Shown one piece after another: positions 1 to 64,000 of a stretch of 64,000 nucleotides of DNA. Every line of letters starts with the position of its first letter. Within the stretch, counting starts at the first letter, position 1. Both the position numbers and the translations under genes were made by a program. This stretch comes from Corallium rubrum. Lineage: Eukaryota; Cnidaria; Anthozoa; Scleralcyonacea; Coralliidae. The notes below the pieces were generated by a model. That model was not told the DNA's origin. It did not search any database and worked only from the letters and a program-made list of their open reading frames with translations. The DNA lies in contig OZ036002.1 in the NCBI GenBank assembly GCA_964035015.1, forward strand, positions 6,404,143 to 6,468,142, in the 5' to 3' direction.

Positions 1-1733
1 AGTGAGAACTGTATTGTGGTAAATGGCAAACAGGCTATAAAGATGCCTAAGGAGGGTGATAACACACTCACATTCATCAACCACCGTAAGCAGCTTGAGG
101 TACCTCTCGTTATATATGCTGACTTTGAAGCTTTGGTGATGCATAATAACACACCTAGTAAAGATGACAGTGAGTCCTACACACAAGAGTACCAGAAGCA
201 TGTAGACTGTGGGTTCTCATATAAGGTGGTATGCTGTGTTGACGATAGCTTTAGTAAACCGGTTAAGGTCTACAGAGGTGAAAAGGCTGTCTATAAGTTT
301 ATGAAAAAGATGCTGAAGGAGGTGGCCTACTGCCAGAGTGTTAAGGAGAAATTCTTCAATAAAGATATGACCATGACTAAGGATGAGATGGATGAATATG
401 AAAAATCAGTAGAGTGCCACATATGTAATAAAAGTTATGTAGACTCAGATGTGCGGGTTAGAGATCACTGCCACATCACTGGGAAATATAGGGGATCAGC
501 CCATAGCAAATGTAATATGATTTACAGGATTACTGATAAGATACCAGTAATCTTAAATAATCTAAGGGGTTATGACAGCCACTTCATAATGCAGGAGATA
601 GGTAAATTCGGAATGGATATAAATGTGATACCTAACAACATGGAGAAGTATATGTCATTCATGCTGGGCCGACATCTAGTGTTCATAGATAGTCTCCAGT
701 TCATGTCCAGTGCTCTAGGACGACTTGTTGACAACTTACCTAGGGACGCTTTCGTAATAACGTCTGAGGAGTTCAAGGGTGAGAAGTTCGATCTGATGAC
801 TCGCAAGGGAGTTTATCCATACGACTATATGAGCAGCTCTGAAAAGTTCGATGACACCTGCTTACCAACAAAGGACGAGTTCTATAGCGCCCTGAATAAT
901 GAACACATCTCTGAGAATGACTATGCACATGCCCATAAGGTTTGGAGAACCTTCAGACTGGGTAATATGGGAGAATACCATGACTTGTATATGAAGTCAG
1001 ATGTGCTGCTGCTGGCTGATGTTTTTGAAAACTTTAGGAAGACCTGCCTGCAGTACTATAAGTTGGACCCATGTCACTACTTCTCCAGTCCCGGGTTGTC
1101 CTGGGATGCGATGCTAAAAATGACTGGAGTGGAAATTGAACTGATGACTGATATAAACATGTTCCAGTTCATAGAAAAGGGTATGAGAGGTGGAACGTCA
1201 TATATCGCTAACAGGTATGGGGCGGCTAATAACAAGTATATGAGAAAATATGATGATAGTCTACCTAGCAAGTACCTTATGTACCTGGATGCCAACAACC
1301 TTTACGGATGGGCCATGAGTCAGTACCTACCGACCGGTGGATTTAAGTGGCTTCCGGACGTTGACACAGTGGACTTGAGTAAGTATGGTGACGAGTCTGA
1401 CCGTGGACTTATACTTGAGGTTGATCTGGAGTATCCGGACGAGCTTCATGAGAAACATAACGACTTTCCTCTAGCACCGGAAAAGCTTAAAGTCGAATCG
1501 GATATGTTGTCTGACTACTGCCGCAGCATAAAGGACAAGTATAACATATCAATAGGAACAGTGCATAAACTAATCCCAAACCTAATGGATAAAACCAAGT
1601 ACGTTATACATTACAGGAATCTACAGCTGTACACGGAACTGGGGATGAAGATAAAGAAAATCCATAGGGTGCTAGAATTCGATCAGTCACCATGGTTAAA
1701 GCAGTACATCGATTACAACACTCAGAAGAGGGC
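1..1733 (+). CDS. Polinton-type family B DNA polymerase, 5' part, interrupted by an insertion
   Basis: Protein-primed family B DNA polymerase (DNA_pol_B_2 type) of a Polinton/Maverick or adintovirus-like element. The frame is open at base 1, so the true start lies upstream. Numbering from the codon at base 16, I see the Exo I motif YADFE (Asp36), a zinc-binding endonuclease VII-like insert at residues 133-167 (CxxC, then DHCH, then CN), Exo II around NLRGYDSHF (182-190), Exo III as Y325-x3-D329, and polymerase motif A at D425 (YLDANNLYGW). The frame stays open into the inserted element and stops at 1782, but residues after base 1733 belong to the insertion. Motifs B and C lie on the far side of the insertion. 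The gene is broken as it stands. The family assignment is firm; Polinton versus adintovirus cannot be settled, because no integrase, ATPase or capsid gene is in the window. Confidence 0.85.
1728..1733. repeat. 6-bp target site duplication, left copy
   Basis: GAGGGC lies immediately before the left end of the palindromic element and recurs immediately after its right end at 7853-7858. A 6-bp duplication is the size known for Polinton integrases. Confidence 0.8.
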
Positions 1734-1786
1734 AGTAGATAACCCCCCCCATATAGCGTACAAAGGGATGCCGCCTCATTAAATAT

Positions 1787-2812
1787 TCGGTGTGACGCCC
1801 GGTGGTGTGACGCCCGAAGGGTCTGAATTGGCAGAGACAACTGCTCTGGTGAAACCTGAATATTATTTGAATAATATGGAGACTTTGAATATTATATTAG
1901 TTAGAACCTAAATGATCAAACAGTCTTATACACGTTTTGTGGCAATAAGTGTTTAGAGAGTTATCGTTTACTTTGGCCTAGTTTGTAGAGGAACGAAACA
2001 GAAATGGATAGAGACACTTTATATTTTTTATCTTAAACCTGGAATTTAGCGGGTTTTTGGTTAAGTAATCTGAGTGTTATTTACGAAGAGATGAATGTTA
2101 ACAGTTTTGGTCGAATTATCGCTTATCTAACCCTAGTGTATAGAGTATACGAATCCTTGGATGAAGAATCAATTCGAGAAGCCGTAAGAAGAACGATTTT
2201 AAGTGTGGAAATATAAACCCAAAGCGCTTTATTACTTTGAAAGCGTTGCTACGCTTTCTGTTGCTACGGCTGATATTTGCGTATTTATCCTGAGTGCACG
2301 TGCAGAGCACAAAAGGGAAAGCTCGTTAAAGTTACTAATGACCTAAATATAACCGGTTGTGTGACGCCCGGTGTGACGCCCGAAGGGTCTGAATTGGCAG
2401 AGACAACTGCTCTGGTGAAACTTGAATATTATTTGAATAAGATGGAGACTTTGAATATTATAATAGTTAGAACCTAAATGATCAAACAGTCTTATACACG
2501 TTTTGTGGCAATAAGTGTTTAGAGAGTTATCGTTTACTTTGGCCTAGTTTGTAGAGGAACGAAACAGAAAATGGATAGAGACACTTTATATTTTTTATCT
2601 TAAACCTGGAATTTAGCGGGTTTTTGGTTAAGTAATCTGAGTGTTATTTACGAAGAGATGAATGTTAACAGTTTTGGTCGGATTATCGCTAACCCTAGTA
2701 TATAGAGTATACGAATCCTTGGATGAAGAATCAATTCGAGAAGCCGTAAAAAGAACTAATCTTAAGTGTCGAAATATAAAGGCAAAGCGATTTATTACTT
2801 TGAAAGCGTTGT
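1787..2812 (+). repeat. Tandem direct repeats of about 566 bp inside the left arm
   Basis: The stretch beginning GTGACGCCCGAAGGGTCTGA near 1806 recurs near 2372 and both copies continue in parallel for about 450 bp. A more diverged part (CAGTGCACGTGCAG, GTTACTAATGACC, ATAACCGG) recurs near 3293. The mirror copies are at about 6780-7800. Confidence 0.8.
2098..2213 (+). pseudogene. Decayed coding module, copy A (mirror copy about 7375-7490, minus strand)
   Basis: Translation gives a run ending YRVYESLDEESIREAVRRT followed by a stop. Related modules follow in the same arm at about 2665-2790 (same peptide with a 5-bp deletion upstream), 2904-2951 (NEESILKAIRTFLSV) and 3085-3236 (VNDALNEETVRQAVRKT, with one upstream stop). 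Differences between copies are largely synonymous or conservative, as expected of former protein-coding DNA. I do not recognise the family. The region is no longer an intact gene. Confidence 0.5.
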
Positions 2813-3084
2813 TAGGTCAACTGGAGTACAAACGGAGTAAGTCATCCTAGAATCACTGCTAACTAAACCCTCGTTTATAAGTGAAGAAATCGAAAGAAGA
2901 TAGAATGAGGAGTCAATTCTAAAAGCCATAAGAACGTTTTTAAGTGTCGATATATAAACGAAATATTATTTGGCTGCGGGACGGCTGAGTATCGACTTGA
3001 ATTAATAGCATACATGAATATTATATTAGTTAGAACTTAAATGACCATCTTTAACCATTTACTTGGAGATAGGTACCGAATTGT

Positions 3085-3236
3085 CGCTTATTAGGCTTTA
3101 GTTTATAAAGTAAATGATGCCTTGAATGAAGAAACCGTTCGGCAAGCTGTTCGAAAGACATTGAATCATTTTCTTCAGAGGGGCTTGCCAGAATATAAAC
3201 TGTCAAGGGTTAAACGGCTGACTCGGCTATTTTATT
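3085..3236 (+). pseudogene. Decayed coding module, copy D (mirror copy about 6356-6507, minus strand)
   Basis: The most diverged copy of the module, readable as YRIVAY, a stop, then ALVYKVNDALNEETVRQAVR and onward to a hydrophobic end RLTRLFY. It aligns residue by residue with copy A (RIIAYLTLVYRVYESLDEES) although the codons differ. Unknown function. Confidence 0.45.
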
Positions 3237-3465
3237 AACGTCGTCAAGCATCTTGTTAATGTTGCTACGGCAGATATTTGCGTATTTATGCTCAGTGCAC
3301 GTGCAGGAGACAAAAGAGAAAACTCATTAAAGTTACTAATGACCAAAACATAACCGGATTTGCATATAAGTAGAATATTTAATTCATTTTAGGGGTGATC
3401 ATGAGTTTTTTGGGAATAATAAGGGGCCTGAAGAGGTACTAATATATGGGCAAGTTTAGGCGAAA

Positions 3466-4060
3466 AAGTTAGTCTTAGGACTATAGTCTTAGTTTTAGGA
3501 CTATATAGTCTTAGTCTTAGGTAGTCTTAGTCTTAGGAATATATAGTCTTAGTCTTAGGACTATTATAGTCTTAGTCTTAGTGTTAGGACTATATAGTCT
3601 TAGTCTTAGGACTATAGTCTTAGTCTTAGGACTATATAGTCTTAGTCTTAGGACTATATAGTCTTAGTGTTAGGACTATATAGTCTTAGTCTTAGGACTA
3701 TATAGTCTTAGTTTTAGGACTATAGTCTTAGTCTTAGGACTATAGTCTTAGTCTTAGTCTTAGGACTATAGTCTTAGTCTTAGGACTATTATAGTCTTAG
3801 TCTTAGTGTTAGGACTATATAGTCTTAGTCTTAGGACTATAGTCTTAGTCTTAGGACTATATAGTCTTAGTCTTAGGACTATATAGTCTTAGTGTTAGGA
3901 CTATATAGTCTTAGTCTTAGGACTATATAGTCTTAGTTTTAGGACTATAGTCTTAGTCTTAGGACTATAGTCTTAGTCTTAGTCTTAGGACTATAGTCTT
4001 AGTCTTAGGACCATAGTCTTAGGACTATATAGTCTTTGGACTATATAGTTTTAGTCTTAT
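3466..4060 (+). repeat. Satellite of CTTAGTCTTAGGACTATA units, left arm
   Basis: Tandem array of short units (AGTCTTAGTCTTAGGACTATAT and length variants). The complementary array fills 5525-6112 in the right arm. No coding content. Confidence 0.9.
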
Positions 4061-4228
4061 AATCACCCCAGGGGTAACCCCCAAACACCCCGGGGTACCC
4101 CAATCACCCCTGGGGTAACCTCCAAACACCCCCGGGACACCCCATGGGGTAGCCCCCAAATTCCCCCGGGGTAACCCCAAACACCCTAGGGGTACCCCAA
4201 ACACCCCAGGGGGTAATCCCAAACACCC
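4060..4228 (+). repeat. GC-rich block with GGGGTACCCC-type palindromes
   Basis: Repeats of CCCAAACACCCC and GGGGTAACC with embedded self-complementary cores such as GGGGTACCCC and CCCCGGGG. The mirrored block is 5357-5527. Cytosine runs on one strand and guanine runs on the other give G-quadruplex and i-motif potential. Confidence 0.8.
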
Positions 4229-4750
4229 CCTTTCTCCTCCTCCTCCTCCTCCTCTTCTCTCCTCCTCCTCCTTCTTTCTCCTCCTCCTCCTATTCTCCTC
4301 CTCCTCCTCCTCCTCCTCCTCCTCTTTCTCGTCCTCCTCCTCTTTCTCCTCCTCCTCCTCTTTCTCCTCCTCCTCCTCTTTCCTCCTCCTCCTCTTTCTC
4401 CTCCTCCTCCTCCTCCTCCTCCTTTCTCCTCCTGCTCCTCTTTCTCCTCCTCCTCCTCCTCCTCCTCCTCCTCCTCTTCTCCTCCTCCTCCTCCTCCTCC
4501 TCCTCCTCTTTCTCCTCCTCCTCCTCCTCCTCCTCCTCCTCCTCCTCCTCCTCCTCCTCCTCCTCCTCCTCCTCCTCCTCCTCTCTCTCCTCCTCTCTCC
4601 TTCTCCTCCTCCTCCTCCTGCTCCTCTTCTCCTCCTCCTCCTCCTCCTTCTCCTCCTCCTCCTGTTTCTCCTCCTCCTCCTCCTCCTCCTCCTCTTTCTC
4701 TTCTTCCTCTTTCTCCTCTTTCTCCTCTTTCTCCTCCTCCTTCCTCCTCT
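4229..4750 (+). repeat. Polypyrimidine (TCC)n tract facing a (GGA)n tract
   Basis: About 520 nt of almost pure C+T, matched by 4842-5356 of almost pure A+G on the same strand. The pair sits directly either side of the 37-nt loop. The long low-complexity open frames over it (RRRR, EEEE, GGGG) are artefacts of the repeat. Confidence 0.9.
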
Positions 4751-4777
4751 TAAAATGTGTATTTTGGTAGCGTTTTC

Positions 4778-4814
4778 ATCAACATCTCTATTTGATAGGC
4801 AGTGTCTAAATGAG
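4778..4814. other. 37-nt loop at the centre of the giant palindrome
   Basis: The only unpaired stretch of the element. It is bounded by TATTTTGGTAGCGTTTTC ending at 4777 and its complement starting at 4815. Confidence 0.85.
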
Positions 4815-7800
4815 GAAAACGCTACCAAAATACACATTTTAAGAGGAGGAGGAGGAGGAGGAGAAAGAGGAGAAAGAGGAGAAAGAGGAAGAAGAGAAAG
4901 AGGAGGAGGAGGAGGAGGAGGAGGAGAAACAGGAGGAGGAGGAGAAGGAGGAGGAGGAGGAGGAGAAAGAGGAGCAGGAGGAGGAGGAGGAGAAGGAGGA
5001 GGAGGAGGAGAAAGAGGAGGAGGAGGAGGAGGAGGAGGAGGAGGAGGAGGAGGAGGAGGAGGAGGAGGAGGAGAAAGAGGAGGAGGAGGAGGAGGAGGAG
5101 GAGGAGAAAGAGGAGGAGGAGGAGGAGGAGGAGGAGGAGGAGAAAGAGGAGCAGGAGGAGAAAGAGGAGCAGGAGGAGGAGGAGGAGAAAGAGGAGGAGG
5201 AGGAGAAAGAGGAGGAGGAGGAGAAAGAGGAGGAGGAGGAGAAAGAGGAGGAGGACGAGAAAGAGGAGGAGGAGGAGGAGGAGGAGGAGGAGAAATAGGA
5301 GGAGGAGGAGAAAGAGGAGGAGGAGGAGAAAGAGGAGGAGGAGGAGGAGGAGAAAGGGGGTGTTTGGGATTACCCCCTGGGGTGTTTGGGGTACCCCTAG
5401 GGTGTTTGGGGTTACCCCGGGGGAATTTGGGGGCTACCCCATGGGGTGTCCCGGGGGTGTTTGGAGGTTACCCCAGGGGTGATTGGGGTACCCCGGGGGT
5501 GTTTGGGGGTTACCCCTGGGGTGATTATAAGACTAAGACTATATAGTCCAAAGACTATATAGTCCTAAGACTATGGTCCTAAGACTAAGACTATAGTCCT
5601 AAGACTAAGACTAAGACTATAGTCCTAAGACTAAGACTATAGTCCTAAAACTAAGACTATATAGTCCTAAGACTAAGACTATATAGTCCTAACACTAAGA
5701 CTATATAGTCCTAAGACTAAGACTATATAGTCCTAAGACTAAGACTATAGTCCTAAGACTAAGACTATATAGTCCTAACACTAAGACTAAGACTATAATA
5801 GTCCTAAGACTAAGACTATAGTCCTAAGACTAAGACTAAGACTATAGTCCTAAGACTAAGACTATAGTCCTAAAACTAAGACTATATAGTCCTAAGACTA
5901 AGACTATATAGTCCTAACACTAAGACTATATAGTCCTAAGACTAAGACTATATAGTCCTAAGACTAAGACTATAGTCCTAAGACTAAGACTATATAGTCC
6001 TAACACTAAGACTAAGACTATAATAGTCCTAAGACTAAGACTATATATTCCTAAGACTAAGACTACCTAAGACTAAGACTATATAGTCCTAAAACTAAGA
6101 CTATAGTCCTAAGACTAACTTTTTCGCCTAAACTTGCCCATATATTAGTACCTCTTCAGGCCCCTTATTATTCCCAAAAAACTCATGATCACCCCTAAAA
6201 TGAATTAAATATTCTACTTATATGCAAATCCGGTTATGTTTTGGTCATTAGTAACTTTAATGAGTTTTCTCTTTTGTCTCCTGCACGTGCACTGAGCATA
6301 AATACGCAAATATCTGCCGTAGCAACATTAACAAGATGCTTGACGACGTTAATAAAATAGCCGAGTCAGCCGTTTAACCCTTGACAGTTTATATTCTGGC
6401 AAGCCCCTCTGAAGAAAATGATTCAATGTCTTTCGAACAGCTTGCCGAACGGTTTCTTCATTCAAGGCATCATTTACTTTATAAACTAAAGCCTAATAAG
6501 CGACAATTCGGTACCTATCTCCAAGTAAATGGTTAAAGATGGTCATTTAAGTTCTAACTAATATAATATTCATGTATGCTATTAATTCAAGTCGATACTC
6601 AGCCGTCCCGCAGCCAAATAATATTTCGTTTATATATCGACACTTAAAAACGTTCTTATGGCTTTTAGAATTGACTCCTCATTCTATCTTCTTTCGATTT
6701 CTTCACTTATAAACGAGGGTTTAGTTAGCAGTGATTCTAGGATGACTTACTCCGTTTGTACTCCAGTTGACCTAACAACGCTTTCAAAGTAATAAATCGC
6801 TTTGCCTTTATATTTCGACACTTAAGATTAGTTCTTTTTACGGCTTCTCGAATTGATTCTTCATCCAAGGATTCGTATACTCTATATACTAGGGTTAGCG
6901 ATAATCCGACCAAAACTGTTAACATTCATCTCTTCGTAAATAACACTCAGATTACTTAACCAAAAACCCGCTAAATTCCAGGTTTAAGATAAAAAATATA
7001 AAGTGTCTCTATCCATTTTCTGTTTCGTTCCTCTACAAACTAGGCCAAAGTAAACGATAACTCTCTAAACACTTATTGCCACAAAACGTGTATAAGACTG
7101 TTTGATCATTTAGGTTCTAACTATTATAATATTCAAAGTCTCCATCTTATTCAAATAATATTCAAGTTTCACCAGAGCAGTTGTCTCTGCCAATTCAGAC
7201 CCTTCGGGCGTCACACCGGGCGTCACACAACCGGTTATATTTAGGTCATTAGTAACTTTAACGAGCTTTCCCTTTGTGCTCTGCACGTGCACTCAGGATA
7301 AATACGCAAATATCAGCCGTAGCAACAGAAAGCGTAGCAACGCTTTCAAAGTAATAAAGCGCTTTGGGTTTATATTTCCACACTTAAAATCGTTCTTCTT
7401 ACGGCTTCTCGAATTGATTCTTCATCCAAGGATTCGTATACTCTATACACTAGGGTTAGATAAGCGATAATTCGACCAAAACTGTTAACATTCATCTCTT
7501 CGTAAATAACACTCAGATTACTTAACCAAAAACCCGCTAAATTCCAGGTTTAAGATAAAAAATATAAAGTGTCTCTATCCATTTCTGTTTCGTTCCTCTA
7601 CAAACTAGGCCAAAGTAAACGATAACTCTCTAAACACTTATTGCCACAAAACGTGTATAAGACTGTTTGATCATTTAGGTTCTAACTAATATAATATTCA
7701 AAGTCTCCATATTATTCAAATAATATTCAGGTTTCACCAGAGCAGTTGTCTCTGCCAATTCAGACCCTTCGGGCGTCACACCACCGGGCGTCACACCGAA

Positions 7801-7852
7801 TATTTAATGAGGCGGCATCCCTTTGTACGCTATATGGGGGGGGTTATCTACT
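4815..7852 (-). repeat. Right arm of the giant palindrome
   Basis: Mirror of 1734-4777 with all the same blocks in reverse order, ending in GTTATCTACT just before the right-hand GAGGGC copy. Confidence 0.9.
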
Positions 7853-7858
7853 GAGGGC
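7853..7858. repeat. 6-bp target site duplication, right copy
   Basis: GAGGGC, identical to 1728-1733, directly after the right end of the element. Confidence 0.8.
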
Positions 7859-8711
7859 CCATGCCATGAATGCGTTTGAGAAAGACTTCTTCAAACTAAT
7901 GAACAATAGCATCTTCGGCAAGACTATGGAAAACCTTAGGAAAAGGGTTGACGTTAGGCTTGTGACCAGTCCCTACAAACTACTTAAACTAACTTCTAAG
8001 CCAACATTCGTAAGTAGCAAAATATTTAATGAGAACCTGGTTGCCGTACATAAAATTAAGGAATGTCTGACACTGAACAGACCCGCCTTCGTTGGGATGT
8101 GTATACTGGACATGTCCAAGACCTTGATGTATGACTTCCACTACAGATATATAGGAAATCTGTATGGTTCTGAGGCCAGGCTACTTTTTACTGATACCGA
8201 TAGTCTACTATATGAGATATCTGCTGGGGATGTGTATAAAGACTTCCACTCTGACCGTGATAAGTTTGATAACAGTGACTACCCCGTGGACTCTGAGTAT
8301 CACTTCACAGAGAATAAGAAAGTCATAGGTAAGATGAAGGATGAGGCAGCTGGAACTCCCATCACGGAATTTATTGGGTTGAAAAGTAAGATGTACTCTT
8401 ACTTGAAGGACAATAATAAAGGAGATAAAAAGGCTAAGGGAGTCAAGAAGTCTGTCATAAGTAAGAATATAAAACATAACGACTATAAGGACACGTTACT
8501 AGAGAAAAAGCAGCTCAAGCACAAAATGAAAACTATAAGAAGTGTACGCCACCAGCTGGGTTCCTACGAGGTCAACAAAATTTCGCTCAGCTGCTTCGAC
8601 GATAAAAGGTATATACTAAATGACGGTGTCAGTAGCTATGCCTATGGGCATAAACTCATCAGGCCCCTTGATGAGCGGTTTTACAGGATAGGGTTTGCCT
8701 TTATTGACTGA
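7859..8711 (+). CDS. Polinton-type family B DNA polymerase, 3' part
   Basis: The C-terminal part of the same polymerase, resuming in the same reading register as the 5' part when the insert and one duplicate are disregarded. It begins with the conserved run leading to motif B (KLMNNSIFGKTMENL), then has motif C DTDS at 8193-8204, the KxY-type motif (GLKSKMYSY) and a stop at 8709-8711. No frameshift or premature stop is visible outside the insertion, so the host copy looks young. An open frame that appears to start at 7746 reads out of the element and is not the real start. Confidence 0.85.
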
Positions 8712-8960
8712 CAACCGGTAAAAGTAAACAGAAATTGCCACCTGCAAAGGATATGCAAATTCAGTCAGACGGCAGCTGAAAAATCCCTACTCTGACGCGT
8801 ACATCCCTATAGCTTCACTCTTATAAAACCACCACATTATATACGGTCTCCCTTCATACGGTTGTTAATACCACTCATCTTCTTCACAAGACCCCTTCTA
8901 GTCTTCTTATCTCTAGTGAGCAGCAGCTATAAACGGTCCTTATCCGTATCCATGTAAACA
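8712..8960 (+). other. Polymerase gene 3' flank, nothing identified
   Basis: About 250 bases after the polymerase stop with no clear open frame. No other Polinton gene (integrase, packaging ATPase, protease, capsid) could be read on either strand downstream. Confidence 0.4.
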
Positions 8961-9058
8961 ACATTCCATTGGGCGTTAGCAACCCCAACTTTTTTAAGTT
9001 GCGTTGAAAAAAAAACGTAGCTTAAAAAAGTTGGGGTTGCTAACGCTCAATGGAATGT
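8961..9058. mobile_element. 98-bp hairpin MITE
   Basis: ACATTCCATTGGGCGTTAGC and the bases that follow are inverted almost perfectly at 9017-9058, with a short A-rich loop. Confidence 0.7.
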
Positions 9059-9059
9059 C

Positions 9060-10892
9060 AACATTAGTGTCACGTGACACTTGTCTACGGAGTAGAATGA
9101 AGAAGTTTTCTGTTACTGGGAGTTTGTAAAAGTGCTAGTATAGGCTGTGAATATAAGGCTTTAAAAACGTCGGCATTTGACATATTTCTCTCCGTACAGT
9201 CAAAAGGAGGCTTCTTTAAGTCTGCGGACTACTTAATAAAATCTGACTTGGATTCTGTGAAGACTTGTATTTTGGAAGATCGGTGGCAACCGACTGGTCT
9301 GGCGAGTTGGGGGGCAAAATAAACTGGTCCATTTGTTGGAAGGTTTTATCTGACTCACAATAGACTTTACACTGGTGACTCCTGGTATGATTGCGGCCCA
9401 GCACCTCGCCTTCGGCTCGGTGTGGCCGCCTGGACTCCAGGTTGCCTCTGTTCGGGGCTGTTGTGTGGTGCTAGGTAAATGACCATACGGGTGACTTGAC
9501 CTTGGTGACTCCAAGAAGTACTAGGGCGTCCCACTTAGCATAAGCTCTGGCCATCGCCAAACCACTTGGTTGCTGTTGTCTTTTCCACCGTACCTAATGT
9601 AAACTTTATGTTGCATGGAAAAATAATTTCATATAGGTTGGGTCATTGGTATTCCTGGGTTTTGGATTCCTGGCGGCAACCGACTGGTCTGGCAAGTTGG
9701 GGGCAAAATAAACTGGCCCATTAACTATAACCACCCGTATAGCCAAGCCGTGGTTCTATGCCGTGGTTCCAGTGGTCGCGCTGACGGGGTAAGTAGGGCC
9801 AACCACTGGGGCCAACGGCCGGGGCTGACGGAGGTTCCAGCAACTTCAAAAAAGTGGTGTATGCGGCCAACCAAAAACATCCCGGGGAATAGTCCACGCC
9901 TTGGAGCGGTGAAGCATCCAACCAGCAGTCGAGCTGACGGTTAAAAAGTGATGCTACCGAAATTACTTATAGTTGACTGGTAGTAGCACAAAAATGTGGA
10001 ATCGCCGATAGGACCACTTCCGAAAAAAGTGATGCATGTGGCTAGCTCTAAAACACCCCGGGAATAGACAAAAATATCGTCCACGCCTCTGGGAGGAAAG
10101 GTATCCCTGTCGTAGCACCCAAAATAAACTGGCCTGGTACCCCCATATCCTATACTACTTCTCCGAGAAAATAGCAAAAAATTCAAGCATGCTTGCAAAA
10201 TCCAAACAACGTGAAACCTTTTTCGTGTCTTTGACATGTATTTTAAAGAAATCAAGAAAATCGGGGTGAAAGTTTGCGTAATTTATGTAATTTCTTTCTC
10301 CGATATCCAAACCGGCACAGACAGGATACTGTTTATGTAATATTTAAAACATGAGGATTTTATCAGATTTATGTGCAAATGTTTTGAATAGCTTCAAAAA
10401 CGATCCATTTGGTAAGTTCATTGGCGTGGTAATTTTGAAAAACAACGTTGTCTAAGCCGAGAAAATCAAAGCTAAAGTTTAATAACGAAAATCAGGAGGA
10501 TTTCTTATCAAATATAAAGCCACGGACATGGTACTGATTTCTTTTGTGTTTTCCTTGTGAAATATAAATGAGTTTTTGAAGATCTTTTTATAAAACAGGA
10601 AACAAAATTAACGCCATTAGCCTTAAAATGTACGACCAATGGTACATACCGACTTTAACACTTTTCTTCCCTTGACGAGTAAAATCGTCTGGTGTTAGAC
10701 CATAGTTAGTGGAGGGGGATGGTTTGGAAGCTACATTCAGTGGCGTAACGGAGGAAGACGGGGCCCTTAGGCATATTTGGTGTGGGGGGCCCTGTTGTCA
10801 TGATTTGACTGACATGGTTTGAAAGCTGTATTACTTGATACATGTGTTTTTAGATGAAGAGAAGATTTATTACTTATATAGTCCTTTTACTT

Positions 10893-10945
<53 letters not shown>
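9060..10945. repeat. Intergenic block of degenerate repeats
   Basis: No gene recognised. GGCAACCGACTGGTCTGGC followed by GGGCAAAATAAACTGG occurs at about 9282-9335 and again at about 9672-9720. A second repeat (AAAAAAGTG.TG.ATG.GGC with CCGGG and GTCCACGCCT) occurs at 9848-9902 and 10024-10088. The short open frames here are chance. Confidence 0.55.
10265..10560 (+). repeat. Dispersed repeat (GATGAAACACTCC family), partial copy
   Basis: Shares GCTTCAAAAACGATCCATTT, GTCTAAGCCGAGAAAATCAA and CCACGGACATGGTACTGATT with 30735-30935. Related sequence occurs inverted at 43690-43960, and the family's foldback form is at 62918-63479. Confidence 0.7.

Positions 10946-10946
<1 letters not shown>
10896..10946. 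repeat. (AT)n microsatellite, left of a MITE
   Basis: Pure AT dinucleotide run. Together with 11975-12102 it appears to be one TA array into which the next element inserted. Confidence 0.9.
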
Positions 10947-12919
<1,973 letters not shown>

Positions 12920-13005
12920 CAGGCATGATCATATTGATTATCAAGCATGATCATATTGATTATCAAGCATGATCGTATTGATTATCAAGTGCAATCATGC
13001 TCATT
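12920..13005. repeat. 22-bp tandem repeat next to the COX7A2L stop
   Basis: About four copies of GCATGATCATATTGATTATC AA, lying just downstream of the minus-strand stop and so probably in the 3' UTR. Confidence 0.8.
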
Positions 13006-13019
13006 GTCAAGGAGGGTTT

Positions 13020-14384
13020 TCATGCTGCTTTCTTTAAATTTCCTGATGCCATTGCATATATGGTGCCCAGTGTTATACCAATTCCACAAACAGACAATAC
13101 CATGGCAACATTGTAGATCAGCTTGTCTCTAGAACCACCACGGAGATATACAGGTAGAGAATGGCTTCCACCCTGGAAAATGTTAAAAGTATGGTTACTG
13201 TAATGTACATGGAAATGTTACAGTTGATTTTATGTCACTTTATTACAATGGTGTGTGGTGAAATTTGTTTGGGAACTTGGCAAATACAGTATATTGTTAA
13301 TATTGAGGCAATCAAAATGAAGTTCAATTCAGAGTTCATAACTTCATTGAATAATTCTCAGTTCCGTGATTACAATGTGGTTGCTAATTTATGAACAAAC
13401 TTCACAAACACTCGATGGTAAAGTAATGTGACCATACCGAAAAAGATGGTGACTTGTACATTTAACCACAATCCTTTGCGTATGTACAGTAAATATTGTT
13501 TCTTGCAGAATTATTGGAAGATATGGTTTTAAAACAATCAACTTTGCCACTTTGGTAGGAATGAAGTTCTTGCTTACTTAATCCATCTTCGCATGATAAA
13601 CAATGTTTAATTGTTATCACTCAAATCAATAGAGCGAGACATGGACAATTTTTTTATCACTTCCCAATTGTCAGTTTTATTAACCGCGGATCAATTTCAA
13701 AGCAATCACGAGGTGTATTCTCATGTACCACGTGATAAACATCCAATTGTTAACCATTGTTAACTCGTAAACAAGCTATCACGTGGTACATAAGAATACA
13801 CCTCGTGATTGCTTTGAAATTGATCTGCAGTTAACAAAACTGTTGCTTCGGAAGGGATGAAAACATCACCTATGTCTCGCTCTACTGATTTGAGTAGTAT
13901 TTGAGCTGACTTGGGCCACAAAGCATTGTGGTTAAATGTACTGCCACCATCTTTTTCAGACCTTTTCAGTACCATCGACCAACACAGTACATGGCTAAAG
14001 CCAGATGATTTTACATCTTTAAAATAATAGTTGCTCTTGTGAAGAGAAAAAGCCAACATCACAGCAGCTTAGCTAAACTGTTTATGTATATACCTGAAAC
14101 AGTTTTTGATACTTCAAGATATTACTTTCTCTATTAGCAATAGCAAAGCTACCAGTCGAACCAGATGAGGCCATAACAGGACGAGGAACTTCAGGTTTTA
14201 ACTCAGTGAGAACCTACGAAGTACAGCAATTTAATAGTATAGAGCAGTTAAAAAAAAATTAAAATTACACGCATATTAAACGCAACTAGAAAGATAATCT
14301 ATAGAGTTCTACCTGAGGCTGATAAGCCTTAAATGGCTCTGAAGAACTCAGTCTTCCGCTGAATGAGTTATGTTTATAAAACAT
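13020..14384 (-). CDS. COX7A2L: COX7A2L (COX7RP/SCAF1)-like mitochondrial supercomplex factor
   Basis: Complete three-exon CDS on the minus strand: 14384-14313, 14213-14094, 13172-13020, all introns phase 0, giving 114 aa plus stop, the same length I recall for human COX7A2L. The start MFYKHNSFSGRL resembles the vertebrate start, exon 2 ends NILKYQKLFQ, and exon 3 carries the COX7A signature LPVYLRGGSRDKLIYNVAM followed by one membrane segment (about residues 83-105) and a basic tail. In vertebrates this inner-membrane protein links complex III to complex IV; that function here is inferred. A 3' splice site (TTTCAG) just upstream of the start codon implies a further 5' UTR exon. Head to head with PPP1R37. 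Confidence 0.88.
13433..13968. mobile_element. Foldback MITE in COX7A2L intron 2
   Basis: Arms 13433-13735 and 13768-13968 are imperfect inverted copies, for example AAAGATGGTG..TACATTTAACCACAAT against its complement, and ATCAATTTCAAAGCAATCAC against its complement. The apparent minus-strand open frame at 13760-14062 is a by-product. Confidence 0.75.
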
Positions 14385-15053
14385 GAGAAAGACCTGAAAT
14401 AATTCAAGGTTTCTTCAACAATTTTTACTTTATTTTGGTCTAAAATGGCGACCTCTGGACTAGAAAATGGTTACCAGACTCCAAGTATTACGCACAGATT
14501 TCATTTTAGTTTTAGTTCTGCAGTTTTCGGTCTTTACATTTTGTTTAGGTGTTTGTTTTTCTAAGGTTTTTTTATGTAAATACTTCAAAAAGCGCCTGAA
14601 GAAAAACCAAAGTGTATTTTTGTAGAGTGAAAAAATGATGACAAGTATTTTGAAAACTAATTGTATCAGAAAATTGATTTCCAGATTGTCCCCAGGGTGG
14701 GAGGGGTGAAAGAACCATAGTGTCAAACTTATTGATTTAGCAATAAAAAAGATCTACTTATAAAACACTTATTTTTTCTAGAAGTCATAAACTGCAAATT
14801 GGGATTAATACAGACTTTTATAACAATAATCTGTTGTGGGATTTTGATTTTTTTAAAACAATCCCAGGTTTGTCCACCCTCCTCTCCCATTGTATCAACA
14901 TCCTTCCTCGTCAAGTATGTATATATTATGTTGCAGCCGTGCATGGCTTTTAGCGAAGATTTCTTTAAAATTTTAACACTTTCCTCATGGATTTCTCCAT
15001 GCACTGTATAATTGTAAAACGATGAATCTTTAAAGCTACTAGAGTTGTGGACG
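14385..15053. promoter_or_regulatory. Shared upstream region of COX7A2L and PPP1R37
   Basis: About 670 bp between two head-to-head start codons. It must hold the 5' UTR exon of COX7A2L and both promoters. AAAATGGCGACC at about 14443 reads as GCCATTTT on the minus strand, a YY1-like motif often found at start sites of mitochondrial genes. No TATA box was assigned. The short frames here are not supported as genes. Confidence 0.4.
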
Positions 15054-18000
15054 ATGGATATTGGCGAAGAAGAAAGCAATTTAAAAGGACATGATGACGA
15101 GAAGTACCATGATCTGAAGGTTGGCGAAGGCAATGATAATAATGCGTATTTTGATGATCGTGTTGCTCCGTTAACTCGCCAAGGTCATGCAAGACAAACA
15201 GTAAAAGCAAGAAAAAGAAAAGTTTCTTTTCCAAACGATGAAGATCTTGTTTCCGAGAGCGTAGAACCTGTAGACCCTTGGGCTAATGGTAAGAAGTTGA
15301 TGAAAAGTTATTTCATTTCAAGCTCGTGTCATCATTATGGGGTTTAACTTATGTTTGTTGTCCTTTCATTTACAAATATTTATTATTGCTAAGCAAGGTT
15401 TTCAAGAAATGAAAGTGCTGCAGCAGCCTTTATAAACTAGGACAATATTTTCTAGTTCAATCCACGACATCTCTGCGAAAATCTTGTGTTTTGTAATAAA
15501 TGCTCACCATTTAATACATTGATTGAATGACTCACGAATATAAATAAGCTTTCAATATGATATAAAACAAGATTGTCTTTTTTTTGTTCATTCATGTTTT
15601 CATTCAAAATTATGTATTACCAGTGAAACCTTCTTTTTTTAGACAAAGCTGTGTGGTAGTTTCTATTTCACCTGCATTCGTTTTAAGCTAAAAAAATCTG
15701 TAACTTTCTTAGCATTCATATGGTACTTTCATTTTCAAGTGAAATTGAAATTGCCATATATTTAATTATCTCATATATTATCTTATCCTTATTTGGGATA
15801 ATGCTGCTTTTCTTTTTCTTCTCTTCGAAGATTTTTTCCCCAGAATTCTAAACTCTTCTTTTTTAACATCCTGGAACAAATTTCTGAATAATTTGCTTGA
15901 TATTTACAGTCAAAGTGGAAATACCTTCCAACAATACATCCATTTCTGCAGTTGGTTGTGTATTACGGTATTTCTGTAGCCGCTACCTAAATGTGAGGGA
16001 AGTCTAGTGATAAAAGTCACCAATTCTTGATGTATATTCATCTGTTGGTATCGATTTGGGATAAACATCCATGATTAAATGCCATTTAAAGCCACTGTAA
16101 ATTATACTATTTTTGTACAGTTTTCAACAAAAATATTTCTCAGGCTTCAGTAGCAGCTATAGAAATACAGTAATATGCAACAAACTACAGAAGACATGGG
16201 AAGGTATTTCCATTTTGGCTGTAAGAATTAGCCGGTAGTAGAAACTTACTAGTATACTACCGTAGAATCCTGAAAGTAGTGCCCCCCCCCCGAAAGTTGC
16301 ATCCCCCCAAAAGTAGCGACAAATTTGAGATGTCTACAAAATTTCCGAAAGTAGCAGCCCCCCTGAAAGTAGCGGCCCCCCGAAAGTAGCAGCCCCCAAG
16401 TCATCACTTGATTAACTCGAAAGTGTTAAGTTTCAACTATCAATGTACCAAAGTGTATAACAGTCAGAGTTGAAATGGCATAAGGAAAAACTAAAGCATA
16501 TTAAATGTGGCAAAGAGGAAGGAACAAAGAAGAATATTACCACAGTATATTAACGTATTTTACCACTCGAAAGTAGCAGCCCCCCGTAAGTAGCAGCCAC
16601 CAGAAAGTAGCGGCCCCCAACAGCGGATAAAACCGAAAGTAAGGGGGGCCACTACTTTCGGGATTCTACGGTATTACAAATTGATAAATAATAAATTAGA
16701 TTACAGTGTACATGTAATATATCTTTGGTTTTTTGGTGTTTTTTTAGTTTCAAATGCTTCTTCTTCTGGTGTTGTGAAAGCATACATGACTGCATGTGCA
16801 CGTTTTAGGGTTAAACCCATTGATAAATTAATTAAACAATTAAAGGTTGGTGGTGTACATAAAAGTTTTGTTCTATGTTGAAAATCTTTTCAGTATTTTT
16901 GTGTAGTTATCTAATTGTTATGCTTTTCACTTTGTTCCAGGAACATGATGTTTTTCAAAGTAGAATAAATATTTTAAATCTAAAAGGTGACTTTTTTAGT
17001 GTGTAATATGCACTGCAAGTTTTTACCAGCACTTGCTTTGACAATGAAAATTCTAGTTCTGTATTTTTTGAAAGATATTCATTTTTGTTGTTATTTTTAG
17101 GTGTTAAATTAGATGTTAAAAGTTGTGAGGCACTAGAAGAAATTTTCAAGAGAGTTCAAGTACATACACTGGACATTGAAAACACAAATTTAGAAGATGA
17201 GGTAATTGCTAAGTGATGGTGATGGTAGTGTTGGTGTTGGTGTTGGTGATGGTGTTGGTGTTGGTGGTATTGACGGTATTGGTGATGGTTGTAGTGGTGG
17301 TGATGGCTGTGTTGGTGGTTATAGTGATAGTTAAGTAGTTATAGTGGAGGTAATAGTATTTTTTATTTTTATTTATTTATCAATATTTGTACCTGGCGGT
17401 AACAGGAGAAGTAACAATAGGACTCTAGGTCCCTTACAAGGTTATTCTCCACTATACGGATCCCAACTAACCCCTAAGGTGTTGATTTTACGGAGGGAGG
17501 AAAACCGGAGAACCCGGTGAAAAACCCTCGGAGCACAGGAGAGACCAACTAAACTCTACTCACATGAGTCTCAAGCTCGAGAACGGGATTGTCCCAGATG
17601 GTCACCCATCCAAGTACTAACCCCGTCTAACCGGGCTTAACTATTGGTGAGAGGCAGCGCCCTAACAGCACACGCCATCCGTGCTCCCCGTGCTAGTGGT
17701 GGTAATGGTGTTGATGGTGTTGGTAATGATAGTAGCAGTGATGGTGGTGGTGATAGTTGTGGTGGTGATGGTGATAGCTAAGTAGTGGTGTTGGTAATGG
17801 TAATGGTGTTGGTGTTGGTAGTAGCAGTGATGGTGATGGTGGTGGTGATAGTTGTGTTGGTGGTGATAGTTGTAATGGTGGTGATGGTGATAGCTAAGTA
17901 CTGGTGGTGGTGGTTGTGATAGTAGTGGTGGTGATGGTAGTAGCAGTGATGGGTAGTAGCAGTGATGGTGGTGTGATGGTTGTGGTGATAGTGATAGCTA

Positions 18001-21000
18001 AGTAGTGGTGGTTGTGGTGATAGTAGTGGTGGTGTTGGTAATGGTGTTGGTGGTGGTGGTGATGGTGGTGGTGATGGTGGTGGTGATAGTAGTGGTAGTG
18101 GTGGTGATGCTACTGCTGCTATTGTTGTACTTGTTTGTGATGGTGACCAGTGTTGATGGTGTTGGTGATGGTGGTAGTACTGATGATTGTGGTTGTGGTG
18201 ATAGTTAAGTAGTGGTGATAGTGGTGGTAGTGATAGTAGTGGTGGTAGTGGTGGTGGTGGTGATAGTAGTGATGGTGGTGGTAATGGTGATGGTGGTGAT
18301 GGTGGTGGTGATGGTGGTGGTAATGGTTGTGGTGATAGTTAAGTGGTGGTGATAGTAGTGGTGGTGGTGATAGTAGTAGTAGTGGTGTTGGTAGTAGTGG
18401 TGGTGGTAGTAGTAGTGGTGGTGTTGGTGTTGGTACTGCTGTTATTGTTATACTTGTTTGTGATGGTGGTGGTGTTGTTGTTGATAGAGTTCTTTCTCAG
18501 ACAAGTAAAATGAATGCAGCTGCATTAAACTTTATTATTTATTTTCAGGGAGCAATTGCTTTAATTGAAATGATTGAGTTTTATCAATCTGCTATTCATA
18601 TTCACATTGGTTATAATCCAAGAATCAAAACAAGAGGTTGGCAAATGTTTAGTCAAATGGTTAGAAAGGTAAGTAATGACAGTTATACCATACTGTAGTA
18701 TACTATACTATATTATTTAGCATATACCTCGCAGATGACAGACAGTACGGTGCTGTACGATATGGTACTGTACGATATGGTGCTGTACAGTACGGTGCTG
18801 TACAGTATGGTGCTGTATGGTACAGTGCTGTACGGTACAGTGCTGTATGGTACAGTGCTGTACGGTACTGTGCTGTACGATATGGTGCTGTACGGTACAT
18901 TGCTGTACACTACGGTGCTGTATGGTACAGTGCTGTACAATATGGTGCTGTACGATATGGTGCTGTACGGTATGGTGCTGTATGGTACAGTGCTGTACAA
19001 TATGGTGCTGTATGATATGGTGCTGTATGATATGGTGCTGTATGATATGGTGCTGTACAGTACAGTGCTGTACACTACGGTGCTGTATGGTACAGTGCTG
19101 TACAATATGGTGCTGTACGATATGGTGCTGTACGGTACGGTGCTGTATGGTACAGTGCTGTACGATATGGTGCTGTATGATATGGTGCTGTATGATATGG
19201 TGCTGTACGATATGGTGCTGTACAATATGGTGCTGTACAATATGGTGCTGTACAGTACAGTGCTGTACAGTATGGTGCTGTATGGTACGGTGCTGTACTA
19301 TATTATAAGTCCAGTACAATTAACTAGTTTCTTTTGTTTTTATTTCTTTTCTACATGTAGGCTCCTTTTATTGAGTTTATTGACATGCGACATTGCTGTT
19401 TTAATGATCCATGCATTGCTTTGATGGCTCGATCACTAAAATTAAATTCTACATTACGAGTTCTTCATCTAGAAGGAGATAATTTGTCAGGGAAATTATT
19501 AATTATATTATGTGAGTAGTTAACACTTTTTCAGTTTAACTTGGCCATTTTAAAAACATGATTTTGTGCATTGCTGTGGACCAAATTTAAAACTGATTGA
19601 ATGTTGAATTTTGTAATTTTAACATGGTTACAGGTACTGGCCTTAAGTTGAATAATAATTTAGGAGAATTATTCCTTGGTGACAATTTTCTTGTTCCTTC
19701 TGATGCAAGCATATTATCAGCGATGTTAAAATCAAATTCAACCTTACAATTATTGGATGTCAGAAATAATATGCTTCAAGTGAGTCAATAATGATCTTTC
19801 AGTAACTATAATAGATGGCAGATTTACTGGTATACTGTTAAGCCATTCACCATTGCAGTTAAAATTATCTGAATATATCAGAGATGTGTATTTAAGATCT
19901 GACTCACACATGCAGTACATCTTATTACATTTTCATTTGAAAATGCAATGAGTTTGGGTTTTTTTGGTTGCGCTTACCATTATACATATAGAGGATGTAA
20001 ATGGTAGAAAAAGTTTAATTCTATTAAGCCCTAATCAAATGAGAACGCATGTCATCGCAAGTTGGCAGTCACGCTATCTCAGCCAGCCCCTCTGAATAAT
20101 TTCCCAAAAATATTATGTACCGTGACAAAAAAACTTAAAACTTGTTTAAAACACTCATGAAACCTTTATTTTGTTAATTTGGGTGTTCGAACGACCGCCA
20201 CAGAAATTTATGACTGCCAACTTGCGATGACTTGCGTTCTCGTTTGATTACGGCTTTAGAGCTTTTATAGACTGTACAGTATGTATAAATGCATTCTAGT
20301 ACGGTGAGTTTCCTCAGTCTGTCAAAAATCTTGTTAGTAAGCGACGAAGCAGATGAACTGCTTGTATTATTATAAGCAGTAACATGACTGAATGAGTCTC
20401 GTGAAACTTGGAGTTGCCAAAGTTCATCTGAGAAAGCGCAAAAAATAATGTATCAACTAGATTTTGTGATGATGTTCTGATGATGTCATTGTACGACGAA
20501 AGCTAAACTCAGTAAACCATATTTTTTACAGCAACAGTTGGCTGCATTTGCACTTCTTACAACTTTTTTCTCAACTAGAAATTTAATAGATCCGTGAAAA
20601 TAGTTACTGTATATTACTAATCCACCAGTTGAGGTGGTCCAATTATTTCTTTTGTGAGGGGCTGGTGCCATCCAGCCCACCCCTGGCAGTTTCATCACTG
20701 ATTCATTAATCAAGTTCTAAAAGAGAACATTTCTTAAGGATCAAGGTTTAATGCATCTTTGTGATGGTTTACATCAACAAACTGTGTGTGGTATCAAGAC
20801 GTTGGTGCTGTGGAATAATCAGATCACACGAATTGGTATGGTGCCACTGGCAAATCTTATGGTAAGTAGAGTACTGATTTTCATTCTGGGGGCCCTTCCT
20901 CTGCAAAGCATGACTTCTTCAAGGCATAACAAGTTAATCCTACTGTAGTTGATGTGTAACTATATTTTAATTGAAGGTCAACTCGCACTACAAGTTTACA

Positions 21001-24000
21001 GCCCACAATATTGGTTTTAATGCTGAGCTTATACAGACGTGTTGTTGCACAAAACTATACACGCATGCATTGCTGTATTGTTTCCACAGATTTTTCTTAA
21101 AATTCTGTAATTAATTATTATTATAGGGAAGCAGTTGGAAAAATTGGAATTTACAGTAGTTTTCCCTTACTCCCATTTTTCCATACTCTTCTTCTTTCTT
21201 TCTTCTTTCTACTTTTTATTTTTATAGTAAAGAATTAATAGTCATAACAGTCATTTTAAAACTATTCTGCACCACAGCCTACATGAAAATCTTCAAAGAA
21301 AGAATGGATTTAGATATACAGTCAACTCTCGTTATAGCGGACACCCTGGGGGCCGTCATTTGGTGTCCGTAATAACGAGAGTCCGCAATAGTGGGATGCG
21401 ATGAAAATATCCCGATTTCAGGTTGTAAAATGTCACTACAATGTATTACTGCTTTTTTGTTTTAAAATATCCAGTTTATTTCAACTTGTAGTTGACGTTT
21501 ACTGTGATACATAAATACACAGTACAAGTCAAAATACAAGTCAAAAATTTGTATTCAAATATTTTTTTTATTCCAAAACCAAAAATACAACGGTAACATG
21601 AATCAGTAACATAAATTTGTCACTCGATAAATTAAAAAGTCATTCACTTTCATGTGTCGAGAGAAAAATACGTGCAAGGTGTCCGTTGTAACGAGAGTAG
21701 AACAATAAAAATGTTTGTTGGGGACCACATGAAGTGTCCGCAATTCCGTAATAGCGAGAGTCCGTAATAGCGAGAGTTATTTCAATACATTTCATAGTAG
21801 TTTCGGCCGGGGATTTACCAACTGTCCGTATTAGCTGGGTGTCCGTAATAGCGGGGTGTCCGCAAGGCGAGAGTTGACTGTAGACATATATTCTAACTAT
21901 TATAGTGCAGATTGAAATAAGTACTAGTATTTTATTACATTCTTCTTCAGGCGGTGAACACAAACATTCAAACGTTAAATATTGGCCATAATCGTCTAGG
22001 AAACGACGGCATTCGTAATCTGCAGATTGGATTATTAAAAAATAAATCTATTTTAAGACTTGGATTGTTGAATACGAAAATTACTGCAGAAGGTTGGTTT
22101 AGTTTATTTTGTCTTTTTGTTGAGGGGAAATTAAATAATAAATATTCTTTCTTGGATCATTTTTTAACAGACAATTTTAGACCTATTTAATAGACTTATG
22201 CATGGACGTAGACATACTTAGACCTACAGTACTTGGACCTACTTAGACCTACTTCGACTTGCTCAGACTTTTTCAGACCTACTTAGACCTACGTAGACCT
22301 ACTTAGACCTACTAAGACTTACTCAGACCTACTTAGACCTACTCAGACCTACTCAGACCTACTCAGACCTACTCAGACCTACTCAGACCTACTCAGACCT
22401 ACTCAGACCTACTCAGACCTACTCAGACCTACTTAGACCTACTCATACCTATACCATGCCTAAAATTAGGCTAGTACTTTCACATTTTTTTTCTTATTAC
22501 CGTTAATAAGGTAATTAGGGTTTGCGTGGAAATGTGCTACATGTAATGGTATTGGTGTGCATCTTATACATGCGTGCAATACACACTTGGTTTTCTTGCA
22601 TGTGTATGCAATGTTTACTTAATTTCCTTGCAACTGAAATGTTCCCTTAGTTTCTCTTCGTTGAAATATTTACTTAGACTCTCAGTTTTCCCTTATTGAA
22701 GGGAAGCGATGAACACTCCAAATTTCTAATAGATTGCATAATAATATATAGCATAATATAATAGCAATAGAGTAATGGTAATAGGTAATAAGGTAACACT
22801 GAACAGCTTTACATATAACACATGTAGCAAAATAAAGCAATAGAGTAATGGTAATAAGGTAATAACAGCTTTACACATAACACATGTAGCATAATATGTA
22901 TATAGCAATAGAGTAATGGTAATAGGTAATAAGGTAATAACAGCTGTACATATAAAACACGTGTAGCAAAATATAGCGATAGAGTAATGGTAATAAGGTA
23001 ATAAGGTAATAACAACTTTACATATAACACATGTAGCATAATATCACAATAGAGTAATGGTAATAAGGTAATAACAACTTTACATATATAACACATGTAG
23101 CATAATATCGCAATAGAGTAATGGTAATAAGGTAATAAGGTAATAACAACTTTACATATATAACACATGTAGCATAATATAGCAATAGAGTAATGGTAAT
23201 AAGGTAATAAGGTAATAACAGCTTTACATATAACACATGTAGCATAATATCGCAATAGAGTAATGGTAATAAGGTAATAAGGTAATAACAACTTTACATA
23301 TAACACATGTAGCAAAAGAGTAATGGTAATAAGGTAATAAGAGCTTTACATATAACATATGTAGCATAATATAGCAATAGAGTAATGGTAATAAGGTAAT
23401 AACAGCTTTACATATATAACACATGTAGCATAATATAGCAATAGAGTAATGGTAATAAGGTAATAAGGTAATAACAACTTTACATATATAACACATGTAG
23501 CATAATATAGCAATAGAGTAATGGTAATAAGGTAATAAGGTAATAACAACTTTACATATAACACATGTAGCATAATATCGCAATAGAGTAATGGTAATAA
23601 GGTAATAAGGTAATAACAACTTTACATATATAACACATGTAGCATAATATAGCAATAGAGTAATGGTAATAAGGTAATAAGGTAATAACAACTTTACATA
23701 TATAACACATGTAGCATAATATAGCAATAGAGTAATGGTAATAAGGTAATAACAACTTTAAGTCGGGCAATTTCCGTTTCAGTCGGGCAAAATGTTCTTT
23801 GCCCCCCTATAAATTTGTACCCGTACGCCTATGTTTGATTTCTTTTATTTTTCTTGTGGCTTCAAAAAGACATGTAACAAGAAAGAATGCGGACATTCTT
23901 ATATCGCAAAAATGTTTGTCAATTGTCATTGGCGTCAAATTTTCTTCCCATTATTTGTTACCACTAAATAGTTCATATAAGGCGATTTAAAATAATTATG

Positions 24001-27000
24001 AAAAGCGCACAGACAGGTAAAGAAGTTGACACAATTTCATGTCCGCTTCGCGGACCTATTTCTGTATTTGCAATGAATTGGACAAATCTTGAGGAAGCTG
24101 GAAGCCCACTTTGTATAAAATGTTAATGTTACCATTCAAACTAAAGTTTTTCTCAGTAATTGTGGGAAATAAAGATGGTTGAAGTTTCTCGAATCATCTT
24201 CATTTTCCTTGAATGCACACTAGAAATGCTATGCAACATTATCCCATACCTACTACAATGAAATACATGTGCAACTTGATTGATGACTGTTAGTTTTACT
24301 ATTTTTGAATGATACTTGGGCGGTTGGTATGTAGGTTTTCTTAGGCAGTCAAATTGTATTTCTTGAACATCTGTAAGCCAAATAGCAAATACAGTACCAG
24401 TATCCACATGTATGCAAGCACGTACCTATCTTTTGATTTATCGTGATTTCTTTTGTTCATATGATTTTTTTAATGATTTTTTGTAATTTTTATGAAGGTT
24501 GTATGCGATTTAAATCAGTGCTTTTCCCCTCGTATCACATTATCGTGATTGTTTACATTCTACAGTATAGGCCATAAATTTCTTCAGTAAATGATCGATG
24601 TGATCGTTACTCTATTGCTATTATATAATGCCGGCTACACGTGTTATATGTAATGCTGTTATTACCTTATTACCTTATTACCATTACTCTATTGCTATAT
24701 ATTATGCTACATGTGTTATATGTAAAGTTGTTATTACCTTATTACCTTATTACCATTACTCTATTGCGATATTATGCTACATGTGTTATATGTAAAGTTG
24801 TTATTACCTTATTACCTTATTACCATTACTATATTTTGCTATATTATGCTAGGCTACATGTGTTATATGTAAAGTTGTTATTACCTTATTACCTTATTAC
24901 CTTATTACCATTACTCTATTGCTATATTATGCTACATGTGTTATATGTAAAGTTGTTATTACCTTATTACCATTACTGTATTGCTATATTATGCTACATA
25001 TGTTATATGTAAAGTTGTTATTACCTTATTACCTTATTACCATTACTCTATTGCTATATTATGCTACATATGTTATATATGTAAAGCTGTTATTACCTTA
25101 TTACCATTACTCTATTGCTATATTATGCTACATATGTTATATGTAAAGCTCTTATTACCTTATTACCATTACGCTTTTGCTACATGTGTTATATATGTAA
25201 GTTGTTATTACCTTATTACCTTATTACCATTACTCTATTGCTATATTATGCTACATGTGTTATATGTAAAGTTGTTATTACCTTATTACCATTACTCTAT
25301 TGCTATATTATGCTACATGTGTTATATATGTAAAGTTGTTATTACCTTATTACCTTATTACCATTACTCTATTGCGATATTATGCTACATGTGTTATATG
25401 TAAAGTTGTTATTACCTTATTACCATTACCATTACTCTATTGCTATATTATGCTACATGTGTTATATATGTAAAGTTGTTATTACCTTATATATATTATT
25501 ATGCAATCTATTAGCAATTTGGAGTGTTCATCGCTTTCCCTTCAATAAGGGAAAACTGAGGTCTAAGTGAACATTTCAACGAAGAAAAACTAAGGGAACA
25601 TTTCAGTTGCAAGGAAATTAAGTAAACATTGCATAAACATGCAAGAAAACCAAGTGTGTATTGCACGCATGTATAAGATGCACACCAATACCATTACATG
25701 TAGCACATTTCCATGCAAACCCTTATTACCTTATTAACGGTAATAAGAAAAAAAATGTGAAAGTGCTAGCCTAATTTTAGGCATCATTTGCTCATACCTA
25801 TTCAGACCTACTCAGACCTTCTCAGACCTACTCAGACCTACTCAGACCTACTTAGACCCACTAAGATTTACTCAGACCTACTCAGACCAACGTAGACCTA
25901 CTTAGACCTACTTGGACCTACTCAGACCTACTTAAACCTACTTAGATTTACTCACACTTATTTACTGCAGACTTACTTAAACTAATCTCAGCAGTTTACC
26001 ACATTTTCACTTTGCTCTATCTAAAACACTGCCTACGAAGCACTCTGCTTTTTTCCTTAGCCAAGAACAACTGTTTGTTACAAGACCAATCGATGTACGT
26101 AAATCTAAGTCGTAAATCTTCGTACAGCTGGTTAGATCAAGCTAAACTTACTTTGACCACAGGTGCGGTTGCTCTGGCTGAATATATTGCTGACACGAGA
26201 AGTCTTTTACGACTGGACTTGCGAGAAAATGATCTTTTTGTTGGTGGTCTAATGGCGTTGACACTGGCAGTCAAAATAAACGAGACTGTAGTGAGAATTG
26301 ATCTCGATAAAGACCTAAAGAAAGAACAGGTCGGTTGCTTGCTGAAGGACTTTTATTTCGCTAGTGGGGCTTACCGTGAATGTTCGATTTAGCGCCGCGG
26401 CGCTTATTAAAATTTGCAATCTTTTGGTGCGGCGCTTAATCGAGAGCGGCGCTTATTAAAAAAGTTAACAAAACGCTCATAACACAACTTTAATTATCCA
26501 TAGAAAAACCCAATAAATTTAACCCAATAATTTTCATAATACCCAATAGCACAATAAATTCAAAAAAGAACGTCAACGTCCTGGTCATCGCCTTCTTTAT
26601 CGTCGTCTATCCGTAGATGTGGATCAGAGGCATCTTCGACATCTGAATCAGAGACTTCAAAGGGATTTGTGTCCGGCTCTTTTAGGATGGACAGCTGCGA
26701 TCGAAGTACCTCGCGACCTTGACCGGCGAAAAACTCCAGTGATGTATTAAAGATATGTTGATATGTTAGCGTATCGGCGCTTATTTAATTATCCTGCTTC
26801 TGGATGCGGCGCTTAATCAGGAGCGGCGCTTAATCAGGAGCGGCGCTTAATCAAGAGCGGCGCTAAATCGAACATTTACGGTATTCAACAACAGGTGTTT
26901 AGAGAGGGCCTGTATGCATTATAGTTAAAGTGCCTCTATGGACTGTGGGATCTTTACATATTTAAATAACTTAGGTTAAAAGAAAATGGTTCATGAAATT

Positions 27001-30000
27001 TTTTCTCAAAAATATTAAATCCCCGCCCATTAACACCGCTTCAAAGTTTGTACCTCTATAACTGTGACCGTGCATTAGGGACATGGTGCGAGTTTACTGT
27101 GTGACGTCACGGTCGGAACCGAACTTCTGACTATTTAGTGTGTTTTTGGTATTGCGTCTCTTAAACCTTTATTTAAGCAATGAAAACTTTAGATATATTC
27201 ATCAATATGTTCCAAGATGGTTCGTCTGACTCAGACCCGGCGGAAGAAATGTCGGTGTTCCGACTGTGACGCAAATGTGACGTAGATCCATCAATTAGAG
27301 CCCAGGCCCAAGAAAACGGTCTAACTTTCAAAATGGCGGGATTTGGGCTGATTTGGCCAACTTCGGAGCGCTGTTAATGGGCGAGCATTTAATATTTTTG
27401 AGAAAAAATTTCGGGAAACATTTTCTTTTAACCTAAGTTATTTAAATATGTAAAGATCCCGCAGGCCATAGAGGCACTTTAAAAACAAATACAATTCGTA
27501 AATTTAGTACCTCAGTTACACTCCATATATTATTTTAAATGCATTAGCTATGATTCTTAAATTTAATACACTTCATGCAATCCACAGTAGACAGTAGAAT
27601 AGTAACGTAATTTTGTTTTTTTTTATTATCCTACAGAAACTATCAAAGGCTAAAACGATTTTTGGGCTATTAGAAATTTAGAAATATATATTTTACTATT
27701 TTATGCATCTTTGCAGGGCTTTATTGTTCACTGTACGTTTTAATTTTTGCTTTTTACTGCTTTTTACTTAACTTTTGTTTTGTATATAATCTTTCAGGGC
27801 ATGGAGGGAACGCAAACATCACTTCTTGTTGATATTTATCAATACTTAGAGCGGAACAAAAAATTAGGAATTGAACGAGAGGAATTAAAGAGAAACGAGA
27901 GAGAACTAGAAGCTCAGAAAATGGCGGAGAAGAAAAATGAAGTTGGGAATAGCGAGGTTGATGGAACAACTAATGATACACCAGTGCAGACAAACGACTT
28001 TAGTTCCCAAACATTGGTTGATCAACTAGAAAGTGCTGTTCTGGAGAATTGTGTGAGAGATGATAGTTCTGAAGAAGGAAACTCGAGGTTTACTGTGAGC
28101 AAAGTAAATGACTTGAAGCACGAAAACAGTGTAAAGTACTGTAGGAATGAACTTGAGAGTGTTGAGAACAACCTGGAGGGAAAAGATGTAGTTTTTGAAG
28201 AAATAAAGGATGCACCAGAAGGACGTCAGTTCGAGGTCGTAGAAAAGACTATTAATCATAAAATAGAAGATGAAATAACTGAGTTCATTGACGAATCACC
28301 AGCTGACGACAACGAAGGTATTTATTCTAGTTGTATAATCTAGTAATATTATTGCTGTGAATTTCTTAGAGAAGATAGTTATAAATAAGCTATGGGGGTC
28401 ACCTGTGAGGGAGATTTGAAGTTAGAACAACACATATAGAAGTTATTACTCTACTCCACTTCACTCCACTCTAGTCTACAGTCTACTCCACTCTATCATA
28501 CTTCATTCTACTTCAGTCTACTCCATCTACTCCATCTACTCTACCCTACTCTACTCTACTCTACTCCACTCCACTCCACTCCACTCCACTCCACTCCGCT
28601 CCACTCCACTCCACTTTACTCTACCCTACCCTACGCTACTCTACTCTACTCCACGCCACTCTATTCTACTCTACTCTACTCCACTCCACTCCACTCCACT
28701 CCACGCCACGCCACGCCACCCCACCCCACCCCACCCCACCCCACCCCACCCCACCCCACCCCACGCCACGCCACGCCACGCCACCCCACCCCACCCCACC
28801 CCACTCCACTCCACTCCACTCCACTCTACTCTACTCTACTCTACTCTACTCTACATAAATTATTAAAAAAATATTATAATTTAGATTACAATAAATTATA
28901 TTAACCAGTGGAGCTGAATACAGAGAGCAGATTTGAACAGGAACTTAGAGAATAATGCATATATTTTAGTTTCATTGTCTAGATAATTGTATAGCTTTCA
29001 ATGGCCTTTTAATGTTTTTTTGTAATCAGAGCTCGTTTTTGTTTTTGCTTTCAGTGAATTAAACATTAATGTAATTTTAGATATCTCTGGTCCTGAAGAT
29101 TTTGAAAAAGAGTTAGATGAACTTCTGGCTAATGTATCTGGAGTAAATATTGATTTAACAGAATTACCTTCCCAAGATGCTGATGGTAGGTTGCGTGCAA
29201 ACCTTGGTTCAAATGTATTTAGACATCCGTATAAGGTGCAGGCTTGATAGGAGTAAGCTATGAAAAATCAGGTTTTTATAAGTAATAGCATAAAAGAGGT
29301 GTATTAGCTATTAAACGTCCCGCTCGATGAGGCCCGAGGGATTTTACTAAATGACCCAAATCGAGCGGGACGTTTAATAGCTAACGCACCTCTTTTTATG
29401 CTATTCCTTTGTAACATCATGTTTGAATATCAGGGAATTTCTTTTGTTTGCGGGAATTTCGTTTGTTGTCACCTCCGTTGACGTCAAACCGGGTATGATT
29501 AGTTGATTTGAATACAAATGAAAGAGAAATAGGTATCTTTATTCAAATATTCTGAACAATAAAATGTGTTGGAACATCACTGCTAGTTTTCTTTAAAGCT
29601 GTTTATCTAAAAACACGACAAATAAAAGCCGGACTGGTGTAAATAAGAAGGCCAAGAAGCGACACGAAAAAGTCAACAGGTAAGGTAAACAGCATACTCC
29701 GAAGACGAAAACAACGCTAGAAGCTTAAAAATAAAATGAACCAATAGCCATATAATAAATTCCTTATTAACCTCGTTTGCTCGGTCTGTACTGGAAAGTA
29801 TTTGCCCTCGGTTTTATCGCACAAACCTCGCTCCTTCGTCGCTCGGTCTGTACGAAAACCTCAGGCAAATACTTTCTCGTACAGACCTCGCACTCGGTTA
29901 ATAAGTCTTTAATATATATTTTTTAAATCTCTTTATTTCACACTTTTTTTTAAAATTTGTTTTAGATTTCTGGAATAAAGACTTGCATGGAATTTTGGAG

Positions 30001-30015
30001 TCTTCTGTCAACTAA
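15054..30015 (+). CDS. PPP1R37: PPP1R37 orthologue, leucine-rich repeat PP1 regulatory subunit
   Basis: Complete 13-exon CDS of 667 aa: 15054-15288, 16748-16845, 16941-16986, 17101-17201, 18549-18668, 19361-19511, 19634-19779, 20739-20861, 21951-22092, 26163-26329, 27798-28317, 29081-29185, 29966-30015. All junctions are GT..AG and the phases agree throughout. Residues 56-59 are KVSF, the RVxF-type docking motif for protein phosphatase 1, in the conserved context FPNDEDLVS..VEPVDPW. Leucine-rich repeats span about residues 110-440 (LDIENTNLED, LVLWNNQIT, LNIGHNRLGNDGI, LRLDLREND). Exon 11 is charged and acidic, and the end carries the conserved EKELDELLANVSG segment. The family inhibits PP1 in vertebrates. 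The start is the first in-frame ATG, four codons after a TTG. Introns are loaded with repeats. Confidence 0.92.
15289..16257 (+). other. PPP1R37 intron 1, first part
   Basis: AT-rich intron with no gene or clear repeat, apart from CAGTCAAAGTGGAAATACCT near 15908 and its inverted match near 16200, which suggest a degraded foldback of about 300 bp. Confidence 0.4.
16258..16673. mobile_element. TA-type MITE in PPP1R37 intron 1
   Basis: Ends TACCGTAGAATCCTGAAAGT and ACTTTCGGGATTCTACGGTA form terminal inverted repeats that include the TA. The interior is full of GAAAGTAGC(A/G)GCCCCC repeats. Confidence 0.75.
17210..18490 (+). repeat. GGTGAT/GGTGTT-rich minisatellite in PPP1R37 intron 4
   Basis: Degenerate triplet and hexamer array (GGTGATGGTG, GGTGTTGG, AGTAGTGG). 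A higher-order period is marked by recurring GTGATAGCTAAGTAGTGG or GATAGTTAAGTAGTGG. The array is split by a SINE at 17357-17690. Confidence 0.85.
17357..17690 (-). mobile_element. 5S rRNA-derived SINE, minus strand
   Basis: Read on the minus strand, GGTTAGTACTTGGATGGGTG ACC preceded by AAGCCCGGTTAGAC matches the internal promoter region of 5S rRNA (A box and C box). It is followed by a body of about 240 nt and an A/T-rich tail (AAATAAATAAAAATAAAAA). The element interrupts the GT-rich minisatellite, so it is younger than the array. The 5S-headed SINE class is known as SINE3; membership is inference. Confidence 0.7.
18735..19305 (+). repeat. 15-bp minisatellite in PPP1R37 intron 5
   Basis: About 38 units of GTGCTGTACGATATG with variation at a few fixed positions. 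Because the unit is 15 bp and lacks stops, long open frames run through in several frames on both strands; none is a gene. Confidence 0.95.
20025..20258. mobile_element. 234-bp MITE in PPP1R37 intron 7
   Basis: About 48-nt inverted ends: TAAGCC.TAATCAAA.GAGAACGCA.GTCATCGCAAGTTGGCAGTCA at the left and its complement at the right. Confidence 0.8.
21317..21882. mobile_element. TA-type MITE in PPP1R37 intron 8
   Basis: Ends TACAGTCAACTCTCGTTATA and its near complement at 21855-21882. Subterminal TGTCCGTAATAGCGAGAGT repeats occur at both ends. CAGT-start ends with TA duplication are typical of pogo/mariner elements. Confidence 0.8.
22195..22451 (+). repeat. CTCAGACCTA decamer array, left part
   Basis: About 25 copies of ACTCAGACCT or ACTTAGACCT. 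The array resumes at 25791 on the other side of the foldback element. Confidence 0.9.
22452..25790. mobile_element. Second large foldback element, about 3.3 kb, in PPP1R37 intron 9
   Basis: Outer arms of about 290 bp (ATGCCTAAAATTAGGCTAG at 22456 and its complement ending near 25784) are inverted copies. Inside each lies a tandem array of units of about 65-75 bp (ATAGAGTAATGGTAATAAGG and its complement) at 22740-23760 and 24600-25500, then a unique centre of about 840 bp at 23765-24600. A 10-bp variant unit CTCATACCTA occurs on both sides (22442-22451, 25791-25800), suggesting a target duplication, although the flanking decamer array could produce this by chance. No transposase was seen. Confidence 0.8.
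25791..25960 (+). repeat. CTCAGACCTA decamer array, right part
   Basis: The same decamer as 22195-22451, in the same orientation. Confidence 0.85.
25984..26042 (-). repeat. Fragment of a dispersed hairpin repeat
   Basis: Contains TTTGCTCTATCTAAAACACT GCCTA, the complement of AGGCAGTGTTTTAGATAGAG found at 36774, 62717 and 62837. Confidence 0.65.
26372..26883. mobile_element. TA-type MITE with a possible pogo transposase remnant
   Basis: Inverted ends TACCGTGAATGTTCGATTTA GCGCCGC and its complement (TACCGTAAATG..). Inside, the minus strand of about 26565-26745 stays open and reads SLEFFAGQGREVLRSQLSIL followed by a strongly acidic tail (SDSDVEDASD, DDDKEGDD), resembling the acidic C-terminus of Tigger/pogo transposases. 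Deletion derivative is inference. It lies in PPP1R37 intron 10. Confidence 0.65.
26935..27482. mobile_element. TTAA-flanked MITE, copy 1
   Basis: TTAAAGTGCCTCTATGG at the left and CCATAGAGGCACTTTAA at the right, with inverted arms of about 90 nt and TTAA at both edges, as with piggyBac insertions. A perfect CRE lies at 27102-27109. Confidence 0.75.
28452..28852 (+). repeat. Pentamer satellite (ACTCC/ACCCC/ACTCT) in PPP1R37 intron 11
   Basis: CTACTC, CCACTC, CCACCC and CCACGC blocks follow one another in homogeneous runs, as if variants had been expanded locally. Confidence 0.9.
29284..29405. mobile_element. 122-bp hairpin MITE in PPP1R37 intron 12
   Basis: AATAGCATAAAAGAGGTG..TTAGCTATTAAACGTCCCGCTCGAT is inverted at the right end. 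A second inverted repeat follows at about 29762-29905 (TTATTAACCTCG..CGGTCTGTAC). Confidence 0.75.
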
Positions 30016-31600
30016 TGAACACGATCAATGTCTAGCGGTAGCATATATTTATAGTTATCATCATTCGTATTGAATTCGCAATATTTTATAAAATAATTTG
30101 GATTCGCGATACATATACGCAGTCCAGATTATAAACTGACTTATTAAATAATCGTTTCTGCGGTTGATATATTTCGTTGATGAAGATTTTAAATACAATC
30201 TACCGCGCAAACAATGATTTGATTGACAAAAATTGAAGGAATATTTCTAGTGGGTCGTATTAAGTAATGTGTAAATTAAATGTACAAAGGTTGAGATTAC
30301 GTCGTTATTTCTATGACAGTAAATTAATCGTTAGAACTTTAATATTAGTAGATAAAATTAACTTAGAGTTCTAGTTGAAACAATATGATAGAATTTAATC
30401 AAGGTTTTGTAATTCATACATAAAATATTAGTAGTTGAGTCTTTGTTAGTTTATTTGGTGGAAATTGATCTTACCTTGTTGACTATACTACCCCTGATGT
30501 TGCTGTTCGTTATAGAGTAGAGTGTCATGAAGAAATTGTGGGAGGCGCCTTCTCGTGCGCTTGCGTACTCCTCACCCGCTCGACTAATTCTGAGAAAAAT
30601 TGAGGGACTACTCGTACTACATCTTCGCTGCGCAGTAAATAATAACATTATGTAATATTTAAAAGATGAGCAGCAGTGTTTTATCATTCAAAACACGAGT
30701 TATCATTCAAAACACGAGGCAATAGCCAAGTTGATAAAACACGTACTGCGAGTGTTTTGACTAATAGCTTCAAAAACGATCCATTTGCTAAGTTCATTGG
30801 CGTAGTAATTTTGAAAAATAACGTTGTCTAAGCCGAGAAAATCAAAGCTAAAGTTTATGTAAATCAGGAGGTTTCTTTATCAGATAAAACCACGGACATG
30901 GTACTGATTTACTTTGTGATTTCCTCATGAAAACAAGCTCTCTCAAAAATAAGTTTCCTCTTAGACACAAATTCCCCTGCATATGTATATAATATATAAA
31001 ATAAATACAATATAGAAACGATTCTTACCAAACATTCAAATTCATTAAAATAGAAAGATTTCATTCAAAATATTTACAGTATATCAATATGAGTAAAATA
31101 GTCGCACAAAAAAATCAGCTCGACATTATACTTAAAACATACAATTAAAAGATTCAAAAATGAAGTAAATAAAAATAAAGTTATAATCACCATTCAAAAT
31201 ATAAAAATAATTCAAAATATTGCCCGCAATACTCTATACTACCCATGTAAATATTTTACTACTTTATACCATTATAAATGTTATTAATATGATAATTATT
31301 AAATGTTAAATACCATAATAAAAAATTTAGTCCAATCTTCTAGTATACCGTAGTACTTTAGAATTAGTAGAACTTCACTGTAGAATTTCTAGCATATTAC
31401 TTAGCCCTAAAGCCACTAATTCTATGATACCAATGCCTATGTCAATGGAAAACACATACAAAAGAACGTATACAGAAGTTATAAGTTGTATAAAACCAGA
31501 CTCTCCTCCTTAGGTCTGTGGCAACTGATAAAAAAGATTAGATCAAGTTTAGATCTATCTCTTCATACTTTGACAGCAGATCTTTTTTCCAAACGTGGGA
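30016..31600. other. Intergenic between PPP1R37 and bZIP gene 1
   Basis: Convergent gene ends. Very AT-rich with no gene seen. It contains a copy of the dispersed GATGAAACACTCC-family repeat at about 30690-30935, shared with 10320-10560. Confidence 0.5.
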
Positions 31601-31625
31601 GGTATAAAAAAGTCTTTTCTTTCTC

Positions 31626-34741
<3,116 letters not shown>

Positions 34742-34765
34742 TTCTTCCAAACCTGATTAACCACG

Positions 34766-34775
34766 GTTTATAAAA
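34766..34775 (-). promoter_or_regulatory. TATA box candidate upstream of bZIP gene 1
   Basis: The minus strand reads TTTTTATAAACC, about 30 nt before the proposed ATG at 34741. This would place transcription start near the ATG, so either the leader is very short or this is not the true first exon. Confidence 0.35.
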
Positions 34776-34779
34776 AGCG

Positions 34780-36101
34780 AATCTCTCGTAGGACAAGCGA
34801 ATATTTCCTCACAAAAACTCATAATGATGACAACGCAATAATAATCTTTTGTTACATTTTAAAAGTTCAAGGTTACGGAAGTCGTGAAATGAGGTAAATA
34901 TTTAATCAGATGCTTGATTTGGTTAGGCCATTGCTGGTGGCAAGATGGCAAAATGGACCAATTGTAGTGTTTTACGTTGATAGAAAGGTCAAGTTGGTTA
35001 ATATCTGCACGCTTCACTAGATATTCACAATAAAAACTAAACAGTTATTCATAATAATACTTTATATTGAGCATTGCCGGTTTACTCATTCATTCTATTG
35101 TGAAAAAGAGTCTAAAAACTATTCGTGTTTTTATTATAGAAGAAATTATATTGATCAGGATCATATTTATAGACGATGATATAGAACTACATTGCTGGTA
35201 TATACCAGTGCGTTTGCCATCAGAAGTGGCCTTTTAGATATAACCCTTTGATCTTTTGGCAACTGAACCAATTCCACAAGAACCATTTCTTCTTATGTAT
35301 AGGTAAAAAGATTTGCCCCATGTAGTTACATTCCTTTCAATTAATTAAATAATTCGATTCTGAAGATAGTTTGTCGGTAAAGAAACCCCAGAAACGTCAG
35401 ACAAGAGAGATATTTTTTACAATATTCTGAAAGAATGGGTATCATACTAAATTCGTTTTAATGTTTTATTGTATTATGAAGTCGAAGGTGAAAGGATAAT
35501 AAAGCATCATGAAAAGCTTGGCTTTAAGTCATGAAAGTCTTTTAGTGCCATTAAAGATATTTAAATAGTCCGTAGTTCCATTTTCTTTGCTAGTTTTAAT
35601 GAGTTAAATGACAATGTCCTTTCATGCTCACGTGTTTCTACTAATGTAAACATTACTTAGAGAGATGGTTTATAACTCATTCCTGTCCGAGGGCTTCCCA
35701 GAGGTGAATAAAATCGTCTGGTGTTAGCCAGAATAAAATACTAAAGACCAATTCGGATAGGAAAAAGTTAAACAAGTAGGCAATATTATTTTTATAGATA
35801 TCCAGTCAAATAGTCAAGCATGATTTATGTGATCAATTTAGTTCGTTTTTCTGATTTAGATTTACATTTGTGAGATTTGACTAAATAGTAGGTTTAGAAT
35901 CACGACGAGGGTTATTAAGTAAGCAATAAGGTCAGGATTCAGTGTTTTATTTTATGAAATTATCTGGCTTGGGATTTTGGATTTGTTGTGTTTGGCTTTA
36001 TTTTATTAGAATTGTTAGGTGAAGTTTAGTTTGGTTAGAATTGATTTGGGTAGGTTTGTACTATTAGATCAAAAGGAAATAGGATTTGGAAATTTTAATT
36101 A

Positions 36102-36103
<2 letters not shown>
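34780..36103. other. Intergenic, no gene seen
   Basis: AT-rich, without recognisable coding sequence. An (AT)n run follows at about 36104-36151. Confidence 0.4.
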
Positions 36104-36153
<50 letters not shown>

Positions 36154-36560
36154 TCATATTATATACAGTACCTGTATAATTATGTGAGTCAAAGTAGGGT
36201 TTATAACGAAGAACTTTGTCAATTTTAAAATGGGAGGGGGAGAAGAAAGGGAATTACTTACGTAATTTATAACCGCAGGAAATCTTGTTACCCAATCTTC
36301 CGAGCTATATGGGCTCGTATTACTATTACTAGGCAGTTTACTAGTTGAGAGTTATTAAGCTAAAGTTGATTTTTGGGGAAGGATGTAAAGCAGAGAAATT
36401 AACGCATGCGTACTAGTGCCCGCCACTAAATTGCAATTAAATGTCGTCATTATACAGATCACCTATGCAAAGTGTGTGACCTTATGTGCCACAAATGTTC
36501 TGCAACATTTAAGTATTATGGCTAATGATTTTCCGGGCGGAAAACGTAAACTAATTATAA

Positions 36561-36686
36561 AGATAAGAGCCCAGCTCAAAATTCTGAAATGCAAAGCCAT
36601 AAATAACAAAGTCAAAACCTTTTAAAATGTTTTGACTTTGTTATTTATGGCTTTGCATTTAAGAATTTTGAGCTGGGCTCTTATCT
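36561..36686. mobile_element. Near-perfect hairpin, 126 bp
   Basis: AGATAAGAGCCCAGCTCAAA and the following 38 bases recur as the exact or near-exact complement after a loop of about 10 nt. Confidence 0.8.
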
Positions 36687-36759
36687 ATATAAGTATTATA
36701 TTAACATATTATTGTCACTTATTTTAGAACCAGCTCGAAGGACGGTAGAAATTCTTAAG

Positions 36760-36935
36760 TAGAGTGCTGTGTAGGCAGTGTTTTAGATAGAGCAAAGAAA
36801 AAAAGATAAACTACCGAGAATAGTTTTGACAACGAAATACTTGCGTTTTGAGCAGAGCCCTTTATCAGAGTAAAATGCAATGAAGGGCTCTGCTTGAAAC
36901 GTCATTATTTCGTTATCAAAACTAATCTCGGCTGT
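36760..36935 (+). repeat. Dispersed hairpin repeat (AGGCAGTGTTTTAGATAGAG family)
   Basis: Shares AGGCAGTGTTTTAGATAGAG CAAAG, then AATAGTTTT.A.AACGAAATA and GAGCAGAGCC with 62707-62880, and with the fragment near 63476. The inner CTTCATTGCATTTTACTCTG part forms a short hairpin. Confidence 0.7.
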
Positions 36936-36959
36936 TTACCATCTTTTTAGGGCCTGTTC

Positions 36960-37451
36960 ATATGATCCCGGTAAGCGAGACGAAATATTTCACGCGTTCA
37001 TATGGCAATTTCATCCCGCCTACCGATGGCATTTAAGTGTATAAGTTACTAAAATTAGCACGCCGAGAAATTCCTACGATTTGGCAAAATATCTAATATT
37101 CGCGATTTTGTTGTTTTAATGGGTTGGTTTGGGTAAAAAATCGTTGTTTTAACAACAAATTTGTTATTTGTCTGTAAAGGAACCATAAATTCCATAAAAA
37201 TCGTCGAATCAAAGCGAAAAATTCCAATTTGTGTTTCTTGACTTTACCCCATTAAGCGGGATGGCATGTTCATATGGGAAAATTTTCATCCCGCCTACCT
37301 ATGGTCTCGGTAAAATCTGCCGAGATCTCGATAGGCGGGCCAGCCCGCTAGCTCATATGAACGCAATGCAAATTTTAATAGGAAAATAACTACGAGGCGA
37401 GATCCCCAGTAAGCGGGACATCTCGCTTACCGGGATCATATGAACAGGCCC
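36960..37451. mobile_element. PIF/Harbinger-type MITE
   Basis: Inverted ends GGGCCTGTTCATATGATCCC GGTAAGCGAGA and complement, flanked by the 3-bp duplication TTA (36957-36959, 37452-37454), as in PIF/Harbinger elements. Internal repeats of TCATCCCGCCTACC.ATGG. No transposase. Confidence 0.8.
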
Positions 37452-38139
37452 TTACTTTGCAATATAATTAGTTTGACCATTAGTTGGACGACATAAGTAG
37501 TACGATTAGGATATAAACATTACAGAGATTATATTGAGAATTGCTTTAAATCAGGCTCGAAGGACCATGTCCAATATCAGTTAGTTGGACCATTACTACA
37601 CCAAGTTTAATCAAGATTTTTTATTTCAAACAATTTCCGTACAATGTTTAATTTATTCAATTAATTTAACATTGTATACATGGTTTCGTACCGTTAAGAT
37701 AAAGCTACAGTAGTCTACTGTATTTTAAACGTATTTTAAACTTACTATTTTTTATTTGCACCAGTAAACACATTATAGTAGGATTTAACATCTGCTAAAG
37801 CTCTTAGTTGACATATATCTACCAAGGTTTGCTTTTGTTATTCAATCTACTCTATGTGCACTATCTAAGATTCATGGATATCTTGCAAAATGGAACTTAC
37901 TACACTCTGACCATTTCTTGCAAGGCGATTACTTTGCCAACTCTAATTTAACTCTTCAATCTAAGACTGTTATCTCTAATAGACCACCTCTCGCAAGCAA
38001 CTATCTTTCCCGACAACAAGGGCTGTTGTTTGCGAAAGGTTTAACTAAACTACCATTAAAAATATTTTTCAGTCTAATGGAATTGTACCAGCAACTCTAG
38101 ATCAACTCATGATAATTTAAGACCTCTCTCATTTGTTTG

Positions 38140-38330
38140 GTTGTTGTTGCTGTTATTGTTGGTGTTGGTGTTGGTGTTGGTGGTGTTGGTGGTGGTGATG
38201 GTGGTGGTAGTGGTGATGGTGGTGATGGTGGTGTTGGTAGTGGTAGTGGTGATGTTGTTGGTGTCGTTGTTGTTGGTGTTGGTGTTGTTTGTTGTCGTTG
38301 TTGATGGTGTGGTGTTGTTGTTTATGTAAT
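38140..38330 (+). repeat. GTT/GGT-rich microsatellite
   Basis: TTGTTGGTGTTGGTGGTG-type array just downstream of the minus-strand stop of bZIP gene 2. Confidence 0.9.
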
Positions 38331-38380
38331 TTTCTTGCCATACCAGCAGCAACATAATTGTCATAACATTCAGTGATCAA

Positions 38381-40876
38381 TCACGATAAACTGTCGTTTC
38401 CAGTCTCCGTATATAGAAGACGAGTACATGGATGTGTGTCGAGCATTTTCTCAAGTTCTCTAATTTCATTGTGAAGTTTTTCAATATCAGATTCCAAATT
38501 TTTATTGCAAACTTCTAACTGTTCATAAGACTACAAAAAAAATTTAAAAATAATCATATAAGAATTATATTTCAGAACAAATATATGAATTCAATTTCTG
38601 TTTCCATATTAGCCAAACTAAAAATTAGATTGGTATTTTACCTCTAAAAGTTTCGTCACATGATCTTTTCTCTTTTTTCTGCACTTAGATGCCGCCAGTT
38701 TATTTCTTTCTCTTCGAACACGTCTTTTTTCTGCATCTTCAGAAACCATCTTGATAAACAGAACAAAAATCTTACTATACAGTCAAACTCCTATTAAGCG
38801 GCCACCCTCGGGGAATAGGCAAGTGGCCCCTTAATAGAGGTTTGACTGTAGTTATAAAAACTATAGTAAGTTGCTAATTTCTTGACGGCTAAACTAACAT
38901 TTATTACTGGATAACCCTATTAGTCATATCTACACTGTTCTCCTTAGAAGTACAGCAAGGGCCGCGCCTCATTGATCCAGTGTTACTACAGGAGAAATCC
39001 AGAGTAAATTAAACTAACTTTATTTATGCTGGATAACCCCATCAGTTATATCTAAACTGTTTACCCTAGAGGTCCAGTAAAGACCATCCCTCATTGGTCC
39101 AGTGTTACTACAGAAGGAAACCAGAGTAAACCAAACTAAACTAAGGTTATTTATACGGGGTAACCTTGTTAGTCATATCTAAACTGTTTTTATTAGAGGG
39201 CCATCTGTCATTAGTCCTGTTACTACAGGAGGAAACCGGAGTACCTGGAGAAAACCTGCAGGGTTTGCTAGTGTCAAACTGGAAACACTCTCTTCACATG
39301 CGGCCAAGGTGAAATTTTAATCTGCATCGAGCAGAAATGAAACCCAGTTCCTAAGGTCAACAGGTCAAAGGGACGTGCGCTAACCACAGTGCCACCAACA
39401 CCCAAGCAAATACTTTACTTTACAAATCTCTTCTAAGACATTCAATCCTATAATTAGTTCACCTTGGTGTTTCCGTTAGTGAAGTCATAAACGTGTTCAT
39501 GCTGTAGTGTTGGATCCATTCTGGAATCCAGGGTACGTCTGATTTCCAATCTTACGGGTGATTCCTCGTCTTTCATGGCTTCCTGAACGATAGCTTCATT
39601 GCCGTGATTCAGTCGTTCGTGTTCAATGTCGTGGTAGATAAATGTTGGTATTGATGATGTAGAGGGCTAGAGAAGGAAGATAATATATAACGAGATCAAC
39701 GCTAGGTTTCATTGAGATCTTATAGTTCTATCCTAAATGGACAATCCTAAATAGGCAATCATGTCAGGATACCTCTAGGCTCTAACCCAAGGGTTACCTC
39801 ATTACTCAGACACCCCCCCCCCCCCTCCCACACACACACACACACACACACGTTAACTTGCCACATGTACCCCTAAGAGTGGTCACGTGTACATGTGGTA
39901 CATCAGTGACGCTGAGAACCATATGTTAGATAACTATTATAGTTGACGCTTTTTCCAAGTCGTATAATAAAAAAAAAAAAAAAGAAACAAAACTTGACTC
40001 TTGCAGCACGAGAAATAATTCGTGTATCACAGATTAGGTGTGTCATTACAACGGAATGTTGATATACTGCCGGAATCTGAGCCATAAAAAAGATGTAACG
40101 TTTTTGAGCGAATTATGTTTTCCCTCGAAGGATATACAACATAATAACTACAATTAATTAAGATGATTTTTTAAGATGATTTACGAGTCGAATCGCCTTG
40201 AATGACGTCGGAGTCAGTTGACCGGAGTTGTGTTAACACTAGGTAGAGCATTTATAGTTCATATAGGATGAATTATTGATATTTTTTGTAAAGAAGTATC
40301 AAAGAATAGTTAGGTTGTTGGCTTGTTTTGATGATAACCAAGCAACTTTATGCCGTACATCCGCGCATGTGAAAATGTAATTATATATGTCAAAAATGTC
40401 TTATTCAAAAATGGCCGCCGAATTAGAATTCTTTTATGTGCATATAAATTAACCCTTATGGCCTCGTTTTAAAGTAAAAATTCTTTTGAATTTCACACAT
40501 GAAAAAACGAGTTCATAAGGGCTAATTTATATGCATGTAAAAGAATTTTAATTCGGCGCCATTTTTGAATAAGGTCTATTAATAATATCATTTATATATA
40601 ACGTGAGCCAAGTCCATTCGATTTCAATCGCTCTACAAAGACAACAGAGTCAACTAAACTACACAAATAAGTTTATTATGACATTTACATTGCCGCATAG
40701 CTTTCTTTTATTATCTAAGTTTTCTTACTCGATATGAAAGAAACTTAATTAAAAAATACTTTTTGTCACCTTACATCTGTGTAAAAGAGATATTAAGATG
40801 ATTTTAACGTTTCATATCTTACCTCAAAGACCGTTTCCAATCCTGGCATATTCACATCCATTTCGTTGAATATCAT
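38381..40876 (-). CDS. bZIP transcription factor, ATF3/JDP2-like (gene 2)
   Basis: Complete minus-strand CDS: 40876-40823 (18 codons), 39666-39463 (68), 38749-38642 (36), 38530-38381 (50 with stop); all introns phase 0; 171 aa. Exon 1 reads MIFNEMDVNMPGLETVFE. Exon 2 holds ESPVRLEIRRTLDSR, aligned with the PVKLELRFAIESRR of gene 1. Exon 3 is the basic region (EKRRVRRERNKLAASKCRKK). The zipper has leucines every seven residues from LLESYEQ to LEKMLDTHPC. Exon 2 and exon 3 have the same lengths as in gene 1, so the two are tandem paralogues. Exon 3 could be misread as starting the protein because its first codon is ATG, but the phase and the upstream exons favour the longer product. Confidence 0.88.
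38778..38850. mobile_element. 73-bp TA-type mini-MITE
   Basis: TACAGTCAAACTCCTATTAA GCGGCCAC at the left and its near complement ending TTTGACTGTA at the right, TA at both edges. Related in its terminus to 21317-21882. Confidence 0.8.
38890..39415 (-). mobile_element. SINE-like composite with three tandem units, minus strand
   Basis: Three units of about 115-120 bp (TTTAT..TGGATAACC..GTTATATCTAAACTGTT..CCAGTGTTACTACAGGAGG) are followed by a unique head. On the minus strand the head reads GGTGGCACTGTGGTTAGCGC AC, like a tRNA A box. It lies in gene 2 intron 2. The inverted relative is at 41870-42260. Confidence 0.6.
39810..39852 (+). repeat. C tract and (CA)n microsatellite
   Basis: A run of C followed by CTCCCA and about nine CA repeats in gene 2 intron 1. 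Confidence 0.85.
40400..40573. mobile_element. 174-bp hairpin MITE in gene 2 intron 1
   Basis: CTTATTCAAAAATGGCCGCC..AATTCTTTTA at the left is inverted at the right, with a second nested complement around CCTTATGGCCTCGTTTT. Confidence 0.75.
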
Positions 40877-40957
40877 TACTCCGTCCTTAATTTGGCCAGC
40901 AGAATTTAGCCGACGAAGCAACTAAGGCGATGAACTCAACACCCACTGGTACTATTC

Positions 40958-40967
40958 CTTTATAAAC
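40958..40967 (-). promoter_or_regulatory. TATA box of bZIP gene 2
   Basis: The minus strand reads TTTATAAAGG about 80 nt upstream of the start codon, a plausible core promoter spacing. Confidence 0.5.
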
Positions 40968-41467
40968 CATAAAGAAACAAATTGAGTTTTATGGCCACAA
41001 AAACCATATCACAACAGCAATGGCGATTTAGTTTCAAGTTAATTCATGATGTTTGGCCATCAATAGTGTTTTTTATTTCGTTTTTATTTAATATAAGCGG
41101 GTCACGATCCTTGAATCTGCGAGTGTTTGAAACGTTTCCGAAACACAAACATAAGAGCAGGTACCTGCCTGATGAGAGTCGCGACCAACTACTATCCTAG
41201 CTACACATCTAACCTGTTAGAGATTCCTTTCAAGTTTTATACACATCAAGATAAAACAAAAACCTTATCTTCCAGATAAACCTTCCGAGTTGAAAACTAC
41301 CACCAGATTTTGACTCAAAAATAAAAATATATCGTTGGTGGACTTCTCCATGCCTGACCAAAACGTTTGTAGTGAAATTTCAAGCGTAGGAATCAAGCTC
41401 TATTGTCTTTTTTCTATTCTTTAATAAACTAAATCTATTAATTAACAGAGGCAAAACATTGCTTGTA

Positions 41468-41637
<170 letters not shown>

Positions 41638-41869
41638 TCCCGTATATATAAACAAATGTCATATGATTTAATTTTACTTCCATCATTTTATTTATCTGAC
41701 CCACACAAATTAAAATTGGGAAATTTGGACACCAGTTTTCTCAGCGTGAACGCGATAGTAGTTGACTATGGCAAGTAACTTTTTTTTCTTTCTTGTAGTT
41801 AATAATTTATTTCACCCTCAGAGTGCATTTAGGGCCATTTATATTTTTTAACGTGAGAAGAGCGCTTCC

Positions 41870-42260
41870 AGTTTGACTCTACCAAACACCACAGGTTCTG
41901 CCGGGTACTCCGGTTTCCTCCAGCAGTAACACCGCTGGACTTCTAGGGAGAACAGTTTAGATATGACTGATAAGGTTATCCAGTATAAATAAAGCTAGTT
42001 TAGTCATTTTGTTTACTCTTGTTTCCTCCTGTAGTAACACTGAATGAATGCGGGACGGCCCTTACTGGACCTCTAGAGAGAACAGTTTAGATATGACTGA
42101 TAGGATTATCCAGTATAAATAAAGCTAGTTTAGTTTACTCTGGTTTCCTCCTGTAGTAGCACTGGACCAATGATAGATGGTCCTTACTGGACCTCTATGG
42201 AGAACAGTTTAGATATGACTGATAGGGTTATCCAGTATAAATAAATTTAGTTTAAAAATT
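41870..42260 (+). mobile_element. SINE-like composite with three tandem units, plus strand
   Basis: Three units sharing CCGGTTTCCTCC or CTGGTTTCCTCCTG, GTAACAC, GAGAACAGTTTAGATATGAC, and TTATCCAGTATAAATAAA. This is the opposite orientation to 38890-39415. Confidence 0.65.
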
Positions 42261-42385
42261 TCAGTTTAAAATGAACGTTCATAAATATATGATACGTAAC
42301 AAAATATGCCAAAACTACATGTAATATCTCCTTTGACAGCTACTAGTTTGTGTTTTGTTAAATTGTTGACTCCAGCTGACATTCT

Positions 42386-42514
42386 AATAAGCCATTTGCA
42401 CTATGACGTAAAATAGCGTTGGGCCTTGGTGATGATAAATGAGCATACTGGCAAAGCATTCTGGTTGTTGTAGTCACCCAACGTTATTTTACGTCATCAT
42501 GCAAGTGGCTTATT
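42386..42514. mobile_element. 129-bp hairpin MITE
   Basis: AATAAGCCATTTGCACTATG ACGTAAAATAGCGTTGGG at the left is inverted at the right. Each arm has a TGACGTAAAATA-type half-CRE. Confidence 0.8.
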
Positions 42515-42531
42515 GAGCTTTTTAAATTGCC

Positions 42532-42991
42532 TATGAAATGAAAATTAAGTTTGTCTTACTTGAAAGAACACTTAAAATGATAGAGTAACATCTTTTGACG
42601 TTTTTCGTTTCCTTGTTTCGTTCTTGAGATACTTGAGTTTGTTTGATATGCAAATTAAACATTTGTGCATAATGAGTTATTGAAAAAAGTTATATATCTT
42701 TGCTATTATCAAACCAAAATAATTCGAGGGAAGCACGTGCGTGTGTCTCGCCCAGAACACTAAACATGTAGATTTTCAAGTGATTATATTTGACAATAGC
42801 AAAGATATATAACGTTTTTCGATAACTCATTATGCACGTGTGACGTCGCAACATGCGACATTTACATCAAACAAACTGAAATATTTCAAGAACGAAGCAA
42901 GGAAACGAAAAACTGCAAAATATGTTACTCTATCATTTTAAATGTTCACTCAAATAAGACAAACTTAAGTTTCGTTTCATGTGCACTTTAA
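42532..42991. mobile_element. TTAA-flanked MITE, copy 3 (diverged)
   Basis: TTAAATTGCCTATGAAATGA at the left, complement of GTGCACTTTAA at the right. Arms of about 190 nt are inverted (AAAATGATAGAGTAACAT, TATATATCTTTGCTATT). Confidence 0.75.
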
Positions 42992-43107
42992 GGTAAAATA
43001 AAACCATTAATTGCCCACTACAGGTTACAGCAATGAGACGCCTATTTAAGCAAAAAGATTACCCGTTATATTATATAAAATTCTATTTATTTATTTATTT
43101 CTTGAAG

Positions 43108-43452
43108 CAGGGACGTAGCCAGGATTTTGAAAGGGGGGGGGGGGAGCGGAAATCAGAATAAATTTTTGGGGGGCATGCTCCTCCGGGAAATTTTGAAATC
43201 AATAGTCGTTGAAATGCCATTTCCTGGCTTTTGGAGGAAGATTTTACAGATCTAAAGGTTAAAAAACGTCATATAAAATACTCAAAACACGCAAACGTCA
43301 TGTAGATACTCAAAATGCATACACACAGTAGATTGAATACACTGTTTACAGTTTATTTCCTGACACAATTGATATTGCATCAGTTTTGTAGTTACATGTC
43401 TGTTATTTTATATCTAAAGGGAGGAGCCGCGGCTCCCCTGGCTACGTCCCTG
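43108..43452. mobile_element. hAT-type MITE
   Basis: Ends CAGGGACGTAGCCAGG and CCTGGCTACGTCCCTG are inverted repeats, flanked by the 8-bp near-duplicates TCTTGAAG and TCTTGAAA. A G tract follows the left end. Related to 54595-54700 and to the GGCGTAGCCAGGG at 47980. Confidence 0.85.
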
Positions 43453-43513
43453 TCTTGAAACCCTAATCAATTCCAAAATACCCACTATATATAGTTCACT
43501 GTGAACTCGATTG

Positions 43514-43519
43514 TTTATT
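43514..43519 (-). terminator. Polyadenylation signal of the protease gene
   Basis: AATAAA on the minus strand immediately after the stop codon, implying a very short 3' UTR. Confidence 0.6.
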
Positions 43520-46500
43520 TTAACAGTCAATCTTCGTCACTTCTTTGATCCATTTCTTAAAGCGAGAAACTCTTGTGTACACGCCATATTTATAAGCAAT
43601 GGCGCAAGCATCATGTCCAAATGACGAGATCCCATGAAGATACCACTTGCCTTTTCCTTCACACAATAATGGACCTAGTGGGTTATATTACAGAGAGAGA
43701 AAAATACTTCAAAAACCCATTAATAGTTCATGAGGAAAACACCAAGAAAATTGGTACCCTGTCCGTGGTAAAAAAATCCTGGTGATAAAAAATCCTCCTG
43801 ATTTACATAAACTTTAGCTTTAATTCAGTTCTTGACTTAGACAACGTTTTTTAAAATGAATGCGCCAGTGAATTTACCAAATTACTATTGTTGTTGCTAG
43901 TGTTGATGTTGTTGCTGGGTCGTTTTTGAAACTATTCAAAACGCTCATAGTGCCGTTGTGTTTTATTGCTTTGTGTTTTATGTCCGATAAAGCACTGCTG
44001 CATGTTAAATACTACATAAATACACAAATCAAGAGTAGCGAAAACGGGAGACACCATTTTTCTCGATTAAAGTGCCTTTTTTTTCTGACTGAAAGTGCCC
44101 TAAATCTTCACTGTGCATTGCTGAATTTTATCATTAAATGCAAAATATTCTTAGTAATCTTCAAGAATTTATCCTAATACCTCCACTATCTCCTTCGCAA
44201 GTGTCTCTTCCTCCTTGCTCAAACCCAGCACACACCATATTATCTGTGATGACACCGCCATATGACGGGCCCTGGTTACACTTCTCTCTCGAAACTAGAG
44301 GAACGGCAGCATGAAGCAGCCGAGGTTCTGTGGGAGCATGAAGTTTTTTATTTCCCCAACCAGCTATGTAACAGTTTTTACCTAAATCAAAATAGAACTA
44401 AAGTTTTAGTCTACAAGCTGTACAAGATATACTATTTTAAATATTCATTTTAAATATTTATCATATCCCGAACCCGGGAGAAAGGCCGAAGCTTGTGACG
44501 AGGATGCTAATCTCGCCTTGCACGGAGTCGACCACTTACACGTGAAAGTATTTTTATCCAGTATTTCGAAAACATTTTTGACATTGCGTTTTTGTTTGTG
44601 CGTCAACATGTTGTGACATCATAGCGGTCATGAAGGAAGTTGTGACGTCATAGCGGTCATGAAGGAAGTTGTGACGTCATAGCGCGGTCATGAAGGGAGT
44701 TGTGACATAGCGGTCGTGGAGAAATTTGTGACGTCATAGTGGTCATGGGAGAAGTCGTGACGTCAGTGGTCACGAAGGAAGTCGTGACGTCATAGCGGTC
44801 ATGAAGGAAGTTGTGACGTCATAGCAGTCATGAAGGAAGTTGTGACGTCATAGCACACTGCCTGTATGTGGAACTTAACTTTTAAACCTAAATATAACCT
44901 TGGTAACTTTACTTACCAGCAATAAATTCATCAACGCCAGAATCGATGCAAACCGGAGATGTTCGTGCATCAATTTTTGCTGCCGTACTTAGTTCCATTA
45001 AAGCAATATCGTGTTCAGCATAAAGAGCTATTTTACCAGTCACATTGTGCTTGCCCACACCAATTCCGAACGACGGATTGGATAATACTCTTGAAATTGG
45101 AATGTCTTGCTCAAAACCATCTTTCGTGTTAAGATCATGTTCTCCTGACCGAACCTAAAGAAGAAATTTGAGACAGTCTTTCATTCTATGAATTCTTCAA
45201 TTCTACGAATTATTTAATTCTGTCAGTTTTTTAATTCTATGAATTCTTTAATTCTACGACGCTTTTTTAATTCTGTGAATTGTTTAATTCTACGAATTAT
45301 TTTATTTTACGAATTGTGTTATTTTATGAATTATTCAATTTTACGAATTCTTCAATTTTATGAATTATTTAATTCTACGAATTGTTTAATTCAATGAATT
45401 CTTACGGAGAACGTCTGTGGAAGCGCGTTTGCACAATGAGCAGCCGTGGCTATCCATTTATCCGAAAGAAGTGTTGCGCCACATTTAAAATACGGTTTGG
45501 GATTCGGTCCTCCTGGGATGTGAAAAAGTGCGACCATCCACGGCCATTCTCCTGCAACAGCTTCTTGTCCTCCAACGATTCTCTTGCTCGAGTAAATCGT
45601 AGCAGGCTTCTTACCACAGTCGACGTTTACTAAAGGCCAATGAAATCAAAATCAGAGAAAACTGGATTGTTTTTCTGTCTGTCTGTCTGTTTTATTAAAT
45701 TTATAAAGTGGTATTGAAAAGGTTAAATATGTAAATATATGTGCATGTTTCAGTATGGCATATAAGTACCCTAGAAGTCGTTAACGCGATTCAAAAGAAG
45801 TACAATTAGATGGTCTTTGCTAAACATAAATACATTTAAAGTGTCTATGAAGTGAAAAATTCGTTGGCATTTTTGTTGTTTTATTGTACAGAGAAGCATG
45901 ACAGAAGCACTTACTGAAAATTTCAAGAGAATCTGATGCGTAGTTTTCGCGCTATCAACTCTCAAAATTTGCCGTGGATAGTTTGTTTTGGGGAAATTTG
46001 GGCTTCTTGGTAACAATGCCTTATGACGTACGCAGATGGATCATTAATAGTGAAATCTATTGTTCTTATGCATAGTTGTCCATCTGCGTACGTCATATAT
46101 AAGCATTGTTTCCGAAAGCCCAATTTTTCCTCCAAGAACGAACTAGCCATGGCAAACTTTGAGAGTTAATTGCGCGAAAACTACGTATCAGATTCTCTTG
46201 AAATTTTCAGTGAATGCTCCTGCCATGCTCCTCTGTACAATAAAACAACAAAAATTCCAACGAATTTTTTATTTCATGGACACTTTAAGCTACAAAGTTT
46301 AGACGTTTCGGCTGAGATTTCATTCATCAGTGAATGCCAAACTAAAGCATGATCAACATCATGACTAAAACAAGACGGTGCATGTATATTCTTACTCTGT
46401 TTCAAGGTGAGGCAATATTCGGGCGACATTTTTCTTCAACTTGCAACACAACTTTAAAGTTGCGTTGCAAGTTGAAAAGCGTTCAGTGTTGCACGTCTTC

Positions 46501-47544
46501 CCACCTTAAATATTGTCACGCAGCAATGATTTTGTTGCAAGTTGAAAAAAATTGTTCAAAAAAGTAGACTCCAGTTCTACTTGTTGCAACATGCTGATTC
46601 AACTTGCAACAAAATCATTGTTGCATGACAATGTTTAAGCTAAGGTGGGTGGCATAATACGTGCAACAACGCTTTTCAACTTGCAACACCGCATTACTTC
46701 ACCTTTAAAGTGAAAAACGGGTCAAATTTCCTTATTATAAACTGAGCCACCGCGACACTTGTGGATATATTTCTTAAAATAACATAGAAATGGAGTCACC
46801 ACACAAGGTGGATAAAAGCGTTTACTAATGACTAAAACTAAGTCGTAAAGTTGCATTCTCAATAAACATGTTTACACTTTTTTGAGTCGCCGTTGTTATG
46901 TATTTAAACATAATTTACAGTATAACAATTGCATTTTACAGGGCTGTAGTGGACTATATGTAAGTGCCACGGCGGGTTGTGATCATAGAAATAATAGTAT
47001 AATATTTCTATGGTTGTGACACTCGGTTCACGCCGAAAGCGCGACAAACGTCTAGGGGGATTAGAAATCTGGAATCTCTGAAATGCCATTTTATGCATTT
47101 TCAATATCAAACACGGATTTTAAATGGTGGTTCTGGCACGTTAATTCTGCCTTGCGTGGCGACCGCTACGGCCCTGTTTTATACTATTCGACGTACAACA
47201 TTAAGACCGTTGATATAAAATTACGAAAACCGCAAGAAACCGAGACAAAACATAGAATCAACAATACAGGTATAGTATCTGGACACCAAAAAGAAAAGTT
47301 TCTAAAATGTCGGGGAATACAAAATATCCAAAGATATAACTATATATATTTTTTAAATCTACAAACAACAAGTATATATAGATAATATATAAAATACTAT
47401 GATATTTGATTTATGAAGTTAGTAACTTTGATCTCTCGAAGACTATGGCTATATACAATATATATAGATACCTGCATTGTTGTATTTTATGTAAGACAAT
47501 AAGGCAAACAGAATCAAGTAAATAATTCGCAGTAAGTTCTCCAT
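43520..47544 (-). CDS. Secreted trypsin-like serine protease (S1 family)
   Basis: Complete five-exon CDS on the minus strand: 47544-47472, 45629-45406, 45154-44917, 44327-44181, 43674-43520, all GT..AG with consistent phases, 278 aa. Exon 1 encodes a signal peptide (MENLLRIIYLILFALLSY). A short propeptide with Cys29 leads to the activation site KR|IVGG (Arg41/Ile42). Catalytic residues are His89 (TAAHC), Asp148 (HDIALMEL) and Ser226 (GDSGGP). Asp220, six residues before the serine, is the position-189 equivalent and predicts cleavage after Arg or Lys. The C-terminal GVYTRVSRFKKWI is typical. It would be secreted as a zymogen; the substrate is unknown. It lies within the bZIP cluster on the same strand. 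Confidence 0.92.
43690..43960 (-). repeat. Dispersed repeat (GATGAAACACTCC family), inverted partial copy
   Basis: TTCATGAGGAAAACACCAAG, AATCCTCCTGATTTACATAA ACTTTAGCTTT and GTCGTTTTTGAAACTATTCA are the complements of motifs at 10380-10560 and 30760-30935. It falls in protease intron 4. Confidence 0.65.
44613..44857 (+). repeat. 29-bp minisatellite carrying seven perfect CREs
   Basis: Nine units of GTGACGTCATAGCGGTCATG AAGGAAGTT. Perfect TGACGTCA occurs at 44643, 44672, 44729, 44758, 44785, 44814 and 44843; the other two units are mutated or truncated. It sits in protease intron 3, between the bZIP genes. TGACGTCA is the consensus for CREB/ATF dimers and is bound by ATF3/JDP2 family members. 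Confidence 0.9.
45170..45402 (+). repeat. AATTCTACGAATT-type minisatellite
   Basis: About 14 units of TTTAATTCTACGAATTA with point variants, ending at the donor site of protease exon 2. Confidence 0.85.
45836..46288. mobile_element. TTAA-flanked MITE, copy 4
   Basis: TTAAAGTGTCTATGAAGTGA at the left, TGGACACTTTAA at the right, with nearly full-length inverted arms. Strongly similar to 32663-33111, including ATGACGTACGCA near the centre. In protease intron 1. Confidence 0.8.
46404..46706. mobile_element. Foldback MITE rich in CAACTTGCAAC
   Basis: AAGGTGAGGCAAT..TTCAACTTGCAAC at the left and its complement at the right, with TTGCAAGTTGAA and TTCAACTTGCAAC occurring six times. In protease intron 1. 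Confidence 0.7.
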
Positions 47545-47761
47545 TGTATATATAAACTAACAAAGTTTCATATGATCCAATGATGTTCTCTATAGTAGGT
47601 TTTATTATACTGACTATATTTTTAGAGGATTACGTCCTTGGCTTTCTGCTGGTGACCACAATTGAACTGATTGCTCATCGCTGCGGTTCATCGAAACGAG
47701 AAAGACTTAGGAGTAGTACTGTTTCCAACATTGTTTAGACATATAATAGGGACTTTGAGAT

Positions 47762-47971
47762 CTACGAGTCCAGTAGACTTGCTCCAAATCTGCCTCTTGT
47801 TGTTTCGAGACTCGCCCGCTTTTCTTCCCGTGGCCGACCGCCTTTTATATTCGCCATTTTGCTTGCCCGCGTTGCGACTTTTCACACGTACACCTTTAAA
47901 TCAAAACATAACCCATCTCGAAACAAAGCCGTCTCGAAACAACAAGAGGCAGACTTGGAGCAAGTCTACGA
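47762..47971. mobile_element. Foldback repeat upstream of the protease
   Basis: TAGACTTGCTCCAAATCTGC CTCTTGTTGTTTCGAGA at 47775-47811 is inverted at 47934-47970. It is followed by GGCGTAGCCAGGG and two G tracts at 47990-48065. Confidence 0.7.
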
Positions 47972-48065
47972 GTCCAGTGGCGTAGCCAGGGGGGGGGGGG
48001 GGCGACCGCCCAATGGTCTCCAAGACCGTTTAAATCCGTTGAGAAATTTGTAGGGGGGGGGGGGT

Positions 48066-48890
48066 ACACTGTTTTAAGGCCAAGTGAGTAGAGCCTAGTA
48101 ATGTGTTATATATTTAGCAGGCATGCATAAAACCGCCTTAATTAGCCAAGACAAAAGCAAAAGGTCGCTTCGCTCGAAAAATATCGCCTAGTGGAAAACA
48201 TTATTTAAATTAGCCAAGACAAAAGAAAAATGTCGAGTCGGTCGACAAATGTCGCCTAGTGGAAAACCGCCTTAAAATCTTCACATAAACTTTCGAATCT
48301 TCGCAACTTACTCTCGTGTTTGCATCAGACTACGTAATAAACGTCATGATGACCATTTTCAATTTCATATATTTAAGCTCCAATTCCCGTTTTATATTTC
48401 CTATTTTATGAAAAAAAAGCCAACAAGGAACCACAACAAATCGAAAATTATATACACCTCTTTATTAACTAAAATCTGTGCTAAAATATACAACATAATT
48501 TTATTGTTCTTTTTATGGAACTTCCTTTCAAATATCAAACTATATTTATATATACACCAAGGCCGTGCCTTGATTTGGAAATACATCCCCTTTTATGAAA
48601 AACTCTGGTATTCGTGATTCAGGGACCGTTGTTATGGGATACCGCATGGTTTTTCCCATTGATTTGATTGATCTATTTTAAAGCCGATATATGTAAACCA
48701 TATACAGCAATACAGCATGAACACACTGCGGTCACCCAAGTAACCATCACACGCCCAAATAACTTATTAGCAAGCCTTACTCTTTAATACCACTTCCCTC
48801 GGAGAATATCAACTAGCATTCAAGACTAGCATGGATTAATTGAAAGCATGCCATTGCCAACTTTCCTAATGTTATTTTTCCTCAAACATC
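48066..48890. other. Intergenic, no gene seen
   Basis: Contains a direct repeat (TTAGCCAAGACAAAAG..ATGTCGCCTAGTGGAAAA) at about 48139-48200 and 48213-48270. The paired short frames at 48401-48617 are AT-rich chance frames. Confidence 0.4.
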
Positions 48891-51800
48891 TCAAGTTTCT
48901 TGGCTATTCTCTTTGTTTTCTCCGTGAAGATTGCTTGGTTTTCGTTCTTTTTTACACGCGTGAGTTTTCAACATTCTCTCGAGTTCTTCTTTCTGAACTT
49001 TGAGATCTTCAATCTCTTTCTCTAGGTCTTCATTGCTGTCCGAAATCTGTTCTGTAATCTAAAAGAAATTGAACAAAAACGGTACGTCATAGGCAGGCTT
49101 ATTTGAAGTCAACAATCGAAATATAAATCGAAATATAGTAAGGTTAGATATACTGCCGAAACAGAGAACGTAGGAGTCTAACGTTTCTCTCTGACGAAGG
49201 GCCTTCGCTCGAAACGTTAGACTCCTACGTTCTCTGTTTCGGCAGTATATCTAACCTTACTATATTTCGATTGTTGTTTCTAACTAATCTGGCTGCGTCA
49301 AAATCCGTATTAGCGCAATGTCTAGGATATCTTAATAATCTTAAACAGTGGAATCGCGTAACCGACCACCATGCATGTAGTCACAGGCAAGAGTTTTTTG
49401 CCCTTATGAAAGGCTTTCTAAGGAGGTAGTCGGTGTAATAAAAGTAGTCAGTGTTGCGTAGGCAGTGTTGAAATACAGATCGAAATATAGTAACCGGGTT
49501 TGAACGTAGTTTTTCTAACGTTTCGAGCGAAGGCCCTTCGTCAGAGAGAAACGTAAAGTCAGTGCATGTAGTGCCTTTCTGATGAAAGGCCTTCGCTCGA
49601 AACGTTACAAAACTACATTCAATAATTTCCGTAGTCGTTGTATATAGGTTCAGTTGTACAATACATATATAGATGGTCAGTGACTGATACAAGGCTGTAT
49701 TGATATTACAATCGAAATATAGTAAGGTTAGATATACTGCCGAAACAGAGAACGTAGGAGTCTAACGTTTCGAGCGAACCGAAGGCCCTTCGTCAGAGAG
49801 AAACGTGAGTTAAGTAATATTTGGAAGAACTGCTGACTTGCTCTGTTGGCAAATCTTTGTGAAAACAGTTTTTGTTTTATTCTTGTGAACAATGACAGTG
49901 CGATATTTATCATTTCATCCCGCAGAGAACAACCCTAAAATCTTAATGTTTACTATTAAACTGTATCGTAAACATCATCAAAAACATTTTACATCCCTCC
50001 GCTAATCACCCGCCGTCTCATCAACAACCAGCACTACTAAGCTAAAAGCTTGTTGTATAAGTGTTTCCTGATCTGGCCAAAAACGAGGATCTTTCCCCCC
50101 ACTTTGCTCTTTATGACGACACACGATTTTACTTGTGAAACTCAAGGGAAACCCCTCAACCATTATGTCTTATTAAAGTGCTTTATAACGCCCACATTTG
50201 GGTGAGGTTGGGAATGCAGTTGACCAAATACAAGCATGGTTTAATATTACAGAAACATCTATTTAAATATTAAGGAATTCGAATTCAATTCTAATTTGAA
50301 ACAAGCTTTCATATTTTATAAAGACATGAGTCAACGAAGATAATTTTATTGTAGTGCCATGACGTTGAATCAACTGCTAACAGTTAGCTATTTTATGAAG
50401 CTGAATAAATTAAACCAAAAAATGCCCACAATTCGACAATGAAAAGGTTATGTTATACTGTTTAATAAGACTTTCATTATATCCAGGAACATTTTAGAGT
50501 ACAGGAAGGAACCTTTTACTCTGGCTAACCCCAGACAATTTGGCTTGTCAAGGGAAAATCCTCTTAAGAGAAATCTCAAGTAACCATTTGACTACTGAAT
50601 TAGCCATGGATAAATTCGGTCTTTGATAATATGCAATTTTAATATTTTACTTTGGCTGACACAGGTCACATTTTAACATTTTGATTATATGACCAAGCAT
50701 AATAGTGTACAACTTTTTGCATCACAGATTTACAAAGAATGTGATTCTGACATTCATAGTCTGATATTGGTCTGAGATATTTGCCAATCCCATATATATT
50801 TCAACATCAATCTTCAACCAAACTCACCAACCCACATTTGAATTCTATATTTTACCTACACTAAGTCTCAAAAGGTATATATATATATATATATATGTGT
50901 GTATTTATCACAGTAAAGTTATATATAATATAAATAGCTATATATAATATAAATAGCAAAACCATACAACGCATTTCTGACTGATGATCGAGGTCCCCCA
51001 AATGTGGGTTAAAAGAATTCCAGGTATTCGTAAAATGCTAATTGAAGTGGGTGTCTAGTGGGTGTCCAAATATACACTGGGTGACCTCAGCTTTGTCAAA
51101 ATGATCTGGAACAAATGGATTTCCCTACAGTAGTATTCCTCATTCTTAATTGTTTATAAGAGATGTGTGACACAGTGATAACACAACCTTTCCTAAGACT
51201 AAAATCTAGACAGATTATACAGAAAATGTACTGCGTATGTAGATGGTGTGTCTGTGATTCAAACTTCAAAGCCAACAGATTCAAATATGAAAAACGGATG
51301 TTTTAAGTACATCAATTCTAGACAAGTGGGGTAGGACAGCACTCAGGAAACATTTGGCTTAGGCAAGCCCAGGGAGCTTGAGAGTATAAATGGTCACATT
51401 TGTTTCAGTCTTTACCTGTTCTAACTCAGATATATGTTGCTTTCTTCTCTGTCGACAACGAAAAGCTGCCACCTTGTTTCGTTCTCTTCTCAAACGTCTC
51501 TTCTCTTCCTCTTCTGGTGTAAGCTAGTATAAAAAAATATTATTACATTATTGTGAGTTTATGCTAGAACATTTTTCACACTTCAGTGCCTTGTGTGGAT
51601 ACCATCTTCAGAGCAACAACAATATTCAAACCAATCATACATATGTTAGATTCCAAACTTTTACCAAATAAAATTGTCTATCATTATTTGGGATGTGATT
51701 GCATATATATTTTATATATAATTTCAATGGGAGGGGTGCCTTGCATCGTGAGTTATCGAGTCCTATCTGAACGGTTGGGAAAAAAATAATAAAATGTGTT

Positions 51801-53546
51801 TATTTTTTCAATTATTTTAATATTTAGGCTAGGCTGGTTAAGGGTTTACCCTTAAGTTAAATAATTTGTTCCAAATATAAACAAAAATTTTGCAAAACTA
51901 TAAACTAGGACAAAACAGGATGAAAAGGTGAACACAGATTACCCAAATGGGAAGAGTACTACCGTACTAGTGACGTATTTCCGATTTTACTTCCGTTTCC
52001 GTAATTCCATTCATTTGATACTCAATTAGAACAACAAACTAAAGTGGGCACTGATGAGAAATGACAATATGCCACAGAAAACGTATCCCAATTTTGGGGT
52101 GAACAATAAGTGTGAGTTTTCTATAATTACGCAACCAAATTTATCTTGAGTTTTTTTAGTAAAACATAGCTCAATTTTGACGAAGCTAAACTACGTTTAT
52201 ATCATTAAACAGTAGCGTGCTGCGTAGGCAGTGTAGAAACAACAATCGAAATATAGTAAGGTTAGATACAGTATACTGCCGAAACAGAGAACGTAGGAGT
52301 CGAGCGAAGGCCCTTCGTCAGAGAGAAACGTTTCTCTCTGTCGAAGGGCCTTCGCTCGAAACGTTAGAGCGAAGGCCCTTCGTCAGAGAGAAACGTTTCT
52401 CTCTGTCGAAGGGCCTTCGCTCGAAACGTTAGACTCCTACGTTCTCTGTTTCGGCAGTATATCTAACCTTACTATATTTTGATCCCTATCATACCTTGTC
52501 AGATTTCGGTCTTTTGGTCTCAATTTCAGGTAATTCATCTAATCCCTTTGCACGTCGTTTGATTCGGATCGCATCACGGAGTTCCTTCTTTACTTCATCC
52601 TTGGGTTGTATTAAAAATCCTGATTCTGAGGCACCAGGACTGTTCGGTGGCGAGCTGCCTGCTTCACTTGAAGTCTGCAATGAATTTTATACAACAAGAA
52701 ATAATAATATGCTGTTATATAATAAGCTGTTATGCTCAAAATAGGCAATAGAAATAGCTTGAAGATCTATTTGCATTGAACAATAAGGAACATATTCTCG
52801 ATCAGATATCGAAATTCGTGAGGAACAGTTTCTTTATAGCACTACTCTTTACAATATGTTTCAATATCTCTAATATTGAATATAAAATTGCATTTTCACA
52901 ATTTTATTTTACTGATCTGTAACAAAAAACCCTTTATACAAAGAACCTCTGACAAAGAACAGCTACCAAACCTTGAATTGTCATGGTTAATATTTATATA
53001 AAATAACGTCGAACACTATCCAGCAACATTACAAATCAATGTAGCAATTCGACAGTTCTCGACTCATAATTGCAACATATTGTAACAATTTAGCGAGATT
53101 TATATTCCACGATATTTTAGTTTGGAAAAAGATTTTCAGGATTTTAATAGGACCTTGAATATCCTTTACTAGAAGCTTTACTTCTCATTTCTTGATCTGT
53201 TGTTATACTGTATTACAGTATTCAATTCAATATTTTAGCGTATATCGAAAAGGAAACTGTCTCTGCTTAGTTTAACAGACCTTCCTCAAGAAATCTAATA
53301 AATTACGGTACGAAATTCACAACTGGTCTATTACAAGAATGACGTTCAACTGGAATCAAGGCGACTGTCGTCTGAAATTTTACCGTTCGATGCTGTCACG
53401 TGTACTTGTGTTCATGCCTCAGCGTGGTTACAGAATGTAAGGTAAATTCTACTTTTAAAATCTAGATATAATACCTATCAAATACTCACCGATGAAATTT
53501 CTCCATCAGCTGCTTGAACAACCATACTATATGAACGCCAAGCCAT
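48891..53546 (-). CDS. FOS-like bZIP transcription factor (gene 3)
   Basis: Complete minus-strand CDS: 53546-53490 (19 codons), 52674-52495 (60), 51523-51416 (36), 49058-48891 (56 with stop); all introns phase 0; 170 aa. Exon 1 reads MAWRSYSMVVQAADGE. Exon 2 is Ser/Pro rich, then has VKKELRDAIRIKRRAKGL and PKSDK. Exon 3 begins LTPEEEEKRRLRRERNKVAA, very close to the vertebrate FOS signature, with FRCRQRRK completing the basic region. The zipper has leucine or isoleucine every seventh residue and ends LERMLKTHAC. It would pair with a JUN-type partner and bind AP-1/CRE sites. It lacks the long C-terminal activation region of vertebrate FOS. The basic-region exon is 108 nt, as in genes 1 and 2. 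Phe instead of Ala/Ser in NKVAAFRCR is unusual for FOS. Confidence 0.9.
49129..49270. mobile_element. Hairpin repeat (CGAAACGTTAGACTCC family), copy 1
   Basis: CGAAATATAGTAAGGTTAGA TATACTGCCGAAACAGAGAACGTAGGAGTCTAACGTTTC is inverted without obvious mismatch at the right end, around GACGAAGGGCCTTCG. Confidence 0.85.
49480..49815. repeat. Hairpin repeat family, copies 2 and 3
   Basis: 49480-49620 carries AACGTTTCGAGCGAAGGCCC TTCGTCAGAGAGAAACG and an inverted GAAAGGCCTTCGCTCGAAACGTTA. 49709-49806 carries the left half of the hairpin with a CGAACCGAAGG variant. All lie in the last intron of the FOS-like gene. Confidence 0.8.
49816..51415. other. Remainder of the last intron of the FOS-like gene
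   Basis: No other gene seen. A (TA)n run lies at about 50876-50896, and TATATATAATATAAATAGC is duplicated near 50920-50958. Confidence 0.4.
52243..52484. repeat. Hairpin repeat family, copy 4, internally duplicated
   Basis: Outer arms as in copy 1. Inside, GAGCGAAGGCCCTTCGTCAG AGAGAAACGTTTCTCTCTGTCGAAGGGCCTTCGCTCGAAACGTTA occurs twice in tandem, so the hairpin core has been duplicated. It ends 10 nt from exon 2 of the FOS-like gene. Confidence 0.85.
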
Positions 53547-54340
53547 GCACTAGCTCCTCAGCCCACTTTGAGATTTTTCACACGCAACCGCAATAGACTG
53601 TTTAAAAAAAGTTACCCAACTTTAGTTCGCTGCTAGATTTATATTTCAGGACTGATCGTGGGCGTACGACTACACTAAGTTACCAAAGAAACAATGAAAT
53701 ATTTCCACATTCTCTTTTGTTGATATTTGTAGGCTCTGGCTATTTCTGGTAATGAGTCAACTCAATCGAATAATCCCGAACATGCTCCGAATTAAATTTT
53801 GAGGCATGTTGTCGTCGTATCCCGGAGACCGAGAGAAACCGATAATGTTGCGATGATATACAAACTGGTTTGTGTATTTTCGCAAATTCGATTATTTTAT
53901 CATTTTTGTATTATTTTTTTTGTTTTTTATGAAGTACAGATTTATTACATTTCTAACACGGGGGGGGGGGTCTTTATTTAATAGTGCTGACCAATAACGG
54001 TGAATGACGGGGCATATTTACTTGTTTATGCCAATTAACCTCGTGATGCCTTGTCATTTGTGGCACAAATAATTTCACATTGTTCACGCAATTAATGACA
54101 ACATGACATCATTCAGTTAAAAATATCAAATTTTTTTAAAAACTATATATAAACAACATTTTCAATACGCACGCTATTATTGGTTAAAAATGTTGCTATA
54201 TTGCTACTTTTTGGCAAACAAGGAACAATTGCGCCATCCAATTGTAATTGTGCGAGAATTCAAGACAGCTGTTCTAATTTTGGTTTCTCGTTTTCCCAAA
54301 CTTCCCCTTGCGGTAGTGCAGTTTATAAAGCTGTATGGAA
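53547..54340. promoter_or_regulatory. Upstream region of the FOS-like gene
   Basis: Non-coding. The minus strand has a TATA-like GAAATATAAATC about 90 nt before the FOS-like start. A G tract lies at 53960. No gene seen; HECTD1 is divergent about 3 kb away. Confidence 0.35.
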
Positions 54341-54892
54341 AGAGGGTGGTAAAGGGTATTTTCGTGAGCCGTGAATTGCCAATATATTTTCTTGTGAAAT
54401 GTGAAATGCCGGAATTTTGTGTCGTGAAACGTGATTTGTATTCCATCCGTGAGCCGTGATTCTCGATAATAATTGTCCGTAAAATGAGAATAAAATACTG
54501 AAGTTGTCGTGAACTGTGATTAAGCATTACGTATTTTATAATTTTTAAGATTATAAGTTTAATTTGTTCAAACCTGCTGTCAGATCGCGGGAAATGCCAT
54601 TTTAGAGACCCCAATTTCAAAAAATTTCCGGAGGAGCATGCCCCTGGACCACCCACCACAGTTTGACTGACGTTTTCAAAATCCTAAATTCGCCCCTGAT
54701 TATGACGGATATGAGCTTCAATCTCCTCAGCTTCAATCTACTTCGCCTTCTGTGAATAATTGTCACAGAGTTGATTAAACGTTCCCGTAATATTTTGTGA
54801 AACGTTAAATGGCAGTTTTCTTATCCGTGAAATGAGAAATGACTTTTTTATTTCCCGTGAAACGTGATCCGTACCCCCCCTTTACCACCCTC
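54341..54892. mobile_element. MITE with AGAGGGTGGTAAAGGG ends, nesting a hAT fragment
   Basis: AGAGGGTGGTAAAGGG at the left and CCCTTTACCACCCTCT at the right. Interior repeats of CGTGAAACGTGAT and CCGTGAAATGAGAA. At 54595-54700 it holds sequence resembling the interior of the hAT MITE at 43108 (GGAGGAGCATGCCCCTGGAC). Confidence 0.65.
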
Positions 54893-54972
54893 TGGAAACA
54901 TTCATTGCACTCCATTAGAGAGTGAGTGTACATGCAGGGCTCATTGAATTATTAGACGACTTTCAGGCTCAT

Positions 54973-55360
54973 GCGCAGTAGCAACTTTACTTCAAATTTT
55001 CATCGGAGGTAAAAACAACTGTTTTAGCTGGAAAGATCATATTAAAAATAGTAAAAGTGCAAAGTTTAAAATAAATCGGACAAATAGTGCGAAAGCTACG
55101 CTCTTCGGAAGTTTTGTTCTCCACTAGGGATTTAATAGGGATTTTGGCTTGGCGTGCAACTCCCGCCCGCCATGCCAAAATCCCTATTAAATCACTAATA
55201 AATCCCTGTTGGAATGGTCAACTTTCCGCTTGTGAAACTTTTCCATTTGTTAAGCAATTCGTTTCAAACTTTGCACTTCTACTATTTTCAATATGCTCGT
55301 TCCAGCTAAAACAGTTGTTTTTATCTCCGACGAAAATTTGAATATTTGTTGCTACTGCGC
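54973..55360. mobile_element. 388-bp foldback MITE
   Basis: GCGCAGTAGCAAC at the left and GTTGCTACTGCGC at the right, then TCAAATTTTC.TCGGAG.TAAAAACAACTGTTTTAGCTGG inverted. The centre carries a second inner palindrome ATTTAATAGGGATTTTGGC. Confidence 0.8.
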
Positions 55361-56637
55361 GTCTATTGGGGTAGCCCCCACGGCATCCCACCTGTTACGC
55401 CTACCATTTCAGCGCAGTTTAAGTTTTATTAAAGAAAGCTTATTGTCAATTGAATTGAACAAAGATATTTTCGACTCGGCTTTCTTTTCGAAATTACAAT
55501 TTGAAAACATTGCGTCGTCATGAATACACAATGGAGAGCCTCAGTCCATAGCATTTACAGTAAACCATTTCATAATCGGGGTTTTTAAAAGTTAAAAATA
55601 GTTGTAGAGTATTCTCACTTAACAATAGTAAGATTTTTGTGGTCTGCACGAATAAATTTTGGATATACAAATATTACCGGAAGTTATGCTGCATCTCCAA
55701 CTTTTTTTCGCTAACAATATACCATAAACCAGGATGACATTTGTAAGAATGTATTAACTGGGCACTTAATTCCCCCCCCCCCCCTGTGTATAAACCTGAA
55801 AGAATTAAACTAGGAAAAATAAAAAAAATTTTAGGATTTAATTTTTGTGTTTTGTGGATTAAATTTTGGTGAAGCCAAACACAGGGATGTGGTGTCTTTA
55901 AAAATCAAAATACTGAGAAAAGGGGTGTACTGCAATAGCTTTGAAACCTTGCTCTGTTGTAGAATGAAAATATTGGGGGTGTTTTTCTCTTGTTTAATTT
56001 AGGCAAATAGTAAAAAAATTATATTCTGTTGTTATGCTGTTTCAGACTACAAAACACACACAAGTTTGCAAGACACAAATAACTAACATTGTAAAAAATG
56101 TGATCTTGTTTTAGACCAAAAGAGTTTATAATATATACATATCACCTTAAAACAATGCCTTCGGGGGGGGGGGGAATCGATGCTCGTAGAAGTCTTTTTG
56201 GTGTATGTTATTGAGTGAGATTGCGGTGACAACGAGGCCCAAATAAAGAAATTGATATACATGCACAATCATTTTGGTTTGAGAATTCCTGTTTAGACCA
56301 CCGGTTTATTCATTGATTTTGACGCTCTTTTACTTTTATTTTACCCTCGGATATAACACAGAGAAATACGTATGGATTAGATAAATAAATGAAAAGAAAT
56401 TTAGCGTTTTGAGGCGAGAGAAAAGAGGTGATTCAATGAATTGAATGAAAGCCAAACTTCAACTTGGGAGCAAGAACTGTTAAGAGTTTCTGTTTCAGCA
56501 ATATCAGTTATTTCTTTTGATGGAGTCAACGAGTGTCACATTGTAGTATAAAACGGAGGTTTTTCATCCGTTCTTCACGCACATTTGGAGTGTTTTTATG
56601 TAAACCTACTTGGAAGAAGGAAGGAGTATTTTTAAAA
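55361..56637. other. Intergenic upstream of HECTD1
   Basis: No gene seen. C and G homopolymer runs lie at about 55771-55784 and 56164-56174. This region should contain the HECTD1 promoter and 5' UTR, but no core element could be assigned with confidence. Confidence 0.4.
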
Positions 56638-59600
56638 ATGGTGGACGTTGATCCAGATACGTTATTGGAATGGTTGAGTATGGGGCAAGGAGAAGAGAGA
56701 GATATGCAACTAATAGCACTAGAACAACTGTGTATGTTGTTGTTGATGTCAGATAATGTCGACAGGTGTTTTGAAAGGTAAAATCATGTCTTAATCTCAA
56801 TGTATTTTATAGTTTCTCTTTTCTTTACCTTCAATAATTCGTAGATATTGAAAGTGTGTTTTTTTTTATAACTAAAGTGAAATTAATATAAGTAAGTTTT
56901 GTGGAAACACCACGTAAAATATTTCTTTGCTATTTCTTTCTAAAATATTTCTTTTCTTTTCAAATAATTAAAGTGAAATTGTTAAATCATGTTGCCACAG
57001 TATATTAACAATAGTTACTCTACCCTGTCCAATATTATTTGTTATGTAATAGACTTTGTTATATTATTCAATAATTTCTACATTTTCAATATTTTATTTG
57101 TTCATATAGTATCTAGTTGATAATTTGAGATGGAAATTTTTTATATCTATAATATTTCTCATACATGTATTCTCTTAGCTAGAAATACATCTTATTGAAT
57201 GGCTTGACTGATAATACAGCCACGTGTTTTATGAGTTTCAGTTCTAAAAGCTGTGTCTTGAAATGGTGGGGAAATTTATACTAGAAGCAGTACATTGGCT
57301 AGCCATTCAATTGATAATTTATTTATTGCTGTCAGAGTAGAGCTGGCCAAAAATGGTCCCTTTATTGTTTTAATCTAACACCAGATGATTTACTCATCAA
57401 AGAGAGAACCCTCAGATATCGAAGGCAACAATGGGTTAATATGACTCTATATGTTTGATTTCGATGAATTATGAAATTACAAATTAGTTTTCCCAGGATA
57501 TACAGTGTATTTGCCTGTAGTAGGAATAGTGATGTCATTGTCATGTGCATAATGATATATACAGTACACTGGTGCCAAAGCAAAGATTGAGTATTTACAT
57601 ACCCAAGGGCTGCAATTGTATTATACACTTGTTGACTGGTGCTGAGGGAAACATTGAGTTTTACGGACCTGAGGGCTTCAATGTCACCCAAGGGCTTTAG
57701 CCTGAGGGTGGCATTGAAGCCTGAGGGACTGTAAAACTTGATGTTTCCCAAGGCAAAAGTCAACAAGCATTTTGTTATATACCAAAGACTTTTAAAATAC
57801 AAAATACCAAGTTGACTCAAAACTTGTAAAATGCAAAAAGACTTACCAAAACACTTTGACTTTGTCTTTGTAATTTCAATTCAACTAAACAAATACACCA
57901 GACTCAACAAGTACAAAGAACAGATTTAAATTTATCCAGGTTTTCTTCAGACTTTCTTTGAAGATATGTATAGATATTCTTTCCTTTGGAAAATGGACTA
58001 TTTCGTACCAAACAGGCTCGAAACAGCTCTTGTTTTCAAAATGTTCTGAAAAGTCCAAAGTTCTTAATCTGATGCAATAATCATTGTGTATTCACGTGAA
58101 CAATGCATGATTAAAGCTGACGTCAGAGGGAAATATTGCACTGTTTCCTTCTTCGTTGTTGACGTCAGAGGAAAACAGTGCAATGTTTCCCTCAGCAGAA
58201 AGAAACATGGAGTTTGTTGAACAACACGTGACCATGATTTGACCAATAGGATTTCATCTTTGCCAAATGAAAGTCTTTGGTATATAACAATAAATTTTAT
58301 CCCTTTTCCCTTCAGGCAAAAATGTGATAAACTTCTGAGATTTTTAAAGATATTGCATTGGATTAACAAATAACATTTCTGTTCTCTGTAGTTGCCCTCC
58401 CAGGGTATTTTTACCAGCACTTTGCCGTGTTTTTCTTGATGAAAGTGCTCCAGAAAATGTCCTTGAAGTGACTGCTCGGGCCATCACATATTATTTAGAT
58501 GTATCTGCCGAGTGTACGAGAAGAATCGTTACTGTTGAGGGAGCTGTTAAGATGTTATGTAATAGATTGGTGGCTGTTGATTTGCAATCTCGTACCAGTA
58601 AAGATCTTGCTGAACAATGCGTCAAGGTTTGTTAATAATTTAGCTGTAGTTGTACTAGATGGTGTTATGATGTAGCATTGCTTTGGTTTGGTAGTTCGTT
58701 ATCTACATTGATGTACTCTAAGTTTTAAGAAAGACTGCTACATTATCATAGTATTGGTAATATAATATATATATAATATACAATGCATGGTGTACATGTA
58801 CAATGCAATGTACAATGCCATGTGCAATGAACAATATACAGACAAGCCAAGATACAATGCGCAGTTACACATACAGTACTGCTCAGAAATAACCTAACAG
58901 TGCGGTTGAGGTTAAGTTAAACAATGATAGAAATGGTAATAAACTTCAGTAAATCACAATAAAATTATCTAGTAATGCAGAAAACAGTCCATATTTTGAT
59001 TCATAGTGATTTAGAGACAGTTTAACACTGAACAAAGTTATATTATGATGAAGCTGAGGTTAAACCTAGGTTTGACCTCTGTTTTTGTTAGGTTATTTCT
59101 GAGCAGTACTGTAATACATAATGCACAGTGTCTAATATACAATATAGGGTATTATTATACAACTGCATTAAAAACTGTCCAAATAACGCTAACAATGAGT
59201 ACAAATATACAGCGATATTTGGATAGTTAGTTATTTGGATTGTTAGCCAATCAAATTTGTCACATGGGAGACTACTTCATTTATGCTTATTATTTTGTCC
59301 TGGTGCAAGTCACGCTACTTCTCTGGCCTTTTTAGAGTTTTCTTTTTCCATAAAAATTTGTTGATCAGAGCAGTTGTATAATATGTGGGCTCATCAAAAT
59401 ATGGCACAACTCGTAAAAAATATACAGCGATACTACACACCAAAACATCTAATAAGAGATATATATATATAATATACAGTATGTACTGTACTGTACTATA
59501 CTGTAAGAAGTAAGTACTTATAACTCACCATTGTGACATCACAATTTGCGACGTAGAACTAAATCAAATACTGTACTATAAGGGCAATGTACTGTACAGT

Positions 59601-62600
59601 ATGAGTAGCTGCCTTGTATTAGATATTGAAACTCAAACAATTACATATAATATATGTATAATATATATTAACTATAACTAGGTGTTGGAGTTGATGTGTA
59701 CTCGTGAAGCTGGTGCTATTTTTGATGCTGGTGGCTTACAATGCACCCTGACATTTATCAATGAATTTGGAACACATGTGCACAAGGATACACTTCATTC
59801 ATCAATGTCTGTTGTATCTCGCTTGTGTAGCAGAATGGAACCTCAGGATACGCAACTCGAGACTTGTGCACACTCGCTTTCAACACTCTTGAAACATGAA
59901 GATGCTTTTGTAAGTATTTTAGCAATATTAATGTCATGCTTTGAAAGCACAACCAGGATTAAAATGTCTGGATCTGAACTGGCATTTTGATGCCAAAGTG
60001 GGCAGAGTGATTTCTAAGATTTCAATTTGGTCAGAAAACATCCAACAACTCTGTGACTGTTTTACTTAGCCCATATAAATAATGTAGGCTGCCATAACAT
60101 AAAAATATATTGGCTTTTCCTTTGTAAGGTTTCTGATAGTGCATTGAGGTGTTTTGCGTCTGTTGCTGATCGTTTCACCAGAAGAGGAATGGATCCAGCA
60201 CCATTAGCAAAACATGGCTTAATTGATGAACTACTAGAGAGGCTGGCCAAGGCAGGAACATCAACAAATGACAGACCAACTGGAAATGGTAGCACCCCTG
60301 ATGTGAAGAATGTCAGTCCATCAGTGACTACGGTTATTAGTTTGTTATCAGCATTGTGCCGTGGCTCTCCAGTTATTACTGAGGTAGACAATTGTTTGAT
60401 TATTACAATTAATTAACCCTAAGGTGTCCTAGGCCTGTTTGTGATATTGATGGTGATGATGCTGACAGTGATGGTGAAGGTGGTGGTGATAATGATGGTG
60501 TGGGTGTAGGTGATAGTGATGATGGTGATAATGATAGTAATTATGATGATGATAATGATATCGTGATGGTGAAGGTGGTGATGATGATGATGATGATGGT
60601 GAAGGTGATAGCGATGATGGTGATAATGATGGTGATGATGGTGTTGGTGATAATGATATGGTGATGGTGAAGGTGGTGATGATGGTGAGGGTGTAGGTGA
60701 TGTTGATGGTAATGTTGATGGTAATGATGGTGATGATGGTGTTGGTGATAATGATATGGTGATGGTGAAGGTGGTGATGATGGTGAGGGTGTAGGTGATG
60801 TTGATGGTAATGTTGATGGTAATGGTGGTGATGATTGTGACTGAGGGTATAGGTGATGGTGATGATGATGGTGGAGGTAAAGGTGGTGATGGTCTATGTG
60901 ATGATGGTAAAGGTGGTGATGGTGTGGGTGTAGGTGGTGATGGTGTAGGTTATGAAGGTGATGGTGAAGGTGATGATGGTAAAGGTGATGATGAGGGTGT
61001 AGGTGATGATGATATATAATCTTTATAAAATCTGAAATCATTACATTTGTTACTTCTTTAGTTGCTCCTGCATTCCCAATTACCTGAAGCAATTGACAAA
61101 GCATTACAAGGTGATGAGAGATGTATCTTGGACACCATGAGACTTGTCAATCTCCTCCTGGTATTACTCTTTGAAGGAAGAAAAGCTTTGCCCAAAGCAG
61201 GTTTACTGGCTTCTCCTGGCTCTATGCCAGGTCTTAAAAGAATAGACTCGACTGCTGATAGATCTCATCGACAATTAATTGATTGTATCAGAAGTAAAGA
61301 CACTGATGCTCTTACTGATGCTATTGACAATGGTAAGTTGCTTTCAATTTTGATATAGATTTTGTGTAGGATTTTGGGAAGGGGGACACCACATATTATT
61401 ACTCATATATTATTATTTAATATATAATAACCGAGGCAAAGTCGAGGTTGTTCACTGAGTCTGAGGTGAATAATTGTTTTAGTATAAATACGCATTTTCG
61501 TACTTTTAGGAACAGCATTTTCTTTAAAATTGTTAATTTCCTTGTCTGTTGCATTGAGAAATTGGCTGGTGGCCATGTTGAATAAATGCTGTAGGTGATT
61601 ATCGAGAATCAGTCTGAAGTAGCTCGACCAATCAGTGCACGCGATTTTCTATAATCACCTGTGTATACTAACTTTCTGTAGAAACACCATGTAAATTTTT
61701 TATTTGCTAAGCTTATAACTAATGTTTTCTGATATTTATTTTTAAGGAGGTTTTGAAGTTAACTTTATGGATGATGTTGGACAGACATTGCTTAACTGGG
61801 CATCAGCATTTGGAACTTTAGAAATGGTAATTAAAATGTGGAAAGTCCACTTCAAAATCTACTGTACATTTTACATTTACAATACTGCAGTGCCTACTCA
61901 TTTTTAACTAATTACAATCTGTTTCAGGTTACTTTTGACGGAAATGTTTGAAGTTCATTCCGAAGTCAGTTGCAAGTTCGTTTTGAACTTCGCATTTGAT
62001 TGGACTAGCAACTAAGTAGCCAATCAAATGCCTAAGTTCAAAACGAGCTTGTGAACTTCGTAACGAACTTCGAACATTTCCGTCAAAAGCAACCTGAAAC
62101 TGACTGTTGAAATACACCCAGCTTGAAAGTTTTCACTCCACATGTATACCCCTGTAAACCCCATACAAACTAAAACCAATGTTGCTAATTAGTTACAACC
62201 ACTAGTGGATGTATACTCTTCTGATGCAACCACTAGTGCTTGTAACTAATTAGCATCTCAATGTCCCAAAGGGATTTTTACTATTTATTCATTTCACAAG
62301 TTGTTTACAACACTCGCGTCCTTGTATTGAATATACCATCACTCGCCTTCGGCTCGTGATTGTATATTCAATACAACACGGCCGCTCGTGTTGTAAACAT
62401 CACGTACAACACATTACAGTTTTGTTCTGAAACTGTGCGTTACTGGAATCGTAAAGTTTTAATGATAGAAAAGTATGTTTATGTTTGTCACAAATAGTGC
62501 CACCAGTTTTTTCACGCTAAACTGTCTGATATGCAAAATTCACCAACCATTGTGTTTTTGTTTTTTTTTTAGGTTGAATTTTTATGTGAAAGAGGTGCTG

Positions 62601-63849
62601 ATGTAAACCGAGGTCAACGTTCCTCGTCTCTTCATTATGCAGCCTGTTTTGGACGTCCAGTTGTGGCAAAGGTAAACCACACTTTGTACTAGAGTGGAAA
62701 AAAGCAGAGTGCTGGGTAGGCAGTGTTTTAGATAGAGCAAAGTGAAAAGATGGTAAACTGTTGAGAATAGTTTTAATAACGAAATATTGACGTTTCAAGC
62801 AGAGCTCGTCATCAGAGTAAAAAACTAGTGTGCTGGGTAGGCAGTGTTTTAGATAGAGCAAAGTGAAAAGATGGTTGATGTAATATATCATACACTCGGA
62901 GGAGTGTTTCATCAGGATATCTCAAACCCAGTAATAATTCATGAGGAAAACACAAAGGAAATCAGTACCGTGTCGGTGGTTTGAATAAATTACATAAATT
63001 AAGCAAACTTTTACCTTGATTTTCTCTTAAAATACTGATTTGTTTAAGATGCTATATCATACACTCGGAGGAGTGTCTCATCAGGATATCCAAACACCTC
63101 GAAGTTTGTTCAAAACCCTCGGCTTCGCTTCGGTTTTCAACAAACATCTCGGTGTTTGGATATCCTGATGAAAGACTCCTCCCCGTGTATGATATACATT
63201 GTATTACATGCAAACACTGAGACGTTTGTTGAAAACCGAGGCGAAGCTGCCGAGGTTTTTGAACAAACTTCGAAGTGTTTGGATATCCTGATGAAACACT
63301 CCTCCGGGTGTATGATATACTGTAGCATCTCAAACAAATCAGTATTTTAAGAGAAAATCGGGGTAAAAGTTTGCTTAATTTATGTAATTTTGTTCCTCCG
63401 ATATCCAAACCGCGGACACTGTACTGATTTTCTTTGTGTTTTCCTCATGAATTATTAATGAGTTTGAGATATTAGTTTTAATAACGAAATACTGACGTTT
63501 TTAGCGGAGCCCTTACTAAAAATCTAGAACTAAAACTGCTGCATAGAGAGAGTGTTGTTACAATGTATAAAAATAGGTGCACGTTGCGTACGCAGACAGC
63601 TTAGACCAGCACATGAACCTCGAAAGTGAATTCGGCTTAGTTTTGCTTCATCCTGTGCACGTTCATTTGCCCGGCTCGGACAGGAATGGCTTAATGTAAT
63701 GATGTATTCTTTGTGGTGACGTAAGGTGTTGCTGAAGTATGGTGCAGATCCTGAGTTACGTGACGAAGATGGTAAGACACCAGCTGACAAAGCACGGGAG
63801 AGGCATGATGAAGGACATCGTGAAGTTCTAGAAATACTACAGTCGCCAA
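56638..63849 (+). CDS. HECTD1: HECTD1 orthologue (HECT E3 ubiquitin ligase), first eight coding exons
   Basis: Coding exons 56638-56777, 58392-58626, 59682-59909, 60129-60383, 61062-61332, 61747-61826, 62573-62671, 63726-63849, with consistent phases and GT..AG junctions. They give the first 477 residues and continue beyond the window (human protein about 2,600 aa). The start [20 protein letters not shown] is nearly identical to vertebrate HECTD1. Residues 1-370 are the helical armadillo-like N-terminal region ([41 protein letters not shown]). Ankyrin repeats occupy about 377-470 ([49 protein letters not shown]). The catalytic HECT domain is not in the window. The role, ubiquitin transfer in the cytoplasm, comes from family knowledge. 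Confidence 0.93.
57617..57780. repeat. Hairpin in HECTD1 intron 1
   Basis: TTATACACTTGTTGACT..GAGGGAAACATTGAGTTTTAC is inverted as GTAAAACTTGATGTTTCCC..AGTCAACAAG..TTATA. The related outer motif TTGTTATATACCAAAGACTT (57770) recurs inverted at 58268-58288. Confidence 0.65.
60436..61015 (+). repeat. GATGGTGATGATG-type array in HECTD1 intron 4
   Basis: Degenerate GATGGTGATGATG and AGGTGATGGTGAAGGTGG units. A block of about 115 bp (GTGTTGGTGATAATGATATG GTGATGGTGAAGGTGGTGATG..) is duplicated at about 60640 and 60740. Confidence 0.9.
61921..62100. mobile_element. 180-bp MITE in HECTD1 intron 6
   Basis: GTTTCAGGTTACTTTTGACG GAAATGTT at the left, complement at the right, and GAACTTCG repeats inside. 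Confidence 0.8.
62700..62880 (+). repeat. Dispersed hairpin repeat (AGGCAGTGTTTTAGATAGAG family), tandem
   Basis: GTGCTGGGTAGGCAGTGTTT TAGATAGAGCAAAGTGAAAAGATGGT occurs twice, about 120 bp apart, with GACGTTTCAAGCAGAGC between. Same family as 36760-36935. Confidence 0.75.
62918..63479. mobile_element. Foldback repeat (GATGAAACACTCC family), full copy in HECTD1 intron 7
   Basis: Left arm 62918-63115 and right arm 63259-63479 are inverted (TTCATGAGGAAAACACAAAG, AAATTACATAAATTAAGCAA ACTTTTACC, TATCATACACTCGGAGGAGTG, GATATCCAAACACCTCGAAGTTTGTTC). The inner part around 63060-63200 repeats the same palindrome. Confidence 0.75.
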
Positions 63850-64000
63850 GTAAGTAATCTTTTTCCTTCTATAACAAACTAATGACAGTCATAATGGAGC
63901 CTTGACTCGGCCTTCAATCAGGACAGGATTTTACTAATATTCCAAAGTCTGTCACTGGAAGTGGGACGGTCTAACAATGGCACTTTGTTGGTACAAGTTT
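63850..64000 (+). other. HECTD1 intron 8, start
   Basis: Begins with a consensus donor GTAAGTAA. The next HECTD1 exon lies beyond the window. Confidence 0.8.

What the first reader, a model, noticed from the sequence alone, without database searches (positions are those of the whole stretch)
1728..7858. Giant hairpin element with Polinton integration signature, inserted inside a Polinton polymerase gene
The sequence shows a 6.1-kb near-perfect palindrome with AG..CT ends and a 6-bp direct duplication GAGGGC. Polintons are known for 6-bp duplications and AG ends. An element with no polymerase or integrase of its own, landed within the polymerase of a Polinton, could be a non-autonomous satellite that borrows Polinton machinery. 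I know of no described Polinton-dependent foldback family with kilobase arms and a loop under 40 nt.
Basis: partly seen in the sequence, partly recalled or inferred. Interest (0 to 1): 0.9.

Follow-up and report, generated by a model that had tools for sequence, protein, structure and literature searches.

The report
Palindromic satellite of a viral transposon
A 6-kb mirror-image piece of DNA in what is probably an animal genome belongs to a family of jumping parasites that share the ends of a virus-like Polinton element but show none of its replication or integration genes, and its centre suggests how the mirror image arose.

Summary
In detail: arms 1734-4777 and 4815-7852 match at 3010 of 3051 columns, loop 37 nt, ends AGTAG/CTACT, duplication GAGGGC. 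Of 26 loci grouped from a capped search with the terminal 200 bp, 24 are this family; 18 of 19 with two recognisable ends have a perfect 6-bp duplication, four of the 18 inside tandem repeats. The same ends and a 6-bp duplication bound a 13.8-kb Polinton with polymerase and integrase genes. None of the 24, as fetched, matches its polymerase, integrase, protease or presumed capsid proteins. So this is a non-autonomous Polinton family, probably mobilised in trans. Unfolded relatives have TTTTC...GAAAA exactly where the window turns back: a snap-back junction. Two other centres (L030, 7 nt; L025, 4 nt) look independent. Eight loci share the window's loop, and an arm-specific indel tracks loop orientation, so whole palindromes propagate. 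Longer members keep a packaging-ATPase gene (dN/dS at most 0.27). The interrupted polymerase is of another lineage, not shown to be Polinton. Mobilisation in trans is inferred; the genome search for the ATPase's source did not complete.

The parts
1728..1733 (.). Left copy of the 6-bp target-site duplication GAGGGC
1734..4777 (+). Left arm of the palindrome (3044 bp)
   Evidence: whole-length inverted self-match 98.9%
1734..1816 (+). Terminal segment shared with the Polinton's own terminal repeat (AGTAGATAACCCCCCCC...), 91.6% over about 83 bp
1734..2356 (+). Terminal 623 bp, 99.7% identical to the (grafted) right end of the 13.8-kb Polinton at C13:1563365-1577138
1950..2198 (+). Relic of a Polinton gene resembling Bcl-2/E1B-19K (42% over 83 residues); further relics at 2634-2690, 2689-2823 and 3077-3199
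   Evidence: Pfam of the parent ORF, below the curated cut-offs
2359..2811 (+). Second, 95% identical copy of the subterminal block 1790-2248
3469..4060 (+). Tandem minisatellite (unit of about 22 nt, TTAGGACTATATAGTCTTAGTC)
4230..4745 (+). (CCT)n polypyrimidine tract (limits read by eye), where nearly all arm differences lie
4778..4814 (.). 37-nt loop: fold-back junction, bounded by TTTTC/GAAAA, a 5-nt inverted repeat in the unfolded relatives
4815..7852 (-). Right arm (3038 bp), inverted copy of the left arm
6388..6510 (-). Bcl-2-like relic in the right arm; others at 6764-6898, 6897-6953 and 7388-7636
7853..7858 (.). Right copy of the 6-bp target-site duplication GAGGGC
1..1732 (+). Insertion target, upstream part: DNA polymerase of another element, with endonuclease VII domain
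7859..8711 (+). Insertion target, downstream part; type-B polymerase motifs recognised by recall (no Pfam match of its own)

Best explanation
The element is a non-autonomous, palindromic Polinton (Maverick) satellite. A one-ended Polinton-type DNA, replicating outside the chromosome, folded back on itself at a 5-nt inverted repeat and was copied into an inverted dimer that carries the same end, hence the same replication origin and integrase site, at both termini. That founder multiplied as an intact palindrome and was inserted at new sites with 6-bp duplications, using the polymerase and integrase of autonomous Polintons of the same genome. Shown: the palindrome, 6-bp duplications at many loci, ends shared with a Polinton, no match to its polymerase or integrase, the fold-back junction against unfolded relatives, inheritance of the palindrome as a unit, and joins between satellite and Polinton ends. 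Inferred: that the Polinton polymerase starts on these ends, that the Polinton integrase inserts the element, and that the fold-back happened on extrachromosomal DNA.
For: 18 of 19 two-ended copies have perfect 6-bp duplications, 14 of the 18 outside tandem-repeat flanks; 43 flanks of 24 loci show no similarity between loci. The Polinton C13:1563365-1577138 has GTCGCC on both sides and the same ends, with DNA_pol_B_2, rve and chromo domains above cut-off, a packaging-type ATPase and a protease resembling a solved viral cysteine protease (E 1.6e-5). Its right end carries 702 bp of satellite-type end outside what looks like its own terminal repeat; an 11.1-kb hybrid on C1 (GACAAC on both sides) has a satellite end on one side and a Polinton end on the other: the two DNAs have recombined. 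24 of 24 satellite loci, as fetched, lack matches (E 1e-4) to the polymerase, integrase, protease and presumed capsid proteins. Fold-back: window loop against L014, L015, L016, L019, L026, L030; L030 turns at GCTTAAA/TTTAAGC; L025 near TCAA (by eye). Random fold-backs reach 4, 5 and 7 nt in 1.8, 0.6 and 0.056% of 400,000 trials. Eight loci share the window's loop; in 4 of 4 copies with unequal arms a 1-nt indel lies on the same side of the loop.
Against: Beyond about 623 bp the window's arm matches no stretch of the Polinton collinearly; it matches other copies, rearranged. Because the C13 right end looks grafted, the 99.7% match may run from satellite to Polinton; the Polinton's own terminal repeat shares only about 83 bp at 91.6%. 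The C13 polymerase lies in two overlapping frames, so that copy may be inactive. L018 (1500 N) has no matching duplication; four of the 18 duplications lie in tandem-repeat flanks, where a shared 6-mer is weaker evidence; L030 has no recognisable left end. The satellite ATPase is only 41% identical to that of the hybrid element, so an unseen helper may exist. The capsid assignments are recalled; Pfam and the solved-structure search gave nothing for the presumed major capsid protein. No transposition, episome or protein was observed.
Confidence: 0.76

Rival explanations
1. A non-autonomous transposon of another DDE superfamily (Foldback/Galileo-like) whose ends merely resemble, or were pasted onto, a Polinton.
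For: Long, internally repetitive inverted arms without genes resemble Foldback/Galileo (abstract of PMC3573991 in the listing). The C13 right end looks like a graft. No search for other transposases was made.
Against: The Polinton's other end, and the Polinton-side end of the C1 hybrid, share the first ~80 bp at 91.6% with the satellite, with the same duplication length. Vertebrate Mavericks have (AGT)2//(ACT)2 or (AG)3//(CT)3 ends and 6-bp duplications (passages of PMC8097293). Longer members carry a packaging-type ATPase.
Confidence: 0.08
2. The palindrome arose in the chromosome (breakage and inverted-duplication repair at short inverted repeats) and was only later mobilised.
For: Short inverted repeats at the turn are also expected from that route (general knowledge).
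Against: It would have to place the Polinton end outermost twice, and do so at several different centres; for a linear replicon started at its end this is the natural outcome.
Confidence: 0.1
3. Assembly or library artefact, such as a missed hairpin adapter giving mirror-image reads.
For: Such artefacts make near-perfect palindromes (general knowledge); the reads could not be inspected.
Against: An artefact would mirror the flanks. Of 19 two-ended loci, 12 show no similarity between left and right flank, 6 show direct-orientation similarity (tandem repeats, or a short match in L032), and one (L023) has a 36-nt inverted match; none is mirrored at length. The same arm-specific indel recurs at four loci.
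Confidence: 0.03
4. Internal-deletion derivative with very long terminal repeats that grew by gene conversion, without fold-back synthesis.
For: Some members have long arms around a unique middle (L026, L032, L033).
Against: The window, L030 and L025 turn at short inverted repeats present in unfolded relatives, and the loop is the intervening sequence.
Confidence: 0.05

Closest known systems
Polinton/Maverick transposons
   Same: AGT...ACT-type ends, 6-bp duplications, terminal ~83 bp shared with a Polinton of this genome; longer members carry a packaging-type ATPase
   Different: No match to polymerase, integrase, protease or presumed capsid genes; in the window the whole element is a palindrome with a 37-nt loop
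Defective adenovirus genomes with a mirror-image duplication of one end (recalled; no source read here)
   Same: One end of a linear, presumably protein-primed genome duplicated in mirror image, so that both termini carry an origin
   Different: Here integrated in a chromosome in many copies with integrase-type duplications; helper dependence and interference untested
Foldback and Galileo elements of Drosophila (abstract start of PMC3573991)
   Same: Long, internally repetitive inverted arms
   Different: Galileo belongs to the P superfamily (that abstract), with 7-bp duplications (recalled); here 6 bp and Polinton ends
Virophages and Polinton-like viruses as parasites of larger viruses (listings)
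   Same: Dependence on another virus-like element
   Different: Those carry capsid and replication genes of their own (recalled)

Membership tests
Polinton/Maverick, as a non-autonomous member | 6-bp target-site duplication | tested here: met
   GAGGGC at the window; 18 of 19 two-ended copies, four of the 18 in tandem repeats; definition from passages of PMC8097293
Polinton/Maverick, as a non-autonomous member | AG/AGT...CT/ACT ends | tested here: met
   AGTAG...CTACT; motifs in passages of PMC8097293
Polinton/Maverick, as a non-autonomous member | Terminal sequence shared with a gene-bearing Polinton of the same genome | tested here: met
   about 83 bp at 91.6% with its left end, 623 bp at 99.7% with its right end
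Autonomous Polinton | Own type-B polymerase and rve integrase | tested here: not met
   no match in 24 of 24 satellite loci, as fetched
Autonomous Polinton | Capsid and protease genes | tested here: not met
   no match in 24 of 24 satellite loci as fetched; the capsid queries were assigned by recall
Snap-back defective genome of a linear replicon | Inverted dimer turning at a short inverted repeat of the parent | tested here: met
   L025 by eye
Snap-back defective genome of a linear replicon | Replication in trans by a helper, with interference | not testable with these tools
   needs living material
Foldback/Galileo (P superfamily) | 7-bp target duplication (recalled) | tested here: not met
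   6 bp in 18 of 19
Foldback/Galileo (P superfamily) | P-type transposase as source | not tested
   no search for such a transposase was made

The most novel reading that the evidence does not exclude
A long-lived satellite lineage of a virus-like animal element uses palindrome formation as its replication strategy: any one-ended fragment regains two origins by snapping back. Its longer members keep a packaging ATPase under purifying selection, so they may travel in the helper's capsids with their own motor gene, and they write their ends onto helper genomes by template switching.
Probability: 0.3. Interest if true: 0.88.

Novelty: new variant of a known kind. Interest (0 to 1): 0.74.

Why it matters
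Polintons are thought to replicate as protein-primed linear DNA, mostly on the strength of their genes (recalled). Fold-back junctions at short inverted repeats, with Polinton ends outermost, are what replication started at the ends of a linear molecule would leave behind. Palindromes that multiply without polymerase or integrase genes would be a natural complementation test. The family gives a concrete place to look for episomal Polinton DNA and for satellites of animal Polintons. I saw no palindromic or fold-back Polinton derivative in the listings of searches (30 of 44 papers listed; 25 of 32; 2 of 2; 25 of 29; 12 of 13; none; 10 of 10; 15 of 32); the library holds open-licence papers only, and I did not read those papers through.

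Tried and rejected
Viral contigs: scans with the satellite ATPase, the Polinton integrase and an ATPase alignment gave no confirmed relative. Polinton genes next to the interrupted polymerase: none of 13 query proteins matched the 7 kb upstream; Pfam gave Bro-N and VRR-NUC there; PHROGs gave endonuclease VII, anti-repressor and some nuclease families. I first took the arms for an inverted copy of the Polinton's right end; one search showed that end to look grafted, so the direction of that match is open. Papers on palindromic adenovirus genomes and on snap-back linear plasmids: nothing directly useful in the listings, so the adenovirus analogy is recalled. On re-checking, I tested left against right flanks within loci; this lowered the number of duplications in plain flanks to 14 of 18, and my odds by 0.01. 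The presumed major capsid protein found no match among solved structures or in Pfam.

HECTD1-like exon ORFs at 56521-61358 (recognised by recall) suggest an animal; the named relatives of the interrupted polymerase shown are coral proteins (Montipora, Oculina).

Full report
What is there. The palindrome is as described: 3044- and 3038-bp arms around a 37-nt loop at 4778-4814, 3010 of 3051 columns identical, all but three difference sites between 4257 and 4741, in the (CCT)n tract. The ends are AGTAGATAACCCCCCCC and its complement, with GAGGGC on both sides. Inside lie two copies of a subterminal block, a 22-nt minisatellite, G+C-rich short repeats and a long polypyrimidine tract. The only coding traces that the 13 query proteins found are eight short matches, four per arm, to a Polinton ORF whose Pfam matches to E1B-19K and Bcl-2 lie below the curated cut-offs.

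Copies. The window lies in a 474-Mb assembly. The search with the terminal 200 bp listed 53 matches; 40 of 1570 first-look candidates were scored, so this is a lower bound. I grouped the matches into 26 loci including the window and fetched the other 25 in stretches of up to 10 kb. Two (L017, L019) belong to Polinton-gene-bearing elements. The other 24 I count as satellites; one of them, L024, rests on 286 bp only. Nineteen have two recognisable ends and 18 of these a perfect 6-bp duplication; L018, with 1500 N, has none. No flank resembles a flank of another locus (43 flanks, with low-complexity filter at 1e-8, without filter at 1e-5). Within loci, left and right flank are unlike in 12 of 19; in L016, L018, L027, L031 and L033 they are similar in direct orientation over 180 to 390 nt, so these copies sit in tandem repeats and the duplications of four of them (L018 has none) count for less; L032 has a 42-nt direct and L023 a 36-nt inverted match. 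Five loci have one recognisable end only (L014, L020, L024, L029, L030). Inverted arms were found in 22 of 22 loci mapped, from complete palindromes (the window, L010, L013) to shorter arms around a unique middle (L022, L026, L032, L033).

The Polinton. L034 and L017 hold two adjoining parts of one element, C13:1563365-1577138, 13.8 kb, with GTCGCC on both sides. Pfam finds DNA_pol_B_2 (2e-43), rve and chromo; its ATPase pieces match the ATPase of L019, which has a Pox_A32 match above cut-off; one ORF resembles the solved cysteine protease S273R (E 1.6e-5). The major and minor capsid assignments are recalled and found no support in Pfam or, for the major one, among solved structures. The polymerase lies in two overlapping frames. 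Its left end shares the first ~83 bp with the satellite at 91.6%. Its right end carries 702 bp of satellite-type end, 99.7% identical to the window over 623 bp, outside what looks like the Polinton's own terminal repeat, which lacks its first nine or so bases. A second element, C1:5378681-5389784 (11.1 kb, GACAAC on both sides), has a satellite-type end with a satellite ORF on one side and integrase, Bcl-2-like ORF and Polinton-type end on the other; no polymerase, protease or presumed major capsid match was found in its two loci. Satellite and Polinton DNA have therefore recombined, which suggests that they meet as replicating molecules.

How the palindrome arose. Six other loci carry the window's loop sequence in an unfolded setting (L014, L015, L016, L019, L026, L030). 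There TTTTC stands on one side and GAAAA on the other. In the window, and in L009-L013, L018 and L020, the sequence turns back at that pair and continues as the inverted copy of the other arm. A 3' end that folds back on its own strand and is extended would leave this. L030 turns at GCTTAAA/TTTAAGC, 282 nt apart in L015, L016, L025 and L026. L025 turns near TCAA/TTGA inside a longer imperfect match (by eye). In 400,000 random fold-backs, 4, 5 and 7 nt or more occurred in 1.8, 0.6 and 0.056%. L015 and L016 share a more complex centre with a jump that I did not resolve, and the centres of L027 and L028 were not analysed in this way.

How it spreads. Among 14 outer arms (1737 bp) of the eight same-loop copies, 25 of 1748 alignment columns vary, ends included. 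A 1-nt deletion at arm position 580 separates the two arms of L010, L012, L013 and the window, always on the same side of the loop, also in L012, which is inserted the other way round; L009 and L011 have equal arms there; for L018 and L020 one arm only was compared (the script stopped at L013, and L013 and the window are read). The asymmetry is inherited, so copies come from copying whole palindromes and not from a new fold-back each time. With Polinton ends and duplications but no polymerase or integrase match, supply in trans by Polintons is the simplest account. A palindrome also gives a one-ended fragment an origin at both ends.

The ATPase-bearing members. Twelve intact ATPase ORFs from nine loci were compared (the script asked for intact ORFs, so broken ones were left out); pairwise dN/dS ran from 0.04 to 0.27 where both kinds of change occurred. 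The protein is 41% identical to the ATPase of L019 and about 63% identical over its length to unnamed proteins elsewhere. Selection may have acted in the satellites or in an unseen autonomous parent; the genome search that would tell did not complete.

The target. The interrupted gene has an endonuclease VII domain and relatives of 65-68% identity in Montipora, some with DNA_pol_B_2. It is barely alignable with the Polinton polymerase here, and upstream lies a Bro-N/VRR-NUC gene. It belongs to another, probably virus-like element that need not be the helper.

Literature. PMC8097293 (passages) gives (AG)3//(CT)3 and (AGT)2//(ACT)2 ends and 6-bp duplications for vertebrate Mavericks. PMC12220804 (passages) says that rve integrases typically leave 6-bp duplications. 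PMC4028283 and PMC4046053 (passages) give Polinton gene content. The word start 'palindrom' does not occur in PMC8097293 or PMC12220804. PMC6431247, PMC2836005 and PMC10175614 were seen as passages and added nothing on this point.

Noticed in passing
L036 (C18:6397143-6404142) and window 1-8711: The interrupted polymerase sits beside a Bro-N/VRR-NUC gene and several small ORFs without Pfam match above cut-off: an endogenous virus-like element of a kind I could not name.
   Followed up: partly
L034 3366 to its end and L017 1-8139 (C13:1563365-1577138): Polinton with a Bcl-2/E1B-19K-like ORF; its right end carries a satellite end outside what looks like its own terminal repeat.
   Followed up: yes
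L019 501 to its end and L035 1-2784 (C1:5378681-5389784): 11.1-kb hybrid element with GACAAC duplication, satellite end on one side, Polinton end on the other.
   Followed up: partly
L032 about 1-500: This copy's left flank matches satellite sequence, so it is probably inserted into another copy of the family.
   Followed up: no
window 22456-25784: Kilobase-scale inverted pair of minisatellite arrays (about 85-92% identity).
   Followed up: no
window 32663-33111 and 45836-46288: Two 450-bp copies, 95% alike, each itself an imperfect palindrome: probably a small foldback transposon.
   Followed up: no
window 56521-61358: Exon-like ORFs that I recognise, by recall, as the start of HECTD1, which suggests animal DNA.
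   Followed up: no
L016, L018, L027, L031, L033: Five of 19 two-ended satellite copies sit in tandem-repeat flanks, perhaps a target preference.
   Followed up: no
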